In this document: positions 1-64,000 of the stretch, one piece after another
Numbering within the stretch: the first letter of the stretch is position 1
How the letters are laid out: each line of letters starts with the position of its first letter
From: Phycisphaerae bacterium
Lineage (GTDB): Bacteria > Planctomycetota > Phycisphaerae > Phycisphaerales > UBA1924
DNA: 64,000 nucleotides
Direction: 5' to 3'
NCBI GenBank assembly: GCA_030429705.1
Contig: JAUIES010000001.1
Coordinates: 248,001-312,000 of the forward strand
Translations under genes and position numbers: made by a program
Notes under the pieces: model-generated
Databases searched by the model: none
The model's input: only the letters and a program-made list of their open reading frames with translations
Told to the model about the DNA's origin: nothing

Positions 1-489
1 GATGCGCTGACGCTGCCCACCACTGAACTCGTGCGGATACTTGTTCTTCGCATCGGGCCGCAACCCAACTTTTGTCATCAACTCATCAATGTACTTATCT
101 TCAGCCTCACCCTGTTCCACAATCTTGTGGAACCGAATCGCCTCTTTCAAGTGACCCGCAATCGTCATGCGTGGGTTCAGCGACGAATACGGATCTTGAA
201 AGATGATCTGCATCTTCCGCCGAAAAGGCATCATCTCGTTCGGCCCGAGCATGGTGATGTCTTTCCCCTTGAGCACGACGCGCCCATCCGTCGCTTCGAG
301 CAACCGAATCACGGTCTTGCCTAGGGTCGATTTGCCACATCCTGACTCACCCACCACGCCGAGAGTCTCGCCCTCGTTGATCGAAAATGAGACGCCATTG
401 ACCGCGTGGACCTTGCCCTGAATGCGGTTCAAAATCCCGCCGCGTACCGGGAAGTGCTTGACCAATCCTTCGACTTCGAGCATGGTCAT
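1..489 (-). CDS. oppF: Oligopeptide ABC transporter ATP-binding protein OppF/DppF-type (partial, cut by window edge)
   Basis: This is the ATPase that would pair with the OppD-type subunit to power peptide uptake at the inner face of the membrane. The first 163 codons are present and the rest runs off the window. Walker A (GESGCGKST) is at about residues 47-55, the Q-loop region (IIFQDPYSSLNP) at about 95-106, and the signature (FSGGQRQR) begins at about 155. The Walker B and the C-terminal oligopeptide/dipeptide extension are not seen. The ATG at 489 overlaps the stop of the upstream gene (ATGA); an in-frame ATG at 483 is an alternative. It is the last visible gene of a five-gene minus-strand operon with OppA, OppB, OppC and OppD. 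The family assignment is firm; the exact peptide substrate is unknown. Confidence 0.93.
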   Translation of the reverse strand, partial: MTMLEVEGLVKHFPVRGGILNRIQGKVHAVNGVSFSINEGETLGVVGESGCGKSTLGKTVIRLLEATDGRVVLKGKDITMLGPNEMMPFRRKMQIIFQDPYSSLNPRMTIAGHLKEAIRFHKIVEQGEAEDKYIDELMTKVGLRPDAKNKYPHEFSGGQRQRI

Positions 490-1520
490 GATGCTGCCCC
501 CCCACCATCGGTTGCGCCGACACTGACCTGATTCAGCGGGAAATGGCACCGCACCGGCTCCGGGCGTGAGTGCCCGACGAGATCCGGCTCTTCATTCACG
601 CATCGTTCTTCAGCATAAGGGCAGCGGTCATTGAATCGACACCCCTTCGGCAGACTCTGCAATCCCGGTACAATCCCCGGGATCGTGGGCAGATATTTCG
701 TCCTTTTTGCCCCTCGTTTGGGGATCGACTCAAGCAACGCCTTGGTGTATGGATGCTGCGGACGATGGAAGATATCACCCACCGGCCCCACTTCAATCGC
801 TCGACCTGCGTACATCACCATGATGCGATCACACACCTGCGCCACAACACCCAGATCATGCGTGATGAGCATGATCGCCGTCGACAGTTTGTCTTTGAGC
901 GAGTTCATCAGATCCAGAATCTGAGCCTGAATCGTGACATCAAGTGCGGTTGTTGGTTCGTCCGCGATCAATACATCCGGCTCACAGCACAGCGCCATCG
1001 CGATCATCGCCCGTTGCCGCATCCCACCAGACAACTGATGCGGATACTCATCAAACCGTCGTGATGGATTTGGGATCTCCACCAGCCGCAGCATTTCGAC
1101 CGCTCGTTCACGGCGCTGCTTCTTGTTCAGATCCGTGTGATATTTCAACGCTTCGTCGAGTTGCCATCCGATCGTGAACACCGGGTTCAGACTCGTCATC
1201 GGCTCCTGAAAGATCATCGCGATCTTGTCGCCGCGCACCTTGCGCATCTCGTGGGCACTCGCCTGCACAAGATTGGTGCCGGCGAACATGACTTCGCTCT
1301 GCTTCCCATACACAGTGACATGTTCGGGTAACAGTCGCATGATCGACTTGCTCGTCACAGTCTTCCCGCAACCAGATTCACCGACAATCCCGAGCGTTTC
1401 GCCCGCAGCGACATCGAAGCTCACATCGTCAACCGCAGTGACCAACCCACTATCCGTGCGGAAACTGGTGGTGAGGTGTCGAACACTGAGCACAGGTTTG
1501 GTAGCGGTCGCAACGGTCAT
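486..1520 (-). CDS. oppD: Oligopeptide ABC transporter ATP-binding protein OppD/DppD-type
   Basis: ATPase subunit of a peptide importer, 344 residues, the usual length. Walker A (GESGCGKT) is at about residues 47-54, the Q-loop reads [11 protein letters not shown], the signature [12 protein letters not shown], Walker [13 protein letters not shown] and the switch His lies in THDLGVV. The C-terminal oligopeptide-transporter extension has the Cys cluster typical of the family ([14 protein letters not shown] followed by a later RC), which in related proteins binds an iron-sulfur cluster. I chose the ATG at 1520 because it falls 4 bases after the OppC stop; a longer reading from about 1595 would overlap OppC. 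Its stop overlaps the OppF start by 4 bases. Confidence 0.95.
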
Positions 1521-1524
1521 CGGC

Positions 1525-2880
1525 TCACACATGCTTGGGGTCAAACGCGTCCTGGAGCGCGTCAGAAACAATATTGAACGCCAGCACCAACCCAAACATC
1601 AGGGCGGTCGCTGACAGCACCGTCCAGAAGAAGAAGTTCTGCACATCCTCACGACCGAGCGAAATCATCACGCCCCAACTCGGCTGCCCTTGCACACCAA
1701 GCCCGAGGAAACTCAGGATGACCTCACTCTTGATCGCTCCGATGAAAATGAGGCTGAAGTTGATGAACATGATGTGTGTCGTATTCGGGATCACATGCTT
1801 GAGCAAGATCCGAATGCGACCGAACCCGATCGCGGTTGCTGCCTGAACATATTCGAGTTCTTTGATCTTCATAACTTCGCCGCGCACAACACGGCAAGTC
1901 CCGATCCAGAAAGTGAGCCCGAACGCCGCGTAGACCGGCACCAGGGCAAGCCCGGGTCGCTCCTGCGGATTGTCAAACCACTCGCTGAACAGCGCATTTC
2001 CGCGCACCACATACACCAACACCGCAAGCAAAACGAGATACGGCACGCTCGAAAGCACGGACACGAGCCACATGACCGCGTGGTCAACCCACGAGCCAAA
2101 GAACCCGGCCAGCCCCCCCAATATCGTCCCGATCGAGACCGACATCAACGCGGCGACAAGACCAACCTGGAAGGCAATCTTGATCGAATAGAACGCACGC
2201 ATTGCGACTGATCGACCTGACTCATCACTCCCGAGGAAAGTACGGAACCCGTACTTGAGGCCTGCAAACCCCGTCGGAATCGGCATCAACTCAAGCAAAC
2301 CGGCTTCGACCTGTTCAACCAGGGCATTAACTTCGCGGTCGTAGGTCTCACCTTCCGCAGCCAAGTCTTCGAGTTCGTCAGCGAGGTCGGCTTGCTCGTC
2401 TGCGTCTTCAGACTCGCTGATCATCAAGTTGATGTCTGCTATCTCATAGCGCAGATCTTCACGATCGAGCCATGCATCGTCAAGTTCTGCAAAAGACGCA
2501 CTCAGTGCTGCCCAAATCTCCTGCACCTGGCTGTCGCTGAGATCTTCCGGGATCCCCCGCTCGGCCAACGCTGCTCGTTCACGCCGCGATGCAGAATCAG
2601 GATCTGACGCGAAGCCGCTGGGCGAACCCAAAGTGGATTCAAGATGCTGCGAAATGTACCAGTTGAGTTCGTTGAATCGCTCTTCCTGATTCGGCTCCTG
2701 AAGAAAGCCGTACGCCCGACCGGGCAAGACACGCTCGCGGCACTCTTCGAGGGAAATCGCCCCGAATGCGACCGCGAGTGCGATCAACATGTAGATCCCG
2801 ATGACGAAACTCGCGACCACAGCCAAACGGTTGCGCGTGAACTTCTTCATCCCGCGGCTTCGCATGATGCGACCGATCAT
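1525..2880 (-). CDS. oppC: Oligopeptide ABC transporter permease OppC/DppC-type with long acidic insertion
   Basis: Inner-membrane permease of the peptide importer. At 451 residues it is well over the usual roughly 300. TM1 lies at about residues 18-42 (VVASFVIGIYMLIALAV). It is followed by an unusual segment of about 150 residues, strongly acidic and helix-prone (for example DEQADLADELEDLAAEGE), before the conserved LGSDESGRSVAMRAFY stretch and the remaining membrane helices. The cytoplasmic EAA-type loop (AATAIGFGRIRILLKHVIP) that contacts the ATPase is intact. Its ATG overlaps the OppB stop by 4 bases. The insertion would lie on the outer side, where it could contact the binding protein or envelope; that role is inference. 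Confidence 0.93.
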   Translation of the reverse strand: MIGRIMRSRGMKKFTRNRLAVVASFVIGIYMLIALAVAFGAISLEECRERVLPGRAYGFLQEPNQEERFNELNWYISQHLESTLGSPSGFASDPDSASRRERAALAERGIPEDLSDSQVQEIWAALSASFAELDDAWLDREDLRYEIADINLMISESEDADEQADLADELEDLAAEGETYDREVNALVEQVEAGLLELMPIPTGFAGLKYGFRTFLGSDESGRSVAMRAFYSIKIAFQVGLVAALMSVSIGTILGGLAGFFGSWVDHAVMWLVSVLSSVPYLVLLAVLVYVVRGNALFSEWFDNPQERPGLALVPVYAAFGLTFWIGTCRVVRGEVMKIKELEYVQAATAIGFGRIRILLKHVIPNTTHIMFINFSLIFIGAIKSEVILSFLGLGVQGQPSWGVMISLGREDVQNFFFWTVLSATALMFGLVLAFNIVSDALQDAFDPKHV

Positions 2881-3860
2881 GACAGCCTCACTCTCGGATC
2901 AACCAGTGCGTACAGCACATCAGTCAGGATGATGGACAAGATAAACAGCCCTGCGAACACAGCCACGAACGCTTGAATAACCGGGAAGTCGTCTGCATTG
3001 ATTGCTGTGATCAACTCGAAACCCATACCGGGAATCTTGAAATACATCTCAAGCAGAATCGAACCCGTAATCAGGAACGGAAGCGTCGCCATGATCCGCG
3101 TGATGATCGGGATCATCGCATTCTTGAGCATGTGTACAAAGATGATCTTGGGCTTACTCGCTCCCTTCGCCATCGCGGTCACGATGTAGTCCTTCGTGGT
3201 CTCTTCGACCATGACTGCACGATAAAAACGCGTGTCATATCCGATCGCCACGACCACGCCGATGATCACCGGCAACATACAGAACTCAACCCAGTTGCGC
3301 AGTGACGCGCCTTCTGTCAGCAGCGGCATCCAAGGCTCGTAACCCGTGATGGCAAACGGCGTCGTCTGCGTCACCTGATTCGGCCAGAACGCACCAAAAA
3401 ACTGCCCAAAAATAATGTACACAAGAAAACTGATACTCATTCCCAAGACAGCTAGGACTACCAGCGTTCGGTCCACCGTCCTCCCTCGAAAGTACGCCGA
3501 AATCAATGCAATAACAATCGAGATCGATGCACTCGCCATCAAGGTCGGCACCGTAATCGACAGGCTCGGCGGGATGGCCTTCTTGATGACATCGCCGACC
3601 GAACGCCCCTTCTGAGACCAACTCTCTTCAGAGAAATCGAGCGTCAGCGTTTTGCCAAGAAACTTGACATACTGCACGACAAAAGGCTGATCCAGGCCCA
3701 TCTTCTGTTTCACCGCATCCCGTTCGGCCTGTGTCGGATTCTTCGACAACTGGCTGCGCACAGGATCGCGCGCATATCGAAGGCCGGCCATGAGCAACAA
3801 AATGATGCTCAAATACACGGGGATGTTGTACAAGATGCGACGAACGATGAATGCCCACAT
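2877..3860 (-). CDS. oppB: Oligopeptide ABC transporter permease OppB/DppB-type
   Basis: Inner-membrane permease subunit of 327 residues. TM1 is at about residues 8-26 (ILYNIPVYLSIILLLMAGL) and further helices include TVPTLMASASISIVIALI. The EAA loop reads TAMAKGASKPKIIFVHML. The N-terminus shows the OppB-type segment with QKMGLDQPFVVQYVKFLG. A Shine-Dalgarno sequence (AGGAG) lies about 10 bases before the ATG at 3860. The gene overlaps OppC by 4 bases and follows the binding-protein gene after 71 bases, so it belongs to one minus-strand operon. Confidence 0.95.
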   Translation of the reverse strand: MWAFIVRRILYNIPVYLSIILLLMAGLRYARDPVRSQLSKNPTQAERDAVKQKMGLDQPFVVQYVKFLGKTLTLDFSEESWSQKGRSVGDVIKKAIPPSLSITVPTLMASASISIVIALISAYFRGRTVDRTLVVLAVLGMSISFLVYIIFGQFFGAFWPNQVTQTTPFAITGYEPWMPLLTEGASLRNWVEFCMLPVIIGVVVAIGYDTRFYRAVMVEETTKDYIVTAMAKGASKPKIIFVHMLKNAMIPIITRIMATLPFLITGSILLEMYFKIPGMGFELITAINADDFPVIQAFVAVFAGLFILSIILTDVLYALVDPRVRLS

Positions 3861-3931
3861 GAACCCGAGTCTCCTGGGCAGTCAGTCTAGACCGCCCTGT
3901 GATCGCTCACAAACTTCACCACTCCAACAGT

Positions 3932-5758
3932 TCAGTTCTCACGATCTTCGTGATTCATGTCAATATCAATGTACTTGATGTAGGTATAAAAATCTTCCGT
4001 CGGCTTGAAGTACTTGCACCACGGCTGAATCAGATACACACGCGTACGAGCGAGTGAACCGGTAAACGGTGCATCCTCGATCACCATGTCACGCATGGTC
4101 TCATAGATCTTGGTCCGCTCAGGGCCGGGCGGCATCGTGCGGATCTTCTCGTACAGCCGATCGTACTCAGGGTTCTTGTAGTTACTGTGATTCGACCCGG
4201 GCGACTCATTCGGGCCATAGAACAGAGCGAGGTTGTTTTCGCCGTCCGGATAGTCACTGCCCCATGCGAAACTGAACATCGGTGCCTGACGCAGGTCCAC
4301 CTTGTTCATCAAGTCTGTGAAGTTGACATATCGCGGGTTGATGCGAATGCCGACCTCACTGAGGTTGCGCATATAGAGTTCGGTAATCCGCTGACTCTCC
4401 GCACCGGCACTCGTGTAAAACTCGATGACAGGCAGGTCAGTCACCTTGCCATTTACGACGGTGTACCCAGCCTCTTTCAGTTTCTGACGGGCACGCTCAT
4501 AGTCAGGCCCACGCGTCGAATAGGGCGCGCGATGGTCTTCGTTGTTCGGGTGGCCGTCCAACCCGGGGGGGATCGGACCATCATAAGGCAACGCCATACC
4601 GAAGTAGAATGTTTCGTTGTTCTCGTCCCAGTCTCGGGCAAGATTAAAAGCCTGTCGAAGCGCTTTGCGCTCTGGGGTATACCCGCCAAGCAACTCGTCG
4701 TCCATGTTGAACGACGAAAAGATAAAGTCGAGCAGCGGCACCTTCACCGACTCAATGCCCTTTGCACTCCATGAACGACGCAGTTCCTTTGTTCTGCGGC
4801 TGAACGCCTCTTCAAAACCGGCCTGAGGGACCGTCGTGAAGTCTTCGCGGCCGCTCTTGAACTCGAGCCAACTCGGCTGACTCTCGACATAGAAAGTGAA
4901 CTCAAGTTTGTCGATGAATGGCACACGCTTGCCTGCTGCTTCACCGAACCCGGCTTCTTCATCTTCGGGCATCATTTCCGTTGGGAAATACACTTCACGA
5001 TAATTCGGGTTCTTGTGGAACAGAATGCTGCTGTTGCGAGCCCAGTCAGACTCGTTCTTGAGAATGAACGGCCCGCTACCGACCGGATGGGCATTGAACT
5101 TGGTGCCATAGGTCTCGACGGCTTCACGAGGCACGATCGAGAACTGGAACATCGCCAGACGCCACACGAACTGTTGATTCGCTTCATTGAGCTCAATCTC
5201 GAAGGTGTAATCGCCGGTCACGCGAAAGCCTTCGACTGGTGCGTCATAGTCAAACGATTCGCCGCTATCGACGCGGGCCTTTTGAGTCTCTTTGTACTCA
5301 TCAAACCCCTTGATCAGACCATCAACAAGCCACCAGCTCTTGTACGAATACTCGGGGTCAGCAAGTCGCTTCCATGAGTACTCGACATCACTTGCCTTCA
5401 TTTCACGACCCTTGCCGCCAGGGAAACAGGCATCGTCGTGAAATAGGATGCCGGGCTGCAACTCGAACTTCCAGACGCGACCGCCGTCGAGCACCTCGGG
5501 CATCTGGGTCACGAGACACGGCTCAAGTTCCAATGGCCTTTTAAGGTACTTGTACTGGAGCAGTGTTTCATAGACCGCAGAGCAGGCCCGGTTTTCGTAG
5601 GTTGTTGACCCCGCGATCGGATCCATCGTGCCCGGTCCGTTGGTCGTCATCGGGATTCGGAGGATTTTTTCCTGCCCCATCGCTGCCGGCGCCGCGATCA
5701 AGGCGACGAGCAATCCCATGATCGCAGGAAGTGAGCGTTTCCAGGTCCGTGCATGCAT
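3932..5758 (-). CDS. Peptide ABC transporter substrate-binding protein (SBP family 5, OppA/DppA-like)
   Basis: Extracytoplasmic peptide-binding protein that would deliver substrate to the OppBCDF complex. It has 608 residues. The ATG at 5758 is preceded by AAAGGAG at suitable spacing and starts a clear signal peptide (basic MHARTWKR, hydrophobic MGLLVALIAAPAAMG, likely cut near AMG-QE). The reading frame continues about 90 codons upstream without signal-peptide character, so the longer version is rejected. Family features include the start LRIPMTTNGPGTMDPI, RQAFNLARDWDE, and near the end SFAWGSDYPDGENNLALF. There is no lipobox Cys, so it is probably soluble or tethered through the permease. 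It is the first gene of the operon and its promoter should lie between 5759 and about 5960. Confidence 0.95.
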   Translation of the reverse strand: MHARTWKRSLPAIMGLLVALIAAPAAMGQEKILRIPMTTNGPGTMDPIAGSTTYENRACSAVYETLLQYKYLKRPLELEPCLVTQMPEVLDGGRVWKFELQPGILFHDDACFPGGKGREMKASDVEYSWKRLADPEYSYKSWWLVDGLIKGFDEYKETQKARVDSGESFDYDAPVEGFRVTGDYTFEIELNEANQQFVWRLAMFQFSIVPREAVETYGTKFNAHPVGSGPFILKNESDWARNSSILFHKNPNYREVYFPTEMMPEDEEAGFGEAAGKRVPFIDKLEFTFYVESQPSWLEFKSGREDFTTVPQAGFEEAFSRRTKELRRSWSAKGIESVKVPLLDFIFSSFNMDDELLGGYTPERKALRQAFNLARDWDENNETFYFGMALPYDGPIPPGLDGHPNNEDHRAPYSTRGPDYERARQKLKEAGYTVVNGKVTDLPVIEFYTSAGAESQRITELYMRNLSEVGIRINPRYVNFTDLMNKVDLRQAPMFSFAWGSDYPDGENNLALFYGPNESPGSNHSNYKNPEYDRLYEKIRTMPPGPERTKIYETMRDMVIEDAPFTGSLARTRVYLIQPWCKYFKPTEDFYTYIKYIDIDMNHEDREN

Positions 5759-5966
5759 CTTCGACAACTCCTTTTCAGCCCCCTCGGGCTTGTTCGTCGG
5801 GCCGAGCACCCGACGCAGTGCGCATGTGAGAGGGGATGGTAGCGGATCGACCTGCGCGATACAACGCCGAGGGATACCCTCCCGTATCGTCTTGCCGCCC
5901 TCGCGCGCCAGATGCTGACATAAATCAGCAAATTCGCTCGGAATTGGACCCGAGCAGGAGACAACC

Positions 5967-6350
5967 ATGCGCCAACTCGCTCTCGTCGGATTCGCTCTTA
6001 CCGTCGCCATGCTCCCAGCGTGCCAGATCCGCACAAGCCCTCATCGCACAGCATTGAGCCATGTGGTCATTTTCAACATGGCCGACCCAACCCAAGCGGA
6101 TGCCCTGATCCAGGACAGCGATCGACTTCTGACCAAAATCGAAGCGGTCGAGTCGTACGCGTGTGGCAAACACATCGAAACCGGCCGATCGGTCGTACTC
6201 GACGACTACGAGGTCGCGCTGGTCGTCGGGTTTGATTCAGAAGCAGACTACACGGCGTATCTCGAAGACCCGCTGCACACAGAATTCCTCAAACTCTGGT
6301 CAGCCCAGATCGACGATATTCGTATATATGACATCCATGATCCCAGGTAG
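5967..6350 (+). CDS. Dabb (stress-responsive A/B barrel) domain lipoprotein
   Basis: Small protein of 127 residues with a lipoprotein-like N-terminus (MRQLALVGFALTVAMLPAC, lipobox Cys at 19) followed by one ferredoxin-like Dabb domain. The hallmarks are LSHVVIFNMADPTQADALI at about residues 30-48, the central VALVVGFDSEADYTAYLEDP, and HTEFLKLW near the end. Dabb domains often dimerise and some act as small enzymes in aromatic chemistry, but no catalytic role can be read here. GCAGGAG precedes the ATG. The end overlaps the next gene by about 23 bases, so the two are probably co-translated. Confidence 0.75.
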   Translation: MRQLALVGFALTVAMLPACQIRTSPHRTALSHVVIFNMADPTQADALIQDSDRLLTKIEAVESYACGKHIETGRSVVLDDYEVALVVGFDSEADYTAYLEDPLHTEFLKLWSAQIDDIRIYDIHDPR

Positions 6351-7506
6351 ACAGCCACAACCTCCACTTGCGCTCGGCCCGGCGTTCTGGGCTGCAACTG
6401 GTACCACGGTCTCACTCGATGCCGGTTCCGGCGCCTGTCCATCAACACTCGTCTCATTTGCCGGCTGTAACTATCTCGGGCTCGCACAACACCCGGCAGT
6501 CTTGCAAGCAGCCGTCGATGCCATCCCGCGATTCGGCCTGAGCACTTCCGCTTCGCGCACCACCAGCGGCCATACTGCCCTGCACGCTGCACTCGAATCG
6601 GATATCGCTCAGACGGTTGGCACAGATCGCGCCCTGCTCCTCCCCGATGGTTACATCGCAAACCTGGCTGCTTTGCAAGCACTTCACGCGATGGGTCACA
6701 CACACGCGCTCATTGACAACCGAGCGCACAGAAGTCTGTACGACGCAGCCACGATGGCCGGTATGTCGATCGAGTCGTTCGCCACCGCAGATGTGGATGA
6801 TGCAAGCCGAAAACTATGGTTGGCTGATCGCGAGCAAACGGTGATTCTGACCGATGGCGTCTTCACGACCGACGGTCGAATCGCCCCACTGACAGACCTC
6901 GTTTCGCTGGGTGCAACGGTTCTCGTCGATGATTGCCATGGTTTTGGCATGCTCGGACCGGGCGGCGCTGGCACACATGCCATGCTCGGTCTGACAGGTC
7001 ACCCCAACCTGATCATCACCTCAACACTCGCCAAAGGTATCGGCTGCGCTGGCGGTTTCTTCGCCGGTCCCCACAATCTCATTCACGCAGCCACGAAAGA
7101 AGCCTCAGCATTCGTCTGTACAACGCCGGCATCACCGCCGCTGGTCGCCGCTGCAACGGTTGCTCTCAACCTTGCTCGAACCGATGTCGACCTGCACGCG
7201 AGACTTACCGCGAACATCAACGCAGTAAGCGAGATGCTCAATGCGGTGGGACTCAAGTCTCACGACGAGCCCACACCAATTTTTTCGTTCACGCTCGATG
7301 AATCTCAAGACCCGACAGCGTTCTCATGTCATTTGACAGAATCGGGAATCTACATTCCGCTCATGTCCTACCCAAACGGCCCGGCTCCGCAGTTCTTTCG
7401 CCTCAGCGTGAATGCGAACCACACTGAACACCAACTCAAAACGGCGAGAGATGCACTCATGCAAGCGATGCGCGACACTCGAGGCGTATCCTCTGTGCAT
7501 GGCTGA
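6328..7506 (+). CDS. PLP-dependent aminotransferase of the alpha-oxoamine synthase group (BioF/KBL-like)
   Basis: Fold type I PLP enzyme of about 390 residues, resembling 8-amino-7-oxononanoate synthase and glycine C-acetyltransferase, which condense an amino acid with an acyl-CoA. Visible family motifs are FAGCNYLGLAQHP, SASRTTSGHTALHAALE, the cofactor-binding DDCHGFGMLGPGGAG, and the PLP lysine segment TSTLAKGIGCAGGFFAG. The lysine neighbourhood differs from the usual TxSKxxGxxGG, so the substrate is uncertain. ATGs at 6328 and 6337 are both possible and neither has a good Shine-Dalgarno; both overlap the Dabb gene. The stop overlaps the next start by 8 bases. No other biotin genes are nearby, so I do not call it bioF. 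Confidence 0.85.
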   Translation: MTSMIPGRQPQPPLALGPAFWAATGTTVSLDAGSGACPSTLVSFAGCNYLGLAQHPAVLQAAVDAIPRFGLSTSASRTTSGHTALHAALESDIAQTVGTDRALLLPDGYIANLAALQALHAMGHTHALIDNRAHRSLYDAATMAGMSIESFATADVDDASRKLWLADREQTVILTDGVFTTDGRIAPLTDLVSLGATVLVDDCHGFGMLGPGGAGTHAMLGLTGHPNLIITSTLAKGIGCAGGFFAGPHNLIHAATKEASAFVCTTPASPPLVAAATVALNLARTDVDLHARLTANINAVSEMLNAVGLKSHDEPTPIFSFTLDESQDPTAFSCHLTESGIYIPLMSYPNGPAPQFFRLSVNANHTEHQLKTARDALMQAMRDTRGVSSVHG

Positions 7507-8293
7507 GACGCTGGCTCACAGACTGGAAGTTGCCCTACACGCAGCCACAGAAGCGGGCGTTTCAACACTCAAGCACTTCGCGCAGTCTGCGTTACAAGTC
7601 GAAACGAAGGCCGATGGCACACCGGTCACCGTTGCCGACCGCGAGGCCGAACGACAGATTCGCGACTTCATCGCTCACGCATGCCCGGGTGACACCATTA
7701 TGGGTGAAGAACACGACACCCAAATCGGCGACAACGAGTACACATGGATCATCGATCCGATCGACGGCACTTTCTCATTCGTCCGCGGGGTGCCGCTCTA
7801 CACAACGCTCATCGGGCTCGAACGAGCGGGTGAACTGGTCGCTGGCGTCATTCACCTGCCCGCACTAAGTGAAACCATTTACGCAGCACGAGGCACAGGC
7901 GCGTGGCATCGACTGGGCAATAACCAACCCGTCCAGGCGCGTGTGTCGAACACCTCGACGCTCAGTGACGCCGTGTTCAGCACGACTTCGTTCGACTATT
8001 ACAAACAGACAGGGACCGAGTCGTCGCACGATCGGCTGTTGCGAGCCGTCGGACACTCCAGAGGGTGGAGTGACGCGTACGCTGCTGTATTGCTCGCCAC
8101 GGGCCGAATCGATGTCCTGGTCGAGCCCGTTGTCCAACCATGGGATATCGCCGCCCTGTTCCCGATTGTTCAAGAAGCTGGCGGTGAATGCACCGATTGG
8201 AGAGGCGTGAACTCGATTCAGAGCGGGCACTGTGTCCTCACCAACGGCCATCTGCACGACGAGACGATCGAACTGCTTTCCATCCCGACTTGA
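7499..8293 (+). CDS. Inositol-monophosphatase-family phosphatase, HisN-like (histidinol-phosphatase candidate)
   Basis: Metal-dependent phosphatase of 264 residues from the IMPase superfamily. The metal-binding motifs are complete: GEEH at about residues 76-79, DPIDGTFSFVRG at about 90-101 and the C-terminal PWDIAALFPIVQEAGGE. The segment SDAYAAVLLATGRIDVLVEP resembles HisN-type histidinol-phosphatases more than SuhB. It might therefore dephosphorylate L-histidinol phosphate, but no his genes are in the window, so another phosphomonoester is possible. The ATG at 7499 overlaps the aminotransferase stop by 8 bases. Confidence 0.85.
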   Translation: MAETLAHRLEVALHAATEAGVSTLKHFAQSALQVETKADGTPVTVADREAERQIRDFIAHACPGDTIMGEEHDTQIGDNEYTWIIDPIDGTFSFVRGVPLYTTLIGLERAGELVAGVIHLPALSETIYAARGTGAWHRLGNNQPVQARVSNTSTLSDAVFSTTSFDYYKQTGTESSHDRLLRAVGHSRGWSDAYAAVLLATGRIDVLVEPVVQPWDIAALFPIVQEAGGECTDWRGVNSIQSGHCVLTNGHLHDETIELLSIPT

Positions 8294-8304
8294 AGGAGTA
8301 ACAC

Positions 8305-8688
8305 ATGCATCGGAATGGCGCAGATCCAACGAACATGCAACCTGGCGACTTCATCTGTGACTTCTGTCTTACGCCCTGGGACGGAACCTTTCCCATGGTC
8401 GAAGGGCACAAGGGGAGCCTGATCTGTGGCCAATGTCTTTCGGTTGCATTCGCCGAAGCCGCGACGAGCAGTCCTTCAACCGATCCAGCGAGTGAACCAC
8501 GCAAGTGCACCATGTGTCTCGCCGAAAAGGACGGTGCCGGATGGGCAAGCCCCCTCCATGACGCGTGGACATGCGTGACCTGCATCAAACGAGGGAGTGG
8601 TAAACTGCATAAAGACCCTGATTGGGATTGGCGTAAACCGACGGGTTCCAAAGCCATGATCGATGCGGTCAACGACGAAGACGACTAA
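8305..8688 (+). CDS. Small double zinc-finger protein, ClpX C4-type-like
   Basis: Protein of 127 residues with two Cys pairs in each half: FICDFCLTPWDG with LICGQCLS, and RKCTMCLAEK with WTCVTCIKRG. The spacing resembles the C4 zinc finger at the N-terminus of ClpX, used for dimerisation and substrate or adaptor binding, but no AAA+ domain follows. GAAGGAG lies before the ATG, 12 bases after the phosphatase gene, so it is probably the last gene of that unit. The acidic tail ends in NDEDD. The function is unknown; protein-protein or nucleic-acid binding is the modest inference. Confidence 0.6.
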   Translation: MHRNGADPTNMQPGDFICDFCLTPWDGTFPMVEGHKGSLICGQCLSVAFAEAATSSPSTDPASEPRKCTMCLAEKDGAGWASPLHDAWTCVTCIKRGSGKLHKDPDWDWRKPTGSKAMIDAVNDEDD

Positions 8689-8736
8689 CCCCGCCACCCT
8701 ATCACACCAGCCAGATCCTTGACCGAAGGTCCACTT

Positions 8737-11517
8737 TTAAGGCCGGGCATCCAGGCGAAGTCGTTCGATGAGTGCTTCAAATCGAGGCATGCCTCGAAGC
8801 GGTCGTAGGTCTCGGTCAGACACGAACAATTTCGGATCGCGTGTGCCTGCCTCAGCAGCTCGTTCGAGCCAGTCCATTGCCTCATCCTTGCGTCCCTGCT
8901 TGACAGCACAGCACGCAACATTGTAACTCGAAGCGGCCACATTCCAGCCGCTCTCAGCAAGCGCACGGAAGACGCGTTCAGCCTCTTCGTATCGGCCTTG
9001 ACGCAAAAGCGCCCAACCCAACTCGTGCTTGGCGAGTGCCACATCGGCGTGACGATCCAGCGTTGTGCGTGCCCGGTTTTCCAACGCATCCCAAGACGCT
9101 ACGCGGAACGATTTCAACTCACGACGCTCGATAACCCCAACCATTGCCTGCTTGAACTGGTCGGTTTCGATCAGGTTCTGAATGTGCGATTCTTCTGACA
9201 ACCGGTCACGATCACTCATGCCTGCTCGTGCAGCAGCAACCAACACACTCAGTGCCGCTTGCTCATCGCCAGCGATCGCATGAACAACGCCCAAGCGAAA
9301 AAGCCCGTCCGATGCTGAGTAGCCGTCATCGAGTAACGCATGCAGCGAATCGATGGCGACCTGCACCTCGCCGCGTTCAGCAAGCGCGACCGCTCGTTCG
9401 GCATACGCGGCCTGCTGCTGGGATCCGCTGGCTTCCGCAGCCAGTTCCTCAGCCAGATCGACAACCCGATTCCAATCAGCGAACTCTCGAGCGACCTGAA
9501 TTTCTCGCTTGAGTCGGGCCGGTCGAATCACACGCTCGATGGCCGCTTTGAATGCTTTCTCATGCTGGATTGATGCCAGATCAGAGTCGGTCTGAGCAAG
9601 TTCGTAATCGCGAAAGCCGTTTTCGACAGCTAGATTGAAAGCCTCAATCGCCTTCGCTGTCTTTCCGAGCAGGGCAAAGACACAGGCTTCGTTGTAAAAC
9701 GCCACCTCGACTCGGTGATGCAGTTCTCGTTGAATCTTCAGACTCTCAAGTGCTTGCTTGTATTGACCGGCGGCAATCCTGACATAACTGAGATAGTGCC
9801 AGGTCGAGCCGTCACGCGGAGCGAGAACCGCCAAGGTCTCAAGCGACTCGATAGCGGCGTCTGTATCGTGGTTGCTCATTGCTTTGCGTGCAGCTCGTCG
9901 TAACTCGTGGACTTGCGCCGATGTTGCCAAGAGTGTGCTCGACGCGTCGTCTTCGATGACCTGTGCAAACATGTGCTCTGACCGCAGTCGAACATCGATA
10001 TCGAGCCCGAGTGAAATCGCTGTTTCCAGTTCAGTCCTCGCTTCGCTCAACCGGCCTTGTCCGCTCAATGCACCTGCGAGCCAGAATCGAATCTCAGCCT
10101 CATGAACACACGATTCGAGTACCGTTCTCAACTCACGCTCAGCGATGACATGATCGTCGAGTTGCAACAGCGCAATCGCGTATCGGGCACGAGCATCGAC
10201 ATCTGTTGGAGCCACGCCAAGGTAGACCGCGTATTGCTCGGCAGCCTCTTTCCACGCGAGTGCTTCAAACCACTCCTGTGCGTGATGGGCGAGAGCCGAT
10301 CGTTCTGCGATACGCTTGATCTGGTCATCCAGTTCGGCCAGACCGATCTCTGACTTGGTGTCCGCCGGTTGCGCAGGCGCAATTGTCGGGACCAACAGCG
10401 CAAGGAGAATGATCGCGCTCAGGAGCACCGACCTCGAACACGAAGGCGATGAATCTGGACGCATGACAATCCCGAGCCGATCTGCCAGATCACGTCGACC
10501 CTGACCGGTCGCTGCCAGCATCGGTCGTGCCCGACCAGACCCGGATAAACGCTCAACGACACCGATCAAAGCTTCTGCGTACTCGCGCCTTCGCCCGGAG
10601 ACCGCGCGAACCGCCCAGACATCGCACGCCTGTTCGGCAAACCGATCCATGCGACCCATGGCAATTCGCGCAAGCGGATGCCACCACAAAAGCGCTGTCA
10701 CGAACACCTCAAAAAGAGCAATCCAATGATCGCGCCGACGCAGGTGCGCCAACTCGTGAGCCATCAAGCCACGAACGCCATCAGCTTCCGCATCCAACGC
10801 GCTCGGCCAGATCAATATGGGTCGGCCAAGCCCCCACACCATCGGTGAGACAATGCCAGACACAACGCGGGTCTCAGGTACTGAAGAACCAATTTCCGCT
10901 GCCACCGATCGAATCTGTGATTGCAACCGATCACCAGCTCGATCCGCCATGCGGACCAGTCGATCGGTGCGGCGAACGCGGACGAGGAATACGACGAGAA
11001 CGAACACCGCCCCACCCAGCCACACAACTCGACCCGCATTGCGAACCGCGTTGGGCACTGATAACGCCGATCCCGATGGACGGCGCAAAACCGGCGTTCC
11101 CAGCACGCCGGCACCATCGCGTTGCGGCGCGAGGCTGAAGACTGTCGCATCCAGGTGTTCAGCACCGATGTGTTCTGACGCAGCGATCGCACTCGACTGT
11201 TCGATCTGATCACCAAGTGCAATCTCACGATCAGCATATTCCATCGGTCCGCCATCGAGAAAGCGACCGATCGAAGGGTCCGTTCGATCGAATCGGTCCC
11301 ACGCTGCTGCTTCGATGTTTTCAATGTGAGGTTTGAACAGGCCTCGCACAGCAATCGGGCTTCGCCAGTTCAAAGGCGGAAGCACCAGGACCAGCAAGAC
11401 GGTCAGCCACATGACATGCGCAACCGCAGGCTTTGATCGCACACGCCGTTCAACGATGACGGCAAGTATCGCGATAACACACGCGATCATCGTGTTTTCG
11501 AGCATCCATCCGAGCAC
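8737..11517 (-). CDS. BlaR1-like M56 metalloprotease fused to TPR repeats
   Basis: Membrane sensor-protease candidate of 926 residues. The N-terminal third is an M56 peptidase: membrane helices at about residues 8-23 and 36-50 and again at about 165-180, the zinc motif HELAH at 254-258, the third ligand in FAEQACD at about 293-299, and a membrane segment at about 365-385. Instead of a beta-lactam-binding domain the rest is about 530 residues of TPR-like helical repeats (such as ARYAIALLQLDDHVIAEREL and LGWALLRQGRYEEAERVF). In BlaR1/BlaI systems the protease removes the repressor encoded next door; here BlaI lies 10 bases upstream in the same direction. The start is GTG at 11517, with an ATG at 11505 as alternative. 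The signal sensed is unknown. Confidence 0.85.
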   Translation of the reverse strand: MLGWMLENTMIACVIAILAVIVERRVRSKPAVAHVMWLTVLLVLVLPPLNWRSPIAVRGLFKPHIENIEAAAWDRFDRTDPSIGRFLDGGPMEYADREIALGDQIEQSSAIAASEHIGAEHLDATVFSLAPQRDGAGVLGTPVLRRPSGSALSVPNAVRNAGRVVWLGGAVFVLVVFLVRVRRTDRLVRMADRAGDRLQSQIRSVAAEIGSSVPETRVVSGIVSPMVWGLGRPILIWPSALDAEADGVRGLMAHELAHLRRRDHWIALFEVFVTALLWWHPLARIAMGRMDRFAEQACDVWAVRAVSGRRREYAEALIGVVERLSGSGRARPMLAATGQGRRDLADRLGIVMRPDSSPSCSRSVLLSAIILLALLVPTIAPAQPADTKSEIGLAELDDQIKRIAERSALAHHAQEWFEALAWKEAAEQYAVYLGVAPTDVDARARYAIALLQLDDHVIAERELRTVLESCVHEAEIRFWLAGALSGQGRLSEARTELETAISLGLDIDVRLRSEHMFAQVIEDDASSTLLATSAQVHELRRAARKAMSNHDTDAAIESLETLAVLAPRDGSTWHYLSYVRIAAGQYKQALESLKIQRELHHRVEVAFYNEACVFALLGKTAKAIEAFNLAVENGFRDYELAQTDSDLASIQHEKAFKAAIERVIRPARLKREIQVAREFADWNRVVDLAEELAAEASGSQQQAAYAERAVALAERGEVQVAIDSLHALLDDGYSASDGLFRLGVVHAIAGDEQAALSVLVAAARAGMSDRDRLSEESHIQNLIETDQFKQAMVGVIERRELKSFRVASWDALENRARTTLDRHADVALAKHELGWALLRQGRYEEAERVFRALAESGWNVAASSYNVACCAVKQGRKDEAMDWLERAAEAGTRDPKLFVSDRDLRPLRGMPRFEALIERLRLDARP

Positions 11518-11527
11518 TGATCACTCT

Positions 11528-11932
11528 TCAACCGACCGATTGGCCGTCGTCCAACTTGTCAAGCATCCGGCGAAACGACGCGAGTTCCTCAGGCGTGAAT
11601 GCATTCCCACGAACAAGTGTCATCATCAGAGGCGTTGCTTTACCCCCACACACGCGTTCGGCGAGCCCGTTCAACTCAAACCGTAACAACTCGTCCTGAT
11701 CAACACACGGCGAAAACACATGAGCTTTGCCCTGTCGGCGCGTTTCAACATACCCCTTTTTACAAAGTCTGACGACGAGAGTTTGGACGGTGGTGTACGC
11801 CCAATCTCGACCATCGGTATTGAGTCGTTCGAGCAAGTCGCGGACTGTGGCCTCGCGCACTTCCCACAACACCTTGAGTACTTCGAGTTCAGTATCGCTC
11901 ACCGAACCTTTGGTTGATCCATCTTCGCTCAC
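11528..11932 (-). CDS. blaI: BlaI/MecI-family transcriptional repressor
   Basis: Winged-helix repressor of 134 residues. The family signature is clear: VSDTELEVLKVLWEVREATV, the recognition segment WAYTTVQTLVVRLCKKGYVE and the C-terminal dimerisation helices around FTPEELASFRRMLDKL. Such repressors bind short palindromes as dimers and are inactivated by the partner M56 protease. The start is GTG at 11932 behind AAGGGG. A palindrome overlaps its probable promoter at 11977-12005, suggesting autoregulation. The adjacent gene encodes the matching M56 protein, so the pair forms a sensor-repressor unit; beta-lactam involvement is not implied by the sequence. Confidence 0.93.
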   Translation of the reverse strand: MSEDGSTKGSVSDTELEVLKVLWEVREATVRDLLERLNTDGRDWAYTTVQTLVVRLCKKGYVETRRQGKAHVFSPCVDQDELLRFELNGLAERVCGGKATPLMMTLVRGNAFTPEELASFRRMLDKLDDGQSVG

Positions 11933-11976
11933 AAATAACCCCTTCGTGTTCTCGCGACTGGCGATCCTTGCCTGTC

Positions 11977-12005
11977 ATCCTACGACAAATCGTCGTATGA
12001 CACAA
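11977..12005 (-). promoter_or_regulatory. Candidate BlaI promoter and operator
   Basis: On the minus strand TTGTGT (12005-12000) and TAGGAT (11982-11977) are separated by 17 bases. A palindrome with half-sites TACGAC and GTCGTA (11981-11997, 5-base centre) fills the spacer and touches the -10, about 45 bases upstream of the BlaI start. Placement is as expected for an autoregulated repressor. The -35 match is weak, so the promoter is tentative; the palindrome itself is exact. Confidence 0.5.
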
Positions 12006-12089
12006 GAGTCGCTACGGTCATAATTACCGACTGGTTCCGAAGTGGTTGGGTACCAAGCATTGCTGCCCCGTCCAGACCCCAAGCATGGA

Positions 12090-12506
12090 TCAATGCCCCA
12101 GCAGCGTCAACATCGACTCAAGCAGGTCACGAGCGGTGGTTTCGTTGCCACCTGGCTCAATCGTCACGCCGACGCGCGTGCCGGATGCCGTCAGCGAGGA
12201 CCCGATCGTCACTTTCTTGAACAGTTGACGGCGTGGAGGACTGGCGACCACCCGTGTGCGGTCGTTGGTTGCTTCAGACGCTGTCACCGTATAGCCGCGG
12301 GCGTGCAAAACGCGCTCGGCTGCTGCCCGTACGGATTGCGGCGGAACCGTGACCGGTAACTCGCTGTGGAGTGTCTTGTTCACATAGACCGCTGCCAGTT
12401 GGCGTTCTCCATGCCATCCGTATGATGGTGGCTGCGACACACAACCAGCCGACATCGCCAAGCCGACAACAATGATCGCTATTCTGGTGGGTGTTCTCGT
12501 AACCAT
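12090..12506 (-). CDS. Small lipoprotein of unknown function
   Basis: Predicted lipoprotein of 138 residues: basic start MVTRTPTR, hydrophobic IAIIVVGLAMSAGC with the lipobox Cys at about 22, then a soluble domain of about 110 residues with HARGYTVTASEATNDRTRVV and RVGVTIEPGGNE. The alternation suggests a small alpha/beta domain. It resembles short periplasmic lipoproteins of the kind often annotated as DUF3568-like, but I do not firmly recognise the family. The start lies inside the end of the NYN gene (28-base overlap), so it is probably expressed with it. Confidence 0.7.
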   Translation of the reverse strand: MVTRTPTRIAIIVVGLAMSAGCVSQPPSYGWHGERQLAAVYVNKTLHSELPVTVPPQSVRAAAERVLHARGYTVTASEATNDRTRVVASPPRRQLFKKVTIGSSLTASGTRVGVTIEPGGNETTARDLLESMLTLLGH

Positions 12507-13192
12507 CGGTCCATGTCGAGATCGACCAAATCGATACTCAACCGTGATTCTCGGATGAGGCGTACCAGCAACTCATCCACGACGCGCTCCTGAGGAGTCT
12601 CGGTCACCTCGCTGTCATCTTCAGCCTCAGACCGTTTTTGCTCGTTTTCAAGTGGAGTTTCGGGCGTTGCGGCAGATTCGACCGGTTCGCCGAGGTCGAA
12701 CTCTCGCATCCAATACGCAAGTGAGTCCCTATTCAAGGGTGTTTGGCGAGATCCAGGCAGACTTCGAGGCCGAGTCGCTGCGTCATGGTCGAGGGTCAAC
12801 CGACGCAAAAATGCGTCACTGCTCATAGGTTGAGCACCAGTTCGACGGGCAGCCCGGACCAAGCGTTTGTCTGAACTGACCATCAATACATCGTTTGAAC
12901 CGGCGTGATGGGCAAGCAGGGCTTCAATCACATCGTCGGCCTCTGAGCCGACACCGGAAAACAACAACTCGACGCCCCCGAACTGAACCTGAACAGGATC
13001 AGCCGTTTGCCGAGACAGTCGTTCAGCGAGGTGCGACAAATGCCCATCGCACACGACAAGGACACGATCTGAAGCGTGCCGGCTATGCCCGATGAGACTG
13101 ACTAGCTCGACAAGGTCAAGACCGGCCAAGTGCATAGGGAGAACACCTTGCACATTGAGAAGGTTGTATGCATCAATGATCAGCATCTTCAC
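12479..13192 (-). CDS. NYN-domain protein (YacP-like ribonuclease candidate)
   Basis: Protein of 237 residues whose N-terminal 125 residues form a PIN/NYN-type fold: LIIDAYNLLNVQ with the first catalytic Asp, LVVCDGHLSHL with a second, GSEADDVIEALLAHH with the third acidic cluster and VLMVSSDKRLVRAARRTGAQ. YacP/Rae1 proteins of this family cleave mRNA on ribosomes in Bacillus. The remainder is an acidic linker (EQKRSEAEDDSEVTETPQE) and a short helical tail. GTG at 13192 and ATG at 13186 are both possible starts. Nuclease activity is inferred from the intact acidic residues. Confidence 0.75.
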   Translation of the reverse strand: MKMLIIDAYNLLNVQGVLPMHLAGLDLVELVSLIGHSRHASDRVLVVCDGHLSHLAERLSRQTADPVQVQFGGVELLFSGVGSEADDVIEALLAHHAGSNDVLMVSSDKRLVRAARRTGAQPMSSDAFLRRLTLDHDAATRPRSLPGSRQTPLNRDSLAYWMREFDLGEPVESAATPETPLENEQKRSEAEDDSEVTETPQERVVDELLVRLIRESRLSIDLVDLDMDRWLREHPPE

Positions 13193-13213
13193 CTGTCAGC
13201 ATACGGAACGGGG

Positions 13214-13244
13214 TTGATCCGAGCGGACGAGGTGGCTTTACTAT
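13214..13244 (+). promoter_or_regulatory. Possible promoter for rpsU
   Basis: TTGATC (13214-13219) and TACTAT (13239-13244) are separated by 19 bases, longer than ideal, about 85 bases upstream of the rpsU ATG, in the divergent intergenic region with the NYN gene. Only weakly supported. Confidence 0.25.
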
Positions 13245-13328
13245 GGGCCCGCGACGGGTTGTCGTCGGGCGCATCGGATGTCGGTGCGTCATGTCAGATC
13301 ATTTGAGAGAACAGAAGGAAACATTCCT

Positions 13329-13520
13329 ATGGCGATTCGGATCAAGGCCCGCAGCGGTGAAAGCGTCGAGCAAATGATGCGCCGCTTCAAGAAACTCTGC
13401 GAAAAAGAAGGCCTGATCAAGGATATCAAGCGCAAGGAGTTCTACGAAAAGCCTTCCGAGCGTGCTCGTCGTGCTGCCCGTAAATCGGTCAGTCGCCGTG
13501 TCCCCCGCGAGGGCGAATGA
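13329..13520 (+). CDS. rpsU: 30S ribosomal protein S21
   Basis: Small basic ribosomal protein of 63 residues needed for translation initiation on the 30S subunit. It has the family pattern: start MAIRIKARSGESVEQMMRRF, then KKLCEKEGLIKDIKRKEFYE, then a basic RARRAARKSVSRR tail. The length matches S21. The ATG at 13329 is preceded by GAAGGA; the frame extends 17 codons upstream without family similarity. It is followed by a strong terminator and stands alone. Confidence 0.96.
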   Translation: MAIRIKARSGESVEQMMRRFKKLCEKEGLIKDIKRKEFYEKPSERARRAARKSVSRRVPREGE

Positions 13521-13560
13521 CCGAAAGGGTCATTTTGAACGCCTTTGAATTTGTTTGTTC

Positions 13561-13588
13561 AACCCCTGACCCGTGTCGGGGGTTTTTT
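13561..13588 (+). terminator. Intrinsic terminator of rpsU
   Basis: A 10-bp stem (AACCCCTGAC with GTCGGGGGTT, one G-T pair) around the loop CCGT, with a T-run overlapping its 3' end, 40 bases after the rpsU stop. Confidence 0.85.
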
Positions 13589-13666
13589 ATTGCTCTCGTC
13601 TTCTGATCGGTTCGCGAAGTGTGGCTCGGCAATCGAGTGAGGAAACCACCACCGGTTCCATGCCCC

Positions 13667-13682
13667 GCACAATCTTTTGTGC
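13667..13682. promoter_or_regulatory. Inverted repeat upstream of hppA
   Basis: GCACAA and TTGTGC form a perfect 6-bp inverted repeat around TCTT, about 115 bases before hppA. TATTGT, a possible -10, starts directly at its end. It could be an operator or a short hairpin in the leader; nothing more can be said. Confidence 0.25.
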
Positions 13683-13798
13683 TATTGTTTCGACCCTCCC
13701 GGTTGGTCTGAATGGGATCTGTGACGGACGGCCGGGTACCGCATTTCGACGAGTCTTTTCGCGTGCGTTTCTCACACTTTTGAAGAGGTGAATGTTCT

Positions 13799-16582
13799 AT
13801 GACATCGGTCGGCACACTCATCCCCACCCTTGGGGCAATCGACGGCATACCGCCACTGTTCTGGATCGCGCCCGCGGGCGGGATCGTGGCACTTCTCATG
13901 GCGTTCTTCTTCTCCAAATCGGTGATGAAGACCAGTGAAGGCGACGACGAAATGGTGCGCATCGCTCAGGCGGTCCGCGATGGTGCGATGGCGTACCTGA
14001 CCAGACAATACCGCGTCGTCGCGGTCGTCTTCGTTTTCCTCGTTGCATTCCTCGCCGGTATGTGGGCGTTGCAGTTGCAGTCTGCGATGACGCTCATCGG
14101 CGTGCCGATTGCCGGTCTGCTTTCTGGTCTGTGCGGCTGGTTCGGCATGAAGATGGCGACCAACGCCAGTGCTCGCACCGCCCACGCTGCGAAAAGTTCG
14201 CTCAATGACGCATTGACCGTGGCGTTCCGCTCGGGTGCGGTCATGGGTCTCGTTGTTGTCGGGTTCGCCATTCTCGATGTCAGCGTGTGGTTTTTCGTCT
14301 TTAATCAATTCACCGATCTCGGGCTTGAAGTCATCACCACGGTGATGCTCAGTTACGGGATGGGCGCTTCGACCCAGGCTTTGTTTGCTCGCGTGGGTGG
14401 CGGTATCTACACAAAGGCTGCAGATGTCGGTGCTGACCTTGTCGGCAAAGTCGAAGCGGGCATTCCCGAAGACGACGCGCGCAACCCGGCCACCATTGCT
14501 GACAATGTCGGTGACAATGTTGGTGATGTTGCAGGGATGGGTGCGGACCTTTACGAGTCGTACTACGGCTCGATCCTGGCGACGATGGCTCTGGGTGCTG
14601 CTGCATCAATCAGCCTCAGCCATGGACTCGGCGGACAAGAAGGGACCGGTCTCGGGCTTTCGCTGGCAGCCGCCCCACTGACCTTGGCTGGCATCGGCAT
14701 TTTCTGCTCGATCGCCGGTGTCTTCACCGTGCGGGCCAAAGAGAACGCCAGTTTCGCGCAACTCCTCAAGAGCCTGCATAAGGGCGTGTGGATTGCCTCG
14801 GCGCTCATCGTCGTTGCATCCGGCATCCTGCTCTATATGCTGCTTGGTGATGCATCCAAAGAGGGCGGCGCTCTCCACGGCATCACGACTTACTGGGGCC
14901 TGTGGCTTTCGATTATCTCCGGTCTTGTTGCGGGTAATGTCATCGCTGTAGCGACCGAATATTACACCAGTTACGAGCATCCCCCCACCAAGCGCATCGC
15001 CGAGCAGGCCCTCACCGGTCCGGCCACCGTCATTATCTCCGGCATCGCTGAAGGCATGAAGTCGACCTGGGCATCGCTTGTGGTCGTGGTGGTTGCGATT
15101 CTCGCAGCGTTCACATTCGCGGGCGGAAACGAGAACTTCCTCATGGGTCTCTACGGCGTGGGTATCGCGGCGGTTGGCATGCTTTCGACCCTCGGTATCA
15201 CGCTCGCTACTGATGCATACGGCCCGATCGCCGACAACGCAGGCGGCAACGCCGAAATGACCGGCCAGCCCCCCCATGTGCGTGAACGCACCGACATGCT
15301 CGACTCACTCGGCAACACGACCGCAGCGACCGGCAAGGGCTTCGCCATCGGTTCGGCAGCCCTCACCGCACTCGCTTTGTTCGCAGCGTTTATTCAGGTC
15401 GTGCAGACGCAGATCACGACCCAGTCGGAATCATTCGTTGGACAGGGGCAGGGCATCCACGAGTTTGCCCACGCGCAGTATGAAGGTCACTACCGGTTCG
15501 CATTGGTCGATCCGACTGATCGCGATGAGGATGGCGCTCCGTATGTCGACGGCGGCATGCTCGTCAATCGCGACCAACTCGCAGCATTCGATCTCAAGGA
15601 TGCCTTTGTGAAAGGCATGAGCATCGAAACCATTCGTCCGCTCGCACGCTATGGCAGCGACGAAGTGCCTGATTTCCACAAGGCTCGTCGATTTGAACTG
15701 TCAGGTTCGGCGGTCGCACGCGACGGCACAACCAAGCCGTTCACTTTCGAAGTGATCAGTTCTCGCAACGGCACGCTCAAGGATGTCCTCGCGTTTTATG
15801 ATGTGACGCTCGCCAACCCGCGTTTGCTGGGTGGTTTGTTCATGGGTGTGTTGCTCGCCTTCCTGTTCTGTGCGTTGACGATGAACGCAGTCGGCCGAGC
15901 GGCGTACGCGATGATGGGTGAAGCCCGCCGTCAGTTTGCCAAGATGCGTGAAGCATTCCGCAGCCAGGGCATGAGCGAAGAGGACATTGCCAATCCCGAG
16001 TCATGGCCGAAGCAAGTCGAATTTGAGGGTGTGTCGTATCCCGACTATGCCCGATGCGTGTCGATCTCGACCGCGGGCGCTCAGAAGGAAATGGTCGTGC
16101 CGGCCTTGCTTGCGATCATTATCCCGATCGTCGTCGGATTGATCTTGAGTGTGCCTGGCGTCATGGGTCTGCTCGCGGGCGGCCTGACGAGTGGTTTCGC
16201 GGTCGCGGTCTTTATGGCCAACGCAGGCGGCGCTTGGGACAACGCGAAGAAGTTGCTCGAGTCGTACGGCCGCATCACCGCGAACGAATTCCTTGATAGC
16301 GCTGATATCCGCGAGAAGATCCCGGCGGAAATCCGTGAGGCCCTCATCGCTCGCGCAACTGAAATGCGCGAAAGCGGCGACGGCGATGGATATGTCTATG
16401 GCAAGGGTTCCGATGACCACAAGGCCACCGTCGTGGGCGACACCGTCGGCGACCCGTTCAAGGATACCTCCGGTCCGGCACTGAACATCCTGATCAAGTT
16501 GATCTCGATCGTGTCCGTCGTGTTCGCCGGTCTGATCGTCAAGTTCGGCCCGGTCATCAGCGACATGCTCGGCCTGAGTTGA
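13799..16582 (+). CDS. hppA: K+-dependent membrane-bound pyrophosphatase (Na+ and/or H+ pumping)
   Basis: Integral membrane pump of 927 residues that couples pyrophosphate hydrolysis to ion export. The core is complete: substrate loops DVGADLVGKVEAGIPEDD and ATIADNVGDNVGDVAG at about residues 210-247, TDAYGPIADNAGG at about 470-482, and the C-terminal ATVVGDTVGDPFKDTSGP. The A and G in GNTTAATGKG (about 500) mark the K+-dependent class. The Glu in ADLYESYYGSI (about 252) sits at the position characteristic of Na+-pumping types. At about 540-668 there is an extra segment of about 130 residues between two helices, making it longer than the usual 650-800. GAAGAGGTG precedes the ATG. Transcription appears monocistronic, with a terminator after the gene. 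Confidence 0.97.
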   Translation: MTSVGTLIPTLGAIDGIPPLFWIAPAGGIVALLMAFFFSKSVMKTSEGDDEMVRIAQAVRDGAMAYLTRQYRVVAVVFVFLVAFLAGMWALQLQSAMTLIGVPIAGLLSGLCGWFGMKMATNASARTAHAAKSSLNDALTVAFRSGAVMGLVVVGFAILDVSVWFFVFNQFTDLGLEVITTVMLSYGMGASTQALFARVGGGIYTKAADVGADLVGKVEAGIPEDDARNPATIADNVGDNVGDVAGMGADLYESYYGSILATMALGAAASISLSHGLGGQEGTGLGLSLAAAPLTLAGIGIFCSIAGVFTVRAKENASFAQLLKSLHKGVWIASALIVVASGILLYMLLGDASKEGGALHGITTYWGLWLSIISGLVAGNVIAVATEYYTSYEHPPTKRIAEQALTGPATVIISGIAEGMKSTWASLVVVVVAILAAFTFAGGNENFLMGLYGVGIAAVGMLSTLGITLATDAYGPIADNAGGNAEMTGQPPHVRERTDMLDSLGNTTAATGKGFAIGSAALTALALFAAFIQVVQTQITTQSESFVGQGQGIHEFAHAQYEGHYRFALVDPTDRDEDGAPYVDGGMLVNRDQLAAFDLKDAFVKGMSIETIRPLARYGSDEVPDFHKARRFELSGSAVARDGTTKPFTFEVISSRNGTLKDVLAFYDVTLANPRLLGGLFMGVLLAFLFCALTMNAVGRAAYAMMGEARRQFAKMREAFRSQGMSEEDIANPESWPKQVEFEGVSYPDYARCVSISTAGAQKEMVVPALLAIIIPIVVGLILSVPGVMGLLAGGLTSGFAVAVFMANAGGAWDNAKKLLESYGRITANEFLDSADIREKIPAEIREALIARATEMRESGDGDGYVYGKGSDDHKATVVGDTVGDPFKDTSGPALNILIKLISIVSVVFAGLIVKFGPVISDMLGLS

Positions 16583-16604
16583 TCGAGTTCATCTCTTGAA
16601 AACC

Positions 16605-16640
16605 AAGGCGTCCGTCTCTTCGTGAGGCGGACGCCTTTTT
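16605..16640 (+). terminator. Intrinsic terminator of hppA
   Basis: A 10-bp stem AAGGCGTCCG / CGGACGCCTT with an inner TTCG-containing loop and a run of T, 22 bases after the hppA stop. Confidence 0.85.
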
Positions 16641-16743
16641 CATGCATTAAGAGTTCATGCCGGGCTCTCTGGTCAAATCTGCAAAGGCCGTGATCGCGTG
16701 TGCGGGGATTGGCATAGCAAAGCCAAGACCGCGCTACCGCTCC

Positions 16744-17118
16744 TCAGTTTCCTGTGAATGTGCCACCAAATAGAAGCGCGATGAGAACCATGATGAGATT
16801 GAACACGATGAGACCGAGCAGCACGCCACAGGCAATGGTCTTAATCGGGTGATTGATCAGGTTGCTGTGCTCAAGGCGACGAACGAGGTTTTGTGTACGC
16901 GCATCGCCCGCTACAGACGCAGCATCCACCTGCGACCGAACATCGAGGATCTCGGCACTTACAGGAATGTCGGCAGCCTCGACCTCGTCGATCTCACGAG
17001 AGTGAATACCAAGTCTGACCACATAATTGCGCGCCTCGGCCTCGTCTTGCGCTCGAACAAATACAGTGGTCGGTATCCCGTTTGACTTCAACTCACCGTT
17101 CACTCGATAGATCGGCAT
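16744..17118 (-). CDS. Small membrane protein of unknown function
   Basis: Protein of 124 residues: a soluble N-terminal part beginning MPIYRVNGELKSNGIPTTVF, with AQDEAEARNYVVRLGIHSRE recalling the small alpha-beta segments at the start of GspF-like or SPOR-like proteins, and one or two membrane segments at about residues 93-118 (TIACGVLLGLIVFNLIMVLI). GAGGT precedes the ATG. It follows scoB after 3 bases in the same direction, so the two are probably one unit. I do not recognise a family; a link with CoA-transferase function is not evident. Confidence 0.75.
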   Translation of the reverse strand: MPIYRVNGELKSNGIPTTVFVRAQDEAEARNYVVRLGIHSREIDEVEAADIPVSAEILDVRSQVDAASVAGDARTQNLVRRLEHSNLINHPIKTIACGVLLGLIVFNLIMVLIALLFGGTFTGN

Positions 17119-17121
17119 CGC

Positions 17122-17787
17122 TCATACCTCAACTGTCGAGACGGCTTTTTCATCTACAAGAATCTCCGCCGTGGTCTTTTCGCGGACTTCTTCGATCGTC
17201 ACACCCGGCGCCAGTTCCGTGAGCCGGAACCGCTGGGCGCCTTCGTCCATCACGAGCACACACAGGTCCGTAATCACCATGTCGATGCACTGTTTGCCGG
17301 TCAGCGGGAGCGTGCATTCGGGCACGAGTTTGGCGTCACCCTTGCGTGAGTTGTGCTCCATGGCCACGACGACCTTCTTGACCCCGGCGACGAGATCCAT
17401 CGCCCCCCCCATGCCCTTGACCATCTTGCCGGGGATCATCCAGTTGGCAATGTCGCCCTCCTGACTGATCTGCATCGCCCCGAGGATGCACATGTCGATG
17501 TGTCCGCCGCGGATCATGGCGAACGAATCGCTGCTGGAAAAGTAACTCGCACCTTGTCGAGCGGTTACGGTTTGCTTGCCGGCGTTGATCAGGTCGGCAT
17601 CGACCGCATCGTCGGTCGGGAAAGGTCCGATACCCAAGAGGCCGTTCTCTGACTGGAGCCACACATCCATCCCGTCCGGAATGTAATTGGCTACGAGGGT
17701 CGGCATGCCGATGCCGAGATTGACGACAAATCCGTCCTCAAGTTCGGCGGCGGCTCGGCGAGCGATCTGGTCGCGTGATAGGGGCAT
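17122..17787 (-). CDS. scoB: 3-oxoacid CoA-transferase subunit B
   Basis: Beta subunit of a family I CoA-transferase, 221 residues, acting with subunit A to move CoA between succinate (or acetate) and acetoacetate-type acids. The catalytic Glu lies in [12 protein letters not shown] at about residues 46-57. Other hallmarks are [36 protein letters not shown] and [20 protein letters not shown]. The ATG at 17787 has GCAGGAG at good spacing; an upstream extension of 10 codons is less likely. Its normal partner, subunit A, is 4.2 kb away at 21951-22727 on the same strand rather than adjacent. Confidence 0.93.
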
Positions 17788-18041
17788 GGTCGTCTCCTGC
17801 GAGAGTGTACGCGGCAATAATTCTGGCGGGCAGGTCTTTCAAGCGTGCGATTATCGGTTTCGCCGCTTTGCATGCGTCCGGAAATCTGGTACGGTATCGT
17901 GTCAAGTCCGATGCGCGGCGTGCGCGTCGGCATGTGTATGTGGTGAGTGAAAGACGATGTCGGCGAAGGTGGGCACACGCCTTGGATGGGCGGTGCAGTC
18001 CCGGCGGAGCAGATCACTCGCGGAGAATAAAGGAGAGGTCC

Positions 18042-19814
18042 ATGATTCGTAGAACTTCGGCCCTGGTGCTTGCCTCGACAACCGCAATGGCTGTCGGGCA
18101 AGATATCCCGCTCGATTTCAACTGGAACGCTTTGGTTCAGCCGAGCGAACTGGTCAGTATCGACACCAATCAACCAAACGGGTTCCGCTCGATTGGTGAC
18201 CGCGCATTCATCTATGGCTTTGCCGACTCACTCGGCGGCACGACAGGCGAAGTGCTCGGGATCTACGGCACCTATCAGTTGCCCTCGACTCCGAACATTC
18301 CCGACTTGGTGTTTGTCGGCCGTCGCAATGCCAATGGCGCAGACCCGGTGTGGGACGATGTCGCAGATGGCGATGACCTCGGCACGCAGCCCGCATGGGA
18401 TCCGACCGATGGTTCGGGCACGCTGCTTCTGGCAACCACGACTTTTGATGCGCCCATCCCGATGAACTCGGGCTCAAATGTCGGCATCATCTTCTGCGCC
18501 ACCAACGGCGGTGCAGATTTCGATGTCACTTTGGAGTTTACCGACGGCAGCTCGGTGACCTACTTCGTGACAGTGCCGGACTGGTTCGCGAATTTTGATC
18601 CGACCGCTCTCCCCCCCGGGCCCGGTCTGGAATGGCAGTATGTCATCCCCGGCACCCTTTCGGGCGGTGACGGACACTTCGGCACCAACTCGGTGGATCT
18701 CGCCGTCCCCGGTGAGCCTTTGACCGCACTTGAAGCCGTGGCCACGACATCTACTCTCAACAGCGACCTCGGTTTCAATATGGACGGCAAGATGCTTGAA
18801 AGCATCACTTTTGATGCCACCTTCTTCTTCAAGATTAATCCCAACTCCGGTCTTGGCATCATGGGTCTCACAGTCAACGACAACAATGTGCCGCTCGATG
18901 CCAACTGGAACGGCATCGTGCAGGGTGACGAACTGAACATCTCGAACGCAAACAGCCCCGACGGGTACCGCTCGATGGGTGACCGCGGGTTGATCGTCGG
19001 CGAAACAGACTCGCCCGGCGGCACAACGGGTGAACTCGTCACCGACGCACATACGTACAACTTGTCTCTCGCATCGAGTGCGGTTGACACGCTGGTCGTT
19101 GGAACACGCTCACGCCCATTTGACGATGTCGCAGACGGCGACGATCTTGGCGTGCTGCCCGATTGGGATGTCACCGGTGGCACAGGCATGATTCCCTCAT
19201 GGACCACTGTCTTGCCTTCACCGATCACGATGAGCAGCGATTCATCGCTCGGCTTGATCTATAACGCATCAGAAGGCGGCGGCAACTTCAATGTCACACT
19301 CGAATTTAGCGATTCGAGCACTGTGACGGTCGAACTGCACGCACCTGACTGGTACGCCAACAACAACCCGACCGCCAACGCGCCACTTCCGGGTGTGGCA
19401 TCACAGATGGTCCTCGCCGGGCCGTTGTCGGGTGGCGATGGATTCTCAGCGACACAGAGCGTTGATCTTGCCATCCCGGGTGACCCATTGAATGTCACCG
19501 AAGCCGTCATCACGGCAAATTCGTTGATGACCGATCTCGGCTTCGATGTCAATGGCAAGACGCTTGAGTTCATCACCTTCGATTCACTGTTCGGTGGAAA
19601 CCAGGCTGTCGGCATCTTTGCAGCATCGCATGCTGAAGGCGGCGCGCCATGTCTGCCCGACACCAACAATGACGGCGAGTTGGACTTCTTCGATGTGCAG
19701 CAGTTCTTGATCTGGTTCTCATCGAACGATGATCGCGCTGACTTCATCGATGACGATATTCTCGACTTTGCCGATGTGTTGCAGTTCCTCGGACTGTTCT
19801 CGGCTGGTTGCTAA
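18042..19814 (+). CDS. Secreted protein with duplicated beta module and GC-type dockerin tail
   Basis: Exported protein of 590 residues. The ATG at 18042 follows AAAGGAGAGG and starts a signal peptide (MIRRTSALVLASTTAMAVGQ). The body is two tandem copies of a module of about 260 residues: both start with PLDxNWN, continue with GxRSxGDR and DDVADGDDLG, and end with SGGDG, SVDLAxPG and DLGF plus GK. The last 55 residues form the Phycisphaerae-type dockerin-like domain: CLPDTNNDGELDFFDVQQFL and DDDILDFADVLQFLGLFSAG, ending in Cys. That tail has two calcium-loop-like repeats and probably mediates anchoring or assembly at the surface. The module function is unknown. A strong terminator follows. 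Confidence 0.9.
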   Translation: MIRRTSALVLASTTAMAVGQDIPLDFNWNALVQPSELVSIDTNQPNGFRSIGDRAFIYGFADSLGGTTGEVLGIYGTYQLPSTPNIPDLVFVGRRNANGADPVWDDVADGDDLGTQPAWDPTDGSGTLLLATTTFDAPIPMNSGSNVGIIFCATNGGADFDVTLEFTDGSSVTYFVTVPDWFANFDPTALPPGPGLEWQYVIPGTLSGGDGHFGTNSVDLAVPGEPLTALEAVATTSTLNSDLGFNMDGKMLESITFDATFFFKINPNSGLGIMGLTVNDNNVPLDANWNGIVQGDELNISNANSPDGYRSMGDRGLIVGETDSPGGTTGELVTDAHTYNLSLASSAVDTLVVGTRSRPFDDVADGDDLGVLPDWDVTGGTGMIPSWTTVLPSPITMSSDSSLGLIYNASEGGGNFNVTLEFSDSSTVTVELHAPDWYANNNPTANAPLPGVASQMVLAGPLSGGDGFSATQSVDLAIPGDPLNVTEAVITANSLMTDLGFDVNGKTLEFITFDSLFGGNQAVGIFAASHAEGGAPCLPDTNNDGELDFFDVQQFLIWFSSNDDRADFIDDDILDFADVLQFLGLFSAGC

Positions 19815-19835
19815 GTTGATGTATTAGAGACACTT

Positions 19836-19869
19836 AAGGCCCCGGCATTGTGCCGGGGCCTTTTTTTTT
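19836..19869 (+). terminator. Strong intrinsic terminator
   Basis: AAGGCCCCGGCA pairs with TGCCGGGGCCTT around a very small loop, followed by nine T, 21 bases after the dockerin gene. Confidence 0.95.
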
Positions 19870-20056
19870 CGATAGACATTTCGGTTTGTTTTCGCCGTGA
19901 ACGATGCTCAACAACCTGCCTCGGAATCCATTTTTTTGTCGAGAATATGCCCAATCCGGGCATTCCTTAGAGAAGCATTTGTTATTCTGTTGAGTCAGCG
20001 TGCATTCGTACCTGGTGGTCCTTCTCGCGGCGGACCAAAGATAGGAGTTCTCACAT

Positions 20057-20902
20057 ATGTCCCGCACCTACACCAAGCGTCCGCTGGGGTTTACCCTCAT
20101 TGAGTTGCTCGTGGTCATCGCCATCATCGCCTTGCTCATCGGCATTCTGCTGCCTGCACTGGGGGCTGCTCGCAAGCGTGCTCGATCGATGGTGTGTCAG
20201 TCGAATGTCCGTCAGATCGGAATTGCGTCGCAGATGTATGTCAACGACAACAAAGGCGAGATTTGGGACGGCGACAACTGGGTCGATCGCGACCCGAGCA
20301 ATTTCGAGTTCGAGCCGGGCTACATATTCGATTATGTGAGCCAAGCCGATTTCGTGATGGAATGCCCGGACAATAAACGCCGCGACTATGTGGGTTCGGA
20401 GGGCGGCAACGACTTCGGGCAGGACTTTCGCGACCTGAATTACGACTACACGATGCTCGACGAGTTGCAAGGGTTCAAAGTCGGCAACTTCCTGCTCGCG
20501 TCGTTCCTCGCACCGAACCGATTCTTCAGCGGGCCGCGACTGCCTCCTTCGTACTCCACGAACTTCCTGACGCGATTCGACGACGGTGTGCCATTGATTG
20601 TGGAGGAAAGCACGCATTGGTACAACGGCTCACTCCATCGCGATGGCAAATGGGGCAATCAGGATCAAATGACGACACGCCACGACGGCGGCGGCTATGT
20701 CGCAGATCTCGACGGCGATACCTGGCTATTCAAAGCAAGCCAAGGTCCTGACGGCGAAGAAGTCCAGGAAAGAACACTCGACTTTGAAGTCAACGACATC
20801 TACATCAGTACGCGCGGCGACACACGCTCGTGGTACAAAGTGTCTGACTTCGGCCAACCATACGGCTGGGCCAACAACCCGCGGTCACCACCGTACAACT
20901 AA
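20057..20902 (+). CDS. Prepilin-type N-terminal methylation domain protein (planctomycete DUF1559-like)
   Basis: Pseudopilin-like protein of 281 residues. Residues 11-40 carry the type IV pilin signal [20 protein letters not shown], cut by prepilin peptidase before the F, followed by [19 protein letters not shown]. The C-terminal half contains [14 protein letters not shown], an H-x9-DG motif typical of the many planctomycete proteins of this type. Four acidic and aromatic-rich segments ([14 protein letters not shown] and others) form the exposed domain. GATAGGAG precedes the ATG. It lies after the dockerin gene with its own terminator. A role in surface structures or secretion is inference. 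Confidence 0.9.
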
Positions 20903-20933
20903 TCGACTCGCAAACCACACCTGATCAAGAAGT

Positions 20934-20969
20934 ACTGCACCGTATGACTTGTCATGCGGTGCAGTTTTT
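20934..20969 (+). terminator. Intrinsic terminator after the prepilin-like gene
   Basis: ACTGCACCG and CGGTGCAGT pair (with ATGAC/GTCAT continuing inside), followed by five T. Confidence 0.9.
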
Positions 20970-20990
20970 GTTGAATCGTGTTGTACGCTG

Positions 20991-21269
20991 TCAGGAACTC
21001 GGCTTGGCGCTTCGACCTAGCAATTTGCGCATGAGTCCGATCCGTAGCATGGTCCCCCCCACGATCATTGGAACAACCCCTATCGCACCGATGCCGACGA
21101 AGATGAACATGCGGGCGGGCAAGCCCTCGCTTTTATCCTCGCCCCCTGTCGCCATCGGGTCGTCGAGGACTTGCTGATAGGTTCCGGCGAGTTCCATCGC
21201 AGCACCAGCAATGCCGATGACCACAATCACCATGCCAACGGCCAGAAGCAGGATTCCAATCCATCGCAT
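20991..21269 (-). CDS. Small two-helix membrane protein
   Basis: Protein of 92 residues with two membrane helices, MRWIGILLLAVGMVIVVIGI at the N-terminus and MFIFVGIGAIGVVPMIVGG at about residues 54-72, joined by a polar loop and ending in a basic RKLLGRSAK tail. AGAGGAA precedes the ATG. It follows two other small membrane-protein genes in the same direction. No family is recognised. The three genes may form one membrane-associated unit downstream of scoA. Confidence 0.7.
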   Translation of the reverse strand: MRWIGILLLAVGMVIVVIGIAGAAMELAGTYQQVLDDPMATGGEDKSEGLPARMFIFVGIGAIGVVPMIVGGTMLRIGLMRKLLGRSAKPSS

Positions 21270-21294
21270 TGTGATTCCTCTCTGTTCTAATCAC

Positions 21295-21573
21295 TCAGCG
21301 CCGTGACACGGTGCCCGCGATGACCAGTGTAACGCCAACGAGACCGAGCACCACCAACATCGGCGTGGTGACCAGAACATCCACAGCCCGTTCGATGAAC
21401 GATCGCAAGACCATCCAGCCGATCATTCGGTCGACGATTCCCGATCGTTCCAGGACGCCAGTCCCAGCGAGCGATGCAGCCACAGCGAGAACGACTACGC
21501 CTGAGATGATCATCAGTCGCCGCCTGGGCGATCGACGCCGAGTTCTTCGTCTGCGTCTTCTGGCACGCGGCAT
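21295..21573 (-). CDS. Small membrane protein with Arg-rich N-terminus
   Basis: Protein of 92 residues. The first 19 residues are almost all Arg (MPRARRRRRRTRRRSPRRR), followed by two membrane helices (MIISGVVVLAVAASLAGTG and VLVTTPMLVVLGLVGVTLVI). The start ATG shares one base with the stop of the upstream gene (TGATG), which favours translation coupling. The basic start would hold the N-terminus in the cytoplasm, perhaps near nucleic acid or lipid head groups. No family is recognised. Confidence 0.65.
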   Translation of the reverse strand: MPRARRRRRRTRRRSPRRRLMIISGVVVLAVAASLAGTGVLERSGIVDRMIGWMVLRSFIERAVDVLVTTPMLVVLGLVGVTLVIAGTVSRR

Positions 21574-21908
21574 CAGGTTGAAACCGACTTGGATTGAATC
21601 GCATCCGCAATGAGTCGGCCGGCCGCGAAAATGGCCAATGGGAACGGCAGGTTCACCAAAATGTACCCGGCGAATCCGGTGGCGGTGATCAGAAAGGTGA
21701 TGGTGCTCGGCAGAGTCCGATTGCCGTACGCGTCATACGCGATGTCCTGCATCTGCTCCCAGCCGGGAAACGACGGTGCATACTGCAGCAGAGCGCCCGC
21801 TGCCATTGCAAACAGCGCGATCACCAGAATCACCGACGGATCAACACGCATGAATGGAGCAGCCAATGTCGCGAGGAAGCCCGATCTCTCGTTGGGGTGA
21901 TCATTCAT
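21573..21908 (-). CDS. Small membrane protein
   Basis: Protein of 111 residues with two or three hydrophobic segments: VILVIALFAMAAGALLQYA at about residues 26-44, STITFLITATGFAGYILVN at about 68-86 and LPFPLAIFAAGRLIADAI near the C-terminus. It is coupled to the next gene by a TGATG overlap and lies 42 bases after scoA in the same direction. No family is recognised; co-transcription with scoA is likely from spacing. Confidence 0.7.
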   Translation of the reverse strand: MNDHPNERSGFLATLAAPFMRVDPSVILVIALFAMAAGALLQYAPSFPGWEQMQDIAYDAYGNRTLPSTITFLITATGFAGYILVNLPFPLAIFAAGRLIADAIQSKSVST

Positions 21909-21950
21909 GCCCAGACTCTACCAAAACCGACTCTGGATCCGAAGCGTCAC

Positions 21951-22727
21951 TCAGACAGCCTGACGAATCGTGCGTTGCTCGATGCGTTTCTCGCTGACGG
22001 TCTGTACGAACCGGTCCACATAATTGCCCGGTGTATGGACCTGGTCAGGGTCGATCTCACCCAGCCCGACGACTTCTTCGACCTCCGCGAAGACGGTCGT
22101 CGCCGCGGTCGCCATCATGGGGCTGAAATTGCGTGCCGTCTTGCGATAGACCAGATTGCCAAATGGATCGGCCTTGTGGGCCTTCACCAACGCCAGATCG
22201 GCATAGAGCCCGGTCTCAAGGACATAGGGTCGTTTTGACGGCGGATCGTCTCGATCGCCTTCACGGTTGAAGAGCGTTGTGTCTTCACTCGGTCGATAGA
22301 ACGCGCGGGTGTCTTTGCCGTCTGCGACGATGGTGCCATATCCGGTCGCGGTATAGAACGCCGGAATACCAGCCCCCCCAGCTCGAATACGCTCAGCCAA
22401 AGTGCCCTGCGGATTAAACTCGACCTCGAGTTCACCGCTGAGAAACTGCTTCTCAAAGGTGTCGTTTTCGCCGACATAACTGGACACCATCTTGGCGATT
22501 TGTCGCGTCTGCAGCAAGAGCCCGAGCCCCCAGTCATCGACGCCGGCGTTGTTCGAGATACATGTCAACCCTTTGACGCCCGTGTCTCGCAATGCGATGA
22601 TCAACTGCTCGGGTATGCCACACAACCCAAATCCACCAACCATGACGCTCATGCCGTCGCGGATGATGCCTCGGTTCTTCAGATCGCCGAACACTGCTGC
22701 AGCGTTGTCATGTTGCTTGTCGCTCAT
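21951..22727 (-). CDS. scoA: 3-oxoacid CoA-transferase subunit A
   Basis: Alpha subunit of a family I CoA-transferase, 258 residues. The family signature is VMVGGFGLCGIPEQLI at about residues 28-43; further motifs are SNNAGVDDWGLGLLL, KMVSSYVGEN, ELEVEFNPQGTLAERIRAGG and GIPAFYTATGYGT. It works as a heterodimer or tetramer with ScoB in ketone-body or short-chain acid metabolism. The partner scoB is on the same strand but 4.2 kb downstream, behind three membrane-protein genes and two oppositely oriented genes, which is unusual since the two are normally adjacent. Confidence 0.93.
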   Translation of the reverse strand: MSDKQHDNAAAVFGDLKNRGIIRDGMSVMVGGFGLCGIPEQLIIALRDTGVKGLTCISNNAGVDDWGLGLLLQTRQIAKMVSSYVGENDTFEKQFLSGELEVEFNPQGTLAERIRAGGAGIPAFYTATGYGTIVADGKDTRAFYRPSEDTTLFNREGDRDDPPSKRPYVLETGLYADLALVKAHKADPFGNLVYRKTARNFSPMMATAATTVFAEVEEVVGLGEIDPDQVHTPGNYVDRFVQTVSEKRIEQRTIRQAV

Positions 22728-22789
22728 GGATGCACTCCGTACTCAGATAGTATCATCCGAGAGGGGCATCGACTTTCTGTCAACGCATC

Positions 22790-23287
22790 TCACCTTCCTT
22801 CGAACAGAACTTCCTGGTTGGCGACATCCGGCGGCCTTTCACGCAGTTCGTCCAGCTCCGCTCGAATCTCTTCGAGCGTGCTGAGTTGCAGGTGCTCGGT
22901 CGCAAACCGAATGTACGCCACGAGATCCACCGTGCGCAACTTGGTCATGACGCGTTCGCCGATGACGGTCGATGCGACCTCGCGTTCGTATTCGCTGTGC
23001 AGTTCGTCATCGACTTCGTCGACCACAGCTCGTTTTTCGGCCTCAGCGATCGGTCTTTTTCCACAGGCCGACCGCACGCCCGCGAGAACATTGTCACGAC
23101 TGAACGGCACGCGGCTGCCGTCTTTCTTGATGACCACCAGTCTCGATGCCTGCTCAACGCGTTCGTAGGTTGTGTACCGGCGCTCGCATTTGAGGCACTC
23201 CCGTCGGCGGCGAATGACCGCCCCGCCTTCTGTGGAACGCGAGTCGATCACCTTGTCCTTGTTGGACGAGCAGTACGGGCAAATCAT
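22790..23287 (-). CDS. nrdR: Transcriptional regulator NrdR
   Basis: Ribonucleotide reductase regulator of 165 residues. The N-terminal zinc ribbon reads CPYCSSNKDKVIDSRST and RRRECLKCERRYTTYER (two CxxC pairs), followed by the ATP-cone with VVIKKDGSRVPFSRDNVLAG and the RAVVDEVDDELHSEYEREVA segment. NrdR senses ATP/dATP and represses nrd genes through NrdR boxes; no nrd gene is in this window. The length is close to the family's usual 150-160. It stands alone between scoA and the HAAS-type gene. Confidence 0.97.
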   Translation of the reverse strand: MICPYCSSNKDKVIDSRSTEGGAVIRRRRECLKCERRYTTYERVEQASRLVVIKKDGSRVPFSRDNVLAGVRSACGKRPIAEAEKRAVVDEVDDELHSEYEREVASTVIGERVMTKLRTVDLVAYIRFATEHLQLSTLEEIRAELDELRERPPDVANQEVLFEGR

Positions 23288-23391
23288 GGGCTGCCCGCCA
23301 CGATGGGTTGTGGGTTCAACATGGCACCCACATCATGGCGTATATCGAGCGCCGCGTCAAAGTGACGCACCGATCGACCTCCCTGGCATGC

Positions 23392-24645
23392 TCAGCGGTC
23401 CGTGGTCACCGAAAACGCGTCGTCGATCCGGGCCGGACGCGCGCGGCCGAACAGAGACGGCATCGGTGCGCTCTGTGCGCGATCTTGCCCAAACTCGAGC
23501 GACATCAGCAACGAGCGTACCCGCTTGAGGCGTTCTCTTGCGTCGTCTGTTCTGATCTCAATTTCCGTTGTTCGAGCAATCAGACCAGACATTGCCGCTC
23601 GCGTGTCGTCGAACATGCCAACCGCTTCAATCTGGGCTTCCAGTGCTTGCCGCTCGGTGTCGATCTTGAATCGTTGCTGTTCCAACGCCACCAGTTGATG
23701 CCGAAGTTGCTCGTAGGCTTCTCGCATCTCCTGCATCGCACGCTCGCGTTCGCGTGTCTCCTCGACCACCGTTTTTTCGTGAGCCAACTGTGCGGCATCC
23801 TTTGCAGCCTGCTGTTCCTGGATCACGCGATTGTTATCTTTTCGTAGTGATTCGAGAACCCACTTCACGCCTGCTTGTGTGACTTCGTCGCCGTTGACGA
23901 ACAAGGTGTTGCCGACAACCGAAGCCCGTGCTTCACTGCCGCCGTTCGCTTCCCATTGGTTCCTGGCGACCAGATCACGAATCACCTCAAGTAGTGCTGC
24001 CCCAGCATGAGAATCTTGAAGTGGTCCACCAGCACCGACAAGCACACTGACATCATATCGAACAAGGCTGTCGCCGAACTGATCCTGTTGTGGCGCTGGC
24101 ACCACGGTGTTTGGAATCACCGTCGGGATGATCTCGATCGTTGGGGTGTAGATGATCTGATCTGGTGTCAGATTCCACGGGGGCGTTGCGCCAGCATAGA
24201 CAAGCCCCGTCATTGGCAAGTCCGAATTGGTCAACTCAGGATTCACCACCGGCATTGTCTCTGGAAGTACATCGATTGACGGCGGGAGCCCATCGGTGGT
24301 GACCGCGGCTTCATGATCGAGCACAGGCTCAGGTGCTGAGTCACCCGAGAAGACGGCGATCGAACTCATCGTCAATGTTGAACCAGCGATCACGAGTAGT
24401 GCTGCATGCATCATCATTCTCCTTTTCCGCGGCCTGAGCCGGGCATTTTGAAATCCACGAGCGAGTGTTGCAGTTTCACCAAGTTCGGCCACCGCTTGCC
24501 GAACGGCTTCGGGCTCAGTCAGGCCCACAATCAAGAGGTCATCTACACGCGAGCGGAGATGGTCTTCGAGTTCGTCGCGTACAAGCGTGGCTTCTGCTGC
24601 GGGCAGAGCGAGCAGCCGAACGAACAGTTCGAGCCATTCAGACAC
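23392..24645 (-). CDS. HAAS-like membrane protein with coiled coil, PadR partner
   Basis: Protein of 417 residues. Its N-terminus (LVRDELEDHLRSRVDDLLIV followed by GLTEPEAVRQAVAELGE) matches the HAAS/permease-prefix type domain that typically follows PadR regulators. One membrane segment lies at about residues 77-100 (MMMHAALLVIAGSTLTMSSI). The outer part begins with a Pro/Thr-rich linker and holds a small domain with RYDVSVLVGAGG. About 110 residues (285-390) of coiled coil follow, rich in E, Q and R (MREAYEQLRHQLVALEQQ). The likely start is GTG at 24645, without a clear Shine-Dalgarno. It lies 77 bases after the PadR gene in the same direction. The function is unknown; envelope-stress-like sensing is conceivable. 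Confidence 0.7.
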   Translation of the reverse strand: MSEWLELFVRLLALPAAEATLVRDELEDHLRSRVDDLLIVGLTEPEAVRQAVAELGETATLARGFQNARLRPRKRRMMMHAALLVIAGSTLTMSSIAVFSGDSAPEPVLDHEAAVTTDGLPPSIDVLPETMPVVNPELTNSDLPMTGLVYAGATPPWNLTPDQIIYTPTIEIIPTVIPNTVVPAPQQDQFGDSLVRYDVSVLVGAGGPLQDSHAGAALLEVIRDLVARNQWEANGGSEARASVVGNTLFVNGDEVTQAGVKWVLESLRKDNNRVIQEQQAAKDAAQLAHEKTVVEETRERERAMQEMREAYEQLRHQLVALEQQRFKIDTERQALEAQIEAVGMFDDTRAAMSGLIARTTEIEIRTDDARERLKRVRSLLMSLEFGQDRAQSAPMPSLFGRARPARIDDAFSVTTDR

Positions 24646-24722
24646 GGCATCGCGTCGACTCGATTCAACCGTGGTAGCCGTCTTTCGAAGTGACTTTGTG
24701 ACCTAATTTGGATTGCCGGTAT

Positions 24723-25091
24723 TCACGCCTCAGCCTCCCGAACGCCGGGTGCAAGGAATGACTCGACCAGAGCGGTGAGTCGGCGGTGATTCTCGACTCG
24801 TTGTTCGAGTCGCTTGCGACCCTTGGGACTGATCTCATACCACTTGCGTCGGCGCCCCGGAGCGTCCTGATCGGCACCGCCCGCTTTGACCTCTTCCCAG
24901 CGTGTGGTCACCAGCCCGGTTTTCTCCAACTTGCTCAACAGCGGATACAACTGACCGGGACCAAGACGGAATGCACCCTCAGAACGAGCTGCGATGTCGC
25001 GCGTGATGGCATACCCATATGCGGCGCCTTCGGCGAGGACGGAAAGGACCACGAGTTCGGCAGATTCAGACTTGAGCGTGTTTCCGGTCAT
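24723..25091 (-). CDS. PadR-family transcriptional regulator
   Basis: Winged-helix regulator of 122 residues. The family pattern is clear: LVVLSVLAEGAAYGYAITRD, LGPGQLYPLLSKLEKTGLV, then RRRKWYEISPKGRKRLEQRV. AAAGGA precedes the ATG. PadR repressors usually control their own operon, here with the HAAS-type gene downstream. A palindrome at 25123-25147 lies 32 bases upstream and is a probable operator. The inducing signal is unknown. Confidence 0.93.
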   Translation of the reverse strand: MTGNTLKSESAELVVLSVLAEGAAYGYAITRDIAARSEGAFRLGPGQLYPLLSKLEKTGLVTTRWEEVKAGGADQDAPGRRRKWYEISPKGRKRLEQRVENHRRLTALVESFLAPGVREAEA

Positions 25092-25122
25092 CGCAGATCC
25101 TTTGACTGGAGAGTTGATTGTT

Positions 25123-25147
25123 AGACATATCGACTTTTGATATATCT
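25123..25147. promoter_or_regulatory. Candidate PadR operator
   Basis: AGACATATC and GATATATCT form a 9-bp inverted repeat with one mismatch around a 7-base spacer, in the intergenic region between the PadR gene and the thrS leader. AT-rich palindromes containing ATAT or ACAT/ATGT are typical PadR sites. It lies 36 bases upstream of the thrS -35, so thrS control by it is less likely. Confidence 0.5.
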
Positions 25148-25183
25148 GAACTTGAAACCATTGTCAACCGAAACCCAGTTTTT

Positions 25184-25213
25184 TTGGCAAAGAATCTCAT
25201 CCCCCGCTATCAT
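25184..25213 (+). promoter_or_regulatory. Sigma70-like promoter of the thrS leader
   Basis: TTGGCA (25184-25189) and TATCAT (25208-25213) each match the consensus at five of six positions, with an 18-base spacer. Transcription should begin about 6-8 bases after the -10, at 25219-25221, which coincides with the ATG of the leader ORF at 25220. The leader mRNA would then be leaderless or nearly so. Confidence 0.6.
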
Positions 25214-25219
25214 CACGCC

Positions 25220-25282
25220 ATGTTCAAGACCATGAGCCAAACCGCCCTCACGACCACAACCCAGACTTCCCGATCGGGGTGA
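25220..25282 (+). CDS. Threonine-rich leader peptide upstream of thrS
   Basis: A 20-codon ORF, MFKTMSQTALTTTTQTSRSG, with seven Thr codons, four of them consecutive (ACG ACC ACA ACC at 25250-25261), one just after (ACT) and an unbroken path to a TGA. No Shine-Dalgarno precedes the ATG, but the predicted transcript starts at this ATG, so 70S initiation on a leaderless mRNA is plausible. The ORF is followed by alternative hairpins and an intrinsic terminator before thrS. By analogy with leader peptides of amino-acid operons and pheS, stalling at Thr codons when charged tRNA-Thr is scarce would favour read-through. The density of Thr codons is the main evidence; function is inferred. Confidence 0.65.
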   Translation: MFKTMSQTALTTTTQTSRSG

Positions 25283-25333
25283 TCGGCTGGCTCTTCCCCC
25301 ATCGTTCCACACCGCGCCCGGCCATTCAGCCGG
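25270..25333 (+). promoter_or_regulatory. Candidate attenuator: mutually exclusive RNA stems before thrS
   Basis: Stem 1 pairs CCGATC (25270-25275) with GATCGG (25281-25286). An antiterminator pairs UCGGCUGG (25283-25290) with UCAGCCGG (25326-25333), 6 Watson-Crick pairs plus 2 terminal wobbles. It shares bases with both stem 1 and the 3' arm of the terminator at 25315-25343. A ribosome stalled on the Thr run (25250-25261) would cover the left arm of stem 1 and free the antiterminator; a ribosome at the stop codon (25280-25282) would cover the antiterminator's left arm and let the terminator form. Geometry fits classic attenuation; no folding software was used. Confidence 0.55.
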
Positions 25334-25343
25334 GCGTTTTTTT
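25315..25343 (+). terminator. Intrinsic terminator in the thrS leader
   Basis: Perfect 8-bp GC stem CGCCCGGC / GCCGGGCG around CATTCA, followed by seven T, ending 17 bases before the thrS ATG. There is no upstream gene on this strand other than the leader ORF, so it must act on thrS itself. Confidence 0.85.
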
Positions 25344-25360
25344 CACCACAGGACCTCACC

Positions 25361-27427
25361 ATGCCACGCATCACGCTTCCCGATGGATCCGTCAAAGAGT
25401 TCGAAAAACCAGTCTCCGCTTATGAAGTTGCAGCCTCGATCGGCGAGCGTCTGGCGATGGCAGCCGTCGGCGCCAAAGTGAACGGCGAAACCGTTGACCT
25501 GCACGCCTCGCTCGCGGACGATTGCGAACTTGCACTCATGACGCCGAAAACGCGCGACGGTGCATCAGACCCCGAAGCCTTGATGCTCCTTCGTCACTCC
25601 GCAGCCCATGTCATGGCTGAAGCCATTCAGCGTGTGTTTCCACGCGCCCTGCTCGTGTACGGCCCCCCCTTGGAAACCGGTTTCTATTACGACATCGCCT
25701 TCCCAGAAGATCACCACCTCCGCGAGGGCGATTTTGAAGCCATCGAAAAAGAGATGGATGCGATCATCAAGGAAGACCGCAAGTTCACCCGCTACGAACT
25801 CACGCACGACGAAGGCATGGTCAAGCTCAAGGAAGAGGGAAGCAAGTACAAGATCGACAATGCTCTGCGCGCTCACAAGGCTGGCAGTCGCACGCTTTCG
25901 TTCTACGCCACCGGCGAACCTGGCAAGGACTGGGAAGATTTGTGCCGCGGGCCGCACATCCCCAGCACCGGACGCATCGGCGCGATCAAAATCATGAGCC
26001 TCGCTGCGAGTTACTGGCACGGCGATGAAAACTCCGACCGGTTGACGCGCGTGTATGGCACCGCCTTCTTCAACAAGAAGGAACTCAACGCGCATCTCAA
26101 GCAACTCGAAGAAGCCAAAAAACGCGACCATCGCGTGCTTGGCAAGCAACTCGGGCTGTTCCATATCGACGACATGGTCGGACAGGGTCTCATCCTCTGG
26201 ACGCCCGCCGGTAGTGTCGTCCGCGACGAACTCCAGAAATTTATCTCCAACGAACTGCGCAAACAGGGCTATCAACAGGTCTTTACGCCGCACATTGGCA
26301 AACTCGATCTCTACCGCACCAGCGGGCACTTCCCCTTCTACGCCGACAGCCAGTTCCACCCCATCGTCGAACGCGACGAAATGCAAAATCTCATGGAGGA
26401 AAACTGTTCGTGCGCCGAACTCTCGCACCGCATGCAGAACGGGAATATCGAAGGCTTCATGCTCAAGCCCATGAACTGCCCCCACCACATCAAAATCTAC
26501 GACAGCAAGCAACACTCCTACCGCGACCTGCCCGTCCGCCTCGCCGAGTTTGGAACGGTCTATCGCTGGGAGCAATCTGGTGAACTGAGCGGCCTGACCC
26601 GTGTGCGCGGCTTTACCCAGGACGATGCCCACCTCTTCTGTACGGAAGATCAGGTTGCGGACGAACTCACCGGGTGCTTGTCTTTGGTCAAGATCATTTT
26701 TAACACCCTCGGCATGCACGACTATCGCGTCCGCGTCGGGCTCCGTGACCCAGACAGCGGCAAGTATGTCGGTTCACCAGAAAACTGGGACAAGGCTGAA
26801 GATGCGTGTCGCAAAGCGGCATCATCACTCGGGGTCGAGTTCACGGAAGAGCCCGGAGAAGCCGCGTTCTATGGCCCGAAGATCGACTTCGTCGTCAAAG
26901 ATGTCATCGGCCGCGAATGGCAACTCGGGACTGTGCAGGTCGATTACAACCTGCCTGAACGCTTCGACCTCTCCTACATCGGGGCCGACAACACCGAGCA
27001 CCGCCCCGTCATGATCCACCGCGCCCCCTTCGGCTCGATGGAACGCTTCTGCGGCGTCCTCATCGAACACTTTGCCGGTGCCTTCCCCGCCTGGCTCGCC
27101 CCCGAGCAGGTCCGCGTCCTGCCGATCAGCGAGAAGAGCACGGCGTACGCCCAGTCCGTCGTCGACCAACTCAAAGCCATCGATGTCCGCGTCACGCTTG
27201 ACGACAGCAACGAACGCGTGCAGGCGAAGATCAAGCATGGGTCGTCGCAAAAGATCCCATATCTGTTGGTCGTCGGCCCGCGCGACGCTGAAGCCGGGCA
27301 GGTTTCGGTGCGGGCCTTCGGCACCGAGAAAGACCTCGGCGCGATGCCACTCGATGAGTTTGTCGAAGCGATCAAGGAAGAAATCACCGGACGAGGGGAA
27401 AGCACTGTCGCCGCGCGGTTCCAGTAA
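25361..27427 (+). CDS. thrS: Threonyl-tRNA synthetase
   Basis: Class II synthetase of 688 residues that charges tRNA-Thr. The domains in order are TGS at 1-62 (MPRITLPDGSVKEFEK), the editing domain with HSAAH at about 78-82 and SLAASYWHGDE, and the catalytic core with the zinc Cys in KPMNCPHHIKIY. Motif 2 reads EFGTVYRWEQSGELSGLTRV and motif 3 HRAPFGSMERFCG. The anticodon-binding domain starts at about 580 (VRVLPISEKSTAYAQ). AGGACC lies before the ATG. The leader holds an apparent Thr attenuator. Length and motifs are normal for ThrRS and nothing is missing. Confidence 0.98.
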   Translation: MPRITLPDGSVKEFEKPVSAYEVAASIGERLAMAAVGAKVNGETVDLHASLADDCELALMTPKTRDGASDPEALMLLRHSAAHVMAEAIQRVFPRALLVYGPPLETGFYYDIAFPEDHHLREGDFEAIEKEMDAIIKEDRKFTRYELTHDEGMVKLKEEGSKYKIDNALRAHKAGSRTLSFYATGEPGKDWEDLCRGPHIPSTGRIGAIKIMSLAASYWHGDENSDRLTRVYGTAFFNKKELNAHLKQLEEAKKRDHRVLGKQLGLFHIDDMVGQGLILWTPAGSVVRDELQKFISNELRKQGYQQVFTPHIGKLDLYRTSGHFPFYADSQFHPIVERDEMQNLMEENCSCAELSHRMQNGNIEGFMLKPMNCPHHIKIYDSKQHSYRDLPVRLAEFGTVYRWEQSGELSGLTRVRGFTQDDAHLFCTEDQVADELTGCLSLVKIIFNTLGMHDYRVRVGLRDPDSGKYVGSPENWDKAEDACRKAASSLGVEFTEEPGEAAFYGPKIDFVVKDVIGREWQLGTVQVDYNLPERFDLSYIGADNTEHRPVMIHRAPFGSMERFCGVLIEHFAGAFPAWLAPEQVRVLPISEKSTAYAQSVVDQLKAIDVRVTLDDSNERVQAKIKHGSSQKIPYLLVVGPRDAEAGQVSVRAFGTEKDLGAMPLDEFVEAIKEEITGRGESTVAARFQ

Positions 27428-27445
27428 GCACAGCAATCTGACTAT

Positions 27446-27464
27446 GCCCCCCTCAATGAGGGGC
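27446..27464. terminator. Weak hairpin between convergent thrS and the esterase gene
   Basis: GCCCC and GGGGC flank CTC/GAG in a short stem with an ATT-rich tail, 18 bases after thrS. It may serve both convergent genes but has no long T-run. Confidence 0.35.
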
Positions 27465-27480
27465 AATTTATCGAGCAGTG

Positions 27481-28359
27481 TTATTTCGTCTGTTCAATCA
27501 ACCACGGGCCGAGGTCGCCTCCGCCATACGCCGAGTCCCACGAGTTGTGGTCATCATCCGGGAAGATCGTCAACTGCACCTCACCGCCCGCGTCTCGGAC
27601 CAGGCGGTCGAGCAACACGCTCTCGCCGGCGGGGACAACATTGTCGCGGCCACCATGAAACAACCAGACCGGCATCGTGGCGAGTGAGCGGGCGAGGGCT
27701 TGAACGCTTTCATCTGTCGCATCGGTCCACAGTCCGTCGTAGCGATGGGCTGTGGGATTGTTGATGTAGCCGCATACAGGGGCTGCCGCCTGAAAACGAT
27801 CGGTGTGTGCAGCGGCGATCTGCATGGTGCCGTGCCCCCCCTGGCTGAGCCCGGTGATCGCGAGCCGTTCAGGATCGACAAGTCCCTCGTCGATAACTTG
27901 GTCAATCGCCGCCAACACCGCGTTCGTGTGGTCTTCCCATGCGCTTGCCCCGTCAGGCTTCTGCGGCGCGATAACAACGAACGGCCACGCTTCGGGAGTG
28001 GCAGAGACATGTCGCGGTAATCCAACGGTCAGTTGTTTCTTGCCGTCGGTGCCACATTCGCCAAGCCCGTGCAGGAACACAAGCCCTCGCCCGTTGCCTT
28101 GCCAAGCATCGGGAACCCAAACCCCGACGGGATACGACCGGCCATCGACTTCGACCGTCCGTTCCTGCCACGCACCCGAAATGTACACAATGGGTTCCCT
28201 CACAATTTCTTGTGGATCTTGGCTGGCAGGCGTTTCAGTCTCGATGGGCGCGCTTTCGGTGGTTTCTGGAAGCGTTCGGTCGGCTGACCGATCGCAACCG
28301 GCAATCCAACAAGTGACGATCACAAGACTCACCAATCCGCTTCGCAAATGGGTGGTCAT
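27481..28359 (-). CDS. Lipoprotein esterase of the alpha/beta-hydrolase fold (PHB depolymerase/esterase-like)
   Basis: Predicted secreted lipoprotein hydrolase of 292 residues. The ATG at 28359 starts a lipoprotein signal (MTTHLRSGLVSLVIVTCWIAGC), followed by a short acidic linker. Catalytic features are the oxyanion segment FLHGLGECGTDGKK, the nucleophile elbow GLSQGGHG (GxSxG), the acid in WLFHGGRDNVVP and the His in DDDHNSWDSAYGGG. The fold and spacing resemble secreted carbohydrate or polyhydroxyalkanoate esterases. It lies 2 bases after the M48 gene on the same strand. The substrate is unknown; breakdown of complex esters is plausible. Confidence 0.85.
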   Translation of the reverse strand: MTTHLRSGLVSLVIVTCWIAGCDRSADRTLPETTESAPIETETPASQDPQEIVREPIVYISGAWQERTVEVDGRSYPVGVWVPDAWQGNGRGLVFLHGLGECGTDGKKQLTVGLPRHVSATPEAWPFVVIAPQKPDGASAWEDHTNAVLAAIDQVIDEGLVDPERLAITGLSQGGHGTMQIAAAHTDRFQAAAPVCGYINNPTAHRYDGLWTDATDESVQALARSLATMPVWLFHGGRDNVVPAGESVLLDRLVRDAGGEVQLTIFPDDDHNSWDSAYGGGDLGPWLIEQTK

Positions 28360-28361
28360 GG

Positions 28362-29306
28362 TCAATCGGCCTGTTCGTGCTGATCGACGCACAGGCCGCA
28401 CCACGAGGCTGTGTCCGCCAACACCAACGCGTTCGACGAGTTTGGAATGTTCGGCCACGCCGCAGCCAAGGGCTCGAGCATGTTGGCTTGATACCGCGAC
28501 TCGTAGCGCTTGAACGAACTGTCTGCGACCTGAGCCGCGTACTGCCCCTTCAACTTTGCGTTGATCTCCCCGATCCGACTCTCCGGGTGCGGATGCGTCG
28601 ATAGGAACTCGGGTGGACGATCGCCTCCTGCTGCAAGCGCTTTGAGTACACCCATCGCGTCGCGCGCAGCCACCGGGTTGTACCCCGCTCGCACCATATA
28701 TCGCATGCCAAGTTTGTCGGCTTCGTGTTCCTGATTTCGCCCGTAACTGAGTAGATACAAGCCACCTGCACCACCGACGATCGTCGGGACGGCTTGCTGG
28801 ACAATCTGATTATCTGACTGACCGGCTGCCACACCAATGCCAGCAAGAATCACAGAAGTTCCCATTTGCCGACTGATCTGTTCGTTCTGATGACGCGCGG
28901 TGACATGTCCGATTTCATGTCCCATGATGAATGCCAGTTCGGCTTCATCAGACAGTTTCTCGACAAGTGCCTTGGTGATGAATGTCTTGCCACCGGGCAA
29001 TGCGAAGGCATTGACCACATCAGAATCGAGCAGGATGAACTCCCATGGCAGACTCGGGTTGTCGCCTTCAGAAAACGAAGCGAGTTTGGCCCCGATTTCG
29101 GAGAGATACCCCTGGGCCTTCACGCTGTTGACCCGGCCGCCGTACTCATTGGTGATTTGCCCCTTGGCTTCTTCACCAATGGCGATCTCCTGACTCCGAC
29201 TGAGCATGTTGAACTGACTTCGCCCGGTCGTGGGGTTATTCGAACACCCAGCGACGATCGGGACGACGACCAAAGCGAACAGGCTCATTGTCTTTTTCAG
29301 ATTCAT
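28362..29306 (-). CDS. M48-family metalloprotease lipoprotein (LoiP/BepA-like)
   Basis: Envelope zinc protease of 314 residues. A lipobox ends the signal peptide (PIVAGC, Cys at 21), followed by the characteristic N-PTTGRSQFNMLSRSQEIAIG segment. The HEIGH zinc motif is at about residues 130-134 and the third ligand lies in NQEHEADKLG. Then comes LSTHPHPESRIGEI, typical of the LoiP/YggG group that maintains outer-membrane proteins. The ATG at 29306 has GGAGGTG, one of the best ribosome sites here. A longer frame upstream lacks signal features. It is followed closely by the esterase gene. Confidence 0.92.
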   Translation of the reverse strand: MNLKKTMSLFALVVVPIVAGCSNNPTTGRSQFNMLSRSQEIAIGEEAKGQITNEYGGRVNSVKAQGYLSEIGAKLASFSEGDNPSLPWEFILLDSDVVNAFALPGGKTFITKALVEKLSDEAELAFIMGHEIGHVTARHQNEQISRQMGTSVILAGIGVAAGQSDNQIVQQAVPTIVGGAGGLYLLSYGRNQEHEADKLGMRYMVRAGYNPVAARDAMGVLKALAAGGDRPPEFLSTHPHPESRIGEINAKLKGQYAAQVADSSFKRYESRYQANMLEPLAAAWPNIPNSSNALVLADTASWCGLCVDQHEQAD

Positions 29307-29347
29307 CAGAACACCTCCAGGAAAGGACCGGTCGTCTACGATCGGTC

Positions 29348-30133
29348 GTGACCAGTGCCACAAAGCCTACCAACCAAAACGCGGTCTGGACAGACCAAGC
29401 CTTGAACGATCCACATCGTGATGCAGAAAAACCTGCCAAGGTCCGTGCGATGTTCTCAGCCATTGCGCGCAGTTACGACCTGAATAATCGTTTGCACTCG
29501 ATGTGGCAGGATCAACGCTGGCGCCGTTTGGCGGTTCGGGCTGCTTCGGTCACGCCAGGCGATGTGGTCGCGGACATTGCCTGTGGCACGGGCGACCTGA
29601 CCGAAGCATTTGCAAAAACTGAGGCTTCACAAATCATGGGGCTCGATTTCACGCCGGCCATGCTCGAAATTGCAGAGCACAAGCGTCAGACGCGAAAAGT
29701 GCCGAATCCCGATCGCATCTCGTACGCCGAAGCGGACGCGCAGGACTTGCCGCTTGAATCCGATTCAGTTGATTGTCTTTCGATTGCCTTTGGCATTCGC
29801 AATGTCAAAGACCCGCTCATAGCGCTCTCGGAGTTCTCTCGGGTCCTGCGACCTGGCGGACGGCTTGTGATTCTCGAGTTTGATCGACCGAAATTTGCCC
29901 TTGTGCGTTGGTTCAACGATTTTTATTGTGGCCAGATCATGCCCCGAACCGCCACACTGATCAGCCGCGACAAGTCTGGCGCCTATCGCTACCTTCCCAA
30001 GTCTGTCGGCAAGTTCATGTCTTCAGCGGAACTTGAGGGCGCGATGCGTCGCGCAGGTTTTGACCAAGTGCGCTCGCGTGGGCTCTCGATGGGCATTTGT
30101 CGTTTGTATACGGGCGTGCGAACCTCCGAATAA
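29348..30133 (+). CDS. ubiE: Demethylmenaquinone/ubiquinone C-methyltransferase
   Basis: SAM-dependent methyltransferase of about 261 residues that makes menaquinone from demethylmenaquinone. The family signature begins VRAMFSAIARSYDLNNRLHS, followed by the SAM motif VADIACGTGDLTEAF, then IAFGIRNVKDPLIALSEFSR and LRPGGRLVILEFD. C-terminal motifs are PRTATLISRDKSGAYRYLPK and FMSSAELEGAMRRAGF. The most likely start is GTG at 29348; an in-frame start at 29288 would overlap the divergent M48 gene. With the amidohydrolase at 32149 this may point to menaquinone synthesis, with MenG as the more precise name. Confidence 0.93.
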   Translation: MTSATKPTNQNAVWTDQALNDPHRDAEKPAKVRAMFSAIARSYDLNNRLHSMWQDQRWRRLAVRAASVTPGDVVADIACGTGDLTEAFAKTEASQIMGLDFTPAMLEIAEHKRQTRKVPNPDRISYAEADAQDLPLESDSVDCLSIAFGIRNVKDPLIALSEFSRVLRPGGRLVILEFDRPKFALVRWFNDFYCGQIMPRTATLISRDKSGAYRYLPKSVGKFMSSAELEGAMRRAGFDQVRSRGLSMGICRLYTGVRTSE

Positions 30134-30338
30134 ACGAGCGGCATTATCGGTGTTGCGCGTTGAAAAAAGTCATACCTTCAAACTCGTGTGATTCTTGATG
30201 CCATCCCGATACTGTCTGTGCACGGGTGGCACGGAAGCCAACCCCGGCCGGTCGAGGGGATTCGACCGACAGTTCAATCTTGAATCCGAAGCGCGGTGGA
30301 ACCGACGCCGGACCGACCTTGTCGGGAGTTCCACCGTT

Positions 30339-31052
30339 ATGAATCAAGAAGTTGTACTCGAGCGTTTTTTCAGAGCACTCATCGCAGGAGACCGCCCCAT
30401 TGCACGAGGCATCGTGCATGAACAAGCGGGCGAGGGGCTGGATGCTCAAACCCTGATCACCGATCTGTTCTGGCCAACCTTTGAGATGATCGAGCGTCTC
30501 TATCGCGCCGATCAGATCAGTCGATTGAGTTATCAACTCGCCACACGCTTGCTTCGCGTGTTGGTCGATCAGGTCGCAGCTGCCCTCCCGATGACGGGTC
30601 ACGGACCGGGTTCTGGAAAAAAGGTCCTCGCTGTGTGTGGTCTGGAAGAGGACAACGAACTTGGCGCGCAGATGGCTGTTGATCTCCTCGAAGCCTCAGG
30701 GTTTGAAGTCCAGTTCACCGGCGGCGGAATTGCGAACGATGAAATCCTCGGACAGATTCACGAAGAGCGGCCCACGACCTTTCTTGCGTTCTGTTCGTCA
30801 CCGACTGACCTGCCACACATTCGTGCGTTGATCGATCATCTCCACGAAATCAACGCATGTCCGAATCTTCAGATCGCGGTCGGTGGCGGCGTGTTCAATC
30901 GTGCCGACGGGCTTGCAGAAGAAATTGGTGCCGATATCTGGGCAGAAGACCCGCTCGAAATGGTGCATGCTCTGATTTTCGATGCCGATCGGCGCGCCGA
31001 TGTCGAACAGCGGACGGTCGGACGCAAACGCCGCGTTCGGTCAGCCGCCTGA
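30339..31052 (+). CDS. Corrinoid-binding-domain-like protein lacking the His ligand
   Basis: Protein of 237 residues with the two-part layout of B12-binding sensors: a helical N-terminal part of about 95 residues (LFWPTFEMIERLYRADQISR and LSYQLATRLLRVLVDQVAAA) and a Rossmann-like part with KKVLAVCGLEEDNELGAQMA, VDLLEASGFEVQFTGGGI and NLQIAVGGGVFNRADGLAEE. The normal DxHxxG signature reads EDNELG here, so the Asp and the cobalt-ligating His are both absent. It may bind the cofactor differently or not at all. GGGAG precedes the ATG. A terminator follows; it seems to be expressed alone. The role is uncertain. Confidence 0.75.
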   Translation: MNQEVVLERFFRALIAGDRPIARGIVHEQAGEGLDAQTLITDLFWPTFEMIERLYRADQISRLSYQLATRLLRVLVDQVAAALPMTGHGPGSGKKVLAVCGLEEDNELGAQMAVDLLEASGFEVQFTGGGIANDEILGQIHEERPTTFLAFCSSPTDLPHIRALIDHLHEINACPNLQIAVGGGVFNRADGLAEEIGADIWAEDPLEMVHALIFDADRRADVEQRTVGRKRRVRSAA

Positions 31053-31078
31053 TAGCATTTCGACCTCCTCACAAAACG

Positions 31079-31118
31079 AACACCACCGACTTGTACTTGC
31101 AAGTCGGTGGTGTTTTTT
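31079..31118 (+). terminator. Intrinsic terminator
   Basis: A stem of about 15 bp (AACACCACCGACTTG with CAAGTCGGTGGTGTT) around a very short loop, followed by a T-run. It lies between the corrinoid-domain gene and the convergent OmpA-like gene, and on this evidence acts mainly on the plus strand. Confidence 0.9.
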
Positions 31119-31170
31119 CAGGAATCAATCAGGTCATCGCGTCTGATTCAGAACCAGTCAGCAACTTTGA

Positions 31171-32052
31171 TTATTTGATCGGGTCGACCCCACCTGAGCC
31201 GCGACGAGAATCGATGTCAATGGAGCCAGATCCGGTATCGCTTGATCCGGGGTTCGCTCCATAAGAAGCGCCGCTGGAACCCTGCACCAGATAGATTTCA
31301 ACGCGGCGATTCTGCGGAGTGTTGCCATTCGCACCATTCGCCACCATCGGGCGATGCTCGCCCCAGCCAGCAGCCTCCATGCGCGATGCGTTCACATTCA
31401 TATCAACAAGTGCCCTGCGCACGGCGATCGCACGAGCCACGGAAAGGTGCATGTTCGTCGGGAATCGTTGAGCGGTTGCCGAGCCGATACGCTGCGCGTC
31501 TGTGTGGCCGACGATGCGTATATCATACGAAGATGCGTCATTCGATCGCAGAACTTGAGACAGCGCTCGCAGACTTTCAGCTGCGTTTGATTTGACCTGC
31601 GCCGATCCTGAATCGAAGGTCAGGTCACTCGAAAACCGCAACATGCCTCGATCGGCATCATAAGAAATCAACCCCGGATATCGGTTGGCAAGTGCACGAA
31701 GGGCTGAGTCGGTCGTCGGATCGAGCCTCGTGAACGACATGTTGCCCATGGCGTTTTCGATTTCGTCCATTTGGGCGCGTGCATCGGCAAGTTGTCGTCT
31801 CAAGTCTTCATTGGTTTGTTGAAGCGTGACAATCATATTGCCTGCGCTTCCAGATTCGCCTCGCAGCGACCCAACAACGCCCTGGCACTCGTCGAGTCTT
31901 GCCTGCAAATCCGCAGTGCTGGCGCTGAGACTTCTGTTCGTTTCGACCAGTCGGTCATACTCCTGCTGACTCACACAGCCACCCAAGGCGGCGGCGACGA
32001 GGCAAATACCTATAGAGCGAGCAATCCAACCTTGCGTCAATGCGATGCGCAT
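31171..32052 (-). CDS. OmpA/MotB-domain lipoprotein (Pal-like)
   Basis: Peptidoglycan-associated lipoprotein candidate of 293 residues. The start at 32052 has AAGGAG, and the signal ends at a lipobox (ALGGC, Cys at 26). A coiled coil of about 85 residues follows (EYDRLVETNRSLSASTADLQ onwards). The OmpA domain spans about 160-270: LTFDSGSAQVKSNAAESL, IVGHTDAQRIGSATA, NMHLSVARAIAVRRALVD and GWGEHRPMVAN. The C-terminus is a Gly/Ser-rich tail. It would tether the outer layer to peptidoglycan. It is convergent with the preceding gene. Confidence 0.92.
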   Translation of the reverse strand: MRIALTQGWIARSIGICLVAAALGGCVSQQEYDRLVETNRSLSASTADLQARLDECQGVVGSLRGESGSAGNMIVTLQQTNEDLRRQLADARAQMDEIENAMGNMSFTRLDPTTDSALRALANRYPGLISYDADRGMLRFSSDLTFDSGSAQVKSNAAESLRALSQVLRSNDASSYDIRIVGHTDAQRIGSATAQRFPTNMHLSVARAIAVRRALVDMNVNASRMEAAGWGEHRPMVANGANGNTPQNRRVEIYLVQGSSGASYGANPGSSDTGSGSIDIDSRRGSGGVDPIK

Positions 32053-32148
32053 GCGTACAACTCCTTCGAGAATGGGCGCTGCCGCGCCGTATGAACCCAA
32101 TACTAGTCTTCGGCAAGAGCACGATAAACCGGCCACACGCTTGACACC

Positions 32149-33504
32149 ATGCGAGAACCTTGCGAATTGATCGATTTTTCCAAGAACGAGACCGTCACGC
32201 TTCGGTGTCATGCTGTTGTTGATGCAAATGGTCACGCGTGGTCACCCGGTTGGCTGACAATTCGTTGCGAATCGACCGAAGAATGCGGTACCCGAACGCT
32301 TCGGACGGTAGCGGTTGGGAATGAGAATCGGTGCCCTGGTGCACCCGTGGTCCATTTGGACGACAGCGTGGTTGTGCCCGGATTCGTCAATGCCCACTGC
32401 CACCTCGACCTGACGCATGTCGGTCCGCAACCAAGGCCCTTAACTGGGGGGTTTTCGGCATGGCTTGAAGTGATTCGTCACGCCCGACCCCAGGAGCCCC
32501 GAGCGATCGCCGATGCGGTACGGACCGGCATTGAACTCTCGCTCGCTGGAGGCGTGGTGGCGGTCGGAGACATTGGAGGCTCGCCCCGCTCGGGTCCGAG
32601 TCTGGTGCCATGGCGAACGCTTCGTGACTCACCCCTCGCGGGCGTCTCGTTTCTGGAGTTTTTTGCAATCGGAACCATGCGTGAAGCTGCGATGAACCGA
32701 TGCAGACAGGTGCTCGATGAAGCCGGACCCGACAGAGTGATGCTCGGATTGCAGCCTCATGCGCCGTATTCCGTTTCTCAGCTGGCGTATCAGGAATGCG
32801 CCCGCTTGGCTCGTGAGTTTGCGTTGCCTTTGAGTACACATCTGGCGGAGACACTTGAAGAACGGCAGTTCATCGCCGACGCAACCGGTCCGCAGCGAGC
32901 ATTCCTTGAATCGCTGGGATTGTGGGCGAGTGCCAACGAGGAAAACATCGGCCGCGGCAATCACCCTGTCCAACATCTCTCAGACCCACTCGCGGCTCAT
33001 CCTTGGGTGTTGGCCCATCTCAATGACTGCTCTGACGAGGCGCTGGATGTCCTCGCATCGACGAATTGTTCGGTCGCGTACTGCCCGCGGGCGTCGGCGT
33101 ATTTCGACGCTGCGGACACGCTCGGGCCGCATCGATATCGTGACATGCTCGATCGTGGCATCAATGTGTGCCTCGGCACTGATTCGATTGTCAACTTACC
33201 GAATGAGGCTACGGACGCGACAACGGGCGGCATCTCGCCGTTTGACGATGCCAGGCTGTTGTACAACCGAGACCAAGTCGATTCGACCACCGTACTGGCC
33301 ATGCTCACGACCAATGGCGCTCGAGCGCTTGGGCTTGACCCAGTGTCATTCACTTTCACTCGGGGGCACAAGTTGTCAGGGCTGGTGGCGGTCAGGGTGG
33401 AGGATCGCCGCGCCACGCCGATTGATGCACTATTCACGAGCGGAGCAAAACCACAACTCATTGCATCTGGTGCCCGGGCTTGCATCGAAGATCGCTGTGA
33501 ATGA
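32149..33504 (+). CDS. Metal-dependent amidohydrolase (chlorohydrolase/deaminase type; possible aminodeoxyfutalosine deaminase)
   Basis: Amidohydrolase-superfamily enzyme of 451 residues. Metal and catalytic motifs are VPGFVNAHCHLDLTHVGPQ (the HxH pair), GLQPHAPYSVSQLAYQEC, THLAETLEE, WVLAHLNDCSDEALDVLAS and CLGTDSIVNLPNEATDA (the catalytic Asp). This layout is shared by guanine/adenosine-type deaminases and by aminodeoxyfutalosine deaminases of the futalosine menaquinone route. The menG/ubiE gene 2 kb upstream makes the latter attractive but not proven. It is followed by resB after 54 bases, possibly in one unit. Confidence 0.8.
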   Translation: MREPCELIDFSKNETVTLRCHAVVDANGHAWSPGWLTIRCESTEECGTRTLRTVAVGNENRCPGAPVVHLDDSVVVPGFVNAHCHLDLTHVGPQPRPLTGGFSAWLEVIRHARPQEPRAIADAVRTGIELSLAGGVVAVGDIGGSPRSGPSLVPWRTLRDSPLAGVSFLEFFAIGTMREAAMNRCRQVLDEAGPDRVMLGLQPHAPYSVSQLAYQECARLAREFALPLSTHLAETLEERQFIADATGPQRAFLESLGLWASANEENIGRGNHPVQHLSDPLAAHPWVLAHLNDCSDEALDVLASTNCSVAYCPRASAYFDAADTLGPHRYRDMLDRGINVCLGTDSIVNLPNEATDATTGGISPFDDARLLYNRDQVDSTTVLAMLTTNGARALGLDPVSFTFTRGHKLSGLVAVRVEDRRATPIDALFTSGAKPQLIASGARACIEDRCE

Positions 33505-33557
33505 CTGGGCGGTCTAGCATTCCGGAACGGCATCAGAATTGCAGAAACTGAGGGTCT

Positions 33558-36122
33558 ATGAGTCTCAAATGGCAGCGAAGTAAAGCGTGGGATGATGAGT
33601 ACATCCCGTCCTGGGCATGGCCGATTCGGTTCATTCTCCGTGCGTTCAGTTCGATCACCCTCGCAGTCATTCTGCTTGTGTTCGTTTCGCTGTACGCGAC
33701 CCTGGCATCGGTCCCGATCGGGCTTTTGGCGCAGATTCCGACTTGGATCATCTACGCGGGTACGCTGATCGTTCCGATGGTGCTCGCGATTATCATCATC
33801 GCTGTAGTCCTCAACAAGTTGATCTCGAAACGCGGGCTCCGGTTTGCGGCAGGTTTTTTTGGCATCATGCTCGCCGGGCTGATTGTGTCGTGGACATGGT
33901 CATCGTTCGTGTGGCCGGCGCTGCGTTACGAACCGACCACAGGCTCTGGATTCCAACTCTGGCCTGCTTTTGTCGCTGCACAGAGCGGCACAACGCTGCG
34001 TCGGTTGCCCGGATTCGAGATGACTGAGTTGCAGTTTTATTCCTGGTGGCCGATGCGCATCGCGCTGATCCTGTTCGTCCTCAACATGTTCGTAGCCACT
34101 GTGCGACGCATCGAGTTCACTTTCAAAAATATCGGTGTCCTGACCGTCCACACGGGCATCATCACGATCGCTCTCGGCAGCGTGTATTATCAAAAACTCA
34201 AGAAGGAAGGCGACACAATCGTCATCGCCGGGTTCGACGCCAACACCAACACACCGAGCGTCGGCCCGCCTCAAAACTACTTCTATGACAACACGCAGGT
34301 GGTCCTGTATACATCACAAGATCGCACCGGCATGGGGGCACCGATCTGGGAGCAACGACCGATCGATGGGCTGCCGAGGTATAACGACTACAGCATCGAT
34401 ATCGGCGATGCCCACGCGACCGACTCAACCTGGAGGCGTGCATCCGGTCCACTCCCATGGGAAGGCATTCCTCAGCGTTCGATCGATATTCCTCTCGAAC
34501 CGACGATGGGATTGCTCGATGACGACATCACGCTGCGTGCGGTCGGGTATGCGACTTATGCCGAACTCAAAGAGGACATGTTGCGAGTCGAACCGTCCGA
34601 AGCAACGGGCGCGATTGTCCCGTTGCGGATTGTGTCGCTCTATATGCGCACGCCGGATGAGCATGGATACATTCTCGATACGCCTGCATTCGAGTTTACT
34701 TTGATGCCGAGTATTCCTGCTCGTCGGGTGAGCGAAAACCAGGCATTTAGTGTCGAGTACACGCTTGCGATGGACCCGTCACGCTGGGCGAATCTGACGG
34801 AACAAGTTGCGCCAGATACCGAGCACGCTCTGGTGATCTCGGTGCCGAATCAGACACCTGGAGCATCGCCAACTCGGCTGGTGGTGCCTGCACAAGTGGG
34901 TTCGACTTTTACTGTTGGTGACACTGGGTTCGTGGTGTCCGTCGAGCAGCTTGCGCCGACACCGCCGATGCCGATCATTACCAGGGGGTATGAAGGTTCA
35001 TCGAGTTCGGTGGCGGTGGTCCGCATTACCAAACCGGATGGCAACGGCTACCAACGATGGGTGTATTCTCGGTTCAGCGAATTGAATCAGGACCTCCTCG
35101 ATGCGACCGGCGCGACGGGACGACCGATCCGGCGGGACGCCGACAATGAAATCACTGTTGACTACCTGGACCTGTCAAAGTTGCAGATTGTGATCGATGA
35201 GCAGACTGATGGCACGCTGCGAGCGCTCGTCCGTCAACACGGCGGCGAACTTCGAGTCATCGATCGTCTTGCGGACGATGAGCGCATAGTCGATGTCGTT
35301 GAAAAGATCGACATTGCCGTGACGGAGCGCTGGGACAATGTCGTGCCGTTTGAACGCCCCGTACCAGTTCCTGCGATTGAACAAGACGGAAACGCGGTTG
35401 GCACACATCAACACGCCGCAGTTGCCGTAGAGGTGAAGGCAACAGTGCGTGGTCAGCCGTGGAAGCGCGTGATCTGGGTGCCGTTCTCGCGTTACATGGG
35501 GCTTGGTTCACAAAACGAACGAACCATGCGCCTCCCGGATGGGCGAGATATCAAGTTTGCATTTGGTCGCCGGCAGCACCGATTCCCCGGTTTTCAGGTC
35601 CAGTTGCTCGACTTTGAGATGATCGCGTATGACCATCGCGGTGCACCGCGCGACTATCAATCAATATTGCGTGTGTCCCCCAACGCAATGCCCGGCCAAG
35701 ACACACTTGAGTTTGAGCTGTTTGATCATGTGTGCAAGCTCAATGCCCCCCTTCGCGCGCCATTCCACTGGGACTATGACGCTGCATGGGTAACCAACTT
35801 CGTGCAACGACTTGGTGCTGGCATCAATCCGAACCAGTACAAACTCTCGCAATCTGGATGGGATCAACAAGGGTGGGCTCGGTCGCAGCAGGCTGTCGAA
35901 CAGGGTCAACTTGAACGCCCGTTCGTCAACTTCACGATTTTGGGTGTGGGCAACAACCCTGGCATTCACATCATCGCACTGGGCGGCATCTTGATGGGTG
36001 TCGGTATTCCCTGGGCGTTCTATATCAAGCCACTGCTCGTCAAGCGCGAGTCGCGCAAACTGAAACAACAACACGCTTCGAAGGCTTCGACGCAAGCCAC
36101 ACCCAAGGAGGTGGTCGCATGA
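33558..36122 (+). CDS. resB: Cytochrome c biogenesis protein ResB/Ccs1 with an enlarged periplasmic domain
   Basis: System II cytochrome c maturation subunit of 854 residues, longer than the usual 430-650. The N-terminal membrane part has helices in AFSSITLAVILLVFVSLYAT, WIIYAGTLIVPMVLAIIIIA, FFGIMLAGLIVSWTWSSF and MRIALILFVLNMFVATV, then FTFKNIGVLTVHTGIITIAL. The middle is a large outer-side domain of about 580 residues ending in a C-terminal helix (HIIALGGILMGVGIPWAFYI). GAGGG precedes the ATG. Its stop overlaps the ATG of the CcsA gene by 4 bases with a perfect AAGGAGGTG inside the resB end. Together they would carry and attach heme to apocytochromes. Confidence 0.88.
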   Translation: MSLKWQRSKAWDDEYIPSWAWPIRFILRAFSSITLAVILLVFVSLYATLASVPIGLLAQIPTWIIYAGTLIVPMVLAIIIIAVVLNKLISKRGLRFAAGFFGIMLAGLIVSWTWSSFVWPALRYEPTTGSGFQLWPAFVAAQSGTTLRRLPGFEMTELQFYSWWPMRIALILFVLNMFVATVRRIEFTFKNIGVLTVHTGIITIALGSVYYQKLKKEGDTIVIAGFDANTNTPSVGPPQNYFYDNTQVVLYTSQDRTGMGAPIWEQRPIDGLPRYNDYSIDIGDAHATDSTWRRASGPLPWEGIPQRSIDIPLEPTMGLLDDDITLRAVGYATYAELKEDMLRVEPSEATGAIVPLRIVSLYMRTPDEHGYILDTPAFEFTLMPSIPARRVSENQAFSVEYTLAMDPSRWANLTEQVAPDTEHALVISVPNQTPGASPTRLVVPAQVGSTFTVGDTGFVVSVEQLAPTPPMPIITRGYEGSSSSVAVVRITKPDGNGYQRWVYSRFSELNQDLLDATGATGRPIRRDADNEITVDYLDLSKLQIVIDEQTDGTLRALVRQHGGELRVIDRLADDERIVDVVEKIDIAVTERWDNVVPFERPVPVPAIEQDGNAVGTHQHAAVAVEVKATVRGQPWKRVIWVPFSRYMGLGSQNERTMRLPDGRDIKFAFGRRQHRFPGFQVQLLDFEMIAYDHRGAPRDYQSILRVSPNAMPGQDTLEFELFDHVCKLNAPLRAPFHWDYDAAWVTNFVQRLGAGINPNQYKLSQSGWDQQGWARSQQAVEQGQLERPFVNFTILGVGNNPGIHIIALGGILMGVGIPWAFYIKPLLVKRESRKLKQQHASKASTQATPKEVVA

Positions 36123-37936
36123 CTCTGACCGCGAAACGCTGTACATTCCGATCGTGGTGCCCGACCATGCCGATTTCGCTACTCGCCCTGCTGTGTATGT
36201 GGGTTCTGCCCGTGTCGAATGCGGGCGCCCAGGGCGCTCCTGCTGGCAATGAGCATCCTGATTCACAAATGGTCGGTGAAGCCCCCGCCGACGCGCGCCC
36301 GTTCGGCCCGTTCCGCATGGAAACGCCTGTCGACGCAGCGGAAAAGCACGCGTTCGCAACAACGGTCGATTTATCCCCCCTGCGCGACATCGCCGTTCTG
36401 CATAATGGCAGAGTCAAGATTCTCGATACGCTGGCCCGTGAGTCGGTCAAGACGATGGCCGGCACGAGTCGCTATTTCGACCTTGTTCCGGATGCGGATG
36501 GCAAACTTGCAAAGGCCAAGTATGACCCTCTGTTTACCATCGTCGATCTCTCGATCGATCCGATGTATTACGCCGATAAGCCGTTGATTTATGTCGATTT
36601 TCTCCCGCTGCGTGAAGCCTATCTTGAGCGGGCATTTCCAGACGATGCGATCGAGCGACAGAAGTGGAAGAAGTTGACCCGTGTGTCGCCCATGGCTGTC
36701 GATCGATTCTCCACTGAGATCTACGACAGATTTGCAAATGACGAGTCGTATCGGCGAGGCGTGGGCCGCACTGAACAAGCGCTCGCGCTTGCCTTCGGCG
36801 CTGAACGGAACTTTCTGGTCGTCCCACCGAACTCACGCGATCAGGCATGGCATCACATCGCGACCATGCCTGACGATGCACCGGCCCGGGTGGCGGCTTT
36901 GCGGCTCGGTGAGGCGTGGCGCGCGATGGATGCTGACGGTGTCAATGCGGCAGCCCAGGATCTCGCAGCCGCACTCCCGTTGATCAATCCTGATATCTAC
37001 CCGGAATCGCGCCGTTCGCTCGAACTGATGTACAACCAAGCCAATGCCTTTGAGTGGGGCTATTGGATGTATTTCGTCAGTTTGGTGATGCTGATTCTCG
37101 CGTTTGGAACGGGGCGCAAGTGGCTCATCATTGGTGGCGTTGCGCTCCTGCTGATCGCGATCGGGCTGCACACTTTTGGTTTCGTCACGCGTTGCATCAT
37201 CGCAGAGCGTTTCGCGATTCAGAATCAGTTTGAATCGATGACCGGGCTCAGTCTGTTCGCTGCGTGCGTCGGGCTGGTCGTCATGCTGCTCAAGCGGCAG
37301 TGGCTCTTTGGAGCGGCGGCTGCCGGGACGGGTTTCCTGGTGCTGATCATGGCCACGCAGACCGGCATTCCCGGTGAGTCGATCGGTCGCGAGGCGGCAA
37401 TTCTGAATACTTCAGTCTTGCTCAAATACCATGTGACGACCGTGCTGACCAGTTATGGTCTCATTACCCTCGGGTTTATCTGCTCGTTGTTTTATCTTGG
37501 CACACACTACGCCCACAAGATGATGGGCGCCCAGGCGGATGTTGTCGTCATGGCGGGCGAGGCTGTTGTTGCCGGTGGTACCGGGGGGGCTGATGGCGGG
37601 TCACCCGTCAATACCGGCCCGCAGCGCGTCCTGCGCGATCTGGACAGAGCGCAGATGACCGTGCTTCAACTCGCGTTCTGGACACTCGGGGTCGGCATCT
37701 TGCTCGGCGCGTGGTGGGCCGATCACTCGTGGGGCCGATGGTGGGCTTTTGACCCCAAGGAAACCTGGGCGCTGGTCACCTGGATCGTGTATCTCATCGT
37801 GATCCATGTGCGTGTCGCGACTGGTACAAACCGCGGCCTCAAGACAGCGTGGCTGAGCGTGATTGGGTTCTTCGTCATGTTGTGGACATACTTTGGCGTG
37901 AACCTGCTCCTGCCGGGTCTGCATGCGTACGCGTAA
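36119..37936 (+). CDS. ccsA: Cytochrome c biogenesis protein CcsA/ResC
   Basis: Heme-handling partner of ResB, 605 residues. A signal-like helix (MPISLLALLCMWVLPVSNAG) and an outer region of about 270 residues precede eight or so membrane helices starting at about 315. The family WWD motif reads DHSWGRWWAFDPKETWALVT at about residue 540. His residues near helices (HTFGFVTRCII, KYHVTTVLTSYG, HVRVATGTN) are candidate heme ligands. The N-terminal extracytoplasmic extension of 270 residues is more than in typical CcsA proteins. The start uses a near-perfect Shine-Dalgarno. The small cytochrome c at 45916 could be a client. Confidence 0.92.
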   Translation: MTLTAKRCTFRSWCPTMPISLLALLCMWVLPVSNAGAQGAPAGNEHPDSQMVGEAPADARPFGPFRMETPVDAAEKHAFATTVDLSPLRDIAVLHNGRVKILDTLARESVKTMAGTSRYFDLVPDADGKLAKAKYDPLFTIVDLSIDPMYYADKPLIYVDFLPLREAYLERAFPDDAIERQKWKKLTRVSPMAVDRFSTEIYDRFANDESYRRGVGRTEQALALAFGAERNFLVVPPNSRDQAWHHIATMPDDAPARVAALRLGEAWRAMDADGVNAAAQDLAAALPLINPDIYPESRRSLELMYNQANAFEWGYWMYFVSLVMLILAFGTGRKWLIIGGVALLLIAIGLHTFGFVTRCIIAERFAIQNQFESMTGLSLFAACVGLVVMLLKRQWLFGAAAAGTGFLVLIMATQTGIPGESIGREAAILNTSVLLKYHVTTVLTSYGLITLGFICSLFYLGTHYAHKMMGAQADVVVMAGEAVVAGGTGGADGGSPVNTGPQRVLRDLDRAQMTVLQLAFWTLGVGILLGAWWADHSWGRWWAFDPKETWALVTWIVYLIVIHVRVATGTNRGLKTAWLSVIGFFVMLWTYFGVNLLLPGLHAYA

Positions 37937-37972
37937 ACAGATTCCCGTTTCGTCAAACTCGACGCGTGCAAG

Positions 37973-37999
37973 AAAAAGGGGGAGGCCGAAGCCTCCCCC
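37973..37999 (-). terminator. Terminator of the subtilisin gene
   Basis: GGGGGAGGC and GCCTCCCCC form a 9-bp stem around CGAA; on the minus strand it is followed by five T. It lies 24 bases after the stop of the protease gene and also faces the end of ccsA. Confidence 0.8.
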
Positions 38000-38022
38000 T
38001 GTCAAGATTCTGTGAACTTGCT

Positions 38023-40296
38023 TCAGCAGCCGGCGGCAAAGTCGGCGAGGAAGTTCTGCACATCGAAGAAGTCGAACACGGTGTCATCGTTCCAGTCGGC
38101 CCGCGGATCTTGCGACGAGAACAGGTTGAGGAACTCTGTGACATCGAAGAAATCGACGACGGTGTCGCTGTTGAGGTCCAACGGGCAGCCGCTGCAGGTG
38201 TAGTTGAACAAGAGGAAGTGGTCGAATCCACCTTCGACAACCGTTGCCAGCCCGCCATCGGTGACACTGAAGCGGAACCGCATCATCGTGGTGAGTGAGA
38301 CGAAATCTTCAACTGCGAATGAGACATCGACCCATTCGTCACCACTGGCACCAGACTCAATCTGTGTCCACGATGAACCGTCGTTGTTTGAAACTTCAGC
38401 GATGAAAGTATCGCCGACCGGGTTATTGCTGTTGAACCAGCGACTGTACCCAACTTGCGCACCGGTCATGCCTGACATATCAAACATCGGGCTCATCAAT
38501 CTCGTTGTGCCGCCATCGACATCGGAGTTGCCTGCGACATTATCAGTCAGCCAGCAGCTGCCCGAGCCGTCAGCATCGGTCAACGGATCCCAGCGATCAC
38601 CGTCGCCTGCGGGCACGCCTCGCTCCCAGGCGCCGTCGGTCAGGTTCTCATTGGACACCGTCCAGCCGTTATCAGTCTCGAAGTTGTCTTCGAGTGTGAT
38701 GTCCGTGCCATTCGTCGCAAACGAAGAATGCGATGTCGCTGGCGCACCGCGCGGGCTTGTGTAGGTTTCACCATCTGAACCCATGACGCTGATGTAGTAG
38801 TTCACGGTTGAGAGACACTCGACAGCCGGCATGGTCAGTTCGTAGTTGTCGCCGCCAAGCGCGGTCAACTGTGCCGACTGTTCGCCGTTGCCATCGTCAT
38901 AGAAGACCGATGGGGTGCCTGTGATGGAGATGCCGTTGGCGATGATCGTCACGGGGATGGTGGTTCCGCCGTCAGGGTCAACAAACTCGGGCGTTCCATC
39001 GGGCAGTTCAATCTGCATGGGTGGTACGCCGACGATATCCATCGAGCCGAACACATTGATCCGTCCATGGCCGTAGGTGGTGTCCGGTCCGGCTGCACCA
39101 AGATCATCGACACCGGCTTTGAGGGCTGCTTCGACTTCGTCGGGCGTGAGCGAGGGGTTCGCAGACCAAATCAGGGCGCACAGACCGGCAACCATCGGGC
39201 TAGCAAATGAGGTGCCGGATACATTGGTGTATCCTCCACCGGTTGTTGATGTAAACACGGACGCGCCCGGCGCGGTGACATCAACAGAGTTTCCGAATGC
39301 GGATGAACCAGCCTTGTTGTCATTGATATCTGTCGAGCCGACCACGATCAGATCGTCATCATCGCGGTTGCCCCAGTTCAGGTTGGCGGCGTTGTTGCCG
39401 GCTGCCCAACAGACAAGTCCGCCGAGGCCTTTGATGGCTGTCGCTGTGTCACGGATGGATTGAGCGGTCACACCTGAATAACTGACATTGGCAACTTTAT
39501 CGCCTGCCTGGATGCTGACGAGCGATGCATGATTCAGCACCGACAAGTTTGAGCCTCCGCCGCTGGAGTTACTGACGCGCATCATGCGATGGCTCAGATT
39601 TTGACCGACGCCAGAGACGCCGATGCCGTTATTGCCGTTGGCTGCCGAACATCCTGTGACCTGGGTTCCGTGCGGATGGACAGGCGTGATGTTGCCGCCA
39701 TCGTTTTCCCAAACTTGATCGACCGCGTTGTAGGCTTCGAGGCGATTCAACTGCAGATCGGGGTGGCTGGTTTCGATACCGGTGTCACAGATACCGACCG
39801 AAATCGAGGGGTCTCCGACATAGATATCCCAACCCGCGCATGAGTCCATGCGGTTCTCGTTGTGGTGCCATTGGCTGCCAAACTGTGAATCGTTCGGGCA
39901 ATCGAGCGGGTACACCGTCCAGTCAGGCTCGACATACTTGAACAACCCGGTCGCCATCAAGCGATCGATCACCTGGTTTTCGGATTCGCCTTGGGGCAGA
40001 TTAATGACGGTGTATCCGACCAATGGCTCCGTCGTGTGCACCGCAAAGGTTGAGAGCAGAGCCTCGGCTTGTTGGAGTTGGGCTGCGGCCTGTTGAGGCG
40101 CCATGCCGGATTCGACCAAGGCCGAGACCTGCAATGGCATCGCAATGAGCCGACCAGAAAATTCCATTTCGCCGGGGATCTCAACCAATTGAGATTTCTG
40201 TGCATTGGGCTTTGTCTTGTCCTGTCCTTGGGCATGACCTTGGGCAGCCGTCAGGCCCCCAACGCAGGCAAGAATCATCGCGCACCGTACATTCAT
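38023..40296 (-). CDS. Secreted subtilisin-like serine protease (S8) with GC-type dockerin tail
   Basis: Exported protease of 757 residues. AAGGAGTG precedes the ATG at 40296 and a signal peptide follows (MNVRCAMILACVGGLTAAQG). Residues 85-135 look like an inhibitor/propeptide. The catalytic triad is complete: Asp171 in VGICDTGIETSHPD, His209 in HPHGTQVTG and Ser363 in VSGTSFASPMVAGL, with the oxyanion Asn in CWAAGNNAANL at about 301. C-terminal to it are two beta-rich segments (a P-like/CUB-like region), then the dockerin-like tail with CPLDLNSDTVVDFFDVTEFL and FDFFDVQNFLADFAAGC. It is probably an extracellular peptidase kept at the cell surface; the peptide importer at 1-5758 could use its products. 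Confidence 0.95.
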   Translation of the reverse strand: MNVRCAMILACVGGLTAAQGHAQGQDKTKPNAQKSQLVEIPGEMEFSGRLIAMPLQVSALVESGMAPQQAAAQLQQAEALLSTFAVHTTEPLVGYTVINLPQGESENQVIDRLMATGLFKYVEPDWTVYPLDCPNDSQFGSQWHHNENRMDSCAGWDIYVGDPSISVGICDTGIETSHPDLQLNRLEAYNAVDQVWENDGGNITPVHPHGTQVTGCSAANGNNGIGVSGVGQNLSHRMMRVSNSSGGGSNLSVLNHASLVSIQAGDKVANVSYSGVTAQSIRDTATAIKGLGGLVCWAAGNNAANLNWGNRDDDDLIVVGSTDINDNKAGSSAFGNSVDVTAPGASVFTSTTGGGYTNVSGTSFASPMVAGLCALIWSANPSLTPDEVEAALKAGVDDLGAAGPDTTYGHGRINVFGSMDIVGVPPMQIELPDGTPEFVDPDGGTTIPVTIIANGISITGTPSVFYDDGNGEQSAQLTALGGDNYELTMPAVECLSTVNYYISVMGSDGETYTSPRGAPATSHSSFATNGTDITLEDNFETDNGWTVSNENLTDGAWERGVPAGDGDRWDPLTDADGSGSCWLTDNVAGNSDVDGGTTRLMSPMFDMSGMTGAQVGYSRWFNSNNPVGDTFIAEVSNNDGSSWTQIESGASGDEWVDVSFAVEDFVSLTTMMRFRFSVTDGGLATVVEGGFDHFLLFNYTCSGCPLDLNSDTVVDFFDVTEFLNLFSSQDPRADWNDDTVFDFFDVQNFLADFAAGC

Positions 40297-40533
40297 GTTC
40301 GTCCACTCCTTCGAACCGAGTCTGTTGCTTTCACTTTGCAAGGGTACCACATGGTCCCTCGCCCCTCTTGAGCCACGGTACCGGGATTGGATTGCTGTTG
40401 CAACTGGAAAAGGTCCGAATTCGCAACACAGCCCCAGGGTGAAGGGTCTCGATCATTCATGTGAGACCCGAACAGGGCTTTTCGGACGGGCGAGAAAGAA
40501 AATGACCTGTAATGGGATGCCCGAAACGAAAGG

Positions 40534-41229
40534 CTACGGCACAGCAGCAAGCACTTGAGCCGCCTGGCGCAGTCCTTGATCGCCCGGCGCTGAACTGAGG
40601 ATCTGCCGCGTCCGCGTGTCGATCACCGTGACCACACCGGTCTCGGCTCCGAGCGGCGCGCGAAGTGCGTAGCCGATATCGCGTTGATTGATGACTAGAT
40701 CTGCCTCGTCTCGATTCTCACCAGTCACATCGAGTGTCAGAAACTGCGCCTTGCCGTTTCTGTTTGCGTTCGCGAGATCCTGAAATGCTGGCGTGCTGAA
40801 TTCGGCGATCGGGCAAAGATCATGATGAAATGTGACGAGCATCAGATCCTCATGATGCACGCCGGACAGGTCGTTCGGGATAGATACGCTCGACTGCACT
40901 TGGCGCGCCTTCATGAGTAGAACAAGTGCTTCCTGCGTCTCCCACCGCGCGGTGGCCAGCTGTGTATTGGTTTGGTCGAGTTTGGTAAACACGATGACAC
41001 AGATCAGGCCAAGGACGGCGGCGAGCCCCGCGCCCGCCGCCGCCATTGTGCCGACCCACCGGGGAAAGTGGCCGGCGCGCCTGTACAAATTCGTTGTTTC
41101 GTCAATTGTCAGTGTTGCCAACAGCCTGTCGCGGGCAGCTTGATCAAGTTCTGGCTGAGGCACACTCGGCCCCAGGTCGCGCAGCAACGCATCAAACTGC
41201 GCATCATCATGACGGTCTATATCACTCAC
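40534..41229 (-). CDS. Anti-sigma-factor-like membrane protein
   Basis: Protein of 231 residues translated with the ECF sigma gene (4-base overlap). The N-terminus (about 1-55) is acidic and helical, as in zinc-free anti-sigma domains (LDQAARDRLLATLTIDETTN). One membrane helix lies at about 60-82 (MAAAGAGLAAVLGLICVIVF). The outer C-terminal part of about 140 residues recalls a thioredoxin-like fold: LMLVTFHHDLCPIAEFST, then GKAQFLTLDVTGEN and GVVTVIDTRTRQIL, with a single Cys at the expected CxxC position. Binding to the sigma factor is inferred from gene order. The signal is unknown. Confidence 0.65.
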   Translation of the reverse strand: MSDIDRHDDAQFDALLRDLGPSVPQPELDQAARDRLLATLTIDETTNLYRRAGHFPRWVGTMAAAGAGLAAVLGLICVIVFTKLDQTNTQLATARWETQEALVLLMKARQVQSSVSIPNDLSGVHHEDLMLVTFHHDLCPIAEFSTPAFQDLANANRNGKAQFLTLDVTGENRDEADLVINQRDIGYALRAPLGAETGVVTVIDTRTRQILSSAPGDQGLRQAAQVLAAVP

Positions 41230-41825
41230 AACAACTCCTCCATCGTCGGCGACAGCACGGACCGCAAACGCGATCGCATGCGGTACAGCCGCGCTTCGAC
41301 ACCCTTCGTGGTCGTACCGAGTTCGTCGGCAATACTGGCTTGCGACTGTCCCGCCCGGTAAAACGCGTAGAACAAGTCCTGATCCGCCCTGCTGAGACTG
41401 GTGATCGCCAGAAACAAAGCCTGTGTCCGTTTCATGCGGGCGTCTTCGATGTGATCCGCCGGCGCTCCATCGTCTTTGGCGCTCTCACTTGGAGGGACCG
41501 CGTGCACCATGCGCTCGATCGCTTCGCGACCTCGGCGCTTGGTGCGCATCTCGCGCCGAATGACATTGTGCACGATCCCGCGCAGCCACGCGCGTTGTCT
41601 GGGTGATTCGATCGGCGGAGCATCGTGCGTCATGGCAATCACCAGTGCCTGTTGAACGACATCTTCGGCGAGGTGTGTCTTTCGGCCAAGCCGTGCAATC
41701 GCATATCGAAAGAGCCCCTCGAGTTCCGCTGCTGCGGTGTCTTCAATGGGCGCGCAGTCGGACCCTGCTTCCGGATCGCGATCCGGCGGCCCATCCGTCG
41801 TGCGTTGTTGCCCACCTTCAGACAT
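41226..41825 (-). CDS. ECF-type RNA polymerase sigma factor
   Basis: Sigma-70-family ECF factor of 199 residues. Region 2 is seen in LEGLFRYAIARLGRKTHLAE with DVVQQALVIAMTHDAPPI and RQRAWLRGIVHNVIRRE. Region 4 is in ALFLAITSLSRADQDLFYAF and SQASIADELGTTTKGVEARL (helix-turn-helix). A negatively charged linker (PPSESAKDDGAPADHIEDA) joins them. The ATG at 41825 is chosen; longer readings add a basic stretch lacking homology. It overlaps the presumed anti-sigma gene by 4 bases. It probably controls an envelope or stress regulon. Confidence 0.92.
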   Translation of the reverse strand: MSEGGQQRTTDGPPDRDPEAGSDCAPIEDTAAAELEGLFRYAIARLGRKTHLAEDVVQQALVIAMTHDAPPIESPRQRAWLRGIVHNVIRREMRTKRRGREAIERMVHAVPPSESAKDDGAPADHIEDARMKRTQALFLAITSLSRADQDLFYAFYRAGQSQASIADELGTTTKGVEARLYRMRSRLRSVLSPTMEELL

Positions 41826-42019
41826 GGCGATTCTCGGACTTGTTTGCGACCGGCTTCGCCAACCTCGTGCGGCACATGCCCGTCGAACCGTTGCCCCACA
41901 CGATTGAGTGCCCGAACGAACATGCACCCCACGGCGAATCTACAGATATATCTCTTTGAATGCCAGCAAAGGCTGGCTGTATCATGTCTGCTGCGAAAAA
42001 CAAAGGAAAGGTGAGACCC

Positions 42020-42505
42020 ATGAAATTGGTTTGGGTGACAGGGTGCATCGCGGCTGTGCTCATCGGATTACTGGCTGTCGTGGGAATCAGGAGTTTGCGA
42101 CCCTCGGTTCACCTGAGCCCGCCGGCCGCTGAGCAAGCCACAAGCGTGAATCAGACAGACATTGATTCGTTCGTGTCAAGATCCGGGATCGTGCTACCCC
42201 CAAGCGCCCAGGTGACCCACTATCACGAACTGGGCGGGTGGGGAGACGCGCGGATCGATGTGCGCATCGAGCTCGCGGCGGCCGACTTGGATGCGTTCAT
42301 CACCCAGTCCGGTCTTTCTGGTGAACTCACGAACACCACGCGTCCCAAAGCGTTCTCGGTCGTCTATGCCCCGCTTCTTGATCGAACGCCAACGAAGTTT
42401 CTCGAGGGGCAGAAGGAACTGCCCAACGACGAGTGGCTCAATGTGCTCATCGATCAGGACTCCCCCACCACGGTTGTTGCGTACCTGATCTGGTTTGAGG
42501 TGTGA
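42020..42505 (+). CDS. Membrane-anchored protein of unknown function
   Basis: Protein of 161 residues. A single N-terminal membrane segment (MKLVWVTGCIAAVLIGLLAV) is followed by a soluble domain on the outer side. Visible segments are TDIDSFVSRSGIVLPPSAQV, ARIDVRIELAAADLDAFITQ and NVLIDQDSPTTVVAYLIWFE, suggesting a mixed alpha/beta fold. AAAGGAAAGG lies before the ATG at 42020; in-frame ATGs at 41960 and 41984 are less well supported. It is divergent from the sigma operon by 194 bases. No family is recognised. Confidence 0.65.
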   Translation: MKLVWVTGCIAAVLIGLLAVVGIRSLRPSVHLSPPAAEQATSVNQTDIDSFVSRSGIVLPPSAQVTHYHELGGWGDARIDVRIELAAADLDAFITQSGLSGELTNTTRPKAFSVVYAPLLDRTPTKFLEGQKELPNDEWLNVLIDQDSPTTVVAYLIWFEV

Positions 42506-42739
42506 GAGAAAACATCCTACGATGACGATGCTTTTAGAAGGCGTAGCAAAGCAATCAGGAGAAGAAGGCACACTCTTTGCGGTGGCACCCAAGATTTCGC
42601 TCATTGTGGAACGCTCTCGCTACGCCGGGTGAATCAACACAGGAAGTGCATCGTTCTTCAATGCTCACGAATCAACTCCACCGTGCCTCTTTCGAAGTGA
42701 ACCGAAGATCAAGCCCAATTGAGCAGGAGACCACGCATC

Positions 42740-43633
42740 GTGTTTGAATGGCTGCAAACGAACCTGACCACACAACACCTGATCGCGACGGCTGTCCTTC
42801 TGACGATCGCGATTATCGTTCGGTGGTTTACGCTCAGCCGCATTAGGGCTGCGGAAGGGCTTTCGAACGACATGCGTCGTCGCTGGGCGGCTCAGGTTCG
42901 ACTGTTTTCGCTGCTTATTCTGGCACTGGGGCTCATGATCATCTGGGGCCGCGAACTGCAGGCGTTCGCGCTGTCCGTGGTTGCGATCGCCGCAGCGATT
43001 GTCATCGCCACCAAAGAACTCATCATGTGCGTCAGCGGCACCATTCTCAAAGCGAGCGGCAAGTCGTTTCAAATCGGTGATCGTATCGAGATCGGTGCTT
43101 TTCGCGGCGATGTCGTCGATCAGACACTCCTCACGACAACGATCCTTGAAATCGGCCCGGGACAAACCGTCCACCAACACACCGGACGCACAGTTGTAAT
43201 ACCCAACAGCCTGCTGCTGACCACGCCTGTCTTGAACGAAACCTTCCTCGACGAGTTTGTGCTGCACGCCTTTACCGTGCCGCTGCAGGAAAAAGACGAT
43301 TGGCGCGTTGCGGAGCGGCACATGCTTGATGCGGCGATGGCTGAATGCGCACCGTTCTATGAAGAAGCACGCTCGCACATCAACAAATTGGTCCAGCGTG
43401 AGGGGCTCAATCCGCTGTCGGTCGAGCCGCGCGTGACACTGCGGGCCGAATCGAATGGGCAGCTCGCGATGTTGGCTCGAATCCCTGCACCAGCTCGACG
43501 CAAGGGCCGCATCGAACAGGCGATCCTGCGACGCTATCTCGCTGCCCGAGCCGACGCCGATGCAGCGGGACTGTCGAAAGAACAGCAGTCAGACCCTGCG
43601 TCCTCGCTCGATCTCAATACGCCCGCCGTCTGA
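42740..43633 (+). CDS. Small-conductance mechanosensitive channel (MscS family)
   Basis: Channel protein of 297 residues that would release solutes on osmotic downshock. Membrane helices lie in LIATAVLLTIAIIVRWFTL, LFSLLILALGLMIIWGREL and the pore-lining segment FALSVVAIAAAIVIATKELI. The beta domain begins at about residue 105 with KSFQIGDRIEIGAFRGDVVD and continues to GQTVHQHTGRTVVIPNSLLL. The C-terminal alpha/beta domain and tail follow. The start is GTG at 42740 behind GCAGGAG; the ORF can extend to a TTG at 42719, which is less likely. The pore helix is less Gly/Ala-periodic than in E. coli MscS. Confidence 0.88.
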   Translation: MFEWLQTNLTTQHLIATAVLLTIAIIVRWFTLSRIRAAEGLSNDMRRRWAAQVRLFSLLILALGLMIIWGRELQAFALSVVAIAAAIVIATKELIMCVSGTILKASGKSFQIGDRIEIGAFRGDVVDQTLLTTTILEIGPGQTVHQHTGRTVVIPNSLLLTTPVLNETFLDEFVLHAFTVPLQEKDDWRVAERHMLDAAMAECAPFYEEARSHINKLVQREGLNPLSVEPRVTLRAESNGQLAMLARIPAPARRKGRIEQAILRRYLAARADADAAGLSKEQQSDPASSLDLNTPAV

Positions 43634-43695
43634 AGAGTTGACCGAAGTCGCGTCATCGCGGTGCGCGGTGCAGCCCGGGCTGATACCCTCGTGTT

Positions 43696-44592
43696 ATGTT
43701 GATGATCCTCTTGACCATTCTCTCCATCACAGCCGCCTGCCTGCTCGCGGGTACAGTGGTCCTCCATGCCCTCAAACGCATTGGACTTGGTTCGCTGGCA
43801 ACCTGGCTATGCCGGGCACCCGGGCTCGATCTCGTCATTCTGTATTTCACCGTGCTGCCGATGATCGCTGGCCCGATTGCCGCGGTTCGAATGTTTGATC
43901 CAGACGCGGCGGCTTCGATGGCAGCGGGAACGGCAACGGACGGTGCACGATCGATCTGGCTGGTGGCACTGCTCGGGCTCGTCGCTGCTGTGCTTGGTCA
44001 GATTTTAACTGTGATGCTGTGGACCGTCGGGCACGAACTGGCCAACCGCAAAGCCCTTCGCGGGCCGCGCATCGTACACCATCTCAACCGTTCGGTTGGC
44101 CGTGTTCGCAACCACACCGCCGTCTGGTGGACGGCTTGGGCCGTGCCGGTGTTCGCGATTATCCGCATTGCAGAGTATCTGGTGTATCCCCCCCTCGTCT
44201 GGCTCGTCCGGTTCCCACGCTATAACGACGGCGAATGGATCAATGTCAGTCGGCAGAAATTTGACGGGCTCGTGGGACACGACCTCATCTGGTGCCTCTA
44301 CTGCGACTGGATGACTGGCGTGTGGAGCCTCGGCTCTGAGATGCTTCGCAATGTCGAAAGTTTCTGGTGCCCCATCCGTTTCGACACCGAGAAGAAGTGC
44401 GCCAACTGCAAAGTTGACTTCCCCGATATCGACGGCGGCTGGGCACCCGCCGATGGCACGATGGACGATGTTGTCAATGCTCTCGAAAAGCACTACAAGC
44501 CGACCGGTTCCAATGCTTGGTTCGGTCACCCGGCCCGGTTGACCGTCGAAGGCAAAGAGCAAACTGGCAACACTTCAGACACCACGGATTGA
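43696..44592 (+). CDS. Membrane protein with two Cys pairs, unknown function
   Basis: Protein of 298 residues. Three or four membrane helices lie in the first 130 residues (LMILLTILSITAACLLAGTV, LDLVILYFTVLPMIAGPIAA, IWLVALLGLVAAVLGQILTV) and another in VWWTAWAVPVFAIIRIAEYL. The C-terminal half is soluble and has two Cys pairs, LIWCLYCDWMTGVW and KKCANCKVDFPDID, as if binding a metal or forming disulfides, with SFWCPIRF between. A His pair (IVHHLNRS) lies on the loop. ATG at 43696 or 43702 may be used. It lies 62 bases after the MscS gene. No family is recognised. Confidence 0.7.
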   Translation: MLMILLTILSITAACLLAGTVVLHALKRIGLGSLATWLCRAPGLDLVILYFTVLPMIAGPIAAVRMFDPDAAASMAAGTATDGARSIWLVALLGLVAAVLGQILTVMLWTVGHELANRKALRGPRIVHHLNRSVGRVRNHTAVWWTAWAVPVFAIIRIAEYLVYPPLVWLVRFPRYNDGEWINVSRQKFDGLVGHDLIWCLYCDWMTGVWSLGSEMLRNVESFWCPIRFDTEKKCANCKVDFPDIDGGWAPADGTMDDVVNALEKHYKPTGSNAWFGHPARLTVEGKEQTGNTSDTTD

Positions 44593-44593
44593 A

Positions 44594-45001
44594 CTACCGA
44601 CCGCACCAGGCCGCGGGGACGGCACCGTGCTCTGCCCGGATGACGCTGCGGATCCCGCCACGCCCACGCCAATCTGTCCGGACCTGCAACCAGGTCGGAT
44701 TCATCAGTGCTACCAGATCGTCGCGTATGCGATTGGTGACGGCTTCGTAGAAGATGCCCTCGCTGCGGAAACTCTGGTAGTACAACTTGAGGCTTTTCAG
44801 TTCGACACAGGTGCCACCGTCATCAGCACCGCGCGGCTCAAATCGCACGGTCATCTCGCCAAAGTCAGGATGCCCGGTCTTGGGGCACACACTTGTGAAT
44901 TCTTCGTTGATGTGCTCAACGATGAAGGGTTCATTGGTCGGCGATGGGAAGGCTTCGAGAAGATTCGGATCGGGCATGGTGGTGTTGCTCAAGAGGGCCA
45001 T
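44594..45001 (-). CDS. queF: NADPH-dependent 7-cyano-7-deazaguanine reductase
   Basis: Queuosine pathway enzyme of 135 residues that reduces preQ0 to preQ1. The active-site Cys and Asp lie in FTSVCPKTGHPDFGEM and the substrate-binding Glu in CVELKSLKLYYQSFRSEGIF, which also holds the QueF motif. The tail has RTDWRGRGGIRSVIR. The short unimodular (YkvM-type) form fits. ATG at 45001 is chosen; TTG at 45040, overlapping the AIM24 gene stop, and ATG at 44977 are alternatives. No other queuosine genes are in the window. Confidence 0.93.
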   Translation of the reverse strand: MALLSNTTMPDPNLLEAFPSPTNEPFIVEHINEEFTSVCPKTGHPDFGEMTVRFEPRGADDGGTCVELKSLKLYYQSFRSEGIFYEAVTNRIRDDLVALMNPTWLQVRTDWRGRGGIRSVIRAEHGAVPAAWCGR

Positions 45002-45036
45002 GGACGCATGAAAAACTGCCCACGAGCCTATGCCGC

Positions 45037-45834
45037 TCAACTGCCATCGACGAGATCAAAGACGCCGCCGAGGATCGATCCCTCGCCGACGCGCTTGCCA
45101 CCTGAACGCGGGGCCGACGCAACCACGCGGTTGGCAAGACGGCTGAACGGCAGTGTTTGCAGCCAGACGGTACCCGGACCTTCGAGGGTTGCAAAGAAGA
45201 ACCCTTCGCCACCAAACAACTTGTTCTTGATCCCCTTGACCATCTCGATGCGATAGTCGACCTGTTTTTCAAACGCGACGATGCAGCCGGTATCGACACG
45301 CAGTTTTTCACCCGGTCCGAGATCACGCCTGATGACCGTTCCGCCCGCATGAAAGAACGCCTGACCCATGCCTTCGGGTGCGTGCAGACGCTGCAAGATA
45401 AACCCTTCGCCGCCGAACAGACCCGCGCCGAATCGTTTGGTGAATGCAACACCGATTTCAATGCCATGGGCGGCGCACAGGAACGAGTCCTTCTGGACGA
45501 GCAACTCGCCGCCAAAGTCGCCGAGTTCGACCGGAATGACATGCCCGGGATATGGTGCTGCAAATGCACAGTCGCTTCGTTGATTGCCTTCATTGGCGAA
45601 CACCGTGATGAAGAACGATTCGCCGGTGACGACGCGTTTGCCGGCTTCAAAGAGTTTGCCCATCAGGCCGCCCGCGTCTTTCTTCATCGAAAGTTGCGTG
45701 GCCATCTCGATGCCGTTCTCGAGATACATCATGACCCCGGCTTCACCGACGACGGCTTCGCCAGGGTCGAGTGTCACGATGACCGCCTGTAAATCGTCGC
45801 CGACAATCTGATAATCGATAATGTCCGCACCCAT
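45037..45834 (-). CDS. AIM24/TIGR00266-family protein
   Basis: Beta-rich protein of 265 residues with the family pattern: DYQIVGDDLQAVIVTLDPGE, VVGEAGVMMYLENGIEMATQ, LMGKLFEAGKRVVTGESFFI, then FGAGLFGGEGFILQRL and KNKLFGGEGFFFATLEGPG. The paired FGGEGF motifs are typical. The function of the bacterial members is unknown; the yeast relative acts in mitochondrial membranes. AAGGGGG precedes the ATG at 45834. It is upstream of queF with at most a short gap. Confidence 0.9.
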   Translation of the reverse strand: MGADIIDYQIVGDDLQAVIVTLDPGEAVVGEAGVMMYLENGIEMATQLSMKKDAGGLMGKLFEAGKRVVTGESFFITVFANEGNQRSDCAFAAPYPGHVIPVELGDFGGELLVQKDSFLCAAHGIEIGVAFTKRFGAGLFGGEGFILQRLHAPEGMGQAFFHAGGTVIRRDLGPGEKLRVDTGCIVAFEKQVDYRIEMVKGIKNKLFGGEGFFFATLEGPGTVWLQTLPFSRLANRVVASAPRSGGKRVGEGSILGGVFDLVDGS

Positions 45835-45915
45835 GGTCAACCCCCTTCTTCGGTCTTCAATATCAATGCACCTTCAATCGTACTCGAAAGAAGCCGCCGC
45901 GTACCATTCTTTCCG

Positions 45916-46293
45916 ATGTTCACACGGCCACTTGCAGTCCTGATACTTTTTTTTGGAAGCGCCCTGGTCGGTTGTGGCCGCCAAACGCCCGAGCCAATCG
46001 CACAAACACGGGCACCCGATCTCGCTCGCGGGGGTCGGTTGTTTGCCAGTATCTGCGCACAGTGTCATGGCGCAGCGGGCGAGGGCGTCAAAGACCGCGG
46101 GTTGCCGCTGCCCACCAGTGTGTTCGTCAACTCGAATACAAATAGATCAATAGTCGAGATGATCAAGGTCGGCAGGCCCCCCACCGCGGATCGCCCCGCG
46201 ATGCCTCCCAAGGGCGGCCGTCTCGATCTGACCGATGATGAACTCCATGACATCGTCGCCTTTTTGCGCACGATTCCGGTGGGTGATGATTGA
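45916..46293 (+). CDS. Small c-type cytochrome lipoprotein
   Basis: Predicted lipoprotein of 125 residues: MFTRPLAVLILFFGSALVGC with the lipobox Cys at 20, then a mono-heme cytochrome c domain with CAQCH at about residues 47-51 and GRLFASI before it. The distal Met ligand is probably in RPAMPPKGGRLDLTDDEL. It would carry electrons outside the membrane, and its heme would be attached by the ResB/CcsA pair in this window. The ATG lacks an obvious Shine-Dalgarno. Confidence 0.88.
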   Translation: MFTRPLAVLILFFGSALVGCGRQTPEPIAQTRAPDLARGGRLFASICAQCHGAAGEGVKDRGLPLPTSVFVNSNTNRSIVEMIKVGRPPTADRPAMPPKGGRLDLTDDELHDIVAFLRTIPVGDD

Positions 46294-46307
46294 TCGCGCT
46301 GAGCCGA

Positions 46308-47795
46308 TTACTGCCCTTGCGCGAGCGAATACCCCGGCTCACCGTCGAAGTATTTGAGCGGCTGGAAGTCAGTCACATCAAACTTCTCGGCAATTCGGCT
46401 GAGCAGAGCAATCGTCGGCGCAATCCCGAGTTGCCCGATCTTGTGCTTGTCTTTTAACTCAAATCGAACGCGGTAGTAGTCAACGATCTCGGTATACACC
46501 GACCCGCTCGGCCAGACCTGCGTCCCGCGGTTTGAGATCAGCGTCAGTTTGAACGGGGTGTCATGCGCAAGCCGCTGGAGCCGATCGGCAAGTTCGAGCG
46601 GCGCAATGCAAGTGTCGAGGTACAAGTCCGCCCCCACCACATGGCTCACGACATTTTCAAAGGTGCGCATGAGCGTGTTGACAACCGGACGCGTTGGCGC
46701 TGTGTGCACGGGTGTGTCCGCTTGAGGAACCGGCTTTGCTTCAAACTTCTCAGGCCCGCTGCCGAGACGGTCGATGATGCCCTGCGCGAAGTCGGCTGTC
46801 CCCACGGGTTCTTTCCCGCCCGCTGCAACATCCGCTGTATGGACACCATCTTCGAGCGCCGCCAACAGTGCATTTTCAATAATGGCCGCTTGCTTGCGCA
46901 TACCGATGTGCCGCAGCATGAGCAAACCAGACAAGAGCAGGCTCGTCGGATTGGCAACACCCTTGCCCGCGATGTCAGGAGCCGTGCCGTGGACCGCTTC
47001 AAAGATACTGATATGGTCGCCAATGTTCGCACTCGGCGCAAAACCCAACCCGCCGACCAAGCCGGCCGCGAGATCGGACACGATGTCGCCTTGCAGGTTG
47101 GGCAACACGATCATCTGATACACCTGTGGCCGAAGCACGAGATTCATGCAGAGTGCGTCGATAATCACATCGGCGGTCTGCACATCAGGGAAATCTTTGG
47201 CAACCTCACGGAAGCGATTGAGGAACAGGCCATCGGTCATCTTCATGATGTTGGCCTTGTGTCCGCAGTGCACGAGGTCGATGCCCAAGGCTTCTGCAGT
47301 CCGGAATGCAAACCGGTGCACCTGATCGGAGCCCGGCGCAGAGATCAGTCTTTTGCATTCGATGACATCGTTGGTCAGCCGATGCTCGATCCCGCCGTAG
47401 GTGTCTTCGATGTTCTCGCGGACGACGAAGAAGTCGACCGGGACACCCGCTCGTGAGTAGACCGTCTCGACCCCGGGCAGTGAGCGAAACTGCCGCAGGT
47501 TGGCGAACGCACCGAAGGTTTTGCGGAGGGTGACATTGATGGACTTGCCGCCGCCACCGATGGGTGTCCCCATCGGTCCTTTGTAGAGCAATCCACAGGC
47601 CTCGACCTCGGCGCTTGCTTCATCGGTCACGCCGCGCGAATCGCCCGCAGCAAACACGCGTTCACCCATGTCGACAGGGACGAAATCGAGCATATCGGTG
47701 ATGCCAGCAGCGTTAAACACGCTCATACAGGCATCCATGATCTCCGGACCGATGCCATCACCGGGAGCGAGCGCGATACGAACAGGGTCAGACAT
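46308..47795 (-). CDS. icd: Isocitrate dehydrogenase, Thermus-type with C-terminal domain
   Basis: TCA-cycle enzyme of 495 residues. The catalytic domain has IALAPGDGIGPEIMDA, KSINVTLRKTFGAFANLRQF, VRENIEDTYGGIEHRL (with the conserved Tyr), CGHKANIMKMTDGLF and SANIGDHISIFEAVHGTAPD. After about residue 370 there is an additional domain of 125 residues with FKLTLISNRGTQVWPSGSVY, IVDYYRVRFEL and KYFDGEPGYSLAQGQ, as in the Thermus thermophilus NADP-dependent enzyme, and longer than E. coli Icd. GGAGTC precedes the ATG at 47795. Coenzyme preference cannot be fixed from sight. Confidence 0.93.
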   Translation of the reverse strand: MSDPVRIALAPGDGIGPEIMDACMSVFNAAGITDMLDFVPVDMGERVFAAGDSRGVTDEASAEVEACGLLYKGPMGTPIGGGGKSINVTLRKTFGAFANLRQFRSLPGVETVYSRAGVPVDFFVVRENIEDTYGGIEHRLTNDVIECKRLISAPGSDQVHRFAFRTAEALGIDLVHCGHKANIMKMTDGLFLNRFREVAKDFPDVQTADVIIDALCMNLVLRPQVYQMIVLPNLQGDIVSDLAAGLVGGLGFAPSANIGDHISIFEAVHGTAPDIAGKGVANPTSLLLSGLLMLRHIGMRKQAAIIENALLAALEDGVHTADVAAGGKEPVGTADFAQGIIDRLGSGPEKFEAKPVPQADTPVHTAPTRPVVNTLMRTFENVVSHVVGADLYLDTCIAPLELADRLQRLAHDTPFKLTLISNRGTQVWPSGSVYTEIVDYYRVRFELKDKHKIGQLGIAPTIALLSRIAEKFDVTDFQPLKYFDGEPGYSLAQGQ

Positions 47796-47938
47796 GAACA
47801 CGACTCCAAAAAAGGTCATTTGAGCGGGGAGAGAATCATAGCGCAGCCCGCCGGTTTTGTTGTCGTCGGCCACATGTTGATTCTGAGTCAAATTCTGGCC
47901 GTCCGAGACCCCGAAACCCTCAATGCCCGGTTTCAAGG

Positions 47939-47966
47939 TTGCTCGACACGCGAATTCAGATATCCT
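47939..47966 (+). promoter_or_regulatory. Possible promoter for the dockerin gene at 48002
   Basis: TTGCTC (47939-47944) and TATCCT (47961-47966) are 16 bases apart, 36 bases before the ATG. The -35 and spacer equal those at 61574-61601 before another secreted-protein gene. Confidence 0.35.
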
Positions 47967-48001
47967 GCAGCAATCCCGTAAACGAAAGGAGCACCGCAGA
48001 C

Positions 48002-48982
48002 ATGCCATCAACGCGCACGAGTGTCGAGATTCCTCGCACCGCTTCCAGCAGTCGTCGTTGCGTGCTTGCGATGGTCGTCTCTGTACTTGCGTCATCCACC
48101 TCAGCCGATGTTTCGGCGAACGGATTCTGCCAGATCGTGGGAGACTTTGCGGTCTCCAAGGGGGTCTTGTTTGAGCAGGTTGCTGATAACACGCCGCCCG
48201 CGTCGGCTGATCACTACTTCTTCGATGCCTTTATCGAGACCTTTCCCGGTGCGGTTGCCGAGGCTTCGGTGTCGGTCGACGGGCACGAGGTCGGGCTGTT
48301 CGGTGACGGCACCGGTTTCTGGGAGACCGACGGCCCGAATGAAGACTTTGCCACGCAGGCTGGCCTCGATGCACTCTTTCCGAGCAACAGTCTGTACACC
48401 TTTGACATCAGCCGCGGCTCGCTGGGCGAACGCACGCAGGATATCACGCTCGGTAGCGACGATTACCCCGCCCCCCCGTACCTGGTGGGGACGAGTTTCA
48501 GTGACCTAAGCGGCATGAACGCCGATCAGGATCGCTCGATCGACTGGACAGCGACCACCGCCGATCGTGTGTTTGTTGAGTTTGAAGAGGTCGATTCGGA
48601 AATCGAACGCCTCGTGATCGAAGTCGACCCATCGCAAACCACACTGACCATACCGGCGGGGACGCTTGAGGGCGGGTTGGAGCATCGTTTGACGCTGTCG
48701 TTCATCAATGGCGACGAGATCCTCGGCAGCAACTGCCCGGGCTTTGAACTTGGCTCGGTCGGCACGGCTGCGTTCGTCAGTTCGACCAGTGTTTCATTCA
48801 CCACCGCTCCGCCGTGTTTGGTTGATTTCAACAGCGACGGCGTACTGAACTTCTTTGATGCGCAGATTTTCCTTGGTTACTTCGCCGCTCAGAACCCGCT
48901 CGCCGACCTAGTGAACGATGGCATTTTCGACTTCTTTGATGTGCAAGCATTTTTGAGCGCGTTTGCAGCCGGTTGTCCATAA
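48002..48982 (+). CDS. Secreted protein with GC-type dockerin tail
   Basis: Exported protein of 326 residues. A long signal peptide (basic MPSTRTSVEIPRTASSSRR, then CVLAMVVSVLASSTSADVSA) leads to a beta-rich domain of about 230 residues with PASADHYFFDAFIETFPGAV, LFGDGTGFWETDGPNEDFAT and TIPAGTLEGGLEHRLTLSF. The tail of 55 residues repeats the dockerin-like pattern CLVDFNSDGVLNFFDAQIFL and GIFDFFDVQAFLSAFAAGC, ending in CP. AAAGGAG precedes the ATG. The body is not recognised. It is the third protein with this tail in the window. Confidence 0.85.
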   Translation: MPSTRTSVEIPRTASSSRRCVLAMVVSVLASSTSADVSANGFCQIVGDFAVSKGVLFEQVADNTPPASADHYFFDAFIETFPGAVAEASVSVDGHEVGLFGDGTGFWETDGPNEDFATQAGLDALFPSNSLYTFDISRGSLGERTQDITLGSDDYPAPPYLVGTSFSDLSGMNADQDRSIDWTATTADRVFVEFEEVDSEIERLVIEVDPSQTTLTIPAGTLEGGLEHRLTLSFINGDEILGSNCPGFELGSVGTAAFVSSTSVSFTTAPPCLVDFNSDGVLNFFDAQIFLGYFAAQNPLADLVNDGIFDFFDVQAFLSAFAAGCP

Positions 48983-48987
48983 TCGCC

Positions 48988-49839
48988 ATGCCTTCTGTTG
49001 TCGACACAGACTTGTTTTTTCCGGCGGAGTTTGCCCGCCGGTATGAACCCGAAATGGCCCGCATGCTGGCGGCCGCTGCGGACGCGAGCGAGCCGATCAT
49101 GGGCGGGGCCATGGCGCGCGGCCACCCCGGCACATGGTGCAACCTCGCGACGGGAATCGGGCTCAATGGCCCGGTCGACGAGGCCGACATTGATCGGCTG
49201 GTCTCGTTTTATGTTGAAGCAGGTATCGAACCGCGTGTCGAAATCTGCGCGACGGTCGACCCATCGCTCGTGCGTGGGCTCACCGACCGGGGCTTTGTCG
49301 TGCGCGGGTGGGAGCATGTGTTCGCTAGCTCGCTGCGTGGCCGCCCTCTCACACCGCCGCACGACGCTATCGATGGGCTCACGATCGAAACGGTCGATAC
49401 GACAGATGAAACCGCGGTTCGTGAAGCCGTCACGCTGATGGTCAACCAGTTCTATCCCGAGCCAGGAGACGAGCCGCTACAGGAGGGCATTGAGACCACC
49501 GTCCGGTTCACGATGCGTGAAGGCGTGCATTTCTTTGTGGTTCGCAAAGATGGTGCGTTTGTCGGCTCGGGGGGGTTTGAGTGCTCGGGCCCATTTGCCA
49601 ACATCGTTGGAGCGGCCGTTGTGCCTGCGCTACGCGGGCGCGGCATTCAGCAGCACCTGATCGCCCACCGTTGCAACGCAGCCGCTCGACTTGGGGCCGA
49701 GGTCGCGGTGGTCAGTTCCAAGCCAGGCATCTCGACTGAACGCAATGCGCTGCGGATGGGTTTTGTGCTCGCGTACAGCCGGACGATCATGGCCATGCCT
49801 GGCGAGGGGCTGGCGCCCGAACACAGGGGTTCGTCCTGA
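48988..49839 (+). CDS. GNAT-family N-acetyltransferase
   Basis: Protein of 283 residues. Two alpha/beta halves are present. The C-terminal half has the acetyl-CoA-binding GNAT core: FFVVRKDGAFVGSGGFEC, ANIVGAAVVPALRGRGIQQH (motif A, RGRG) and AVVSSKPGISTERNALRMGF. The N-terminal half (FARRYEPEMARMLAAAADAS and EAGIEPRVEICATVDPSLVR) is the degenerate copy seen in double GNAT proteins. ATG at 48988 is chosen, 5 bases after the dockerin gene; an in-frame TTG at 48973 lies inside it. The substrate is unknown. Confidence 0.8.
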   Translation: MPSVVDTDLFFPAEFARRYEPEMARMLAAAADASEPIMGGAMARGHPGTWCNLATGIGLNGPVDEADIDRLVSFYVEAGIEPRVEICATVDPSLVRGLTDRGFVVRGWEHVFASSLRGRPLTPPHDAIDGLTIETVDTTDETAVREAVTLMVNQFYPEPGDEPLQEGIETTVRFTMREGVHFFVVRKDGAFVGSGGFECSGPFANIVGAAVVPALRGRGIQQHLIAHRCNAAARLGAEVAVVSSKPGISTERNALRMGFVLAYSRTIMAMPGEGLAPEHRGSS

Positions 49840-49989
49840 TCGAACAGCCAACGAGCCCGATGCGCCAGCGAGGGGAGCGGTACGCGGAGAGCGCGAAGAG
49901 CGCAGAGGACACGGAGGTTGTTTTTGATGGTGAGGGCATCGTGTGACTGACCCGTCTTCAGGTCAAAGCAAACACGCGTGCCGCCTCCC

Positions 49990-50015
49990 CCACTGACCCG
50001 AAGACGGGTCAGTGG
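49990..50015. repeat. Perfect 11-bp stem hairpin
   Basis: CCACTGACCCG pairs with CGGGTCAGTGG around AAGA. There is no T-run, so it is not a normal terminator. The related partial copy GACTGACCCGTCTTCAGGTC lies 40 bases upstream (about 49945), suggesting a dispersed REP-like element. Confidence 0.7.
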
Positions 50016-50119
50016 CACGATCCGGCCTTTGGCGAGTGGTCTTGGCTTTGCAAGGTCCGTTTTTTGAAGGCATCATCGCCGTCTCGCCTGAACGAGGGAT
50101 AAAAGGCAAAAACGGAACG

Positions 50120-50308
50120 ATTCCATCGCGCGGTCGAAGCGTTCCATCGCGCGATGGAAGGTCTCGACCGCGCGATGGAAGAGCGCTACAGCGCGATGGA
50201 ACGGCTCCATCGCGCGATGGAGGGCCTCGATCGCGCGGTTCGAGGCTTCCGCCACGCGGTTGAAGGGCACAATCGAGCGGTTCGACGGCTCTCTGGAGCA
50301 GCCCGATG
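50120..50308. repeat. 21-bp tandem repeat, nine units, encoding heptads
   Basis: Nine contiguous 21-base units beginning at 50120, 50141, 50162, 50183, 50204, 50225, 50246, 50267 and 50288, the last one degenerate. The core is CCATCGCGCGATGGAA, itself nearly palindromic. In the plus frame starting at 50121 the units read as heptads such as FHRAMEG and LDRAMEE, to a TGA at 50309; that frame has a stop at 50100 and no ATG before unit 2. The minus strand reads FHRAVET, FHRAMER and similar from a TTG. Either it is a remnant of a coiled-coil gene or a non-coding satellite. Confidence 0.85.
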
Positions 50309-50450
50309 ATGCCAAATCGCCGCTTTTGGCCGCTCAGGGGTGTTGGAGATGTCAATCGTCTGGAGAACGGGCCGATGTCGTCGCCGCCGTCCCCCCCAGA
50401 GCAGGGCGGGCGCAATAACGGCCGATCATACTCGTTGGGTTGCGAACGAA

Positions 50451-50525
50451 GCACCGAAGTCCGAAGACGGACTTGCGGTGGCACGGGTCAAAGAACCGTT
50501 GCTCGTCAGTGCCACCCCGCCACGG
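50451..50525. repeat. Left copy of an inverted hairpin repeat flanking the AT-rich gene
   Basis: The first 34 bases (GCACCGAAGTCCGAAGACGG onwards, 50451-50484) are the reverse complement of 51716-51748 with one inserted base. Similarity continues more weakly to about 50525 (GTGCCACCCCGCC). It contains its own hairpin around AAGA. Confidence 0.8.
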
Positions 50526-50633
50526 GTCAAACAGCCGACCGATATGATGAGACTTCGGTGCCACCCCGCCGTATCGGCAGGTGTATGGACCCAGAGGTTG
50601 GTGGAGCATTGTTGAGCCATACATGAGAGTAAG

Positions 50634-51572
50634 ATGAAACGACTTACCTATATATTTCCTCGAGTTACATTGCAAAATGAACTTGATTTTCTCTCAAGCG
50701 TGAGTGAACTCGGCGCTATCGTTCATAAGAGGAATGTGTCACGCAATTTCGAGGCCACGAATCCTGCTAGTCAGCGAGAATGGATTAATTTTTGTCTCAT
50801 TGTGAACTCAGAGGCTGCCCCAGCAGTGGTTCAACTCATTAGACGATATGACCTATTTTTAACTTCAGGTGAACAGCTGTTCTATCGCGAAGAATGTGAG
50901 TTCACGAAAGACGAGTTAGATCAAGCAGAATTGCTGACCGCTACCGTTAATCGATCACCCTTAGATTTTCTTACGCCTACAGAGGGAATGATCTATGATT
51001 ATTCAATAAAGCCAAGCCTGGATAGTCCCGCACCGTGGTGTTGGCAAATTACGCCACGTCTCATGCGACTGAAAAATATCCCTCATGCCAGCATTGGAAT
51101 TCACTGCACAATTCCAATGGAAATTTTGGTACATCATCGCCTGCTCAATTCTGTTCACGGCTTGCGTTATAAATACATATCGCTTGGTCCGGTTTTCGCG
51201 TCGAACGCCCCATCTGAATGGCACCAGATCATGTCCAAACGTGTAATGCCCCCGTATCACACAGACACTACCGGAGTTTTAGGGCCGCGGTCGACAGAGC
51301 ACCCGCCCGATTCTTCACCGCCAAATGTTTATGACAATCCACATGTAGGGTACATGCCGATCTACAGCAGGGCTGATGTAGTCGGTCGGTTCGGCTCTAT
51401 TCCGGAGATGACATTTACACATGAGCTCTATGGATGTTGGGGTCCAGGTAATCTTGCGAACCAAGTCGCACCTCCCCAGCCTCGCCTCGTCGTCAGCCAA
51501 CAAACGCGACAAAATATCATTAATGCAGGTGTAAAGCGAATCCGGTATGTACCGGTTCGATTAGTTGAATAG
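50634..51572 (+). CDS. AT-rich gene of unknown function (possible immunity-like protein)
   Basis: Protein of 312 residues whose DNA is visibly richer in A+T than all neighbours, with codon choices such as AAT, TTT and ATA. It starts MKRLTYIFPRVTLQNELDFL, with GEQLFYREECEFTKDELDQA and LDFLTPTEGMIYDYSIKPS in the first half and a Pro-rich, polar middle; the end is QQTRQNIINAGVKRIRYVPV. It has no signal peptide or membrane helix. The C-terminus faintly recalls the end of Imm11/DUF1629-type and double-CxxCG proteins of myxobacteria and planctomycetes, but I do not claim membership. It is flanked by inverted copies of a hairpin repeat, suggesting recent acquisition. Confidence 0.7.
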   Translation: MKRLTYIFPRVTLQNELDFLSSVSELGAIVHKRNVSRNFEATNPASQREWINFCLIVNSEAAPAVVQLIRRYDLFLTSGEQLFYREECEFTKDELDQAELLTATVNRSPLDFLTPTEGMIYDYSIKPSLDSPAPWCWQITPRLMRLKNIPHASIGIHCTIPMEILVHHRLLNSVHGLRYKYISLGPVFASNAPSEWHQIMSKRVMPPYHTDTTGVLGPRSTEHPPDSSPPNVYDNPHVGYMPIYSRADVVGRFGSIPEMTFTHELYGCWGPGNLANQVAPPQPRLVVSQQTRQNIINAGVKRIRYVPVRLVE

Positions 51573-51680
51573 GCGGGTGGCATGGTCTTGGCTCTGCAAG
51601 GCCATGATCCAAGTCCCGAGACGGCGGGTGGCCCGGGAGAGTCTGGTCTGTGTGGCACGCACAGCGTGTCTTCGAGTTGT

Positions 51681-51748
51681 GCGTGGGCAGGGTGGCACCG
51701 ACGACCTGCGACTTCGTGCCACCGAAGTCCGTCTTCGGACTTCGGTGC
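51681..51748. repeat. Right copy of the inverted hairpin repeat
   Basis: CACCGAAGTCCG and CGGACTTCGGTG form a perfect 12-bp stem around TCTT (51720-51747). The outer part (GGTGGCACCGACGA from about 51691) matches the left copy in reverse complement. It stands 109-176 bases after the AT-rich gene. Confidence 0.8.
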
Positions 51749-51862
51749 TTCGCCCAGTACATTCAAATTGATCGGCGGGTTGGCACGGGAAATACCATCA
51801 GCCGCGATTCATCGATCTCGCCTCCCCGTCACCCGGAACCAGCGGACCAGAACAGGACGCAT

Positions 51863-52240
51863 TCACCCCCGCCACTTCTCAACCGCAACGCCATCCTTGA
51901 ATCGGATATTGACAGCATGGTCTTCGGTCTTGGACTTCTCGCCGGCAAAAATCAGAAACACATGCCCTTCGCCCTCGGTGACCTTGCGCCACTTCCATGA
52001 CCAGGTCTCGCTGCCATCGTCGTTCGTCACCGTCGAACTGGGCGGGCCGAGCAGCCGCTCGACATCGCTCGTCGTGCTGCGGTGGACATGCACCCTTGAA
52101 AGGTCGCCAAACTCGACGCGCGAGCCCGAGTACGACACTTCCTTGGACCGCGAGAACAGGCAGCCGCCCATCGTTAGCGGCATCGAAAGCAGAACAGCCG
52201 AGGTCAAGGCGAGGCTCGTGCAGCGAATGGACTTCTTCAT
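51863..52240 (-). CDS. BamE/SmpA-like outer-membrane lipoprotein
   Basis: Lipoprotein of 125 residues: MKKSIRCTSLALTSAVLLSM then LTMGGC (lipobox Cys at about 27), followed by a small alpha-beta domain typical of BamE/SmpA: VHRSTTSDVERLLGPPSSTV, ETWSWKWRKVTEGEGHVFLI and NIRFKDGVAVEKWRG. In proteobacteria such a protein helps the BAM complex; here only a similar fold can be claimed. GGAG precedes the ATG at 52240. The gene stands alone between the island and a divergent gene. Confidence 0.75.
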   Translation of the reverse strand: MKKSIRCTSLALTSAVLLSMPLTMGGCLFSRSKEVSYSGSRVEFGDLSRVHVHRSTTSDVERLLGPPSSTVTNDDGSETWSWKWRKVTEGEGHVFLIFAGEKSKTEDHAVNIRFKDGVAVEKWRG

Positions 52241-52469
52241 GAGGGGTTCTCCAATAGGGTCTGTGATGAAACGCGATGTCTGTGTACCGCCGTGTTGGGG
52301 CTTGACTGACGATGATTTCGCTCAATTAAGCCCGGACGACACATTGGTTGTGAAGATCTGCCAAAAACCCGCTGGCGACCTGTGACATCAGGGTGACACA
52401 CCGGTCGTGTCGATGATCGTATTCTATGGATATCTCGCGTTCGCAACATCTGACCAGGGAGGCCCGATC

Positions 52470-53087
52470 ATGACACGCCGCATCACGCTCGCCGTTGCCG
52501 TCGCCACCTTTGCCGTGCTCGCCGGCGCGATTGCCACCCGCCCTGTTGTGATCACCCAACCCGCTCAGGGGGCTGCTCTCGAACCGGGCCGCGCCTTGCT
52601 GGTTTTGACCGGGCACGACTCACAGGTGACCAAAGCCCAGTTTCGGCCCGCCGCCTCGCAGAAGGTCTTTGACGAACTGTGGCTCATGCACAAGGGTGAC
52701 AGCGTGACCAAAGCCGCCCAGGGGTGGCCGATGATCCCGCAGATAGACTTCAATGCCTGTTATGCGATCTTCATCTTTGGCGGCGACACCGCCAACACCA
52801 ATGGGTATCGCGTGCGCGATGTCATCACCGAGGCCGACGCGATCACCGTGCGTTACGAAACAGATTCATATCAGACCTCGTCGTTCAATGGCATCGACCA
52901 CGGCAACGCGGTTCGGCCTTGGGGGTTGATCCTGATCCCCGCACCCAAGGGTCGAACGGTCATCCTCGAACAGAATGTCCAAGGCATGCGCGACACCGAA
53001 CCCAAGTGGAAACAACGCGTCGCCTTTCCGGGGCGCATCGGCATCGGCCGAACCATTGGCGGCACCAGTCAACACGGAAGCCCGTGA
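52470..53087 (+). CDS. Exported protein of unknown function, PrcB-like domain possible
   Basis: Protein of 205 residues. The ATG at 52470 follows GGGAGG and starts a signal segment (MTRRITLAVAVATFAVLAGA). The soluble part contains KVFDELWLMHKGDSVTKAAQ, IDFNACYAIFIFGGDTANTN, GYRVRDVITEADAITVRYET and AVRPWGLILIPAPKGRTVIL. The order of an FNxCYAIFIFGG strand, a GYxVRDV strand and a final proline-led LILIP strand recalls the PrcB C-terminal domain seen in protease-associated proteins, but this is weak. It precedes a convergent metalloprotease-like gene. Confidence 0.7.
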   Translation: MTRRITLAVAVATFAVLAGAIATRPVVITQPAQGAALEPGRALLVLTGHDSQVTKAQFRPAASQKVFDELWLMHKGDSVTKAAQGWPMIPQIDFNACYAIFIFGGDTANTNGYRVRDVITEADAITVRYETDSYQTSSFNGIDHGNAVRPWGLILIPAPKGRTVILEQNVQGMRDTEPKWKQRVAFPGRIGIGRTIGGTSQHGSP

Positions 53088-53120
53088 CGAAAGGCGACTT
53101 GCTCTCGTGTTCCGGCTGTT

Positions 53121-54035
53121 TTAGTGACGGGCCAGCTGGCGCGCCATCAACCGCCATTGCCGGTCTAGTTCTTCAACACTGATCCCGAGAATACCGGGCA
53201 CACTGGACCGCGGCGTCGCCGGGAGCATCCCCCGAGCCGCCCGTGCGAGCGCGTCGGTCAGTGCCTGTGTGTGCTGCGGATCATCGAGCAACACGCCGAG
53301 CACCCACGCCCGCGCGTAGTAATCATCAATCGCTCGCCCGTTGTTGGTCAGTTCGGTCGGGTCTTGTCGCAGGTGCGACTCGAGCGAACCGAGTCGGTTA
53401 TCTTCAAGTATTTGGCGCAAGAGCCCACGGCGAGACGGATTGGCTGTCGCCCGAAACAACGGCCGATTCGTCCGCTCATCCCAGTACAGACCCTCCGCCT
53501 GACAGGCGAGCGCCTCTTCCAACCAGACGGGCAATCGGCTCTGCAGCGCCTGGTGCGAGAACGCGTGCCACGCCTCGTGCGCAGCAAGCCGGAGCGCATC
53601 CGGCCCGCCGATGTCGTAGATGAACGACACACCATCAATCGTGACCGCAGCCCGGCTGAGCCCCGAACCAAGTGGCAACCGCTGACCGGTGCGCTGACGG
53701 GCGTAGTCCTGCACCGCTCGCTGCCAATCTGACTCGGATCGAAGGGCGTACACCTCGATGGTGATCGCATCCCCCCCAATGACATGCTGGCCAAATGATT
53801 GCACTGATTCCTCCAACACGATCTTCAAACGATCGCGCAGCGGACCATCCGGCAGTGTTGTCGTCAGACGAACATGATCACTCGTGAAAGTTCGGCTATT
53901 GCGAACACGGACTGCGCCCGGTGTGGCTGAAGTCTGCGACTCGATCGACGCTCGTCGATCGCTGGGGACGGAAGACGACCCGGCGCACGCGCCGAGGAGC
54001 AGCATCATCGCGACGCATGCGTGCCGGTACTTCAC
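53121..54035 (-). CDS. HExxH-motif lipoprotein (peptidase MA-like/DUF1570-like)
   Basis: Predicted lipoprotein of 304 residues: MKYRHACVAMMLLLGAC with the lipobox Cys at about 17. The body carries LAAHEAWHAFSHQALQSRLP (HEAWH, an HExxH zinc motif) followed by VWLEEALACQAEGLY with a probable third ligand Glu, and TIDGVSFIYDIGGPDALR before it. This is the layout of gluzincin-like peptidases of the DUF1570/MA group common in planctomycetes. The start is GTG at 54035, overlapping the valS stop (GTGA), so translation may be coupled. Protease activity is inferred from motif alone. Confidence 0.8.
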   Translation of the reverse strand: MKYRHACVAMMLLLGACAGSSSVPSDRRASIESQTSATPGAVRVRNSRTFTSDHVRLTTTLPDGPLRDRLKIVLEESVQSFGQHVIGGDAITIEVYALRSESDWQRAVQDYARQRTGQRLPLGSGLSRAAVTIDGVSFIYDIGGPDALRLAAHEAWHAFSHQALQSRLPVWLEEALACQAEGLYWDERTNRPLFRATANPSRRGLLRQILEDNRLGSLESHLRQDPTELTNNGRAIDDYYARAWVLGVLLDDPQHTQALTDALARAARGMLPATPRSSVPGILGISVEELDRQWRLMARQLARH

Positions 54036-57000
54036 CCGAGATTCTCGATCGCTGCCAGAACAGCCGCAAGATCTGACTCAGCCGTTTCGAGCGTCTGACG
54101 GGTTTGTTCGACCAAGTGCGCCGGCGCCTTGTCGGTGTAACCAGGATTCGAAAGTCGACCCTTGAGCGCACCGATCGACTTGGTCAGTTCAGCCTGTTGC
54201 CGCTCCAGCCGCTCGCGTTCGGCGTCCTGATCGACCGCGTCGGCAAGACTACTCAATCGATACTCAACCGCATTGAAGGTAAACGCGACCGACCCTTCGT
54301 CAGGGGCTGACGAGGTCGCAGTCAACCCGGCAAGTGTTTCAACCAGCCCATCAGCCTCTGCAACCAGCGCGGTCAGGTCACCCGTCACATGCAGCGTGAT
54401 CGTTCGCTTTGGCTGCACCTGGTGCTGGGCCCGGACTTCGCGAATGGTCGAGACCAATTCGCGGACGCGCTCAAATTGAGTGACCGCCTCTGCATCTTGA
54501 AGCGACGCATCGACGATCGGCCAACCGGCGAGACACAGCGCGCTGCCTTGGCGTGGTGCCGAAAGTGAAAGGCCTTCGATATTCGCCGTCGAGATCACCC
54601 CCACCTGTTCGTAGATTGCTTCCGTGATAAACGGCGTGATCGGATGAAGCAGACGCAATATCGCATCAAGAACCGCCCGCAAGCACGCCTGCTGGGCCGG
54701 GTTTTCTCGCACAGTCGGCTTGATCGCCTCGAGATACCAATCGCAGAAATCGCGCCAGAGCAAGTCATACATCGTCTGGGCGTAACTACTGAACTGATAC
54801 GATGTCAGGGCGGTATCGACCGATGCAACCGCTTCAGCCAGACGCGAGAGCATCCAGCGGTCAACAAGCGGCAGATCATTCTGCGTGACCGGCGTGTCAC
54901 TTGCTACGGCACCTTCCAGATTGCTCATCGCAAACCGGGCCGCGTTCCAGAGTTTGTTGCAAAAGTTGCGGCCGCCGTCAAACTTGGGGCTCGTGTTCCG
55001 ACCGGTCGCTTCGTCCATCTCCACCGGCATGCGCACATCCTGCGTCTGGGTGGTCATCTGGACGAGTGTGAACCGCATGGCGTCGGTGCCGTGCGAATGG
55101 ATGATATCGAGTGGATCAACACCGTTACCGAGCGACTTGGACATCTTGCGCCCTTGCCCGTCCTGGATCATGGCGTGGATGAAGACATCGGCGAACGGGG
55201 GGGCCCCTGCGTTCTTAACATCTGCGTCGGCCGCATCGGCTCGGAGAGCCGATCTACCCAGGAAGAACCGATTGAACATCGCCATGCGACTGACCCAGAG
55301 CGTGATAATCTCACGCGCGGTACAGAGCACGCTTGTGGGATTGAACGCTGCGAGCAGCCCGGCGGTGTCCTGAAAACCCTGTGATTCGAGCCAGTGCTTG
55401 AGGTGGATGGTGCCGAACTTGGACGAGACAACCGGGTCTGCCGTGCGCACGCCGACGGCACAGATGAGGTCCTTGCATTTGGTGATTTGCTCCGGCTCGA
55501 CCAACGGCTGGGCGGCATCGCCGAGCGAATGCAGGCTTGACTCGCTGAAGAGTTGATAGGCGATTGCGGTCTTGCCGCTGTCCAGGAATGCCTTGTCGCG
55601 CAGGTGAAGCAGCCGATCGATCGTGTCGCCGGATGGCTCGCCCTCGGTGCCAATGAAGTCCTTCCATTTGCCGACTCGCTTGACGAAGATGGCGTATATC
55701 TCGTCGGGGTGCTTCGGGTCGATCTGCTTGGCGGAGATCAGGGGGAGAGTGTCATTGGGCCATCCCAGCGTGGACAGCGGCCAAAGAGCGGAACTGAACC
55801 AGGTGTCGAGGACATCGGGGTCTTGTGTGAACTCGACCAATCCATATTGCCAGTGATGCAATGATCGATTCCACAAATTATTCCAGAGTGTAGGAATGTC
55901 TGTTTCTTGATCGAGCCACGCTTCACTAGGGTTTGCTTGCTGAATCTGATCCGCGTTCTGTATCCAGTACTGGTAATAGAGCTGAATATATGTCGCAGCA
56001 CGCTCAGTCCGCGGGCAAATATAAACCTCGCCGGAATCAACATGTTGTAGGGTGTAATCGTCGGGACCAATTCCCGTATCGGCCAAAATGTCAAAGATAC
56101 CGCACTCCACAGTCTCTTCGATGTGCATTTGGTCAAATTGCTCCCGTGTCAGCGGGTACTCGGATGCCTGAGCAAGATAAGTCTTGTAGCAACACTCCAA
56201 ATCCCACTTAAGGTGCCACACTGGAATCTGATGCCCCCACCACAATTGTCGGCTGATGCACCAGTCGCGCAGGTTGTCGTGCCAGTTTTCGAAGGTCTTC
56301 GCGTAGCGCGGCGGGTGCATCGTGGTCGCACCGTCAGTCGTGTTGTTGCCCGGTGCACTCTCGGGCCACTTCTCCAAACTCTCTTTCGTCCGCTGCTCAA
56401 TCGGGAGCGATCGCTGTGCTTCTCCCCGTAAACGATCATCAGTCACCTTCACATACCATTGATCGCTCAGATAGGGCTCGACCGGCGCGTGGCTGCGGTA
56501 ACTGTGCCCGACGCTGTGCCGATAGGGGCGGACTTCTTCGAGCAGAGCCCGCGCTCCAAACTCGCGGACGACGAGTTCGCGTGCATCCTTGCCTGACTTG
56601 CCAAAGAACACATGCCCTTCTTCACCGCGTCCGGCTGGGTCCCAGCCATGATCAGGGCTGATAGAACCATCGGGCGCCATAATATTGATCGGTTCGAGCC
56701 CGTGCCGCAGGCCGATTTCCCAGTCATTCGGGTCGTGGGCCGGTGTCACCTTCAAAAACCCGGTTGCGAACGCTGCCTTGGGGTCCGGGGGGGTGTCGCC
56801 CTGACGGTCGGCTGCCTGCTCCTCGGTCTCCCACGGGTACCGCGCCGGCGGCACAACATAGTCATCTTCGACGATCGGGATGATCCGCCCCACGATCGGC
56901 AGTTGCACCATCAGGTCACGCAACGCAGCAGCCCGAGGGTCTCTCGGGTTGATGGCAACGCCGGTATCGCCGAGGTATGTTTCCGGCCGCGTCGTCGCGA

Positions 57001-57763
57001 CCGTCACCCATGCGGGTTCTTCTTCAGGATGTGTTTCAGCACTAGGATACCCGCGGGCTGCGAGTTCCCCCCACGACACTTCCTGCGCATCGAGTTTGTC
57101 GTCGGGGTTCTCCGGCTTGTGCACGAGCGGGTATCGCAGGAAGTAGAACGCCCCGTCAATCTCGATGTTCTCGACTTCATCGTCCGCCAGTGCTGTCTGG
57201 GTCACCGGGTCCCAGTTCACTAGTCGCTTGCCACGATAGATCAGCCCGGCTTTGAAGAGTTGAAAAAACGCTTCACGCACCGCGCGGGCGCACAGTGGAT
57301 CCATGGTGAAACGCTGACGATCCCAATCGCAGCTGCACCCCATGGCTTGCAACTGACCGGTGATCTGCTCTTCATACTCGTCCTTGAACGCCTGGATCTT
57401 CTCGACGAAGTCGGCCCGCTCGAAGTCGGTCCGGCGTTTGCCTTCATCCGCCATCACGCGCTTTTCGACCACGGTCTGCGTGGCGATGCCGGCGTGATCG
57501 GTCCCCGGCATCCACAGCGTTTCATACCCCTTCATGCGGTGGGCTCTGGCGAGCACATCCTGCAGGCTGTTGTTGAGAGCGTGCCCGAGGTGCAACGCGG
57601 CCGTCACATTTGGAGGCGGAATCAAGATGCAATAAGGTTCTGCTTCACCGGAAAGCACGCGCGCCGGATCGGCGTGGAATGCCCGCGAATCGACCCACTG
57701 CTTCCAGATGCGGGCTTCGTGTTCCTCCGGGCGGTAGGTCTTGCTCAATCCGTCGCTTGGCAT
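54032..57763 (-). CDS. valS: Valyl-tRNA synthetase with large insertions
   Basis: Class I synthetase of 1243 residues that charges tRNA-Val; most bacterial ValRS have about 880-950. The catalytic signatures are intact: PPPNVTAALHLGHALNNSLQ (HIGH type) at about residues 52-71 and GQGRKMSKSLGNGVDPLD (KMSKS). The editing domain carries WVTVATTRPETYLGDTGVAI. Two regions are expanded: about 521-645 between WHLKWDLECCYKTYL and QDPDVLDTWFSSALWPLSTL, and about 665-805 between STLGWPNDTLPL and NPTSVLCTAREIITLWVSRM. The C-terminal coiled coil (DAERERLERQQAELTKSIGA) is present. ATG at 57763 is chosen over a TTG at 57781. Confidence 0.95.
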   Translation of the reverse strand: MPSDGLSKTYRPEEHEARIWKQWVDSRAFHADPARVLSGEAEPYCILIPPPNVTAALHLGHALNNSLQDVLARAHRMKGYETLWMPGTDHAGIATQTVVEKRVMADEGKRRTDFERADFVEKIQAFKDEYEEQITGQLQAMGCSCDWDRQRFTMDPLCARAVREAFFQLFKAGLIYRGKRLVNWDPVTQTALADDEVENIEIDGAFYFLRYPLVHKPENPDDKLDAQEVSWGELAARGYPSAETHPEEEPAWVTVATTRPETYLGDTGVAINPRDPRAAALRDLMVQLPIVGRIIPIVEDDYVVPPARYPWETEEQAADRQGDTPPDPKAAFATGFLKVTPAHDPNDWEIGLRHGLEPINIMAPDGSISPDHGWDPAGRGEEGHVFFGKSGKDARELVVREFGARALLEEVRPYRHSVGHSYRSHAPVEPYLSDQWYVKVTDDRLRGEAQRSLPIEQRTKESLEKWPESAPGNNTTDGATTMHPPRYAKTFENWHDNLRDWCISRQLWWGHQIPVWHLKWDLECCYKTYLAQASEYPLTREQFDQMHIEETVECGIFDILADTGIGPDDYTLQHVDSGEVYICPRTERAATYIQLYYQYWIQNADQIQQANPSEAWLDQETDIPTLWNNLWNRSLHHWQYGLVEFTQDPDVLDTWFSSALWPLSTLGWPNDTLPLISAKQIDPKHPDEIYAIFVKRVGKWKDFIGTEGEPSGDTIDRLLHLRDKAFLDSGKTAIAYQLFSESSLHSLGDAAQPLVEPEQITKCKDLICAVGVRTADPVVSSKFGTIHLKHWLESQGFQDTAGLLAAFNPTSVLCTAREIITLWVSRMAMFNRFFLGRSALRADAADADVKNAGAPPFADVFIHAMIQDGQGRKMSKSLGNGVDPLDIIHSHGTDAMRFTLVQMTTQTQDVRMPVEMDEATGRNTSPKFDGGRNFCNKLWNAARFAMSNLEGAVASDTPVTQNDLPLVDRWMLSRLAEAVASVDTALTSYQFSSYAQTMYDLLWRDFCDWYLEAIKPTVRENPAQQACLRAVLDAILRLLHPITPFITEAIYEQVGVISTANIEGLSLSAPRQGSALCLAGWPIVDASLQDAEAVTQFERVRELVSTIREVRAQHQVQPKRTITLHVTGDLTALVAEADGLVETLAGLTATSSAPDEGSVAFTFNAVEYRLSSLADAVDQDAERERLERQQAELTKSIGALKGRLSNPGYTDKAPAHLVEQTRQTLETAESDLAAVLAAIENLG

Positions 57764-57842
57764 CTGTTGGCACTCTTTCAATCTGCGTTTCTATTGGCGG
57801 TTGGTGCTGGGTGCAGTCTACGCGACCCGATACAGTTCAGAG

Positions 57843-58955
57843 ATGACAAACGCACGCTCAAGGCCTGAAACTGCACCTCGAACTCGCGCGCTCGCCCGCT
57901 GGTCGGTCATCGTGACTGCAGGCGGCGTGCTGCTCGTCGCGTACGCCTGGACAGCATTTGATCTGTGGCCCAGCAACGAGTCGGGTTCGAAACCGCAGAC
58001 TTCGACCGACACCGTCGAAATGGCTGACATTCGTGCGGTCGAAGCCATTCTCGAAACTGTGCAAAAGGCTGTTGAACAACGACAGTTCAACCAGGCCCGC
58101 ACCGTGCTCGAAACGGCGATCGAGCAGTACGAGCGGGATCAGGCTCTGCGGCTTGCGCTCGCCGATCTGCTTGTACGCATGAGCAGACCCCATCCAGACG
58201 ACCAGGGCAACGAACCCGAGCCGCTCACCGAAGCCGAGCAACGGGCCTTCACGCAGGCTGCGTATGAGCAGTTTCTCGCTGCCCTTCAGATCGGACCTCG
58301 CACGGCTCAGACCGAGTTTGCCGCGGGATCACTCGCCCGCGAACTCGACGACACCAGTGCTGCCATCGCCCACTTTCAGTCGGCAGCTGCCCTCGACGCC
58401 GCGAGTGCGATCTATCCACTCCATCTCGCACAGGTTTACTTTGCTCGTGATGAACTTGCACCGGCGAACGCTCAACTTGCCATCGCGGTCAGCCTTGATC
58501 CCGAACAAGCCACCGCGTGGGGCATGATGGCGGAGATCGCGCTGCGTCAGTCATCACCGCGCATTGCTCTACAACATCTCGAACGAGCGACGGCGCTCCA
58601 GCCTCGGTTGCCGGCGTGGCGTGACATGCAGGCCCGGGCCCACAACCGCGTCATGGAACCAGACCTAGCGATCGAAGCCCTCGATGCCCTGGTCGATGCC
58701 GACCGTTACACACGATCGGCACTGCAACGGGCAGCAGAAGCCTTTGGACTCGCTCAAAACCCCGAGGCCGCGATGGCCCGATACGAACACGCGATCGCGG
58801 CAGGCGTGAAGGACATGCGGATCTACCTCGATGCCGCTTCTTGGGCCGAGCGTCTTCACCGGACGGATCGGGCGATCGAGTTCGCCCGCACCGCCGCGAT
58901 GGCTGAGGTTCCCGGCGCCCGGCGTGTGCTCGATCGCCTCGAAGCGTCTCCATAA
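57843..58955 (+). CDS. Membrane-anchored TPR protein
   Basis: Protein of 370 residues. A single N-terminal membrane helix (WSVIVTAGGVLLVAYAWTAF at about 20-40) precedes about 300 residues of TPR-like helical pairs: QARTVLETAIEQYERDQALR, TEFAAGSLARELDDTSAAIA, YPLHLAQVYFARDELAPANA, LQHLERATALQPRLPAWRDM and AMARYEHAIAAGVKDMRIYL. TPR domains usually mediate protein assembly. It is divergent from valS by 79 bases and precedes tig. The partner is unknown. Confidence 0.85.
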   Translation: MTNARSRPETAPRTRALARWSVIVTAGGVLLVAYAWTAFDLWPSNESGSKPQTSTDTVEMADIRAVEAILETVQKAVEQRQFNQARTVLETAIEQYERDQALRLALADLLVRMSRPHPDDQGNEPEPLTEAEQRAFTQAAYEQFLAALQIGPRTAQTEFAAGSLARELDDTSAAIAHFQSAAALDAASAIYPLHLAQVYFARDELAPANAQLAIAVSLDPEQATAWGMMAEIALRQSSPRIALQHLERATALQPRLPAWRDMQARAHNRVMEPDLAIEALDALVDADRYTRSALQRAAEAFGLAQNPEAAMARYEHAIAAGVKDMRIYLDAASWAERLHRTDRAIEFARTAAMAEVPGARRVLDRLEASP

Positions 58956-59141
58956 CCGCCTTCAAGGCAGAACCGAACGGTTGGTCCGTTTACCGGGCGA
59001 CTCGGGACCGGCCTTTCGATCAAAGAAACCGGGTTCCAACCCTCGCAGGCTCACCCCGACGCTTCTACACTTCCACCCTTCACTGCGGGTCGGGGGCGCG
59101 TCCTGGCGCAGTGCATTTAACAACGCGCGGAGATTTTCACC

Positions 59142-60512
59142 ATGGCAGAAGCAACAGTCGATTCCAAAGTCACCGTCGAAGACGCAGGCCCGAGCCGCAA
59201 GAAACTCAGCATCGAGATCCCCGCAGCCGCGGTCGATGAGAAACTCGTCGACTCGCTGGACATGATCTCGGTCGAAGCCGCCCTCCCCGGTTTCCGTAAG
59301 GGCCGCGCCCCGCGCCGCCTGGTCGAAAAGCGATTTGGTGATGCGGTCAAAAATGAAGCCAAGCAGCAACTCGTCGCGTCCGCCTATCAGCAGGCGATCG
59401 AAGAGCACAAGTTGCAGGTCATCGGCGAACCCTTCAGTGAAACCATCGAAGAGATTGAACTCGAAGAAGGCAAGCCGCTCGTCTTTGAAGTTGAAGTCGA
59501 AGTTGTGCCCGAGTTTGATGTGCCCAACATCGATGGCATCGATGTCAAGAAGCCCGTCCCCGAAGTCACCGACGACATGGTCAAGGGCGAGATCGACAAA
59601 GTCCTCATCAACGAAGGTGAACTCGAAGAGCGCGACACGCCCGAACCCGGCGACTACCTCACCGGCCACGGCATCATGACAACCGCTGACGGCGAAGAAA
59701 TCCACAACATCGAAGGCGCTGTCATTCAGATCCCCCCCAAGGACAAGGACGGCAAGGGCATGATCCTCGGCGTGATGGTCGATGACCTCGCCAAGCAACT
59801 CAAAAAGCCCAAGCCCGGCGACACCGCCACCATCAAGGTCAAGGGCCCGGAAAATCACGAAGTCGAAAAGATTCGCGATCAGGATCTGACCGTCACCTTC
59901 GAAGTCACACGCATTGACCGCATCATCCCCGCAGAACTCGGCGATGTCGTCGCCCGCTTCGGCCTCGCAAGCGAAGAGCAGATGACCGAGATGGTGCGCA
60001 GCCGCCTCAACGAACGAGCACTCGTTCAGCAGCAGTCCGTCATGCGTCAGCAGGTCGCCAAGCACCTCCTTGACAATGTCGAGATCGCACTGCCCGAGCG
60101 ACTGTCCGCCGCCCAGAGTCAGCGTCTGCTCGAACGCCGACGCATGGAACTCATGTACCGTGGCGTCGACCCGATGCAGATCGAAGAACACATCGCTGAA
60201 CTGCGAGCCGCCTCGACCGAAGCCGCCCAGCGTGAACTCAAGTTGTTCTTCATCCTCTCCAAGATCGGCGACGACATGGAGGTCAAGGTCGAAGAAGCCG
60301 AGATCAACGGCCGCATCGCCCAGATGGCGATGGAACGCGGCGAACGCCCGGAGAAACTGCGACAAGAACTGATCCAGAGCCGCCAGGTGCAGCAGATCTA
60401 TCAGCAGTTGCGCGAGCACAAGACGCTCGACGCGATCTTGACCAAGGCGAACTTTACGGAAATGACACCGGAAGAGTTCAACGAAGCGATGAAGGAAGAC
60501 ACCGGGTCGTAA
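59142..60512 (+). CDS. tig: Trigger factor
   Basis: Ribosome-bound chaperone and peptidyl-prolyl isomerase, 456 residues. The ribosome-binding signature reads ALPGFRKGRAPRRLVEKRFG at about residues 48-67. The FKBP-like domain follows at about 160-250 (AVIQIPPKDKDGKGMILGVM), then the helical substrate cradle (AKHLLDNVEIALPERLSAAQ onwards). The FKBP domain is less canonical than in E. coli and might be reduced in isomerase activity. GGAG precedes the ATG. A terminator follows after 37 bases. Confidence 0.96.
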   Translation: MAEATVDSKVTVEDAGPSRKKLSIEIPAAAVDEKLVDSLDMISVEAALPGFRKGRAPRRLVEKRFGDAVKNEAKQQLVASAYQQAIEEHKLQVIGEPFSETIEEIELEEGKPLVFEVEVEVVPEFDVPNIDGIDVKKPVPEVTDDMVKGEIDKVLINEGELEERDTPEPGDYLTGHGIMTTADGEEIHNIEGAVIQIPPKDKDGKGMILGVMVDDLAKQLKKPKPGDTATIKVKGPENHEVEKIRDQDLTVTFEVTRIDRIIPAELGDVVARFGLASEEQMTEMVRSRLNERALVQQQSVMRQQVAKHLLDNVEIALPERLSAAQSQRLLERRRMELMYRGVDPMQIEEHIAELRAASTEAAQRELKLFFILSKIGDDMEVKVEEAEINGRIAQMAMERGERPEKLRQELIQSRQVQQIYQQLREHKTLDAILTKANFTEMTPEEFNEAMKEDTGS

Positions 60513-60549
60513 AGCCGGGTGGTTCGACATCTCGATGCCCAGTCATCAG

Positions 60550-60577
60550 CCGCCCCGAGTCATCGGGGCGGTTTTCT
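60550..60577 (+). terminator. Intrinsic terminator of tig
   Basis: CCGCCCCGA and TCGGGGCGG form a 9-bp stem around GTCA, followed by TTTTCTT. Confidence 0.85.
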
Positions 60578-60684
60578 TAATTGACTCTTCGATGCGCACC
60601 GTCATCGAATCGCCTTCCCCGGCATCGGCCTGAAATCTGTATTGCGACTGCAACTCACGCAGGTGAGCGACCAATCATGCACCT

Positions 60685-61242
60685 ATGGATGAGCACCAGC
60701 CATTTCTGCCCAAAATGCGACGCGTAGTGGTCGTTCCATCCGACCCGGCGTGGCCGACGATGTTTGAGCGCATCGCGGCCGATGTTCGCCGCGCTCTCTC
60801 CTGCCCGGTCATCAATCTCGATCACATCGGGAGCACGAGCGTGCCCGGACTCCCAGCCAAACCCATCATCGACATGCTGCTGGAAGTCGATCGCGTCGAG
60901 TTGCTCGATGACGAGACGGCACGATTACAAGCGATCGGCTTTCACGCCTGGGGTGAGAACGGCATCGCCGGCCGACGATATTTCACGAAACAGAAATCGG
61001 GCGAACGCATTGCCCACATGCACGCATTCGGTACCGGAGACCCGGGGCTCACACGGCACTTGGCGTTTCGCGATTACTTGCGCGCTCACCCTGCCGTCGC
61101 GCTCGAATATGGCGAACTGAAAGAGCGCGTGGCGGCTGCCAGCGACCACGACATCGATGCCTATATGGATGGCAAGGATGCCTTCATCAAGCACCACGAG
61201 GCCGAGGCGCTGCGGTGGAGCAAAGAACGCAGTGAGCTGTGA
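60685..61242 (+). CDS. GrpB/UPF0157-family protein
   Basis: Protein of 185 residues of the GrpB family, related to nucleotidyltransferases. The features are VVVPSDPAWPTMFERIAADV, LDHIGSTSVPGLPAKPIIDM (GS motif and Asp), HMHAFGTGDPGLTRHLAFRD and LRAHPAVALEYGELKERVAA. Dephospho-CoA kinases in some bacteria carry a similar domain, but this is stand-alone. The ATG at 60685 has no strong Shine-Dalgarno. The biochemical role is unknown. Confidence 0.9.
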   Translation: MDEHQPFLPKMRRVVVVPSDPAWPTMFERIAADVRRALSCPVINLDHIGSTSVPGLPAKPIIDMLLEVDRVELLDDETARLQAIGFHAWGENGIAGRRYFTKQKSGERIAHMHAFGTGDPGLTRHLAFRDYLRAHPAVALEYGELKERVAAASDHDIDAYMDGKDAFIKHHEAEALRWSKERSEL

Positions 61243-61695
61243 CCCAAGCCACTCAAATGAATGGGCTGATGACTTGATTCGGATGTTGTTGGCGCGTGGT
61301 CGCACTGCACGACACACACCCATGCTGTCTGACGACAAGCCGACGATTTTGCTGACCGGCGCGCGACCGATTACATCGGAGCCCGAATCTCAAGGACGAG
61401 CCAGTGGCTCGCAACCACGACTGAGGCACTTCATCTGACCTGACAGACGAAGGCGTCAGTCGGCACGCCCAAAAAGCACTTATACAAACAGCCCTGTTGA
61501 GGATGGTACATCCCGCTCGAAACCCGTTCACATACCTATTATGCGCATAAGCAATCAAACTTGGCACTTTTTCTTGCTCATTCATCATATTTTGCTACAC
61601 TATCCGCCGCTGGCCGAAGCAGGCTGGCAAAGGCCGCCGTCTGAGACGCGGCCCCCAACTGATTTTGGAGCGAGAGAACACACAGAAAGGACCCA
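61243..61695. other. Intergenic region with promoter and leader hairpin
   Basis: About 450 bases with no credible ORF. The 3' third turns AT-rich and carries the promoter at 61574-61601. In the expected 5' UTR there is a hairpin GGCCGC...GCGGCC (about 61632-61653), and AGAAAGGAC serves as ribosome site before the ATG at 61696. Nothing is recognised between 61243 and 61560. Confidence 0.5.
61574..61601 (+). promoter_or_regulatory. Sigma70-like promoter for the PEP-CTERM dockerin gene
   Basis: TTGCTC (61574-61579) and TACACT (61596-61601) with a 16-base AT-rich spacer; transcription would start near 61608, giving a leader of about 88 bases. The same TTGCTC-16-base arrangement is seen at 47939. 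Confidence 0.5.
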
Positions 61696-62670
61696 ATGAA
61701 CGACCAAACAGCGACAAGACGATCCCGCGTACAAACCGCAGGTGCCTGCCTCTGCGCGATTGCTGGCCTCAGTTTGACAACATCCGCTGCCAGCGCACAA
61801 CCACCGTCACCCGCCGATGTCAATGGCGACGGAACCGTCGATGTTCATGACTACAACCTTCTCCTCTCAGCCGTTTTTGGGGGTTCCAGCGATCTTCTGT
61901 ATGACATGAACTTCGACGGCACAGTCAACCAGCTCGATGTCCAACCCTGGCGCGACGAAGCCAGCGCGACCAACTTCATTTCCGGCGGCAACTACGCTGA
62001 GCCCGATGCCAACTTGGACGGCGTGGTGGACGGCAAAGACTTCATCCTCTGGAATGCGCACAAGTTCACCAACAGGCCGAATCGACATGTCTCAAAAGGC
62101 GACTTCAATCGCGATGGATTTGGTGACGGTGTCGACTTTGTCGTTTGGAACAGCCAGAAATTTACTGAGCAAGGTGTGACCACGGTTGACAGCCGAACTT
62201 CGATCCACGATCTCGCGACTGTAACTTCCGCGGTCGGCGGTGTTGCAGGCGATGGTGTGCCTGACCTCGTCTATGACAACAATACCGGCATCATGTCCAT
62301 CGACCTGGATGGCGCCACCACCACCGTCGCGGTTGTCGTCGAAGGGCAGGACGGCAGCAACGCCGGGATGGACTGGGTTGATGGTGCGGCTGTTGGGTCA
62401 ACAAACTTCCCCGGCTTCCTCCAATTGACGCAGGGATACGCTGGGGGGGCCGAACATTATGTCGTGACTTCCACACTCACCGGCATTGAGTTTGCCAACA
62501 GCCTGTTCACGATGAGTGACTATGGCACCGGCCTGACCATGAACGATTTCGGCGAGGTCTTCATCGCGCTCGATGACGGCACAATCTATTCGACCAATGT
62601 CATCCCCGCGCCCGGAGCCGTGACCTTGATTGCCTTGGGAGGTCTGATCGCAACCCGTCGCCGACGGTAA
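61696..62670 (+). CDS. Secreted PEP-CTERM protein with dockerin type I repeats
   Basis: Exported protein of 324 residues: a signal segment (MNDQTATRRSRVQTAGACLC then AIAGLSLTTSAASA), four calcium-loop repeats (DVNGDGTVDVHDYN, DMNFDGTVNQLDV, DANLDGVVDGKDF, DFNRDGFGDGVDF) over residues 40-155, and a beta domain of about 145 residues (DGVPDLVYDNNTGIMSIDLD). The end is a PEP-CTERM sorting tail: IPAPGAVTLIALGGLIATRR. An exosortase would cut near PAPG and attach it to the surface. AAAGGAC precedes the ATG. Confidence 0.88.
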   Translation: MNDQTATRRSRVQTAGACLCAIAGLSLTTSAASAQPPSPADVNGDGTVDVHDYNLLLSAVFGGSSDLLYDMNFDGTVNQLDVQPWRDEASATNFISGGNYAEPDANLDGVVDGKDFILWNAHKFTNRPNRHVSKGDFNRDGFGDGVDFVVWNSQKFTEQGVTTVDSRTSIHDLATVTSAVGGVAGDGVPDLVYDNNTGIMSIDLDGATTTVAVVVEGQDGSNAGMDWVDGAAVGSTNFPGFLQLTQGYAGGAEHYVVTSTLTGIEFANSLFTMSDYGTGLTMNDFGEVFIALDDGTIYSTNVIPAPGAVTLIALGGLIATRRRR

Positions 62671-62713
62671 TCCACGAGCCGACTCGGCCCAAATCGCACA
62701 ATCTAGATTCGTA

Positions 62714-62737
62714 CTTTTGCTGAATTTTTCGCAAAAG
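62714..62737 (+). promoter_or_regulatory. Hairpin in the leader of the PEP-CTERM gene at 62760
   Basis: CTTTTGC and GCAAAAG form a 7-bp stem with a 10-base loop, extendable by AGATT/AATCT outside. It ends 22 bases before the ATG and close to AAAGGAG, so it may affect mRNA stability or ribosome access. Confidence 0.3.
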
Positions 62738-62759
62738 AAATCTAAAAGGAGAGAGAGCC

Positions 62760-63560
62760 ATGAAGTTTCAAACCGCATTAAATTTCGTTTCTTCCATCGT
62801 ACTGGTCACCATCACCGGTACTGCGTCTGCCGGCGTTTCAACGATCACGCTCGACGGCGTGCTCAATGGAAACGACAACTATTCAACCGAAGAGTCTGTC
62901 AGTTGGTACCAAGGCCATCAAAGCAACAACAGCATCTATGGCGACTTCAACAACCAACTCGGCACTACGAAAATCCGATACGGCACTGGCACGCTCGCTG
63001 GCGAGACTGGCGTGCAGTATTTCTTCCTGCATGTTCATGCTCCATTGGCAGCGAAAAACATGATCTGGGAGAACCGCGATTGGAGCGGTGGCCCCATCGC
63101 CAACACCGATCCCAATGCTGGACTCACCGAAGACGATGTGTCGTCTTATCGCACGCATCATGAAACGCACCATAACCCCTTCACAATGAACCTTGATTTT
63201 AACGGCGCAACCGGCAGCGAAAAGTTGATCTTTGTTGATGACGACGGTGATGAAGTCTTTGAGGCAGACCTCGCTGGCAACGCCGACAATATGTTCGGCC
63301 TGCTCGGCTTCAAGGATTCGGTCGACTTCCTGTTCGACAACAACCTTGCCACGGAGAACCTGAGCCTGGCGCGCCATCGCACCATGTCATTCGAGTTCAT
63401 GTTCGAACTCGACGCGACCAAGAACGACGCCCTGCTCGACCTCGTCCGCAACGGCATCGAGTTCCACCTATCGCCTGAGCGCGGCATCCCGGTCCCGACC
63501 CCAGGGTCGGCCATGCTCCTCGGCCTCGGCGGCATCGCAGCCATGCGTCGTCGACGCTAA
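62760..63560 (+). CDS. Secreted PEP-CTERM protein
   Basis: Exported protein of 266 residues. A signal peptide (MKFQTALNFVSSIVLVTITG) ends near ASA. The mature part has WYQGHQSNNSIYGDFNNQLG, YFFLHVHAPLAAKNMIWENR, a His-rich SSYRTHHETHHNPFTMNLD and acidic KLIFVDDDGDEVFEADLAG. The sorting tail is VPTPGSAMLLGLGGIAAMRR. The His/Asp clusters could bind metal. AAAGGAG precedes the ATG at 62760. It lies 89 bases after the other PEP-CTERM gene, probably co-regulated. Function unknown. Confidence 0.88.
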   Translation: MKFQTALNFVSSIVLVTITGTASAGVSTITLDGVLNGNDNYSTEESVSWYQGHQSNNSIYGDFNNQLGTTKIRYGTGTLAGETGVQYFFLHVHAPLAAKNMIWENRDWSGGPIANTDPNAGLTEDDVSSYRTHHETHHNPFTMNLDFNGATGSEKLIFVDDDGDEVFEADLAGNADNMFGLLGFKDSVDFLFDNNLATENLSLARHRTMSFEFMFELDATKNDALLDLVRNGIEFHLSPERGIPVPTPGSAMLLGLGGIAAMRRRR

Positions 63561-63603
63561 CGCCTGAGTCGACCTGACTGACAGACATTTGATCGTCCGC
63601 GCG

Positions 63604-63632
63604 GCCCGCTCACCCGAGCGGGCTGTTTTTTT
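63604..63632 (+). terminator. Intrinsic terminator
   Basis: GCCCGCTC and GAGCGGGC form an 8-bp stem around ACCC, followed by TGTTTTTTT. Confidence 0.9.
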
Positions 63633-63739
63633 CACTGCGTAAGACTTTCTCCGCCTCGAGTGTGTTGACCTGCTCCATGAGGACGCTTCGTTCTGCTTGC
63701 TTGGTAGCATGATCGCGTGCCGATTGATAGACTCGCTGC

Positions 63740-64000
63740 GTGATTGAGCAGATTGGACCATTCAAAACGGTGCGAGAGGTCGGCCGGGGCGGCATGGGAG
63801 TGGTGTATCTCGCCCGTGATACACGACTTGACCGAGATGTGGCGATTAAGGCTTTGCCCGCTACGCTCGCATCCGAGCCCGCTCGCCTCGAACGCTTTGA
63901 GCGCGAAGCGAAAACACTGGCCCAGCTCAACCATCCCAATATCGGGCAGATTTATGGCATCGAAGAACAGGATGGATGCAAGTATCTGATCCTCGAATAT
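63740..64000 (+). CDS. Serine/threonine protein kinase (N-terminal part, cut by window edge)
   Basis: The first 87 codons of a Hanks-type (PknB-like) kinase. The GTG at 63740 is preceded by an in-frame stop four codons earlier, so the start is secure. The glycine loop GRGGMGVVYLAR is at residues 15-26 and the catalytic Lys in VAIKALP at about 37, with the helix C region RLERFEREAKTLAQLNHPNI. The catalytic loop and any C-terminal sensor or TPR domains lie outside the window. Such kinases are numerous in planctomycetes. Confidence 0.93.
   Translation, partial: MIEQIGPFKTVREVGRGGMGVVYLARDTRLDRDVAIKALPATLASEPARLERFEREAKTLAQLNHPNIGQIYGIEEQDGCKYLILEY

What the first reader, a model, noticed from the sequence alone, without database searches (positions are those of the whole stretch)
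50451..51748. AT-rich orphan gene bracketed by inverted copies of a hairpin repeat
The gene at 50634-51572 differs in base composition and codon use from every neighbour. It lies between two copies of a hairpin element in opposite orientation (50451-50484 and 51716-51748, identical except for one inserted base, with weaker similarity extending further). Together this looks like a small mobile cassette or a gene that entered by recombination between dispersed repeats. No transposase or recombinase is present, so it could be a non-autonomous unit.
Basis: seen in the sequence. Interest (0 to 1): 0.62.

Follow-up and report, generated by a model that had tools for sequence, protein, structure and literature searches.

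The report
Orphan immunity-like gene in repeat island
A foreign-looking gene, related to genes that sit beside bacterial warfare toxins, lies among short hairpin repeats that this genome's own small transposases probably spread; the repeats look like independent insertions rather than the ends of a cassette, yet foreign-looking genes do seem to gather at such repeats in this genome.

Summary
Observation confirmed: two hairpins, identical but for one base, flank in opposite orientation a 312-aa gene whose G+C (46.8%) and GC3 (42.8%) lie below all 41 other window genes of 150 aa or more. The hairpins are heads of a dispersed element nearly confined to this genome (10 sites; one similar palindrome in 1 of 60 other genomes). 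Copies bracket a REP-associated tyrosine transposase (RAYT) gene elsewhere; a second repeat family, one copy of which starts on the orphan's stop codon, brackets a second RAYT. The two copies here are of different subfamilies and face opposite to the RAYT1 pair, against a cassette. The protein's two convincing relatives each adjoin an RHS toxin-type gene: probably an orphan RHS immunity gene. AT-rich genes are enriched beside the repeats (7 of 52 against 2 of 585 control genes), the reverse of the 'REP deserts' described in Pseudomonas. Cause and order of arrival are not shown; none of 60 relatives is of the same genus, so no empty-site test was possible.

The parts
50634..51572 (+). AT-rich orphan gene, 312 aa; candidate orphan RHS immunity protein
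   Evidence: GC/GC3 outlier; homologues in G023 and G609 beside RHS-type genes; no Pfam, NCBIfam, PADLOC or PHROG hit
50447..50570 (+). family-1 REP-like element, extra-G subfamily: head hairpin 50452-50484, tail 50506-50521, second tail 50555-50570
51686..51752 (-). family-1 REP-like element, subfamily without the G (as at RAYT1): head 51716-51747, tail 51686-51701
51572..51606 (+). family-2 REP-like head (GTGG then CATGG hairpin), starting on the last base of the orphan's stop codon; its inverted second half is not recognisable here
   Evidence: 0 mismatches to the family-2 head; one of 18 sites in the genome; does not fold clearly better than shuffles (z -1.43)
51621..51686 (+). copy of a further dispersed repeat, also at L027, L119 and, in part, L026
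49938..50021 (.). inverted pair, copy of another dispersed palindromic repeat (also L021, L116, L119)
50034..50055 (+). possible relic of a family-2 head
   Evidence: direct repeats D2 and D4 with 51580-51601
50107..50279 (.). tandem array of 21-nt palindromic units; shared with L023 and, degenerate, L116

Best explanation
The locus is a repeat island: an intergenic stretch where RAYT-linked REP/REPIN-like elements of at least two families inserted independently, beside other repeats. The gene between them was acquired horizontally and is most likely an orphan immunity gene of an RHS polymorphic toxin: its protein would bind and neutralise a toxin delivered by a competitor, although the host carries no such toxin gene beside it. 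The hairpins are not cassette ends; they would be copied by the RAYT proteins as single-stranded DNA hairpins, and the copy at the stop codon may also act on the end of the transcript. Shown: the repeats, their families, the RAYT genes between copies, the gene's composition, and the RHS-type neighbours of both relatives. Inferred: movement by the RAYTs, horizontal origin, immunity function, any effect on the transcript.
For: Family-1 copies at C4:1844985 (-) and C4:1845717 (+) bracket RAYT1 (C4:1845064-1845663; NF047646 REP_Tyr_transpos E 1.8e-27, 96 bits, cut-off 80). Family-2 copies bracket RAYT2 (C8:265526-266095; NF047646 E 3.1e-26, 92 bits). Of the 18 family-2 sites, 11 have GTGG directly before the CATGG hairpin and 11 have a recognisable inverted second half (8 mismatches or fewer in 33; the window copy does not). 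Family 1: 10 head sites here, one palindrome in 1 of 60 other genomes. Left and right copies are of different subfamilies. The gene is a GC and GC3 outlier, present in 3 of 163 genomes of the family, own included (a fourth row, a 32-residue fragment with a stop at E 0.007, is set aside). G609 relative: profile E 4.4e-5, two-sequence BLASTP E 1e-13, 24% over 261 columns; it overlaps the end of an 1830-aa RHS-repeat gene (RHS_repeat E 3.3e-22, YD_repeat_2x E 7.7e-12). G023 relative (46%, E 1.2e-66): its end overlaps the start of an ORF with part of the RHS core (E 4.2e-7, 30.4 bits, below the 32.5 cut-off).
Against: No known immunity or defence family matches the gene or its two relatives. In G023 the RHS fragment is downstream of the gene, not upstream as in the usual toxin-immunity order (order recalled). 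Only two relatives are known, so the RHS link rests on two loci. The AlphaFold models are useless (mean pLDDT 33.0 and 31.7), so no fold test was made. REPs are usually more numerous (over 100 copies per genome, PMC2817692, abstract as listed), and family 1 lacks the canonical tag at the foot of its main hairpin. The enrichment of AT-rich genes beside the repeats means that independent arrival of gene and repeats may not be the whole story.
Confidence: 0.6

Rival explanations
1. Repeat islands are landing sites: foreign DNA enters by homologous recombination between dispersed REP-like copies, or at nicks made by the RAYTs, so AT-rich accessory genes come to lie between copies. The bracket is then a trace of how the gene arrived, without being a transposable cassette.
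For: Genes with GC under 0.50 are 7 of 52 beside 30 element clusters, against 2 of 585 in 38 control stretches (Fisher 5e-7; without this window 6 of 49, 4e-6). At 200 aa or more: 5 of 36 against 0 of 450 (without the window 4 of 34). 9 of 30 clusters have an AT-rich neighbour (2 of the 9 are this window's), against 2 of 71 control gaps of at least 250 bp. L023 shows a second AT-rich gene with a family-1 element facing in on one side, a family-2 element and a weak family-1 tail on the other, and a 21-nt array outside.
Against: Correlation only; relaxed intergenic sites would collect both repeats and foreign genes. 2 of 140 non-adjacent genes in the same stretches are also AT-rich. The left family-1 piece in L023 is only a 16-nt tail with 3 mismatches. 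The 0.50 cut-off was chosen, and controls were placed by hand outside the known element sites.
Confidence: 0.25
2. A true non-autonomous cassette: the two inverted family-1 hairpins are its ends, and the unit with the gene was moved by RAYT1.
For: RAYT1 itself lies between inverted copies of the same element. Three pairs of family-1 heads within 1.5 kb among 12 is rare under random placement (3 of 20,000 trials, genome treated as one line).
Against: The two ends are of different subfamilies; tails point inward here and outward at RAYT1; other repeats lie between the right hairpin and the gene; REPtrons are reported not to appear to transpose as a unit (PMC6006769, passage); the gene has a single match in the genome.
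Confidence: 0.1
3. The gene is an old resident that looks AT-rich because it evolves fast, and the repeats are unrelated insertions.
For: No same-genus genome was available to exclude it.
Against: Only 3 of 163 genomes of the family have the gene. The relatives are themselves lower in GC than their loci (0.537 against 0.659; 0.579 against 0.648), as in genes that move.
Confidence: 0.05

Closest known systems
REP/REPIN elements with RAYT (TnpA_REP); REPtrons
   Same: Dispersed palindromes, inverted halves within a unit (11 of 18 family-2 sites), two families each with copies on both sides of an NF047646 RAYT gene, clusters of several repeat families
   Different: About 10 to 18 sites per family at the limits used; family 1 has no GT[AG]G at the foot of its main hairpin
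TIRtrons: RAYT-like genes flanked by terminal inverted repeats (PMC3733652, passages)
   Same: Transposase gene between inverted repeats that belong to a modest dispersed family
   Different: The GGGGWSAS motif was not seen in the printed family-1 copies (by eye, no search); family 2 carries a GTGG tag
Orphan immunity genes of RHS and other polymorphic toxins
   Same: Relatives sit beside RHS-type genes; a rare, patchy, AT-rich lone gene
   Different: No match to a known immunity family; neutralisation untested; one of two relatives has an unusual gene order; here it lies in a repeat island

Membership tests
REP/REPIN with RAYT | Multi-copy dispersed palindrome, mainly outside genes | tested here: met
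   10 family-1 head sites and 18 family-2 sites; mostly between or at the ends of called ORFs (by inspection; a few overlap ORF ends or doubtful ORFs)
REP/REPIN with RAYT | A RAYT gene in the genome flanked by the repeats | tested here: met
   RAYT1 and RAYT2 match NF047646 above its cut-off, each between copies of one family
REP/REPIN with RAYT | GT[AG]G tag at the foot of the hairpin | tested here: inconclusive
   Family 2: GTGG in 11 of 18 sites. Family 1: GTGG only at the outer end of the tail, read on the other strand
REP/REPIN with RAYT | High copy number (usually over 100 per genome) | tested here: not met
   10 and 18 sites with up to 3 mismatches
REP/REPIN with RAYT | Cleavage or transposition by the RAYT | not testable with these tools
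   needs a protein and DNA assay
Mobile cassette with the two hairpins as ends | Matching ends in the orientation seen around the RAYT1 gene | tested here: not met
   different subfamilies; opposite facing to RAYT1
Mobile cassette with the two hairpins as ends | Empty site in a close relative | not testable with these tools
   none of the 60 relatives is of the same genus; of 16 other genomes with both flanking genes, 15 have them on different contigs and one 72 kb apart
RHS orphan immunity gene | Homologues next to polymorphic-toxin genes | tested here: met
   2 of 2 relatives adjoin RHS-type ORFs; the G023 core match is just below cut-off and the gene order there is unusual
RHS orphan immunity gene | No cognate toxin gene adjacent | tested here: inconclusive
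   No RHS-like ORF seen among translations of 44000-58000 by eye; neighbours were not scanned against families
RHS orphan immunity gene | Match to a known immunity family | tested here: not met
   0 families in Pfam and NCBIfam
RHS orphan immunity gene | Neutralises a toxin | not testable with these tools
   needs co-expression in a laboratory strain

The most novel reading that the evidence does not exclude
RAYT-linked REP islands serve this genome as gathering points for foreign immunity and defence-like genes: the repeats, or breaks made at them, give incoming AT-rich genes a neutral place to enter and be exchanged, the reverse of the 'REP desert' rule described in Pseudomonas.
Probability: 0.2. 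Interest if true: 0.7.

Novelty: new member of a known kind. Interest (0 to 1): 0.42.

Why it matters
[quoted passage not shown] If foreign genes really gather at RAYT-linked repeats in this lineage, domesticated transposases would have a part in gene acquisition, and the repeats would be a handle for finding unknown immunity and defence genes where no integrase marks the site. The gene itself adds a small, unnamed RHS-linked family.

Tried and rejected
Searches for relatives of the orphan in genome contigs, viral contigs and plasmids found none, and neither did PDB sequences (one search gave one row, 4wkw_A at E 0.17, dismissed). Two AlphaFold jobs gave mean pLDDT 33.0 and 31.7, so no fold search was run. 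Synteny of the flanking genes as an empty-site test failed: of 16 other genomes with both genes, 15 have them on different contigs and one 72 kb apart (many assemblies are fragmented). The idea that all AT-rich genes at the repeats are immunity genes was dropped: they include an nSTAND3/PDC-S73 protein, a PDC-S60-like protein and an ORF that looks to me like a lipoprotein (the last by eye). The reading that the paired hairpins define one unit was dropped after the subfamily comparison. Two of the seven AT-rich adjacent ORFs are about 100 aa and may be spurious, hence the test restricted to 200 aa or more.

Literature: three searches bear on a link between REP repeats and gene acquisition or defence: 40 papers with two of three terms, 12 listed, not all gone through; 0 papers; 1 paper, PMC3390384, which reports the opposite in Pseudomonas. 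That I know of no report of the association rests on these only.

Full report
Check of the observation. The left head, 50452-50484 (+), and the right head, 51716-51747 (-), match the two head forms with no mismatch and differ by one inserted G. Inverted arms of 28 nt at 100% run 50447-50474 / 51725-51752, and similarity continues at 81% over 75 columns. The 14-mer core is found 7 times in the 3,486,007-base genome and the reversed control 0 times. Folded as DNA, the two window copies have z -2.97 and -3.39, and a RAYT1 flank -4.99. The gene at 50634-51572 has GC 0.468 and GC3 0.428; 41 other called genes of at least 150 aa in the window have means of 0.583 and 0.670 and minima of 0.524 and 0.547 (my own simple gene caller).

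What the repeats are. Family 1 has the form: hairpin head CACCGAAGTCC-loop-GGACTTCGGTG, then GCACGG, a spacer of variable length, then a tail TCGGTGCCACCCCGCC. A whole-genome search with up to 3 mismatches gives 10 distinct head sites here and one similar palindrome in 1 of 60 other genomes. Two of the copies, C4:1844985 (-) and C4:1845717 (+), bracket a gene (C4:1845064-1845663) that matches NF047646, REP-associated tyrosine transposase, at E 1.8e-27, 96 bits against a cut-off of 80. Its printed protein holds an HVH motif (the meaning of the motif is recalled). Family 2, with the head TGGCATGGTCTTGGCTCTGCAAGGCCATG, has 18 sites with up to 3 mismatches. Copies bracket a second RAYT, C8:265526-266095, NF047646 at E 3.1e-26, 92 bits. 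In 11 of 18 family-2 sites GTGG stands directly before the CATGG hairpin, as the GT[AG]G tag does in canonical REPs (PMC6006769, one section and passages read). In 11 of 18 an inverted second half is recognisable with 8 mismatches or fewer in 33, the form of a REPIN. The window's family-2 copy starts on the last base of the orphan's stop codon, has no recognisable second half and does not fold clearly better than shuffles (z -1.43).

Why not a cassette. Of 12 family-1 heads found in the fetched element stretches, the extra G is in 4: the left window copy, L021, L025 and L121. The right window copy and both RAYT1 flanks lack it. So the two ends here are of different subfamilies, whereas those of the RAYT1 pair match. 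In the window the tails face the gene; at RAYT1 they face outward. Other repeats lie in the same flanks: an inverted pair at 49938-50021, a repeat at 51621-51686, a second family-1 tail at 50555-50570 and a 21-nt array at 50107-50279. [quoted passage not shown] An empty-site test was not possible: none of the 60 relatives is of the same genus. The flanking genes are found in 27 of 41 and 23 of 41 genomes of the family (own included), but of 16 other genomes with both, 15 have them on different contigs and one 72 kb apart. In favour of a cassette, family-1 heads do cluster: 3 pairs within 1.5 kb among 12, seen in 3 of 20,000 random placements.

What the gene is. Pfam, NCBIfam, PADLOC and PHROGs give no match for the orphan protein. 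Relatives: 2 of 61 genomes, 2 of 392 of the phylum sample, 3 of 400 of the order sample and 4 of 163 of the family, own genome included each time; the fourth row is a 32-residue fragment with a stop at E 0.007 and is set aside. The end of the G023 relative (46%, E 1.2e-66) overlaps the start of an ORF with part of the RHS core at E 4.2e-7, 30.4 bits, just below the cut-off of 32.5. The G609 relative (profile E 4.4e-5; two-sequence BLASTP E 1e-13, 24% over 261 columns) overlaps the end of an 1830-aa RHS-repeat gene by 4 bases from its second ATG or 34 from its first (RHS_repeat E 3.3e-22, YD_repeat_2x E 7.7e-12, RHS core only 16.6 bits). That is the usual place of an immunity gene (recalled). 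Both relatives are lower in GC than their loci: 0.537 against 0.659 and 0.579 against 0.648. I therefore read the window gene as an orphan RHS immunity gene. Orphan immunity genes are a known kind (PMC5361080 and PMC10539506, abstracts as listed). Against this: the order of genes in G023 is not the usual one, only two relatives are known, no family model or usable fold supports it, and no function was tested.

An unexpected pattern. Going through the known sites of both families, AT-rich genes kept turning up beside them; the cut-off of GC 0.50 was set after that. With one gene caller for all stretches, 30 element clusters have 52 adjacent genes, of which 7 have GC under 0.50; so do 2 of 140 non-adjacent genes in the same stretches (Fisher 0.0017) and 1 of 261 genes in 18 control stretches (Fisher 1.7e-5). 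With 38 control stretches (760 kb) it is 2 of 585 (Fisher 5e-7; without the window 6 of 49, 4e-6). Compared with control gaps of at least 250 bp, 9 of 30 clusters, 2 of them in this window, against 2 of 71 gaps (Fisher 2e-4). At 200 aa or more, 5 of 36 adjacent genes against 0 of 450 control genes, and 4 of 34 without the window. Controls were placed by hand at round positions outside the stretches already fetched, so they are free of the known family-1 and family-2 sites by construction. Of 14 adjacent genes scanned against PADLOC, 4 match at E 0.001: a 619-aa nSTAND3 protein (PDC-S73 E 1.9e-90; PF20720 E 9e-48) and a 312-aa PDC-S60-like protein (E 1.3e-29, part of the profile), both AT-rich; an Mrr-type nuclease with GC 0.53 (PDC-S02 E 3.5e-44; PF04471 E 5.8e-28); and a HEAT-ARM match in L025 (E 1.5e-10, GC 0.58). 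No control genes were scanned against PADLOC, so an enrichment of defence genes is not shown.

A second locus, C7:213366-214418 (L023), looks partly alike: a 350-aa ORF with GC 0.44, a family-1 element facing in on one side, a family-2 element and a weak family-1 tail (3 mismatches) on the other, and a 21-nt array outside, with partly matching DNA on both sides of the array. The array is found in none of the 38 control stretches and, degenerate, at one more element locus, L116; BLAST of the flanks of both loci (E 1e-3) hits only element loci. So several repeat families gather at the same islands.

How this compares with print. In the P. [quoted passage not shown] Here it looks the other way round. 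Three literature searches touch on a link of REP repeats with gene acquisition or defence and showed me no report of it. RAYT-like genes flanked by modest families of inverted repeats have been described as TIRtrons (PMC3733652, passages). Each piece is thus of a known kind; the association is what is worth following.

Verdict. Observation confirmed; cassette reading not supported, recombination reading open. Most likely: an orphan RHS immunity gene, acquired horizontally, in an island of independently inserted RAYT-linked REP-like repeats.

Noticed in passing
window 50107-50279; L023 3806-3994; L116 4374-4574: A tandem array of 21-nt palindromic units outside REP-like elements at three loci and in none of 38 control stretches; in some frames it reads as a seven-residue peptide repeat.
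   Followed up: partly
L020 3583-8461 (C4:1843582-1848460): RAYT1 and its two family-1 elements lie between an RHS gene (core E 1.6e-11) with its AT-rich neighbour and an ORF that is RHS-like by eye (YD repeat only at E 0.1) and starts inside a family-1 element, as if the unit had landed in an RHS locus.
   Followed up: partly
L023 4367-5419 (C7:213366-214418): A 350-aa AT-rich ORF (GC 0.44) without a convincing family match, in a layout partly like that of the finding.
   Followed up: partly
L021 3608-5467; L118 4341-5279; L119 3803-4648: Candidate defence genes beside the repeats: nSTAND3/PDC-S73, PDC-S60-like and Mrr-type nuclease.
   Followed up: partly
L132 6497-7159 (G609): A second small gene right after the orphan's relative and the RHS gene, with CxxC motifs by eye and no convincing family match; perhaps another immunity gene.
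   Followed up: no
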